Shown here: positions 1-22,520 of the stretch, one piece after another
How positions within the stretch are numbered: position 1 is the stretch's first letter
Layout: each line of letters begins with the position of its first letter
Source of the DNA: a virus
Reading direction: 5' to 3' (one strand)
Virus record (IMG/VR): IMGVR_UViG_3300023108_001485
Coordinates: 1-22,520 of that record
DNA length: 22,520 bases
Made by a program: the position numbers and the translations under genes
The notes under the pieces: generated by a model
What the model saw: the letters and a program-made list of their open reading frames with translations, nothing else
Databases searched by the model: none
What the model was told of the DNA's origin: nothing

Positions 1-3
1 GAG

Positions 4-21
4 TTAGATTATCTAATCTAA
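4..21. repeat. Inverted repeat touching the start codon of the first gene
   Basis: TTAGATTA and TAATCTAA form perfect 8-bp arms around a 2-base centre, and the last base is the A of the first candidate ATG. As RNA it could fold into a 7-bp stem with an ATCT loop that covers the start. It could be an operator, or chance in AT-rich DNA. The reading frame is also open upstream of it, so it may instead lie inside the coding sequence. Confidence 0.35.
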
Positions 22-1031
22 TGAATCGGATCAATGTAAGCACTACAACACCAGAAGAAGCAGAAGAAATTCTTGCTCGAGCAGAAGAAATTAGTCCAAC
101 CGAACCAGGTGATGAAACACCAACTGCACCAGAAACACAAATTGCCAGTGGACCTGTTTCTCCAGAAGGAATTACTAGTAGATTGTCTCCAGAGGCAAAA
201 GCAGAATTTGAAGAAGAATTAGATAATAACAACAACGACTTAGTTAAAACATTAGCGTTTTTCAAAGAAAGAGCTGACGCTATGCTCAGAAGTAGAAGAA
301 ATACACCCCAAGAATTATTTGGTGTAACAACCAAAACCGCAGGATTTGGATTGAGAGATGTTCCAGGTAAGGGTATAATTGATATTTCTACCGTGCCGAG
401 TCTACGTCAAGTAAGTCCTAAAGGTGCAGCAAACGCAGATGAGGTAAGAACAAGATTGTTATCAAGAGTAAGATACAAAACAATTGACGATATGGAAGAA
501 TCAAGAATATTACAATTAGCAGGAGTAGATATGAAAAAGAAATTAGACGAAGCAAGCATCAACATCAATGGTGCAGATGCAAGCGAAGTAGCAGAAATAC
601 TCCGCATGATGCAATTAGCAGGCGCTGATGGTGCTAAAGTAGTAGAACCAGACGATATCAATCCTGGTCCTAAGCCTTGCCCAATTTGCGGCAAAGTACA
701 CGGTCCAAGTCAACCAATGGGCGGTTGCGGTTCAAAACCAAAAGAGCCAGGAATGGGCGACATGATTCGTTTAATGTCTCCAGAAGAATCAGTTGCAGAA
801 GAAAATGAAGATGGCGGATTTGAAGATGCTACAACTGAACCAGATGAAGAAATGACTACTTATACAAATGATATGAGTGCAAGTATTCCAGCAGGTAATG
901 ATTTGCACAAAGAAAAAGGATCATATCCTGCAACCGCAGGTGGCGATAATCCAATGAATACAGAAGAAGCAGAATTAGAAGAAACAATTAAATCACAACT
1001 GCTTGCAGCATTGGCACAACGCAAAAAATAA
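21..1031 (+). CDS. Acidic protein with Cys/His cluster, upstream of terminase (function unknown)
   Basis: Not recognised. The protein is 336 aa from the ATG at 21, rich in Glu/Asp/Pro at both ends (residues 10-45 and 255-320), so probably disordered there. A CPICGKVHG stretch at 220-228 plus Cys236 gives C220, C223, H227 and C236, a possible zinc site. Two short repeats, RILQLAGV (162-169) and RMMQLAGA (195-202), resemble the extreme C-terminus of the 599-aa protein downstream (RIQELAGLR). T4 has the small terminase gp16 upstream of gp17, but this protein is about twice gp16's length and no gp16 features were seen. The frame is open to the window edge, no Shine-Dalgarno precedes the ATG, and a palindrome touches it, so the true start may be upstream. 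It is followed by a strong terminator. A virion or packaging accessory role is inference from position only. Confidence 0.75.
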   Translation: MNRINVSTTTPEEAEEILARAEEISPTEPGDETPTAPETQIASGPVSPEGITSRLSPEAKAEFEEELDNNNNDLVKTLAFFKERADAMLRSRRNTPQELFGVTTKTAGFGLRDVPGKGIIDISTVPSLRQVSPKGAANADEVRTRLLSRVRYKTIDDMEESRILQLAGVDMKKKLDEASININGADASEVAEILRMMQLAGADGAKVVEPDDINPGPKPCPICGKVHGPSQPMGGCGSKPKEPGMGDMIRLMSPEESVAEENEDGGFEDATTEPDEEMTTYTNDMSASIPAGNDLHKEKGSYPATAGGDNPMNTEEAELEETIKSQLLAALAQRKK

Positions 1032-1050
1032 TACACCCCCCAGAACTCAA

Positions 1051-1075
1051 TAGGGCCTTCGGGCCCTATTTTTTT
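1051..1075 (+). terminator. Intrinsic terminator with UUCG tetraloop
   Basis: The arms TAGGGCC (1051-1057) and GGCCCTA (1062-1068) pair perfectly around a TTCG loop, followed by seven T (1069-1075). This is a textbook rho-independent terminator 20 bases after the first gene. It separates that gene from the terminase gene, which has its own promoter-like box immediately after the T-run. Confidence 0.92.
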
Positions 1076-1077
1076 GG

Positions 1078-1084
1078 TTAAATA
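1078..1084 (+). promoter_or_regulatory. T4-late-like promoter box TTAAATA before gp17
   Basis: TTAAATA followed by C resembles the T4 late promoter TATAAATA (and the NATAAATA form reported for T4-like cyanophages). By T4 spacing the final A is near -6, which puts the transcript start at about 1090, on the ATG at 1089. No Shine-Dalgarno lies between box and ATG, so the message would be leaderless or nearly so. The box sits directly after the terminator of the previous gene. Confidence 0.5.
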
Positions 1085-1088
1085 CAGT

Positions 1089-2669
1089 ATGAGTAAAAGT
1101 TTAGACGGCGTACTAATTAAAAAAGCAAATCAAAAGGATACGTATACTAACGAGCAAGTTAAAGATCTACTTGCTTGTATGGACCCCGATACAGGCTATT
1201 TGCATTTCGCAAAACACTTTGCATTTATTCAGCATCCTGTAAAAGGAAAATTGCTGTTTGATCCTTTTGAATATCAGTTAGGTTTAATGGATAGTTATCA
1301 TAACTATAGATTTAATATCAATATGATGCCTAGACAAACAGGCAAAACTACTTGTGCTAGTATATACTTGGCTTGGTACGCAATGTTTAATCCAGATCAA
1401 ACTATTCTTATTGCTGCACACAAATACACAGGCGCCCAAGAGATTATGTCTCGCATACGTTTTGTGTATGAAACTTGCCCAGATCATATTAGAGCAGGTG
1501 TTACAAGTTACAACAAAGGTAGCATTGAGTTTGAGAATGGATCACGTATTGTATCGCAAACAACAACAGGCAACACAGGACGTGGTATGTCTATTTCATT
1601 ATTATATTGCGACGAGTTTGCGTTTGTGCAACCTAACATTGCCGAAGAGTTTTGGACTTCAATTTCTCCTACACTGGCAACAGGTGGTCGTGCTATTATT
1701 ACAAGCACACCAAACAGTGATGAGGATACTTTTGCTACTATTTGGAAACAGGCCGAACAAAAGTTTGACGAATATGGTAATGAAAACGATGTAGGTATAA
1801 ATGGATTTCACAGTTTTAGAGCAGAATGGCACGAACATCCAGACAGAGACGAACAATGGAAAAAAGAAGAAATTGGTCGTATAGGCGAAGAAAAATTTAG
1901 ACGTGAATACGGCTGTGAATTCTTAGTATTTGATGAAACACTTATAAACAGCATAAAACTAGCTGCAATGGAAGGTATTGATCCTATTATAAGAATGGGT
2001 CAAGTACGTTGGTATAAAAAACCTGATGCTAAAAAATCATATGTTGTAGGCTTAGATCCTAGTATGGGCACAGGGGGCGACTTTGCAGCCATACAGGTAA
2101 TAGAATTACCTACTTATGAACAGGTTGGAGAATGGCAACATAACACAACTGCTATACCTGGACAAATACGTGTTTTAGCCGACATATGTAGATACCTAGC
2201 AGATGAAATGAAGTCAAGTAGTAATATATATTGGAGTGTAGAAAACAACGGCATCGGTGAAGCAGCATTGCTTGTTATAAATGATTTTGGTGAAGAAAAT
2301 ATCCCAGGCTTGTTTATTAGTGAACCTATACGTAAAGGACATGTAAGAAAGTTCCGTAAAGGATTTAACACTACTCATAGTTCAAAAACAACAGCGTGTG
2401 CTAGATTAAAAACAATGATAGAAAATGATAAACTGACAGTGCGTAGTAAAGCACTGCTAAGTGAATTAAAAGCATATATTGCAGCAGGTAGTAGCTTTCA
2501 AGCTAAACCAGGACACTATGACGATTTAGTAAGTAGTTTATTATTGACACTTAGAGTTATGAGTGTAATGAAAGATTGGGATCCTACAGTGTATAATACG
2601 TTCAGTCAAATTGAACATGAAGACGATTATGAAATGCCAATGCCGATCTTTGTTAGTAGCAGTTATTGA
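1089..2669 (+). CDS. 17: Terminase large subunit (gp17), packaging ATPase and nuclease
   Basis: This is the DNA-packaging motor, which pumps DNA into the prohead through the portal and cuts the concatemer. Numbered from the ATG at 1089 (526 aa), the ATPase domain has Walker A PRQTGKTT (81-88), Walker B LLYCDEFAF (171-179) with the catalytic Glu after Asp, and the coupling motif STPN (206-209). The RNase H-like nuclease domain has the expected acidic triad: D323 in VVGLDPSMGTGG, E385 in WSVENNG, and D478/D479 in GHYDDLVSS. An in-frame TTG at 1074 lies inside the T-run of the preceding terminator, so the ATG at 1089 is preferred. There is no Shine-Dalgarno, but a late-like box abuts the start. 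The stop overlaps the next promoter-like box. The next gene is not the tail sheath gene 18 that follows 17 in T4, so local order differs. Confidence 0.96.
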   Translation: MSKSLDGVLIKKANQKDTYTNEQVKDLLACMDPDTGYLHFAKHFAFIQHPVKGKLLFDPFEYQLGLMDSYHNYRFNINMMPRQTGKTTCASIYLAWYAMFNPDQTILIAAHKYTGAQEIMSRIRFVYETCPDHIRAGVTSYNKGSIEFENGSRIVSQTTTGNTGRGMSISLLYCDEFAFVQPNIAEEFWTSISPTLATGGRAIITSTPNSDEDTFATIWKQAEQKFDEYGNENDVGINGFHSFRAEWHEHPDRDEQWKKEEIGRIGEEKFRREYGCEFLVFDETLINSIKLAAMEGIDPIIRMGQVRWYKKPDAKKSYVVGLDPSMGTGGDFAAIQVIELPTYEQVGEWQHNTTAIPGQIRVLADICRYLADEMKSSSNIYWSVENNGIGEAALLVINDFGEENIPGLFISEPIRKGHVRKFRKGFNTTHSSKTTACARLKTMIENDKLTVRSKALLSELKAYIAAGSSFQAKPGHYDDLVSSLLLTLRVMSVMKDWDPTVYNTFSQIEHEDDYEMPMPIFVSSSY

Positions 2670-2675
2670 TAAATA
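2669..2675 (+). promoter_or_regulatory. T4-late-like promoter box ATAAATA before the 599-aa gene
   Basis: GATAAATA overlaps the terminase stop codon and lies 7 bases before the next ATG (2683). T4 spacing predicts a start near 2681, leaving about 2 bases of leader. No Shine-Dalgarno is present. Confidence 0.5.
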
Positions 2676-2682
2676 GTTTATA

Positions 2683-4482
2683 ATGAGAGATTTAAACGTA
2701 GTAGCAGAACAACTTTTTAATAAAATACGTGGACGCTTTCCTAGCGTTACAATCGGCGATGGCGAAGGCAACGTAACTAACGAACCTGCACTTGCTAGAT
2801 TTTACGAATTTGATTTTAAAAGTCAAGATAGTGTTTTAGGTAAAGTAAGTGTATCACTAGATGAAAAATCAGGTGTTACAATTATGTACAACAAAGATTT
2901 TACTGAAAATGTAGGATTTACAGAACGCGACGATTGGTATGATTTTTTAAAAGGTGTTAGAGTTTTTGCCAAAAAACGTTTACTAAATTTTGAAGTAAGA
3001 GATATAAACAAATCAAACTTTACACAAAGAGATTACGGCTACATGGCGGCAAATCGCGGAGAAACAACAATGAACGAATCAGCATTACGTGGAACAAATA
3101 AAACAAGTTATCAACGTATTGGCAATGCTAAACTAAGCATCAAGCACACAGGTAATATTGAAGAAGGCGAAAGCAGAACTAAAAAAATTGGTTCTCTTTT
3201 TATTGAAAACGCAGCAGGAGAAAAGTTTAAATATCCTTTTAAACATTTGAGCGGTGCTAGAGCAATGGCTGTTCATGTTAGCGAAGGTGGCCATCCATTT
3301 GACGACTTTGGCAAACATATTACAAGCCTAAGTGAAGAACTTTCAAATCTCCGCAAGTTCAAAACTTACATGGGTCGCAGCAGTGTAATGGCTGAAAGTC
3401 TAGCCGAGCATATGGATACTGTAAACGAGCGTATTGCTACTGTGCGTAAAACTATTCAAAATCTCCAAAAGCCATCGAATTATACAAAAGCATTTGAAAA
3501 TTTTGTACCAGAAGAAAAAGTAGAAGTACCAGAAGATGTTGCTGACAGTTGGATTGATCAGCTAACCGTAAAACAGTTTAATGAAGAATTAAAAGATGTA
3601 TTCCCATACATTTACAATTTAGTAGGTGAATCAGCAAGGCCGCAAGAACTTGCATTTGAAGATATTATAAATGAAGTAGATAAGGCAAGCATAGATGCAG
3701 CAGTTGGACAAGCGTTAGGTGGAGCACCTGCAACTAGTCCACGTCCAAAACTTAGACCACAACAAAGAACAAGCGATGATATTTTTCCTACGGAACAAAG
3801 AGCAATCGATGATGCATTAGCAAATGGATATCAAGAGCAAGGCAAAGATTTTGAAATTATACCAGCAAAAGGCGGAATGTTTATGTGGCGTCAGATTGGC
3901 CCAGATGTAAACATTGGAGCAGTAGGCGGAGATCCTATGACAGGCGAACCTATTACAAGAGGCGTGAACACAGAATCTCAAATCGATATGGCATTTGACA
4001 AATTGTTAGGACAGTTTGCAGACAACTTTAGTATGCAAGTAGAAAAGTTAGATCCAGTAGGCGACGAAGACGACGATATTGATAATGACGGTGATTCTGA
4101 TGATTCGGATGATTATTTAAAAGCTCGTCGTGCAGCAATTGCAAAAGCAATGAGTGGAAATGAAAAGTCTGACGCAGAGGCAGGCGAGCGTAAAAAACAC
4201 ATGAAAAAGACAGGCGGCAATCCATTTGCAAAAGAAGACATTGCAGCAGAAGATGATAAAACACCATTAGGCGAATTTATTCTAAGTTATTTCGATAGAC
4301 AAACAGGCCAGTTTCCAAAAGGCGAAACAGCAGTATTGACCAGTGTAGAAAAAGACTATGGTGATCAATACGTCAAACCAGCAAGTCAGTTCATAGAACG
4401 TCTAGGTCAAGTATACGAAAAATATCAGGCCCGCAAAATGGCAGACTTTACAAGAATTCAAGAGTTAGCCGGTTTAAGATAA
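2683..4482 (+). CDS. 599-aa protein with EF-hand/dockerin-like loop (probable virion or assembly protein)
   Basis: Function not recognised. An N-terminal region of mixed composition (about 1-240) is followed by a predicted helical stretch (about 212-265, heptad-like). A Pro-rich linker (345-365) comes next, then an acidic stretch containing DIDNDGDSDDSD at 465-476, with Asp at loop positions 1, 3, 5 and 12 and Gly at 6. That is the pattern of an EF-hand or dockerin calcium loop, followed by a basic helix-like segment YLKARRAAIAKAM. The last residues are RIQELAGLR (591-599), a motif also found twice in the protein encoded at the window start. Position after gp17 and the late-like box suggest late expression and a role in the virion or its assembly; this is inference. 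The ATG at 2683 is the first in frame and lacks a Shine-Dalgarno. Confidence 0.85.
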   Translation: MRDLNVVAEQLFNKIRGRFPSVTIGDGEGNVTNEPALARFYEFDFKSQDSVLGKVSVSLDEKSGVTIMYNKDFTENVGFTERDDWYDFLKGVRVFAKKRLLNFEVRDINKSNFTQRDYGYMAANRGETTMNESALRGTNKTSYQRIGNAKLSIKHTGNIEEGESRTKKIGSLFIENAAGEKFKYPFKHLSGARAMAVHVSEGGHPFDDFGKHITSLSEELSNLRKFKTYMGRSSVMAESLAEHMDTVNERIATVRKTIQNLQKPSNYTKAFENFVPEEKVEVPEDVADSWIDQLTVKQFNEELKDVFPYIYNLVGESARPQELAFEDIINEVDKASIDAAVGQALGGAPATSPRPKLRPQQRTSDDIFPTEQRAIDDALANGYQEQGKDFEIIPAKGGMFMWRQIGPDVNIGAVGGDPMTGEPITRGVNTESQIDMAFDKLLGQFADNFSMQVEKLDPVGDEDDDIDNDGDSDDSDDYLKARRAAIAKAMSGNEKSDAEAGERKKHMKKTGGNPFAKEDIAAEDDKTPLGEFILSYFDRQTGQFPKGETAVLTSVEKDYGDQYVKPASQFIERLGQVYEKYQARKMADFTRIQELAGLR

Positions 4483-4518
4483 TCGGCTAACCATTTGAAA
4501 ATTTTGTCAAAAAAATAG

Positions 4519-4547
4519 TTGACAAGATAAATAACATTGTGTAGTAT
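4519..4547 (+). promoter_or_regulatory. Sigma70-type promoter for the gp32 operon
   Basis: A consensus -35 TTGACA (4519-4524) and a -10 TAGTAT (4542-4547) are separated by exactly 17 bases. The transcript would start near 4554, leaving a leader of about 55 bases. This is typical of early phage transcription by host RNA polymerase. No MotA-type box was noticed. A late-like ATAAATA lies inside the spacer. Confidence 0.85.
4527..4533 (+). promoter_or_regulatory. Late-like ATAAATA nested in the gp32 promoter spacer
   Basis: GATAAATA lies between the -35 and -10 of the sigma70-type promoter. If used by the late polymerase it would start near 4539, giving gp32 both early and late supply. The match is short and may be chance. 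Confidence 0.35.
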
Positions 4548-4553
4548 AGTAAT

Positions 4554-4575
4554 TGTGCTGCACATTTAAGGCACA
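4554..4575 (+). other. Small hairpin in the gp32 leader
   Basis: TGTGC (4554-4558) can pair with GCACA (4571-4575) around a 12-base loop in the untranslated leader. T4 gp32 represses its own translation by binding a folded leader, so this is a candidate nucleation site. The stem is short and I found no pseudoknot partner for the loop. Confidence 0.25.
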
Positions 4576-4594
4576 TAGAACATAGGCAATATAT

Positions 4595-4601
4595 AAGGAG
4601 G
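4595..4601 (+). promoter_or_regulatory. Strong ribosome binding site of gp32
   Basis: AAGGAGG with 7 bases to the ATG at 4609 is the strongest Shine-Dalgarno in the window. It fits a protein needed in stoichiometric amounts. Confidence 0.9.
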
Positions 4602-4608
4602 CATAACT

Positions 4609-5619
4609 ATGGCATCATTAGCAGAAATTAGAGCAAAGCTCAAAGAACAAGAAGCCGGCGCTGGCGGACAACGTACAGGCGGTGGCGACAACGCAATTTA
4701 CCCATTTTGGAATATGAAAGAAGGCGAAACTGCAACGTTGCGTTTCTTACCTGATGGCGACGATTCGAACACTTTCTTTTGGAAAGAACGTTTGATGATC
4801 AAACTTCCATTTAGTGGAGTAAAAGGAGACACAAGTTCTCGTCCAGTACAAGTACAAGTTCCATGTATGGAAATGTATGGAGAATCTTGCCCAATTTTGC
4901 AAGAAGTACGTGGCTGGTTTAAGGACGCTAGTCTTGAAGATATGGGTCGTAAGTATTGGAAAAAGCGTTCATACATCTTCCAAGGTTTTGTAACTGATGA
5001 TCCACTTAAAGAAGATTCACAACCAGAGAACCCAATTCGTCGATTCATTATTGGTCCACAAATCTTCCAACTAATCAAAGCAGCACTTATGGATCCAGAT
5101 ATGGAAGAACTGCCAACAGATTATACTGCTGGTGTAGACTTCCGTTTGTCAAAGGGTACAAAAGGTGGCTATGCAGATTACGGCGCAAGCAATTGGGCAC
5201 GTAGAGAGCGTCCACTAGGTGATGCAGAGATGGCAGCTGTGAACAATCACGGTTTGTTTAATCTAAATGATTTCCTTCCTAAAAAGCCGGGCGAAGTAGA
5301 ACTTAAAGTTCTTACTGAAATGTTTGAAGCAAGTGTAGATGGCGAAGCATATGATCCAGATCGTTGGAGCAATTACTTCCGTCCAGCAGGTATGGCAGCA
5401 CGTACAGGTGATCCAAACACAACACCTGCACCAACACCTGCTCCACAACCAGCAGCAGCACCAGTACAAGAAACTGTAAATGATACTGGTTGGCAAGATC
5501 CGGCACCAGCAGAAACACCAGAGCCTGCACCTGCACCAGAAGCAGCGGCAGAACCGGCAGGTGATGCAGGTGGCGCACAAGACATTCTTGCAATGATCAG
5601 AGCACGTCAAAATCAATAA
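4609..5619 (+). CDS. 32: Single-stranded DNA-binding protein gp32
   Basis: gp32 coats ssDNA at replication forks and recombination intermediates and interacts with UvsX and UvsY, whose genes follow. The 336-aa protein has a gp32-type start (MASLAEIRAKLKEQE), the basic, self-association end in T4. It is followed by YPFWNMKEGETATLRFLPDG (31-50) and FFWKERLMIKLPF (56-68) of the OB-fold core. Cys86 and Cys94 sit where T4 gp32 has its zinc-binding segment, but the full His-Cys3 set of T4 was not identified. From about residue 262 the tail is a Pro/Ala-rich linker with scattered acidic residues, ending in AQDILAMIRARQNQ. In T4 the acidic tail mediates partner binding; here it is stretched by low-complexity repeats. 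A sigma70-type promoter and a consensus Shine-Dalgarno precede it. Confidence 0.95.
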   Translation: MASLAEIRAKLKEQEAGAGGQRTGGGDNAIYPFWNMKEGETATLRFLPDGDDSNTFFWKERLMIKLPFSGVKGDTSSRPVQVQVPCMEMYGESCPILQEVRGWFKDASLEDMGRKYWKKRSYIFQGFVTDDPLKEDSQPENPIRRFIIGPQIFQLIKAALMDPDMEELPTDYTAGVDFRLSKGTKGGYADYGASNWARRERPLGDAEMAAVNNHGLFNLNDFLPKKPGEVELKVLTEMFEASVDGEAYDPDRWSNYFRPAGMAARTGDPNTTPAPTPAPQPAAAPVQETVNDTGWQDPAPAETPEPAPAPEAAAEPAGDAGGAQDILAMIRARQNQ

Positions 5620-5621
5620 TA

Positions 5622-5652
5622 GAAAGGGCTTCGGCCCTTTCCTACACTTTTT
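5622..5652 (+). terminator. UUCG hairpin between gp32 and uvsX (partial terminator)
   Basis: GAAAGGGC (5622-5629) pairs perfectly with GCCCTTTC (5634-5641) around a TTCG loop. The T-run (5648-5652) comes several bases after the stem instead of directly behind it, so termination is probably partial. Partial read-through would give more gp32 than uvsX message; mRNA 3'-end protection is an alternative role. Confidence 0.65.
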
Positions 5653-5668
5653 AGAATAGGAGATATAT

Positions 5669-6757
5669 ATGGCTACTAAGGCATTCGATCCTAGCAAGTT
5701 TCGAAACAGTTTAACAAAATCTATTAAAGGTATGAGTGCAGGCTTCAATGATCCACAAGACTGGATCAGCACAGGTAACTATGCACTAAATTATTTACTT
5801 AGCGGTGATTTCCGTAAAGGTATTCCACTAGGTAAAGTAAGCGTGTTTGCAGGAGAATCAGGTGCAGGCAAGTCTTATATTGTGTCAGGCAATATTGTAA
5901 AGTCAGCACAAGAACAAGGTATCTTTGTTGTACTAATTGACAGTGAAAATGCACTAGATCAAACATGGCTAGAAGCATTAGGTGTTGACTGTGATGACAG
6001 CAAACTACTAAAACTAAACATGGCAATGATTGACGATGTTGCAAAAACTATTAGTACGTTTATGGATGACTATCGCTCAATGAACGAAGAAGATCGTCCT
6101 AAAGTGTTGTTTGTAGTAGACTCATTAGGTATGCTTATGTCACCAACTGAAGTAAATCAGTTTGAAGCAGGTGATATGAAAGGTGACATGGGTCGTAAAG
6201 CTAAAGCACTAAAAGCACTGGTTACTAACTGTGTGAATATGTTTGGTTCATACAATGTAGGAATGTGTGTTACTAACCATACTTATGCATCACAGGATAT
6301 GTTTGATCCAGATGATAAGATCTCAGGTGGTTCGGGCTTTGTGTATGCAAGTTCGATGGTTGTAGCAATGAAAAAACTAAAACTCAAAGAAGATGCAGAC
6401 GGCAACAAAACATCACAAGTGCATGGTATTAGAGCAGCGTGTAAGGTAATGAAAACACGTTACGCTAAACCATTTGAAGCAGTGCAAGTAAAAATTCCAT
6501 ATGAAACAGGTATGGATCCATATTCAGGTATGTTTGATTTGCTAGAAGCAAAAGGCTTGCTTGAAAAACAAGGCAATCGCTACAAGTATATTGATAGCAA
6601 CGGCGAAGAAACACTAGAATATCGCAAGAATTGGACAGGTGACAAACTCGAAATGATCATGACTGATTTACCGGCAAAAGAAGAACAATTGGTAAATATC
6701 GCTAACGCAACCGAAGAAGTTGTGGATCATGACGAGGAGCCTGTATTAGATGAATGA
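5669..6757 (+). CDS. uvsX: UvsX, RecA-like recombinase
   Basis: UvsX forms ATP-dependent filaments on ssDNA and drives strand exchange and recombination-dependent replication. The 362-aa protein carries Walker A GESGAGKS (62-69), a second acidic strand VVLIDSENALD (87-97), Walker B VLFVVDSLGML (146-156), and a loop-region SGGSGFVYASSMVVAMKKLKLK that matches the RecA core. The C-terminus is acidic. The Shine-Dalgarno AGGAGA (5658-5663) lies just upstream of the ATG. Its stop overlaps the following 74-aa gene by 8 bases, and uvsY follows, so the recombination genes form one operon behind gp32. Confidence 0.96.
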   Translation: MATKAFDPSKFRNSLTKSIKGMSAGFNDPQDWISTGNYALNYLLSGDFRKGIPLGKVSVFAGESGAGKSYIVSGNIVKSAQEQGIFVVLIDSENALDQTWLEALGVDCDDSKLLKLNMAMIDDVAKTISTFMDDYRSMNEEDRPKVLFVVDSLGMLMSPTEVNQFEAGDMKGDMGRKAKALKALVTNCVNMFGSYNVGMCVTNHTYASQDMFDPDDKISGGSGFVYASSMVVAMKKLKLKEDADGNKTSQVHGIRAACKVMKTRYAKPFEAVQVKIPYETGMDPYSGMFDLLEAKGLLEKQGNRYKYIDSNGEETLEYRKNWTGDKLEMIMTDLPAKEEQLVNIANATEEVVDHDEEPVLDE

Positions 6758-6974
6758 AGAATTTGTCGCTGATCTGTGGGAATTGTTTAAAGAGTATCTA
6801 GACAAGAAACACATTGAAATGGCAGCTGAAAAGTATGTTGATACACTGATCGATTATGGCATGGATGACATACAGCTTAAAGGTATGTTAGGTGTAGATA
6901 AAACTTTAGATGCTGCTATTCAATATTATTTAGAAATGGATCAAGACGATTACGAAGATGAATGGGATAACTAA
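6750..6974 (+). CDS. Small acidic protein between uvsX and uvsY (unknown)
   Basis: A 74-aa acidic protein with no recognised domain. Two predicted helices (about 5-35 and 50-63) and a very acidic end (DQDDYEDEWDN) are visible. It overlaps uvsX by 8 bases and uvsY by 1 base (TAATG), and a GAGGAG Shine-Dalgarno (6734-6739) lies in the uvsX end. I recall a small gene at this place in some marine T4-like phages, but cannot confirm the family. Translational coupling suggests it acts with the UvsX/UvsY machinery; that is inference. Confidence 0.85.
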   Translation: MNEEFVADLWELFKEYLDKKHIEMAAEKYVDTLIDYGMDDIQLKGMLGVDKTLDAAIQYYLEMDQDDYEDEWDN

Positions 6975-7429
6975 TGGCATGGTACAGCCGAGTAAGTAGA
7001 GATATTACGCAAGTTCCAGCAGCAATACAGTATTTTGATACTGAGCTTCAAGCGGCAAAGCTAGAAGTAAAGTTAAAAGGAAACATTGAAAAAGCAAGTG
7101 CAGAAATGCCGGGCATTGTTGAACATCGATTTAATCAACTACAAGAACTAGAAGCCATATTAGAATATTTAAATATAGAACTGCGTAAATTACGCAGTTC
7201 ATTTTTTCGTAAATATCTTGAAAACTATCAACGTGCATTGAGTAGCCGTGACGTAGAAAAATATGTCGACGGCGAACAAGATGTTGTTGATTATGAAAAA
7301 ATTATAAACGAATTTGCACTGATGCGCAACAAGTGGTTAGGTGTACTAAAAGCACTTGATCAAAAACAATGGCAAATTACAAATATTGTCAAACTGCGAG
7401 TAGCAGGTATGGAAGATGCAACACTCTAA
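6974..7429 (+). CDS. uvsY: UvsY, recombination mediator
   Basis: UvsY helps UvsX displace gp32 and load onto ssDNA. The 151-aa protein is close to T4 UvsY (137 aa) in size. It is mostly helical, with the central segment LRKLRSSFFRKYLENYQ (70-86), the DVEKYVDGEQDVVDYEKIINE region (94-114) and the C-terminal KQWQITNIVKLRVAGMED typical of the family, and it sits downstream of uvsX. It starts at the TAATG overlap and ends 14 bases inside the next gene. Oddly, codons 69-78 encode a perfect terminator-like hairpin plus T6 (listed separately). I am confident of the family from both sequence pattern and position. Confidence 0.9.
   Translation: MAWYSRVSRDITQVPAAIQYFDTELQAAKLEVKLKGNIEKASAEMPGIVEHRFNQLQELEAILEYLNIELRKLRSSFFRKYLENYQRALSSRDVEKYVDGEQDVVDYEKIINEFALMRNKWLGVLKALDQKQWQITNIVKLRVAGMEDATL
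7178..7207 (+). terminator. Terminator-like hairpin inside the uvsY coding sequence
   Basis: GAACTGCGT (7178-7186) pairs perfectly with ACGCAGTTC (7192-7200); the dyad extends to 11 bp counting the A/T pairs in the loop. AT6 (7201-7207) follows directly. It lies in codons 69-78 of uvsY. The structure looks exactly like an intrinsic terminator, but stopping here would truncate uvsY. It may work in regulated form (antitermination, or only when translation is slow), or as an RNA 3'-end element. Confidence 0.6.
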
Positions 7430-8288
7430 AATATTACTAACAGGATCACATGGATTTATTGGCGGTCATTATTACCATCATTTACAACAAAAAAATGAAC
7501 ATGTAATACCGTATGATAAAAAACTTAGAGGTGAAGATTTAGCAGATAAAAATACCACCCAACTATTGCCAGATGTTGATACAGTAGTACATCTAGCTGC
7601 TACAAATGGCACTGCTCTATTTTATGAACAGCCTACTGATGTATTGATAAACAATACAATACCAACAATAAATTTAGTAGAACGTTATCGAAATACTAAT
7701 ACTAAATTTGTTTTTGCTAGTACGTGTGAAATTTTTAATGGAGCAATTGATGCAGGTTATTACCATGTGCCAACTGATGAGCAAGTACCAGTTGTGTTTA
7801 ACCACATTACAAATCCAAGATGGAGTTATAGCATTCCGAAAGCTCTCGGTGAAAACCTAGTTGCAAACAGTGGACTAGATTATTTGATTATTCGTTACTT
7901 TAATGTGTACGGCCCAGGACAAACGGATCATTTTATAAATGAATTTGTAGAACGTTGTAAACATGGTGATTATTATATCAAAGGCAATGACACACGCAGT
8001 TTTTGTTACGTTGACGATGCTGTAAAAATGACAGACAATCTTGTAAAAAATTGTGTAAACAAAACAGTAAATGTTGGCAATGACAATGAAGTGAATGTGT
8101 CAGTTGTTGCAAAAATGATAATGGGCTATATGGGTATCAATCCTGACAAGTTACAAATATTACCTGGACCAGAAGGCAGTGTAACACGTAGATGCCCAGA
8201 TACAACACTAGTGCAAATGCTAACAGGATTTACTGATTATACACCTTTAGAAGTTGGACTTAAAAAAACTGTGGAAAGTATACTATGA
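7416..8288 (+). CDS. Extended SDR nucleotide-sugar enzyme (UDP-glucuronate decarboxylase/epimerase type)
   Basis: NAD(P)-dependent epimerase/dehydratase acting on a nucleotide sugar in the cytoplasm. The 290-aa protein has the Rossmann motif TGSHGFIGG (9-17), HLAA (59-62), the active-site STCEIF segment (102-107) and YSIPK (138-142) for the catalytic Y-x-x-x-K. RYFNVYGPGQ (160-169), RSFCYVDDAV (194-203) and a VTRRCPDTT stretch (256-264) also occur. The last three resemble UDP-glucuronate decarboxylase (UXS) and related enzymes. With the UDP-glucose dehydrogenase-like gene next to it, a UDP-glucose to UDP-glucuronate to UDP-xylose path is plausible but inferred; 4,6-dehydratase or 4-epimerase activity is possible. 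It starts inside uvsY (14-base overlap) and ends in an ATGA overlap, so it opens the glycan island without a promoter of its own. Confidence 0.88.
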   Translation: MQHSKILLTGSHGFIGGHYYHHLQQKNEHVIPYDKKLRGEDLADKNTTQLLPDVDTVVHLAATNGTALFYEQPTDVLINNTIPTINLVERYRNTNTKFVFASTCEIFNGAIDAGYYHVPTDEQVPVVFNHITNPRWSYSIPKALGENLVANSGLDYLIIRYFNVYGPGQTDHFINEFVERCKHGDYYIKGNDTRSFCYVDDAVKMTDNLVKNCVNKTVNVGNDNEVNVSVVAKMIMGYMGINPDKLQILPGPEGSVTRRCPDTTLVQMLTGFTDYTPLEVGLKKTVESIL

Positions 8289-9022
8289 AAATTGGCGTAA
8301 TTGGTGTTGGTAATGTAGGCAAAGCAAACGTCAAAGGTTTTGAAAAACTAGGACATACTGTACTAGAACACGATATAAAATTCAATACAAAAATAAAAGA
8401 TGTATTGGATACAGAAATAGTATTTGTTTGCACACATGAAAATAATGTAGAAAAAGTTTTACAAGAAATTAGTTTGTATCAGTATAAAGGTGTTGTTGCA
8501 ATACGCAGTACAATATTGCCTGGAACTACAGATAAATTATTAAAAAAACATAATTTAGATATTTGCTTTGTACCTGAATTTTTAAGACAAGATTATGCAG
8601 ATGTAGATTTTGAAGATTGCAAGTTGTTAGCAATAGGAACATATAATTTAGCAATTGCTAGAACTGTAGTTGACGCTTTCAAGTCTTTGCCGAAATCTGT
8701 AGAATATATGTTACCAGTAGAAGCAGAAATATTAAAATTATACAACAACACATATGCAAGTTTGCGTATTGTATTTGCTAATTTAATGTACGATTTGTCT
8801 GCAAAGTACAATGCAAACTATGATATAATAAAAAATGCATATGTTAAAACAGATAAAACTAGTGGAAAGTATTTAAACGTAAATGAAAACTTGCGTGGAT
8901 ACAGTGGTGCCTGTTTACCTAAAGATACAGTCGCACTTATGAATTTAATTGATAAATTAAATATGGATTATGATTTAATTAAAAGTGTACACAACGATAA
9001 TTCAAAACTACCAAAAAATTAG
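8285..9022 (+). CDS. UDP-glucose/GDP-mannose dehydrogenase-like protein lacking the C-terminal domain
   Basis: The family oxidises UDP-glucose to UDP-glucuronate with two NAD. The 245-aa protein has the N-terminal Rossmann start MKIGVIGVGNVG (1-12), STILPGTT (75-82), VPEFLR (96-101), the dimerisation helix EAEILKLYNN (146-155) holding the conserved Lys151 and Asn155, and the catalytic Cys210 in GACLPKDT. It ends soon after (about residue 245), whereas family members run to about 390-450 residues with a C-terminal UDP-binding domain; that domain is absent and the downstream 30 bases cannot encode it. All catalytic residues I can check are kept, so it may be a minimal enzyme, a partner to another subunit, or an enzyme with a different substrate. 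It is translationally coupled to the SDR gene (ATGA). Confidence 0.88.
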   Translation: MKIGVIGVGNVGKANVKGFEKLGHTVLEHDIKFNTKIKDVLDTEIVFVCTHENNVEKVLQEISLYQYKGVVAIRSTILPGTTDKLLKKHNLDICFVPEFLRQDYADVDFEDCKLLAIGTYNLAIARTVVDAFKSLPKSVEYMLPVEAEILKLYNNTYASLRIVFANLMYDLSAKYNANYDIIKNAYVKTDKTSGKYLNVNENLRGYSGACLPKDTVALMNLIDKLNMDYDLIKSVHNDNSKLPKN

Positions 9023-9026
9023 TACC

Positions 9027-9039
9027 TATAAAGTACGCA
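9027..9039 (+). repeat. 13-mer TATAAAGTACGCA, copy 1
   Basis: An exact second copy lies on the minus strand at 16201-16213, also in an intergenic promoter region next to an ATAAATA box. Both copies lie between island genes. It may be a regulator site or promoter flank. Confidence 0.4.
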
Positions 9040-9040
9040 C

Positions 9041-9047
9041 ATAAATA
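9041..9047 (+). promoter_or_regulatory. T4-late-like promoter box ATAAATA before the cytidylyltransferase gene
   Basis: CATAAATAC lies 4 bases before the ATG at 9052, in one of the few gaps of the island. T4 spacing puts the transcript start at about 9053, on the start codon, and no Shine-Dalgarno is present, so the message would be leaderless or the box has another role. Confidence 0.5.
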
Positions 9048-9051
9048 CCAT

Positions 9052-9807
9052 ATGAAAGTAGTTATTGTAACTGGTGGTTTTGATCCACTGCATAGTGGAC
9101 ATATAGAATATTTTAAAGCAGCACGAGAATTAGGCGATCACCTTGTAGTAGGTGTGAATAGCGATACTTGGCTTACACGCAAAAAAGGCAAGGCATTTAT
9201 GCCCTTTGAAGAACGTTGTGCAATCATCAAAGAATTAGATTGTGTAAATGAAGTCATTGGGTTTAATGACGATGACGATACAGCATGTGCTGCAATATTT
9301 CAAGTGCTGTCTACAGTAGGTAGTCAAACAAAAGTTATATTTGCCAACGGCGGTGATAGAACCAAAGACAACATTCCTGAAATGATATACAACGATGTTG
9401 AATTTGTATTTGGTGTAGGTGGCGAAGATAAAAAGAATTCAAGTAGTTGGATACTTAAAGAATGGAGTCAGCCTACTACCGAACGTGCTTGGGGCAGATA
9501 CACTGTGCTTGACAAGGGCGAAGGTTGGCAAGTAAAACAATTAGAGTTTTACGAAGAACAGGCACTTAGTGATCAAAGACATTTTAAACGCAGTGAACAC
9601 TGGCATGTTGTTGATGGCGTTATTAATATGTTTTTAGAAGACAAGTCTGGTAATAGAACTAGTCATTTACTTGTGCCTGGAGACAGTATTGACATTCCTG
9701 TAGGTTATTGGCACAAGGCTGTAAATTTAGACAACAAAAGTGCTAAAGTAATCGAAGTGTGGATGGGGCAAGAACTTACTGAAGATGATATAGAAAGAAG
9801 AGACTAA
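9052..9807 (+). CDS. Cytidylyltransferase-like domain fused to mannose-6-phosphate isomerase-type cupin
   Basis: Two-domain sugar enzyme, 251 aa. Residues 1 to about 140 are a nucleotidyltransferase of the cytidylyltransferase superfamily: VTGGFDPLHSGH (6-17) with the HxGH signature (H14, H17), VVGVNSD (32-38), and KKNSSSWI (127-134) at the position of the second nucleotide-binding motif. Residues about 144-251 match the cupin of type II mannose-6-phosphate isomerases: ERAWGRYTVLDKGEG, RSEHWHVVDG (180-189), PGDSIDIPVGYWHKAV (209-224). In that cupin the metal ligands are usually H-x-H; here the second His is Lys179 (H177-F-K179), so metal binding may be altered. The family link suggests making a CDP- or other NDP-activated sugar, with the cupin isomerising or binding it. 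The substrate cannot be read from sequence. Confidence 0.85.
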   Translation: MKVVIVTGGFDPLHSGHIEYFKAARELGDHLVVGVNSDTWLTRKKGKAFMPFEERCAIIKELDCVNEVIGFNDDDDTACAAIFQVLSTVGSQTKVIFANGGDRTKDNIPEMIYNDVEFVFGVGGEDKKNSSSWILKEWSQPTTERAWGRYTVLDKGEGWQVKQLEFYEEQALSDQRHFKRSEHWHVVDGVINMFLEDKSGNRTSHLLVPGDSIDIPVGYWHKAVNLDNKSAKVIEVWMGQELTEDDIERRD

Positions 9808-10481
9808 TGAAAGTATTTGTAGGCTGGGATAGTAGAGAAGATATTGCATATCAAGTTTGTAAACATAGTATACTAAGCAAACAACCAGATGCAGAAGTTA
9901 TTCCATTGAAACAAAACGAATTGCGTGATAAAGGATTGTATTGGCGTGACGTAGATAAACTTGCCAGCACTGAATTTACGTTTACACGTTTCCTAATACC
10001 CGAACTTGTACATTATCGAGGATGGGCATTGTTTATGGATTGTGACATGATTCTTACAACAGATATAAAAGAACTGTTTGATCAAGCAGATGACAAATAC
10101 GCTGTCATGTGTGTACAACATGATTACACTCCTCGTGAAGGTTTGAAAATGGATGGCAAGCAACAAACAGTATATCCACGTAAAAACTGGAGCAGTGTCA
10201 TGTTGGTAAACTGCGGACATCCTAGCAATGCAGTATTGCATAAAGAAGTAGTAAACGATGCAGAAATATCAGGTGCGTACTTGCATAGATTTAGTTGGTT
10301 AAAAGATGAAGAAATTGGAGAATTGGATCACACTTGGAATTATCTTGTTGGTGTTTACAATGACATTGATGTTCCAAAATTAATTCATTATACAGAAGGC
10401 GGTCCTTGGTTTGAAAATTACAGAAACTGTGAATTCCACGAACTTTGGAAAGCAGAATTAATGGATATGATGAATGGCTAG
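9807..10481 (+). CDS. GT8-like glycosyltransferase
   Basis: Retaining GT-A-fold glycosyltransferase, 224 aa. It begins MKVFVGWDSRED, typical of a short GT8-like group. The DxD metal motif is DCD (78-80) in WALFMDCDMILTTDI, and the late KLIHYTEGGPWF (191-202) matches the GT8 H-x-x-G-x-x-K/P-W region. NWSSVMLVNCGH (127-138) is the typical acceptor-side strand. It starts at a TAATG overlap with the fusion gene and runs into the next methyltransferase gene (8-base overlap), so it is co-translated with them. Donor and acceptor unknown. Confidence 0.88.
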   Translation: MKVFVGWDSREDIAYQVCKHSILSKQPDAEVIPLKQNELRDKGLYWRDVDKLASTEFTFTRFLIPELVHYRGWALFMDCDMILTTDIKELFDQADDKYAVMCVQHDYTPREGLKMDGKQQTVYPRKNWSSVMLVNCGHPSNAVLHKEVVNDAEISGAYLHRFSWLKDEEIGELDHTWNYLVGVYNDIDVPKLIHYTEGGPWFENYRNCEFHELWKAELMDMMNG

Positions 10482-11034
10482 AGTCTGGATGGAGCATTGG
10501 AGTAGTAAAGAATACTTCAAATCTAAATTAGAAAACTTTGAAGTTATAGATAATTGGCTACAAAAACCTCCTTCTAGTATTTTGGAAATTGGCTGCGGAC
10601 AAGCAATAGAATCTATAAATTTTCAAAAAAAATATAATACAGAATTATGGTTATTAGATGGAGACTCGTCTACTACAGAAGATAGGAGTCGTTTTAGTAA
10701 ATTTGATAAAGTTGATAACATGAAATTTTATAATCCTATTGATGATTTAAAAAGTTTCTATAATAAAAGTAAAATAGAATATACATTTGTAGATGCAAAC
10801 AATATACAAATTCCAGATAATAAAATATTTGATTTAATTTATAGTTTTAAAAGTTGCGGCTTCCATTATCCAATTGACACATATTATGATTTAATTAAAA
10901 AACACAGCGATAAAAATACAAAATTAATATTTGATATTAGAAACAAAGTTGGTTTGTATTCTAGTAACTTTGAAATAGTAGAAACAATTGCAGAATATAA
11001 ACCCCGTACGACATACAGTTTGAGGTTAAAATGA
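10474..11034 (+). CDS. Class I SAM-dependent methyltransferase
   Basis: The 186-aa protein has SAM-binding motif I ILEIGCGQAIES (36-47), an acidic end of strand 2 (LLDGD, 60-64), VDANNIQIPDNKIFDLIYSF (106-125, motif III/IV region), and a C-terminal strand pair. The target is not identifiable; by context it is a sugar or glycan. The first ATG in frame overlaps the GT8-like gene by 8 bases and has no clear Shine-Dalgarno, so translation coupling is likely. By eye the sequence is more AT-rich than uvsX or gp32, in keeping with a separately acquired gene. Confidence 0.8.
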   Translation: MARVWMEHWSSKEYFKSKLENFEVIDNWLQKPPSSILEIGCGQAIESINFQKKYNTELWLLDGDSSTTEDRSRFSKFDKVDNMKFYNPIDDLKSFYNKSKIEYTFVDANNIQIPDNKIFDLIYSFKSCGFHYPIDTYYDLIKKHSDKNTKLIFDIRNKVGLYSSNFEIVETIAEYKPRTTYSLRLK

Positions 11035-11654
11035 TAGAATTATTTCACGCTGCACCTCAAACAAAAAATACAGATGACTTGGATAAAGAGCGTTATGACC
11101 ATTTAGATGCTGTTTGCAATTTAGGAAGTATACCCGGTGATATACTAGAGTTTGGAGTTTATCAAGGAGGTACAATTAATTTTATTGCTGAAAGATTTCC
11201 GCACAAACAAATTTACGGTTTTGACAGTTTTGAAGGATTACCAGAAGATTGGAAAATAAGTTTCAATGAAAAATTTAATAAACATAAAAAAGGATACTTT
11301 GCTGTAGACAATTTACCAGCAGTAAAAAACAATGTATCTTTAATAAAAGGATTTTTTGATAATAGTTTACCTAAATGGCTAGAAGAAAATAATTTAGAAC
11401 AAATCAGTTTATTACATGTTGACAGTGATTTGTATAGCAGTGCAAAAATTATATTTGACAATTTGAATGAATATATTGTAGAAGGCACAATAATTATATT
11501 TGATGAATTTTATCCCTGGGGACGCAAAAGATATGAAACTTGGGAACAACACGAATACAAGGCTTTTTGCGAATGGATAGATACATATAATAGAGAGTTT
11601 AAAGTATTATATAGAAACAATCATCAACAGTGTAGCATTAGGATAATCAAATGA
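11031..11654 (+). CDS. TylF/MycF-type O-methyltransferase
   Basis: Class I methyltransferase of the macrocin O-methyltransferase (TylF) family, which methylates sugar hydroxyls. The 207-aa protein shows GDILEFGVYQGGT (36-48, motif I), YGFDSFEGLPEDW (62-74), LLHVDSDLYSS (127-137) with metal-binding acidic residues, and IIIFDEFY (154-161). TylF-like enzymes act on sugars of finished glycosides, which suits a role in trimming the glycan made by this island. GAGG upstream of the ATG and the ATGA overlap with the preceding gene set the start; the end overlaps the next gene (ATGA). Confidence 0.9.
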   Translation: MIELFHAAPQTKNTDDLDKERYDHLDAVCNLGSIPGDILEFGVYQGGTINFIAERFPHKQIYGFDSFEGLPEDWKISFNEKFNKHKKGYFAVDNLPAVKNNVSLIKGFFDNSLPKWLEENNLEQISLLHVDSDLYSSAKIIFDNLNEYIVEGTIIIFDEFYPWGRKRYETWEQHEYKAFCEWIDTYNREFKVLYRNNHQQCSIRIIK

Positions 11655-12445
11655 TTTGTATTAGTAAAAATCTCAAAGATGAATTTATAAATGCATTTGC
11701 CAAAGGAGCTGGATTTCCAGTACAAAAAGATTTTGACAAAAATGCACATGAAACAATTATATTTCGCAGCATTGTAAAAAAAGATTTAATTAATTTTAGA
11801 TTAGAACATCAGTTACCTTTTTATTATATGGATAGCGGTTACTTAGGAAACTACAGAAGCGAACGCAATCCTGAGGCAAAAAAACTATGGCACAGAATAG
11901 TACGCAATGGTTTACAACATGACAAAATTATTCAACGCCCGGATGACAGATGGAAGCGTTTAGGTTTAAAAATTAAAAAACCTGTTAAAAGAAAAGGCAG
12001 TGCAATACTATTAGCATTACCAAGTCCAAAACCTTGTAAATTTTATGACATAGATTTAGAAAAATGGACAGCAGACACAATAGCAGAAATTAGAAAACAC
12101 ACTGATAGAGAAATAATTGTACGTGAAAAACCAAAACTCAGAGCAGAACGTGTAAACAGCAGTATATATGAAGACTTTGAAAAAACTCATGTGTTAGTTA
12201 CGTACAATAGTATTGCAGCAGTGGAAAGCGTATTACACGGTATTCCTGCTATAACACTAGCACCTACAGCAGCCGATCCTGTATGTGACAAAGATATTAG
12301 TAAAGTTGAAGATCCAACACTTCAACACATAGATAAATTAACTGCATGGGCTCATCATCTTGCATATGGACAATATCATTATCAAGAACTAGAAAGCGGT
12401 CATGCATATAGAATGTTAAAGAGAGACGAGGAACTATGCGAGTAG
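11651..12445 (+). CDS. GT-B-like island paralogue A (HP motif lost)
   Basis: First of four paralogues in the window (others start at 12436, 13445 and 17702). The 264-aa protein shares W-x(n)-IRKHTDREIIVR (from 139; 147-158), TYNSIAAVESVLHGIPAI (184-201), and the ending W-x-x-LAYGQYHYQELESGHAYRML. The pattern of an R-x-HP motif followed by a Y-x-S motif is like GT-B transferases of capsule systems (Kdo-transferase KpsC/KpsS and polysialyltransferase-like), which is how I read the family, at moderate confidence. In this copy the HP is replaced by EKP (159-161), so it may be inactive or changed in specificity. It is coupled to the TylF-like gene in front and the next paralogue (10-base overlap). 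Confidence 0.75.
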   Translation: MICISKNLKDEFINAFAKGAGFPVQKDFDKNAHETIIFRSIVKKDLINFRLEHQLPFYYMDSGYLGNYRSERNPEAKKLWHRIVRNGLQHDKIIQRPDDRWKRLGLKIKKPVKRKGSAILLALPSPKPCKFYDIDLEKWTADTIAEIRKHTDREIIVREKPKLRAERVNSSIYEDFEKTHVLVTYNSIAAVESVLHGIPAITLAPTAADPVCDKDISKVEDPTLQHIDKLTAWAHHLAYGQYHYQELESGHAYRMLKRDEELCE

Positions 12446-13458
12446 ATGTTTTTATGCAGTCAACATTTCAGGAACGTGAAAGAGATGTACTGAGATGTAT
12501 GTATACAGGAATAAAAAATGATTTGTGGCCTGATGAATTATGTCAAGAAGATCAAGACTTAATGCGGAGAATAAACAGAAAGAACAAATTAGGAACAGGT
12601 GTTAATTTGTCCTATGATGAACGTATAAAACCTCGACATGATTTAGGTGTTATATTTGGTAGCTGGAAAAAACGTGAAAACGATCATCATAAAGTCCGCA
12701 CACAAGTAGCAAACATAGATAAACCATTTTTATGCATAGAAACTCAATTACTAGGTAGAGTTATGTTTCAAGAAAGCGAATATCATAGAGTAGGAGTAAA
12801 TGGTTTTTTGAACGAAGACGCTGTGTTTGGATTAGAACAAACCTATAGTGATGATAGGTTTAAAAAATTAAATTTAGAATACAATGGTTGGAAAAAATCT
12901 AGAGGTGATAAAATTGTATTAGCATTGCAATTACCAGGAGACGCAAGTCTTAGGGGAATGGATATTAACGATTGGGCTATATGGACACTTGAGTGTATTA
13001 GAAAAGAAAGCGATAGACCTATTGAAATACGACTACATCCAGGAGTAAGTCAAAAAGGTGTAGATGCACATTTAAAGTTGATGCAGTGGCAGAGTTTTCA
13101 TAACATACCTAATGTTTCTTTTGTAAAAGGAAACGAATTACCTTGGGAAGAACACATATTGGATGCACACTGTGTGGTTGCATATACCAGTGGATTGAGT
13201 ATAGATGCTGTACGGAATGGTATTCCAGTTGTTGCTTGCGATCCTGGAAATTTTGCTTGGAGTATTAGCAGTAAAAATCCACATCAAGTTGAAAACCCAT
13301 TTATGGTTTCCGAAGATAGTGTCCAAAGTTGGCTTAATACTTTAGCATACTGTCAATGGTCAAAATCTGAAATGGAAAGTGGAGAAGCATGGGCTCATCT
13401 TAAACCGGTTGTTCAAAAAATAATTGAAGATGAAAAAATAGAAAATGAAGGTAGTTAG
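12436..13458 (+). CDS. GT-B-like island paralogue B
   Basis: The longest paralogue, 340 aa, with an extra N-terminal region of about 150 residues. The family core is complete: DWAIWTLECIRKESDRPIEIRLHPG (179-203) with the HP motif at 201-202, VVAYTSGLSIDAVRNGIPVV (247-266), and WLNTLAYCQWSKSEMESGEAWAHL (299-322). The resemblance to capsule Kdo/sialyltransferase-type GT-B proteins is at motif level only. GAGGA precedes the ATG. It overlaps its tandem neighbours at both ends, so A, B and C form one translational unit. Confidence 0.78.
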   Translation: MRVDVFMQSTFQERERDVLRCMYTGIKNDLWPDELCQEDQDLMRRINRKNKLGTGVNLSYDERIKPRHDLGVIFGSWKKRENDHHKVRTQVANIDKPFLCIETQLLGRVMFQESEYHRVGVNGFLNEDAVFGLEQTYSDDRFKKLNLEYNGWKKSRGDKIVLALQLPGDASLRGMDINDWAIWTLECIRKESDRPIEIRLHPGVSQKGVDAHLKLMQWQSFHNIPNVSFVKGNELPWEEHILDAHCVVAYTSGLSIDAVRNGIPVVACDPGNFAWSISSKNPHQVENPFMVSEDSVQSWLNTLAYCQWSKSEMESGEAWAHLKPVVQKIIEDEKIENEGS

Positions 13459-14371
13459 TTATTTACGTGGCATTCCAAATGCAAAAAATCAAGAAAAAAT
13501 CGATGTGTTAAAATTTTTCATCGACGGTGTTAATCGTTGTGGTGACGAAGGAATTCTGTCAAATGATTTTTTATGGCAACCTAGTTCAGCAGCAGTTCTA
13601 CAAGGATTTATAGCAGAGCATAATTTTAAGAATGTTCGAGCTCCGCATTTGAAATTAAGGAAAACAGTTTACGATAATCAATTAAAAACAAATGCATCAA
13701 CTATTATTGCAGATAGTAATTTGTTTCTTTATGCAGATCCTGGTAATACAAGACACTATTTAAGATACAGTATCAATGGTGTGTTTCCTACAACAGGAAA
13801 TTATATGTGGGATAATCCCGATCCTGCACGTTGGCAAAGTATAAAAAAGACTTTAAATATAGATTTAAAACCCATACAAAAAGACGGACACCATATATTG
13901 GTATGCTGTCAGCGCAACGGAGGTTGGAGTATGGGAAGTCTCGATGTTGTAGACTGGGTAAAGAATACTGTTAGACGTATTAGAAAATTCACAGATAGAC
14001 CTATTGTTGTTAGAGCTCATCCGGGAGACAAAAAAGCAAAAGATTATTTAAAATTTAAGTTTAAACAAAAAGGTGTACGATTAAGTTATAACGATCATAT
14101 ATTAGACGATTTTGTAAATTGTTGGGCTGTTGTGACATATAATAGTTCTCCAGGAGTAGCAGCAGCTATAGAAGGAATTCCTGTTTTTGTTACAGATCCA
14201 AATCCAAAAGTTAGTCAAGCCTTTGATATAGCAGAAACAGAATTACGTAGAATTGATAGACCAAAATTAAAAGACAGACAATCATGGATTGAAAAAATAT
14301 CCATGTGTCATTGGAATTTTGAAGAACTTAGATCTGGAGAAGCATGGAGACACATGCGCAAGTATGTCTAA
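13445..14371 (+). CDS. GT-B-like island paralogue C
   Basis: The third tandem paralogue, 308 aa. The core motifs are IRKFTDRPIVVRAHPG (179-194, HP at 192-193), VVTYNSSPGVAAAIEGIPVF (229-248), and WIEKISMCHWNFEELRSGEAWRHM (281-304). Its middle part (LKPIQKDGHHILVCCQ) is closest to paralogue D at 17702 (LKPWRKDGEYILICGQ), so C and D probably separated last. It ends tail-to-tail with the minus-strand methyltransferase gene, overlapping by 4 bases, with no terminator visible between them. Confidence 0.78.
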   Translation: MKVVSYLRGIPNAKNQEKIDVLKFFIDGVNRCGDEGILSNDFLWQPSSAAVLQGFIAEHNFKNVRAPHLKLRKTVYDNQLKTNASTIIADSNLFLYADPGNTRHYLRYSINGVFPTTGNYMWDNPDPARWQSIKKTLNIDLKPIQKDGHHILVCCQRNGGWSMGSLDVVDWVKNTVRRIRKFTDRPIVVRAHPGDKKAKDYLKFKFKQKGVRLSYNDHILDDFVNCWAVVTYNSSPGVAAAIEGIPVFVTDPNPKVSQAFDIAETELRRIDRPKLKDRQSWIEKISMCHWNFEELRSGEAWRHMRKYV

Positions 14372-14922
14372 GGTTTTTTAACGCACCAACATCTTCCTAT
14401 TTTTGTTACAGCAATATTTCTTTCAGCAAAAAATTCATTTACTGCTTTGCATACACCAGGCCATCCTTTTGTATAATCATCGCCTCCAAAGTATGCACCT
14501 GATTTAATCTTTGGCCACCATGCATGTAAATCTTTTTTTACACCTTCGTAACTATGATCGGCATCTACATAACAAAAGTCTACACTGTTATCAGGAAATT
14601 TTTTTGCACTTAGATGACTATAATCTCTAATATTTTTTATGTAATTTTCTACAGGTTTCATCGTTTCTACATATGCTTCAAATGTATAATTAAAATTATT
14701 AAATTTTTCAACAGGTTGCCATAAATCAACACAGGTAAAATTAAAATCGATGTTTTGATTAATTAATTCAACAACACAATATGCTGCACTTTTTCCTGTA
14801 AATGTTCCTAGTTCTACCCAATTAAAATTATTATGTGTTTTTTCTAAAATAAAATCAAATAATTTTAAATTACTGCCTTTTGTAAAACCCTTTACGTTTT
14901 GATAAAAATGATCCATTACCAT
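14368..14922 (-). CDS. Class I methyltransferase (Methyltransf_24-like)
   Basis: A 184-aa SAM-dependent methyltransferase. It shows motif I WVELGTFTGKSA (35-46), an acidic strand-2 end (CVDLW), VDADHSYEGVKKDLHAW (119-135) and GGDDY (146-150), a metal-binding pattern shared with the TylF-like enzyme of the island but a different subfamily. The start is uncertain: ATG at 14922 has AGGAG only 3 bases away, while the in-frame ATG at 14916 has it 9 bases away and may be the true start. It is the last gene of a three-gene minus-strand operon and overlaps the stop of the GT25 gene. Confidence 0.82.
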   Translation of the reverse strand: MVMDHFYQNVKGFTKGSNLKLFDFILEKTHNNFNWVELGTFTGKSAAYCVVELINQNIDFNFTCVDLWQPVEKFNNFNYTFEAYVETMKPVENYIKNIRDYSHLSAKKFPDNSVDFCYVDADHSYEGVKKDLHAWWPKIKSGAYFGGDDYTKGWPGVCKAVNEFFAERNIAVTKIGRCWCVKKP

Positions 14923-15587
14923 CTTCTCCTCACAAGAGAAATTTTACCATTGTATCTTTCTCTTTTAATATCTTCTCCCATAGCATATCCGTGAACTTGT
15001 AATTTAACTAAATGATAATTCATTGCATTATCTGCTGGAAGAAAACTGTTTTTATATTCGTCTACTAGTATTTTTGCAGCATGAGGTTTTATAACGTAAC
15101 CTGCTGTACCAGGCATGCTAGATTGCTTGTATGGTTTTGCTTCTGGATCACCTTCTGACTCATATATGTAGTGTAAATATTTTTTACGTTTTTTATTATG
15201 ACTAAATGCAACAATTAATACGTCATCAAAATCAACAGGAATGTATGGGCGTACTGCATCTGCATCATCTTCCATAACTAAAATAGGTTCTTGCAACTTA
15301 CAACACTTTTGCCAAAGTCTGTAATGACTATCAAAACAACCAATTACACCTGCATTTTTTTGTTGTTGGTTAATATAATCTTCCGATAATCTATGTTCAG
15401 GACCGTGCTTAAAACTCCAAGGATGATGTTTCCTGCCTTGTTGTTCATATTGTTTCATTACTACATCGCCGTACGAACCTTCGAATAATTCTGCATTCAT
15501 GCCAAAACTTTGAAGTTTATTTTTTAATACCAATGCACTATCTAAACTTGGTTTTATTTTACTGAGATGTATAATGAAAGTTTTCAT
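14916..15587 (-). CDS. GT25-family glycosyltransferase (LPS type)
   Basis: Glycosyltransferase family 25, typical of lipooligosaccharide galactosyl- and glucosyltransferases. The 223-aa protein begins MKTFIIHLSK, and has GCFDSHYRLWQ (83-93), the acidic motif LVMEDDAD (103-110) and TAGYVIKP (161-168), all family signatures in the right order. AGGA lies 8 bases before the ATG. The start overlaps the sulfotransferase stop (ATGA). An LPS-like acceptor would fit a role in modifying the host envelope, but that is inference. Confidence 0.9.
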   Translation of the reverse strand: MKTFIIHLSKIKPSLDSALVLKNKLQSFGMNAELFEGSYGDVVMKQYEQQGRKHHPWSFKHGPEHRLSEDYINQQQKNAGVIGCFDSHYRLWQKCCKLQEPILVMEDDADAVRPYIPVDFDDVLIVAFSHNKKRKKYLHYIYESEGDPEAKPYKQSSMPGTAGYVIKPHAAKILVDEYKNSFLPADNAMNYHLVKLQVHGYAMGEDIKRERYNGKISLVRRRW

Positions 15588-16180
15588 TTTTTATATCCTA
15601 ATAATTCAAAATCACTTTCATATCGATTATAAATTTTATTTCTTTGTTCTTGTGTCAAATTAATTATATCGTCTGAAGTTTTATTATACTGACGAACTGT
15701 AATATTATATCTGTCAAAGAAACTTTGTAAATTTTTTAAATCAATAATTTCTTCTACTAGCATATTACCTTTTTTACATATAAAACTTGTTTGGCTACGA
15801 ATATGTTTGTTACATTTGTCTGTACTCATGTGTTCTAAAACTAATGATAAAAAATAATCAAATGTCATTTCTCTTTCAAAATCTATTATACGTTTTAATG
15901 CTCCGTACGGTCTACGTATACCAAAATCTTTATACATACTAATAAAGCGTTCATATGGATTTCTAGTTACTGTAAAATTAAAATAACTATTTGCTAATGC
16001 ATCTCTGTCATTGATATAATTTAATTTAGTTTCGTCGTGTACCCATTTTTCTTTACTATGTATATTGTGTTTTTCTACAGAAGGCAACGCTAAACACGCT
16101 TTAACAGCAGTATTACCACATTTGGGAATAGCCCAATAATTTAATTTATAATTGTCCCACTGTGTAATATTATACTTCAA
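15584..16180 (-). CDS. Sulfotransferase family 2-like protein (TTG start)
   Basis: PAPS-dependent carbohydrate sulfotransferase-like protein, 198 aa. The 5'-phosphosulfate loop is WAIPKCGNTAVK (16-27) and the 3'-phosphate-binding segment is VTRNPYERFISMYKDF (71-86). It ends SDFELLGYKK, the common Y-x-x-DF ending of the family. The start is a TTG at 16180, chosen because AGGA lies 6 bases upstream and no in-frame ATG is nearby. It is first in the minus-strand operon, divergent from a second sulfotransferase-like gene, with a shared palindromic promoter region between them. Confidence 0.87.
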   Translation of the reverse strand: MKYNITQWDNYKLNYWAIPKCGNTAVKACLALPSVEKHNIHSKEKWVHDETKLNYINDRDALANSYFNFTVTRNPYERFISMYKDFGIRRPYGALKRIIDFEREMTFDYFLSLVLEHMSTDKCNKHIRSQTSFICKKGNMLVEEIIDLKNLQSFFDRYNITVRQYNKTSDDIINLTQEQRNKIYNRYESDFELLGYKK

Positions 16181-16191
16181 ATCAATTCCTC

Positions 16192-16218
16192 ATAAATATA
16201 TGCGTACTTTATATTTAT
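16192..16218. promoter_or_regulatory. Palindromic pair of divergent late-like promoters
   Basis: ATAAATATA (16192-16200) and TATATTTAT (16210-16218) are perfect inverted repeats around 9 bases, giving one T4-late-like ATAAATA box on each strand (plus 16192-16198, minus 16212-16218). T4 spacing predicts starts near 16204 and 16206, and both divergent genes then have leaders of about 25-33 bases with an AGGA site. The centre contains the 13-mer that recurs at 9027-9039. Confidence 0.6.
16201..16213 (-). repeat. 13-mer TATAAAGTACGCA, copy 2
   Basis: This is identical to 9027-9039 on the plus strand. It lies between the divergent sulfotransferase genes, inside the palindromic promoter region. 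Confidence 0.4.
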
Positions 16219-16236
16219 TAAAAAAGGAAATGCAAA

Positions 16237-16851
16237 TTGCCAACTGTAATTTATCCTAACGGAAAAACAATTAGTTTACACGCAGCTAATAAATGCGGTA
16301 TATCTACTGTGCAAAGTTATCTAGGATATCCTATATGGGGAGATTTGCGTGGACGTAATGGCAAACGTGAACTAAAACAAAAAGGATTGTGGATTGGTGA
16401 ACGTGACATTAATGAAGCGTATCCTACACTAAATGTAGATCATAGTGCTTGTGTTATTAGACATCCGGTTAGCAGAATGACCAGTATATACATTGATAGG
16501 GTTACAAATAAAAGCAGAGAAAACTGTTTTCAAGAAATTAAAAATTGGGACAATTTTGTTCAAAATTTTCCTTTATGGAGAGAGAAATACAAAGATATAC
16601 GTATTCACAGTAACGAACAATCATCAATTTTAATGGATTTAAAATACTATGATAAAGTTTTTACAACAAGTCAATTAGGTAAAGAAGTTAGAGAATGGCT
16701 AGGCAATTTGACAGACTGTGTTATACCAGAAGCAAGAGGAAAATTCAGTCACGGTAAAACAGAAGAAATAGAAGTTACATATCATCAAGAAAAATTAATC
16801 AGAGAATATTTCAAAAATGATTTTATTGTGTATAAAAATTATTTCCAATAA
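16237..16851 (+). CDS. Second sulfotransferase-like protein (TTG start)
   Basis: A 204-aa protein related in layout to the divergent sulfotransferase. The N-terminal loop HAANKCGISTVQSYLG (15-30) stands in for the PAPS 5'-phosphosulfate loop (the Pro before Lys-Cys is Asn), VIRHPVSRMTSIYIDR (73-88) is the 3'-phosphate-binding segment, and it ends YFKNDFIVYKNYF. Identity between the two island copies is low, so they are not a recent duplication. A stop lies in frame at 16219, and the only suitable start is TTG 16237, with AGGA 8 bases upstream; the nearby ATG at 16230 is in another frame and soon ends. It ends tail-to-tail (13-base overlap) with the next minus-strand gene. Confidence 0.8.
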   Translation: MPTVIYPNGKTISLHAANKCGISTVQSYLGYPIWGDLRGRNGKRELKQKGLWIGERDINEAYPTLNVDHSACVIRHPVSRMTSIYIDRVTNKSRENCFQEIKNWDNFVQNFPLWREKYKDIRIHSNEQSSILMDLKYYDKVFTTSQLGKEVREWLGNLTDCVIPEARGKFSHGKTEEIEVTYHQEKLIREYFKNDFIVYKNYFQ

Positions 16852-17663
16852 CTTTCTTGGCGAGTTACTATTAGATCGTTAGGTTTATTACTTTTACCGA
16901 TATCTTTTCTATCGCCTTTTAGATGATCAAAATACTTTCCTAAATCGCTGTTGATAAATGGATGGCCTTCGCCATTAATTAGATCACCACTAATATTGTA
17001 AAAAGGAAAACTTTCGTGTTTTTTTGCTACTCGTTTTCTTACTTCTTCAAATACAAAACTATCGTGCCATTCTTCCATTTTAAAAATACCATTTTCGGCA
17101 TCTTCATAAACTGATTCAAATTTCTTTAAAAACCATTTACCAGGCTTAGTACGCAAGTTGATACCATAAAAGCCACACTCTGGCCATTTTTTACCTCTGC
17201 CTAAATAACTCATCCATGCACGTTGCGGCGTAAAACTTCTTAGGTCATTGTATGATACCGGCGAATGTACATATGTATCCGCATCTAACCAAATGATCCA
17301 ATCTGTATCACAACGTTCTGCTGCATCAAACACAGCATACACTTTGTTAGCAAAACGCACTGCATCCCACTTGAAATCTTTCATCCAATCTTTTGGACGT
17401 CTACGTCTAATCTCAGGAGGACATACACCATTGGCTTTTGGTTCATTTTTCCAACGTTCTTTAAATGCAACCAGTTTTGGAAGTTCTGCTTTTTGATCTA
17501 ACACAAGAATGCGTTCGTCATTTGTTACAGGAGAACAATCTTCAGCATACAAATACAGTTTGATATCTTTGTCTACGTTCTTACTAAAACTGTCTACAAA
17601 CCTTTGGCCATATAAATCCAATACAGGTTTGTGAAATGTTGATACGAAAGAAATTGTTTGCAC
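16839..17663 (-). CDS. DxD-type glycosyltransferase (GTG start)
   Basis: A 274-aa putative nucleotide-diphospho-sugar glycosyltransferase with a GT-A fold. DWIIWLDADTYVHSP (121-135) holds the DxD motif (127-129), KWDAVRFANKVYAVFDAA (98-115) is the helix before it, EEWHDSFVFE (197-206) is the usual acidic catalytic-side motif, and HLKGDRK (247-253) is the basic C-terminal phosphate-contact region. It is not GT8 or GT25, and I cannot name its family. The GTG at 17663 is preceded by AAGGA at 7 bases. It overlaps the convergent sulfotransferase-like gene by 13 bases. It is transcribed divergently from paralogue D. Confidence 0.82.
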   Translation of the reverse strand: MQTISFVSTFHKPVLDLYGQRFVDSFSKNVDKDIKLYLYAEDCSPVTNDERILVLDQKAELPKLVAFKERWKNEPKANGVCPPEIRRRRPKDWMKDFKWDAVRFANKVYAVFDAAERCDTDWIIWLDADTYVHSPVSYNDLRSFTPQRAWMSYLGRGKKWPECGFYGINLRTKPGKWFLKKFESVYEDAENGIFKMEEWHDSFVFEEVRKRVAKKHESFPFYNISGDLINGEGHPFINSDLGKYFDHLKGDRKDIGKSNKPNDLIVTRQESYWK

Positions 17664-17676
17664 TGTGCTATCCTTG

Positions 17677-17699
17677 TTAAATACGTTATAGGTATTTAC
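17677..17699. promoter_or_regulatory. Second divergent pair of late-like promoters
   Basis: TAAATAC (17678-17684) and GTATTTA (17692-17698) form a perfect inverted repeat around 7 bases, giving a TAAATAC box on each strand. The minus box predicts a start near 17687 and a 24-base leader carrying AAGGA for the glycosyltransferase. The plus box predicts a start near 17689 and only about 13 bases to the ATG at 17702, without a good Shine-Dalgarno. The design repeats that at 16192-16218. Confidence 0.55.
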
Positions 17700-17701
17700 A
17701 C

Positions 17702-18547
17702 ATGAGATTTAGTTTATTCAAAGAATATGGTGCAATGAACAGCAAGCCTGTGTTTGAAGCGTTTGAACACAGCTTACGGAAAGCAGGACACACTATAGAA
17801 GAAGATAGTATGCACAGCGATGTTGCTGTTATATGGAGTGTGTTGTTTAATGGACGCATGACAGGCAACAAGCCTATATGGGATTATTATACAAAAACTG
17901 GTAAAAAAGTTATAGTATTAGAAGTTGGCGGTATTAAAAGAGGAACAACATGGAAGGTAGGACTAAATGGTATTAATCGTGACGGTTTCTTTGGTAATGA
18001 TGGGAATAGCAGTGATCGTGCTATTTCGCTCAAAATAAATTTAAAGCCTTGGCGCAAGGACGGTGAGTATATATTAATATGTGGACAACATGACAAAAGT
18101 TTGCAATGGCGTAATATGCCACGTATGAGCAATTGGTTTTTAGAAACATATGATACTATTCGCAAACACACAGACCGTCCTATTGTATTTCGTCCTCATC
18201 CTAGATGTAGATTAGAACATATTGAAAGCGGACTTAAATATGTTTATAGACAAGAACCCAAACACATAGGTGGAACATATGACGATTTTGATATGGGCTT
18301 TGATAATGTATATTGCACTATTAGTTGGAGCAGCAATCCTGGGATTCATAGTGTCATCAACGGGGTTCCTGCTATTGTTGGTCCTAGTAGTCTTGCTTAT
18401 GATGTAGCAGGACATGATTTGAACTTGATAGAATATACACAAACACCAGATAGAACACAATGGCTAAATGATTATGCTTGGACTGAATACACAGTAGAAG
18501 AAATAGCCTCAGGCTTGCCACTGAAGAGATTGACACCTAAACTGTAA
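17702..18547 (+). CDS. GT-B-like island paralogue D
   Basis: The fourth paralogue, 281 aa, separated from A-C by the minus-strand block. It shows LKPWRKDGEYILICGQ (114-129), IRKHTDRPIVFRPHPR (153-168, HP at 166-167), ISWSSNPGIHSVINGVPAIV (207-226), and an ending W-x-x-DYAWTEYTVEEIASGLPL where the usual SG-x-AW has become SGLPL. The N-terminus (MRFSLFKEYGAMNSKPVF) differs from the others. The closest relative in the window is C. The GT-B capsule-transferase reading is at motif level. Its 3' end contains the -35 of the next promoter. Confidence 0.78.
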   Translation: MRFSLFKEYGAMNSKPVFEAFEHSLRKAGHTIEEDSMHSDVAVIWSVLFNGRMTGNKPIWDYYTKTGKKVIVLEVGGIKRGTTWKVGLNGINRDGFFGNDGNSSDRAISLKINLKPWRKDGEYILICGQHDKSLQWRNMPRMSNWFLETYDTIRKHTDRPIVFRPHPRCRLEHIESGLKYVYRQEPKHIGGTYDDFDMGFDNVYCTISWSSNPGIHSVINGVPAIVGPSSLAYDVAGHDLNLIEYTQTPDRTQWLNDYAWTEYTVEEIASGLPLKRLTPKL

Positions 18548-18558
18548 AGTGTTATAGT
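18530..18558 (+). promoter_or_regulatory. Sigma70-type promoter for the uvsW operon
   Basis: A consensus -35 TTGACA (18530-18535) and a -10 TATAGT (18553-18558) are spaced by exactly 17 bases. The start would be near 18565, the A of the next ATG, so the transcript would be leaderless. The -35 lies in the last codons of paralogue D, and the -10 is inside an inverted repeat. Confidence 0.82.
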
Positions 18559-18564
18559 AACACT
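18548..18564. promoter_or_regulatory. Operator-like palindrome over the -10 box
   Basis: AGTGTTA and TAACACT are perfect 7-bp arms around TAG, covering the -10 hexamer and ending directly before the ATG at 18565. If transcription starts at 18565 the repeat is not in the RNA, which favours a DNA-binding site over a hairpin. No candidate repressor gene is seen in the window. Confidence 0.5.
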
Positions 18565-19701
18565 ATGACATATATTGAAGAATATCTCGAATATCTTTGT
18601 AAAGAAAAATTAAACTCACTGCAATCTGTTGATGCAATATACTTTAGTATATACAAACAAACAGTTAGAGGCCTAGGCTTAACGGATAGACAATATGCGT
18701 TGGTGTTGAAAAAAATTCAGGAGTTTGTGTCGGTTGAGGATTTACCAACTAAAATTCCTTTACGCACAATTGATAGAAGCAAGTATATAAAACTTGTAGA
18801 CACTGCTGATGTTTACGGACAAGATACAGTTTATGAGAGTTACAAAACTAAATGGAAATGGATAAAAGTTAGATTCCCTTTCAGTAAAAAAGATATTGTA
18901 AAAGTTGATAGTCTTCAAATCTCACACACAGAATACTATCACAAAAAAGGCAGTCATGAACACTACTACAAATTTACACCAAAAAATGTTCATGCTATTG
19001 TAAGCGTTTTACAAAATAGGAATTTTGAAATACAAGACGAACTAAAAGAATACTATGAAAAGGTTGACAAAATAAAAAACAGCAACTTTGATACATACGA
19101 TTGTTTACCTGATTCTGTATTGCAAGAACTTGATAATTTAACACAGTTACAGAAAGCAGATAGAGGATTTCGTTATGGATATAGAAAAAACAAAAACAAT
19201 CACGAATCATTATCTGAAAAAATTGCTTACAGATTAGAGCATGATATTTGCATTAATCCTGATAATCATAAATTTGATGAAGTTGCACAAGCAGTTGCAG
19301 AACTAAACAGATTTCCTTTGCTTGTGTTAATTGACGAGGACATGAGTTACCCACAGTTGAAGCAAATTCACAGTGCATTTGATTTCGTACCCAATGATAA
19401 ACAAAGTGTTCTGTTTAGAATCGATAATAAAGATTCAGCAAATGCAGCAGTAAATGATTATATCAAAGAACACGAATTAAACAACTGGGTTGACAATAGT
19501 ACACAAATAGTGTATATTAAAAAGAATAAATTACCAAAAGTTTTATTACAAGCAGATTTTGATCCAATTTGTGCAATAGGTAAAACCAGCAATAGATGCA
19601 ACGGTAACGTTAATATGTATATCAACTTATACTGTGACTGTGTAATATACCATGACAAAAGTTTAAGTTTATTTAGGAGAACTACAAGTGCCTACTTGTA
19701 A
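18565..19701 (+). CDS. Unrecognised 378-aa protein upstream of uvsW
   Basis: Not recognised. Visible features: a short motif GLTDRQYALVLKKIQEF (57-73); a mainly helical, Lys-rich middle section; a predicted Rossmann-like strand FPLLVLIDED; and a C-terminal part with several Cys residues (CAIG, NRCNG, YCDCVIYHD). It ends LSLFRRTTSAYL. It overlaps uvsW by 14 bases and has its own sigma70-type promoter, so it is expressed early with the helicase. A role in replication, recombination or helicase loading is a guess from that coupling. The ATG at 18565 has no Shine-Dalgarno, in keeping with a leaderless message. Confidence 0.85.
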   Translation: MTYIEEYLEYLCKEKLNSLQSVDAIYFSIYKQTVRGLGLTDRQYALVLKKIQEFVSVEDLPTKIPLRTIDRSKYIKLVDTADVYGQDTVYESYKTKWKWIKVRFPFSKKDIVKVDSLQISHTEYYHKKGSHEHYYKFTPKNVHAIVSVLQNRNFEIQDELKEYYEKVDKIKNSNFDTYDCLPDSVLQELDNLTQLQKADRGFRYGYRKNKNNHESLSEKIAYRLEHDICINPDNHKFDEVAQAVAELNRFPLLVLIDEDMSYPQLKQIHSAFDFVPNDKQSVLFRIDNKDSANAAVNDYIKEHELNNWVDNSTQIVYIKKNKLPKVLLQADFDPICAIGKTSNRCNGNVNMYINLYCDCVIYHDKSLSLFRRTTSAYL

Positions 19702-21151
19702 ACTTATAATTGAAGATGAAGTAAACATCAAACTAGAAGGACTAGATGTAGATGTACGGAGAAAGTTATCAAATGCTCTCAAGTTCGATGTGCCGTATGC
19801 ACGATATATGCCGCAGTACAAACTTGGACGCTGGGATGGCAAAGTTGCTTTTTTTGGTATTGGGGGTACAGGCTATGTTAATCATCTCGACGTCATTGTG
19901 GATGTACTTGAAAAAAACAAAGTAAGCATTGTAGATATTGAAGACAGACGTCATCCTATTGATTTGAACTTTGATCAAGTAACAGAACGCTATTGGGCAG
20001 ACCAAGGTGTGTGCTGGCCCAAAGGACATCCTGCAGAAGGCGAAGAAATCATTCTGCGTGACTATCAAGTAGAAGCAATCAATAACTTTGCAAACAATCC
20101 ACAGAGTTTGCAGCAAATTGCAACAGGTGCAGGTAAAACTATTACAACTGCTACACTATCACACATGAGCGAAAAGTATGGACGCAGTTTGGTTATTGTT
20201 CCTAATAAATCACTTGTTGAACAAACAGAAGAAGACTATATTAACTGCGGACTAGATGTAGGTGTGTACTTTGGTGATAGAAAAATGCTTAACTGTACAC
20301 ACACTATTTGCACTTGGCAGTCGTTAAACATATTAGACAAGCGTCATAAAGATGGCGAAGCAGTATTAAGCCTTGCAGAGTTTTTAGAAGGTGTTAGTAC
20401 TGTTATTGTAGATGAGGTACACCAAGCAAAGGCAGAAGTATTAAAGAACTTGCTAACACGCAACCTACGTAATGCTCCAATACGTTGGGGACTAACAGGC
20501 ACAGTACCAAAAGAAAAGTTTGAGTTTGAATCAATCCACGCAAGTTTGGGTCCAGTTATTGGCGAAATTACAGCAAAAGAATTACAAGACAAAGGTGTGC
20601 TATCAGCATGTCATGTTAATATTGTGCAACTAATGGACACAGTAGCACACAGCAATTATCAAGAAGAATTAAAATACTTAACAACAAATACAAAAAGAAT
20701 TGAATATATAGGCAAATTATTAAACAGTGTAAAAGAATCAGGCAACACACTAATACTAGTAGATAGAATCTCAGCAGGCGAGATGCTACAAGAACTTATA
20801 CCAGGATCAACATTCGTCAAAGGCGATGTGAAATTAAAGGATAGAAAAGATGCGTATGACGATATTAATACGGGCGATAATCAGGTGGTCATTGCTACCT
20901 ATGGGGTTGCGGCTGTTGGTATCAATATACCTCGTATCTTTAATCTTGTGCTCATTGAGCCTGGCAAGTCTTTTGTTAGGGTAATACAAAGTATTGGTAG
21001 AGGCGTAAGAAAGGCAAAGGACAAAGACTTCGTACAAATATGGGATCTTACAAGCACTTGTAAGTTTGCGAAGCGGCACCTTACTCAACGTAAAAAGTTT
21101 TACAAAGAGGCGCAGTATCCATTTACAATAGAAAAAGTAGATTGGAATTAA
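19688..21151 (+). CDS. uvsW: UvsW, branched-DNA helicase (GTG start)
   Basis: A superfamily 2 helicase that remodels recombination intermediates and R-loops, moving the phage from origin- to recombination-driven replication. The 487-aa protein has an N-terminal domain (1 to about 115) and the SF2 motifs in order: LRDYQVEAI (123-131, Q-like), Walker A ATGAGKT (145-151), LVIVPNKSLVEQ (168-179, Ia), DEVH (242-245, II), GLTGT (268-272, III), ILVDR (356-360, IV) and QSIGRGVRK (434-442, VI). Length is close to T4 UvsW. GTG is the start, with AGGAG (19675-19679) 8 bases upstream. In T4, uvsW lies near uvsY; here the glycan island separates them. The stop is adjacent to the next ATG. Confidence 0.95.
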   Translation: MPTCKLIIEDEVNIKLEGLDVDVRRKLSNALKFDVPYARYMPQYKLGRWDGKVAFFGIGGTGYVNHLDVIVDVLEKNKVSIVDIEDRRHPIDLNFDQVTERYWADQGVCWPKGHPAEGEEIILRDYQVEAINNFANNPQSLQQIATGAGKTITTATLSHMSEKYGRSLVIVPNKSLVEQTEEDYINCGLDVGVYFGDRKMLNCTHTICTWQSLNILDKRHKDGEAVLSLAEFLEGVSTVIVDEVHQAKAEVLKNLLTRNLRNAPIRWGLTGTVPKEKFEFESIHASLGPVIGEITAKELQDKGVLSACHVNIVQLMDTVAHSNYQEELKYLTTNTKRIEYIGKLLNSVKESGNTLILVDRISAGEMLQELIPGSTFVKGDVKLKDRKDAYDDINTGDNQVVIATYGVAAVGINIPRIFNLVLIEPGKSFVRVIQSIGRGVRKAKDKDFVQIWDLTSTCKFAKRHLTQRKKFYKEAQYPFTIEKVDWN

Positions 21152-21658
21152 ATGAATATACTTACGCTAGAAAATTCGAGCTTTAATTTAAATCAATTAC
21201 CAGATGAAGTTGATGACACAATGAGGTTTAGTGTGCTGGATAACAGTAATCCTCAAGACCCAGATTTCTTTTTTAATCCATTAATATTTTTAGAATCTTT
21301 TAACTCACCAGCAGCAGTAATTGAAATCAATGGTAACCAAATCACTATGCCACTGGATTGGTGTATTGCTGTAGGTTGTAGTAATGCAGGCAGCGACTTA
21401 GAAGTACTACCTCTAACCAGTTTAAACGAAAGAGGATTTGAAGCATATCTTTTCAATCCATTGAGTAGTTATCAGCCTGCGTTTGGTAAAATAGAAATAG
21501 TTAATTTTTACAATGATGTTAAATGGTATTTTCCAAAAATGAAAAACGGGCAATTGTTAAGTGTGCCAATAACAGAAGGTAAAGAACCTCTGTGTGCATT
21601 TTTTGTAAAAGATATTAGTAGACAATGTGAGGTTATTGATTTTGGAAAACTTTTATAA
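21152..21658 (+). CDS. Hypothetical protein after uvsW
   Basis: Unrecognised, 168 aa, predicted to be mostly beta. A compact segment MPLDWCIAVGCSNAGSDLEV (66-85) followed by LPLTSLNERGFEAYLFNPLSS looks like the conserved core. I believe similar proteins occur in other marine T4-like phages but cannot name a family. The ATG follows the UvsW stop with no gap and without a clear Shine-Dalgarno. Its end overlaps the following oxygenase-like gene by up to 32 bases. Confidence 0.85.
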   Translation: MNILTLENSSFNLNQLPDEVDDTMRFSVLDNSNPQDPDFFFNPLIFLESFNSPAAVIEINGNQITMPLDWCIAVGCSNAGSDLEVLPLTSLNERGFEAYLFNPLSSYQPAFGKIEIVNFYNDVKWYFPKMKNGQLLSVPITEGKEPLCAFFVKDISRQCEVIDFGKLL

Positions 21659-22253
21659 TCAATATCACAGATATATCAATCTGCCTTTTGAAATCAAAAA
21701 GCCGGATCTTTTTGATACTAATCAACGAGCAGTGATGCAACAGCATTTACCAAATCATTATGATCAAAACATGGTAGATTTTTTAGCACAATTTGATATG
21801 AAATTATTGATGATAGAATGTTTTTATACACCGCCTAATGGAGGTAAAGTTCCTATCCACACTGACTTTTTCCATTACGAAACAGACTTTGTAAAAATAA
21901 ATCAAACTTGGGGACCAGACGATGGCAAAATTATTTGGTACAAAGCAAGCAAAACATTTGAATACACAGTAAAGCCTGGAAACAACACACTAGAAGGCGA
22001 AGATGAAAGTGTTGTATATAATGATGAAATTACAGTGCTAACAGCGAGTCCAAAAGACTGCGAAGTTCTACACGAAGCAAACACCAACAAACCTAGTGTT
22101 GTAAACACAGGAATATTACACGGCACACTCAATCCTGGTAATGCACCAAGATGGACAGTGTGTTTTCAACCTGTTTGGGATATCGAAACAGAACAATATG
22201 TACACTGGCATGAAGCAATGGACATATGGAAAGATTATATAGTAGGAGAGTAA
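21627..22253 (+). CDS. 2OG-Fe(II) oxygenase-like protein
   Basis: A double-stranded beta-helix dioxygenase-like protein: H78-x-D80 in VPIHTDFF, a distal His165 in GILHGTLN and Arg175 in APRWTVCF make a plausible iron and 2-oxoglutarate site. The following strands also fit, and many marine phages carry such genes. The substrate is unknown (protein, nucleic acid or metabolite). The start is uncertain: GTG at 21627 gives 208 aa, but TTG at 21642, 9 bases after GAGG, matches the N-terminus of the tandem paralogue better (both have HRY[IV]NLPFEI near the start). It overlaps the preceding gene. Confidence 0.75.
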   Translation: MRLLILENFYNQYHRYINLPFEIKKPDLFDTNQRAVMQQHLPNHYDQNMVDFLAQFDMKLLMIECFYTPPNGGKVPIHTDFFHYETDFVKINQTWGPDDGKIIWYKASKTFEYTVKPGNNTLEGEDESVVYNDEITVLTASPKDCEVLHEANTNKPSVVNTGILHGTLNPGNAPRWTVCFQPVWDIETEQYVHWHEAMDIWKDYIVGE

Positions 22254-22254
22254 A

Positions 22255-22520
22255 ATGGAAGTTCATAGATATGTAAATCTTCCTTTTGAAATACAGTGGC
22301 CCGATAATGACTTGTTTACGTTTGATACTAACAACAAGGCATTTCAAAATGTTATTTTTGAAGACAAGGACTGGAAACCAAAAAATGAGCAACTTATAGA
22401 TTTTTTAAACAATATAGGTATTGATATTATACACGTAGAAAGTTTTTTTACTCATAGAAATCATCACGGTGCTTTACACACTGACTATTCTTGGTTATCA
22501 AATCATACAAAGTTGAATGT
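22255..22520 (+). CDS. Tandem 2OG-oxygenase-like paralogue (partial, cut by window end)
   Basis: The first 88 residues are present. They start MEVHRYVNLPFEIQWP and align with the preceding protein (YHRYINLPFEIKKP), and then show an H-x-D motif at 75-77 (ALHTDYSW) in the same place as H78-D80 of the neighbour. AGGAG (22244-22248) lies 6 bases upstream of the ATG. This is a tandem duplication with clear divergence. The distal His and Arg lie beyond the window. Confidence 0.8.
   Translation, partial: MEVHRYVNLPFEIQWPDNDLFTFDTNNKAFQNVIFEDKDWKPKNEQLIDFLNNIGIDIIHVESFFTHRNHHGALHTDYSWLSNHTKLN

Follow-up and report, generated by a model that had tools for sequence, protein, structure and literature searches.

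A putative glycan-assembly cassette with a constant core and exchanged cargo between uvsY and uvsW in a clade of uncultured jumbo phages

The window analysed here is the whole 22,520-nucleotide stretch of the viral record IMGVR_UViG_3300023108_001485, in which coding sequence takes up 99.6% of the interval from uvsY to uvsW (7416-18547). The interval contains 15 ORFs of 184-340 aa, so densely packed that neighbours mostly overlap by 1-14 bases. Three of these genes are of the sugar-nucleotide class, seven are glycosyltransferase-like, three encode methyltransferases and two sulfotransferases; 11 lie on the plus strand and four (g10, g11, g12 and g14) on the minus strand. A preliminary description had placed a glycan island of about 14 consecutive genes at this site, and the island is real, with 15 glycan-type genes and both flanks confirmed. 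The accompanying statement that the phage's own recombination genes flank it holds for the identity of the flanks (by PHROG, with uvsX at E 3e-71 beside the values in Table 1), but terL-ssb-uvsX-uvsY-uvsW is an ordinary backbone arrangement and nothing shows that these genes act on the locus. The backbone protein h378 gave no family match.

Table 1. Genes of the uvsY-uvsW interval and its flanks, with the evidence for each assignment.
Feature	Position	Strand	Evidence
uvsY, left flank	6974..7429	+	phrog_231 E 4e-18; 75-98% identity among clade members
g1, NAD-dependent epimerase/dehydratase	7416..8288	+	PF01370 E 6e-34; GxxGxxG and YxxxK present
g2, compact NDP-sugar dehydrogenase	8285..9022	+	PF00984 E 5e-15; TIGR03026 positions 97-298 of 413
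g3 (core), HxGH cytidylyl/adenylyltransferase fused to PMI-type cupin	9052..9807	+	PF01467 E 7e-16; PF01050 E 2e-20
g4 (core), GT8-like, DxD motif	9807..10481	+	PF01501 E 2e-6; phrog_28018 E 2e-55
g5, SAM methyltransferase, cargo	10474..11034	+	phrog_22502 E 6e-6; GC 26%
g6, TylF-type O-methyltransferase, cargo	11031..11654	+	PF05711 E 5e-17
g7, KpsC-like GT-B paralogue, core position, without QXXXD and HP	11651..12445	+	paralogy, motif table
g8, KpsC-like GT-B paralogue, QLPGD (QXXXD) and RLHP ((K/R)XHP)	12436..13458	+	paralogy, motif table
g9 (core), KpsC-like GT-B paralogue	13445..14371	+	paralogy; RxHP and Gln invariant
g10, methyltransferase MT24, cargo	14368..14922	-	PF13578 E 6e-18
g11, GT25 glycosyltransferase, cargo	14916..15587	-	PF01755 E 4e-17
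g12, sulfotransferase, PAPS-type loop motifs, cargo	15584..16180	-	PF03567 E 2e-16; GC 26%
g13, divergent sulfotransferase-like, cargo	16237..16851	+	PF03567 E 4e-4, 21 bits vs cut-off 22
g14 (core), GT-A fold, DxD invariant	16839..17663	-	AF2 pLDDT 93.6
g15 (core), GT-B, retaining-Kdo-transferase fold	17702..18547	+	AF2 pLDDT 95
h378, fast-evolving backbone protein	18565..19701	+	24-48% identity in relatives; also at empty sites
uvsW, right flank	19688..21151	+	phrog_16 E 3e-77

The catalytic-Cys motif GACLPKD of g2 is present, as read directly in the sequence, and the protein matches UDP-sugar dehydrogenases across their NAD-binding and central domains only, the C-terminal domain being missing. 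Together with g1 it forms mobile cargo, the two genes lying upstream of g3 in the related loci L002 and L021 and downstream of uvsW in L003, L005, L006 and L029. No sugar kinase was found within the 15-gene island. The completeness originally ascribed to the island fails on these two points, as well as on a membrane step missing from the related contigs searched. Among the GT-A enzymes, g4 has relatives in other phages at 33-49% identity, and the model of g14 matches GT6/GT8-type enzymes in Foldseek (E 1e-6).

Neither a name nor a match to Capsule_synth (PF05159) was obtained for g7, g8, g9 and g15 from Pfam, PHROGs and NCBIfam. Fold modelling was needed because PDB sequences yielded nothing real when searched with profiles for g9, for g14 and for the GT-B family as a whole, the last giving no match up to E 10 and no detectable kinship to characterised Kdo transferases. 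The g15 model is matched in Foldseek to KpsC/WbbB/KrkA at E 1e-7 (top PDB entries 8fux, 8csd and 6mgd; TM about 0.5), a fold modelled for g15 alone of the four, to which g7, g8 and g9 are linked by paralogy (g7 against g8/g9/g15, E 1e-15 to 1e-21). By the definitions of QXXXD and (K/R)XHP in PMC10148158 and PMC12887879, the former is complete in g8 and at least 10 relatives. The latter is kept in 36/36 g9 proteins and in 37/37 g15 proteins, where RPHPR is invariant at R, H, P and R, while the nucleophilic Asp of QXXXD is Gly in all 36 of the former and Ser in all 37 of the latter. Since g9, g15 and g7 lack this Asp, only g8-type proteins fit the QXXXD definition of a retaining beta-Kdo transferase, and the donors of the other three, of which g7 also lacks HP, are uncertain. 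These Asp-less paralogues may carry out new glycosyltransferase chemistry.

Kdo is a sugar found in the outer membranes of bacteria. The Kdo-type fold of g15 and the motifs of g8 led to the prediction of Kdo synthesis genes, with which kdsA and kdsB beside uvsW agree: the pair lies just past uvsW in the closest relatives (L002-L007), and of 36 island loci 17 encode both KdsA and KdsB and none just one of them. KdsA scored above its curated cut-off in all four cases tested, and for KdsB the assignment is to the best-matching family. About half of the island loci, including the 262-kb contig G003, have no KdsAB, and for IMGVR_UViG_3300023108_001485 itself kdsAB is extrapolated from the relatives, because the window ends before the position concerned. 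That the island GT-B enzymes use CMP-activated Kdo is well supported as a prediction by the fold, the CMP-binding (K/R)XHP, the QXXXD of g8 and the phage kdsA-kdsB pair that roughly half of the clade has beside uvsW; the linked genes lend circumstantial support to Kdo transfer by these enzymes. Kdo was predicted from motifs and independently backed by adjacent genes, and the sugar chain built by the cassette probably contains it. Sialic-acid synthesis was also considered, because the Caulobacter phage cassettes described below have a sialyltransferase-like gene, and was set aside with NeuB absent.

The contig falls in a clade of uncultured jumbo phages to which PA5oct/Paride, Phosso and GAP32 are related; a near-identity search of cultured phages returned only a 0.8-kb uvsX match, and no account of this clade's island emerged from literature searches. 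The distance between uvsY and uvsW is 0-2.8 kb in five of six cultured relatives, and island homologues are absent from this site in all six and in three sister contigs. The suggestion of a variable locus is therefore borne out between lineages, and cargo is swapped inside the clade. Sampling was through uvsW rather than through glycan genes and yielded mostly fragments, limited by 10-kb flanks; the island is present in 71/71 scorable clade rows, a further 14 being cut off and unscorable, and no row inside the clade is known to be without it. The UvsW tree groups the 71 island rows into a single clade (98/97), with the three empty-site rows as its sister. Neither g15 nor g4 has a homologue anywhere in the empty-site genome G002 (383 kb), and in G001 (357 kb) homologues of both lie solely within the island. 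Genome contigs were examined for signs of the host; the two matches in a Neomarinimicrobiota bin show phage gene order and are probably binned phage, and therefore do not name the host.

Comparison across the clade separates a syntenic core that is nearly always present (g3, g4, g7-type, g9, g14 and g15) from a variable cargo. Among 40 relatives with the full interval, g14 and g15 are each found in 40, g4 in 39 and g3 in 33; the core keeps its order in all 40 full intervals and all 71 scorable rows, and catalytic motifs are invariant inside each core family. The cargo, mostly methyl-, sulfo- and GT25 transferases, differs even at 96% UvsW identity and is swapped in the gap after uvsY and the gap between g9 and g15. 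Its 108 genes cluster into 57 groups, of which 39 are singletons, and where UvsW identity is 95-99.5% the phages have on average 28% of their cargo in common; families in the relatives include FkbM and other methyltransferases, nine GT25 and six to seven sulfotransferases. Conservation of content and order, which the preliminary description had set against its own reading, is accordingly found in part: about six core genes keep their order through the clade, whereas cargo varies. The cargo is AT-rich (GC 26-34%, against 36-38.5% for g3, g4, g14 and g15) and shifts position, as would be expected of a loose pile of host-acquired sugar genes without a single product ('stuffer' or moron genes), and 'stuffer DNA' has been raised for cyanophage LPS genes (PMC3037559). 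Such a pile would hardly keep its core order and invariant motifs throughout, nor KdsA and KdsB together without exception, so that this explanation is largely refuted for the core and very improbable overall.

Phage sugar genes tend to be catalogued as scattered auxiliary genes; in this case an assembly line appears to be fixed in a whole jumbo-phage clade, with constant and variable parts laid out as in a serotype locus. Taken together, the evidence makes it likely that the island is a glycan-assembly cassette fixed in this one clade, a judgement that covers the assembly line and not the acceptor. Flippase, polymerase/ligase and initiating transferase (PF13440, PF04932 and PF02397) were all missing from eight related contigs, including those of 357 and 262 kb, while the controls for the three profiles were positive in 14, 9 and 9 of 14 genomes; the island is for this reason not a complete surface-polysaccharide pathway, and the term 'whole surface-glycan module' claimed too much. 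Membrane-spanning segments number zero in the 15 island proteins, with one weak candidate in 90 cargo proteins of relatives. In the mechanism we propose, g3, the GT-A enzymes g4 and g14 and at least two KpsC-like GT-B enzymes (g7/g8, g9, g15) would form a constant chain-building line of soluble cytosolic enzymes making a short oligosaccharide, expected to be acidic and to contain Kdo because the GT-B enzymes are predicted to use CMP-Kdo; this product would then be capped with lineage-specific groups. The acceptor may be an inner-leaflet host glycolipid of the LPS/LOS core type, exported by host machinery, such that rival or sibling phages could no longer adsorb to the altered surface of the infected cell, and cargo exchange would diversify the glycan under pressure to differ from neighbours. 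The evidence weakly suggests this acceptor and the exclusion of other phages; we hold it tentatively, at a little under an even chance, as slightly favoured over the virion.

A possible but less probable acceptor is the virion itself, with soluble phage enzymes acting in the cytosol to glycosylate a protein of the capsid, tail or fibre. The want of membrane-spanning segments and of the three membrane-pathway functions would suit it, as would an island fixed throughout the clade rather than patchy, distant cassettes adjoining tail and lysis genes (Caulobacter phages) or terL (ct7QV12), and best viral structural relatives among which are four paralogues from the giant Tetraselmis virus 1. Giant-virus capsid glycans and glycosylated mycobacteriophage virions (cited in PMC12619734) offer counterparts. 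Other distant cassettes, however, sit among metabolic or tRNA genes, and the Kdo, GT8 and GT25 enzyme classes are those of LPS and capsule. Membrane-peripheral enzymes are often basic, and g9, g11, g14, g12 and g13 have pI values of 8.5-9.5. Envelope and virion are not told apart by the solubility of the enzymes or by the varied genomic positions of the distant cassettes. It is unlikely, yet conceivable, that the clade coats its own virions in a Kdo-based acidic glycan with reshuffled caps, by Asp-replaced transferases with a mechanism unlike that of known Kdo transferases; if true, this would be the bacteriophage counterpart of giant-virus capsid glycans. The host-or-virion question for phage 'LPS genes' becomes testable, including in the cultured Caulobacter and Pelagibacter phages with smaller versions.

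T4 alpha- and beta-GT glycosylate phage DNA, and arms-race diversity and the many glycosyltransferases could likewise reflect diversified glycans placed on phage DNA against restriction; we know of no DNA precedent for Kdo, sulfo- or GT25 chemistry, and a base-hydroxylating route was not detected, the sole PF00303 match in 12 contigs (G001) being a true ThyA above the curated cut-off, which leaves this role a slim chance. A search without a positive control gave no Tet/JBP match. DNA glycosylation is a usual reading of jumbo-phage glycosyltransferases, as in the moraphage paper, which concerns a jumbo-phage lineage (PMC12619734). Measured against DNA glucosylation and hypermodification systems, the contigs searched showed no 5-hydroxymethyl pyrimidine route. 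A Wzx/Wzy-type O-antigen or capsule locus is also unlike the island, in the membrane functions missing from the eight contigs.

The island is a phage LPS-type cluster of the P-SSM2 kind: a large T4-related phage carries sugar-nucleotide genes together with several glycosyltransferases. The cyanophage LPS clusters (P-SSM2, S-SSM7, S-SM2; PMC3037559, PMC7824862) resemble it in their multi-gene sets of sugar-nucleotide enzymes and glycosyltransferases, HIGH-type nucleotidyltransferases, cupins, polymorphic content and big T4-related phages, and S-SSM7 has a nucleotidyltransferase with 56% identity to the corresponding half of g3. In contrast to them, the island lies at uvsY-uvsW and not near hli/phoH, its core is fixed through the clade, and it has a KpsC-like GT-B paralogous family, linked Kdo synthesis genes and sulfotransferases. 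The retaining beta-Kdo transferases KpsC (GT107), WbbB (GT99) and KrkA (GT140) are like g15 in fold, g8, g9 and g15 in (K/R)XHP and g8 in QXXXD, whereas the island proteins are viral and have the nucleophilic Asp swapped without exception in g9 (Gly) and g15 (Ser). Smaller cassettes in Pelagibacter phage Mosig, Caulobacter phages CcrColossus and BL9, podovirus ct7QV12, Stenotrophomonas phage DLP_6 and Synechococcus phage S-SCSM2R have g4-like and/or KpsC-like GT-B and/or g14-like genes with methyl- or sulfotransferases nearby, and in S-SCSM2R KdsA/KdsB are close to the g4-like gene; they differ in identity (24-49%), genomic site and their fewer genes. Finally, the 'capsule polysaccharide biosynthesis' proteins of Tetraselmis virus 1, a eukaryotic virus, share the g15 fold at TM about 0.77 and likewise occur as several paralogues per virus.

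Reading from left to right, the window, an IMG/VR fragment of 22,520 bases, encodes a terL-type terminase, a structural-like protein (h599), ssb, uvsX, an ORF of 74 amino acids, uvsY, 15 packed genes (g1 to g15), the gene h378, uvsW and small genes. The 15 packed genes form an island whose coding share is 99.6%, with gene overlaps mostly of 1–14 bases and with g10, g11, g12 and g14 on the minus strand. The sugar-nucleotide, transfer, methylation and sulfation classes that the preliminary description had read from the sequence are borne out by family profile matches of the island genes. The g3 product and about 30 relatives fuse an HxGH nucleotidyltransferase to a PMI-type cupin; the cultured-phage matches listed span one half or the other only. 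Near the right end, two tandem similar proteins both carry '..NLPFEI..' close to the N terminus as well as an HxD-like 'HTDF/HTDY' motif. They look in sequence like 2OG-Fe(II) oxygenase/cupin-type enzymes, without a family match, and are possibly members of the same glycan neighbourhood.

UvsW and terminase of the window are 43–56% identical to those of the cultured jumbo phages PA5oct/Paride, Phosso, Atu_ph07 and GAP32/XbC2, and related contigs with UvsW 82–90% identical reach 262 and 357 kb; the window therefore comes from a jumbo phage of an uncultured clade. Two contigs binned in a Neomarinimicrobiota MAG, L168 and L169 (PBPT01000016.1 and PBPT01000082.1; 335 kb and 153 kb), carry the same phage locus twice and are probably jumbo-phage contigs inside a bacterial bin. 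In Paride (L163) a hypothetical gene separates two annotated parts of uvsX, and a homing endonuclease is annotated immediately downstream; this arrangement suggests that an intron or intein interrupts uvsX.

Positions and lengths of the features discussed
Feature	Sequence	Position or length
Island, g1 to g15	window	7416-18547
g3	window	9052-9807
h378	window	18565-19701
Tandem protein, first	window	21627-22253
Tandem protein, second	window	22255-22518
uvsY-uvsW interval	Paride	28 bp
uvsY-uvsW interval	XbC2 and Vibrio 2.275.O	about 1 kb
uvsY-uvsW interval	GAP32	1.8 kb
uvsY-uvsW interval	Phosso	2.8 kb
uvsY-uvsW interval	Atu_ph07	about 6 kb, unnamed genes
Split uvsX	Paride (L163)	5971-9016
PP-loop ATPase-like	L003	14846-15493
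Peroxiredoxin	L060	155-796

In T4, uvsY and uvsW are neighbours. Comparison of this interval across relatives upheld the suggestion of a variable locus as regards differences between lineages and the swapping of cargo, the exchangeable tailoring genes, but not as regards the core, whose order is conserved in the clade. No island-protein homologue was found within the interval of the cultured relatives Paride, XbC2, Vibrio 2.275.O, GAP32, Phosso and Atu_ph07. Environmental relatives, mostly fragmentary contigs, were collected by UvsW or UvsX, so that the sample was not selected on glycan genes. The island interval is spanned by 40 of these contigs and measures 6.2–9.9 kb against 12.3 kb in the window, many contigs having been retrieved only to 10 kb upstream of uvsW. 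The common order is uvsY, cargo, g3, g4, a g7-type gene, g9, cargo, g14 (on either strand), g15, h378 and uvsW, and the core genes g14 and g15 are each present in 40/40 full intervals, g4 in 39/40 and g3 in 33/40. Three contigs present an empty site, uvsY-h378-uvsW alone, and no g15 or g4 homologue occurs anywhere in the 383-kb example. In the UvsW tree the 71 island rows form one clade (support 98/97) with the three empty-site rows as its sister, a pattern that fits the island having been gained once, basally, or lost once in the sister group. The interval is also enlarged, with different gene sets, in other jumbo-phage lineages (L165, Atu_ph07; L106), and the site may therefore be a general insertion spot. 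The backbone protein h378, encoded directly between the island and uvsW, has no family match, has homologues at the empty sites L076, L078 and L080 as well, and diverges far faster than its neighbours (for example 41% identity where UvsW is 96% identical).

Exchange of the cargo is seen against the related contig L082, where DNA identity is 85% over ssb-uvsY, 70% over g3-g4, 81% over g14-g15 and 88% over uvsW, whereas g1-g2 and g10-g13 cannot be aligned and the alignment breaks coincide with gene edges. The split between core and cargo is mirrored in the GC content of the window, 36–38.5% for core g3, g4, g14 and g15 as against 26–30% for cargo g2, g5, g6, g10 and g12. The 108 cargo genes fall into 57 groups, including 39 singletons, and phage pairs with UvsW 95–99.5% identical share on average 28% of their cargo. 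This consists in the relatives chiefly of FkbM and other methyltransferases, GT25 enzymes and sulfotransferases; peroxiredoxin genes (4/89) and one serine hydroxymethyltransferase also occur. The epimerase/dehydrogenase pair g1-g2 has two positions: before g3, as in the window, L002 and L021, or past uvsW, as in L003, L005, L006 and L029.

Among the glycosyltransferases, g14 is, on its structure model (pLDDT 93.6), a GT-A enzyme. The products of g7, g8, g9 and g15 are mutual paralogues (E 1e-15 to 1e-22) to which none of the family libraries gives a name. A model of g15 from 37 sequences (pLDDT 95) has as its top PDB matches the retaining Kdo transferases KpsC, WbbB and KrkA (E 1e-7, TM about 0.5). 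In the known Kdo transferases a shared QXXXD motif supplies the nucleophilic Asp together with a Gln that binds the carboxylate, and CMP is bound by a shared (K/R)XHP motif (PMC10148158, PMC12887879). Both are present in g8 and neither in g7, while g9 keeps the Gln and RxHP in 36/36 sequences with Asp replaced by Gly, and g15 keeps the Gln and (K/R)XHP in 37/37 with Asp replaced by Ser.

If this motif reading is correct, the GT-B donors would be CMP-Kdo, and genes for Kdo synthesis might then be carried by the phages. Such genes do occur: in island contigs a KdsA-type and a KdsB-type gene stand together beyond the right end of uvsW, while the empty-site genome has neither of them. KdsA scores above the curated cut-off in 4/4 proteins tested; KdsB is the top family for the KdsB-type proteins, but below equivalog cut-offs. 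Where the right flank of an island locus extends for 6.5 kb or more, both genes occur in 17/36 loci, neither in 19/36 and one alone in 0/36. The closest relatives (L002 to L007, UvsW 91–96% identical) all carry the pair 1.1–5.6 kb past uvsW; in the nearest, L002, kdsA starts 2.1 kb past uvsW, and by analogy its position in the window's phage would be about base 23,300, just past the contig end. NeuB was not found. Other genes near kdsAB (e.g. in L003, L013 and L051) encode peptide deformylase, a Vut_1 transporter, PEP carboxykinase and 2OG-Fe(II) oxygenases, and one in L003 resembles a PP-loop ATPase.

We propose that NDP-sugars from g3 and g1/g2, or from the host, and CMP-Kdo from phage or host KdsA/KdsB would be built by g4, g14, g8, g9, g15 and g11 into a short chain, to be methylated and sulfated by g5, g6, g10, g12 and g13. 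No membrane segment is predicted in the island proteins, and a search of eight related contigs for a flippase, for Wzy/WaaL and for an initiating transferase found none, although control genomes gave matches; the chain would therefore be made in the cytosol. Its acceptor would be either one that needs no export, such as a virion protein or DNA, or one exported by the host, such as the LPS core on lipid A. Because the enzyme classes are of the LPS/capsule kind and several of the island glycosyltransferases are basic, host LPS/LOS is ranked first, as a tentative assignment; a virion protein, ranked second, is a plausible but somewhat less probable acceptor. DNA is unlikely, since a hydroxymethyl-pyrimidine route was looked for and not found.

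The island belongs to the same kind as the large polymorphic 'LPS' clusters long known in cyanophages, which have been interpreted as serving superinfection exclusion in pseudolysogeny (PMC3037559, PMC7824862); LPS proteins occur in 76% of one marine jumbo-phage group (PMC9123017). KdsB/KdsA genes lie near a g4-like gene in cyanophage S-SCSM2R. Related but smaller cassettes are found in Pelagibacter phage Mosig, Caulobacter phages CcrColossus/BL9, podovirus ct7QV12 and Stenotrophomonas phage DLP_6, and Tetraselmis virus 1 has several copies of the g15-type fold. As far as the tools show, what appears new is a clade-wide core fixed at one site with exchangeable caps, a viral family of KpsC-like paralogues that includes Asp-less branches, and the linkage of the island to Kdo synthesis.
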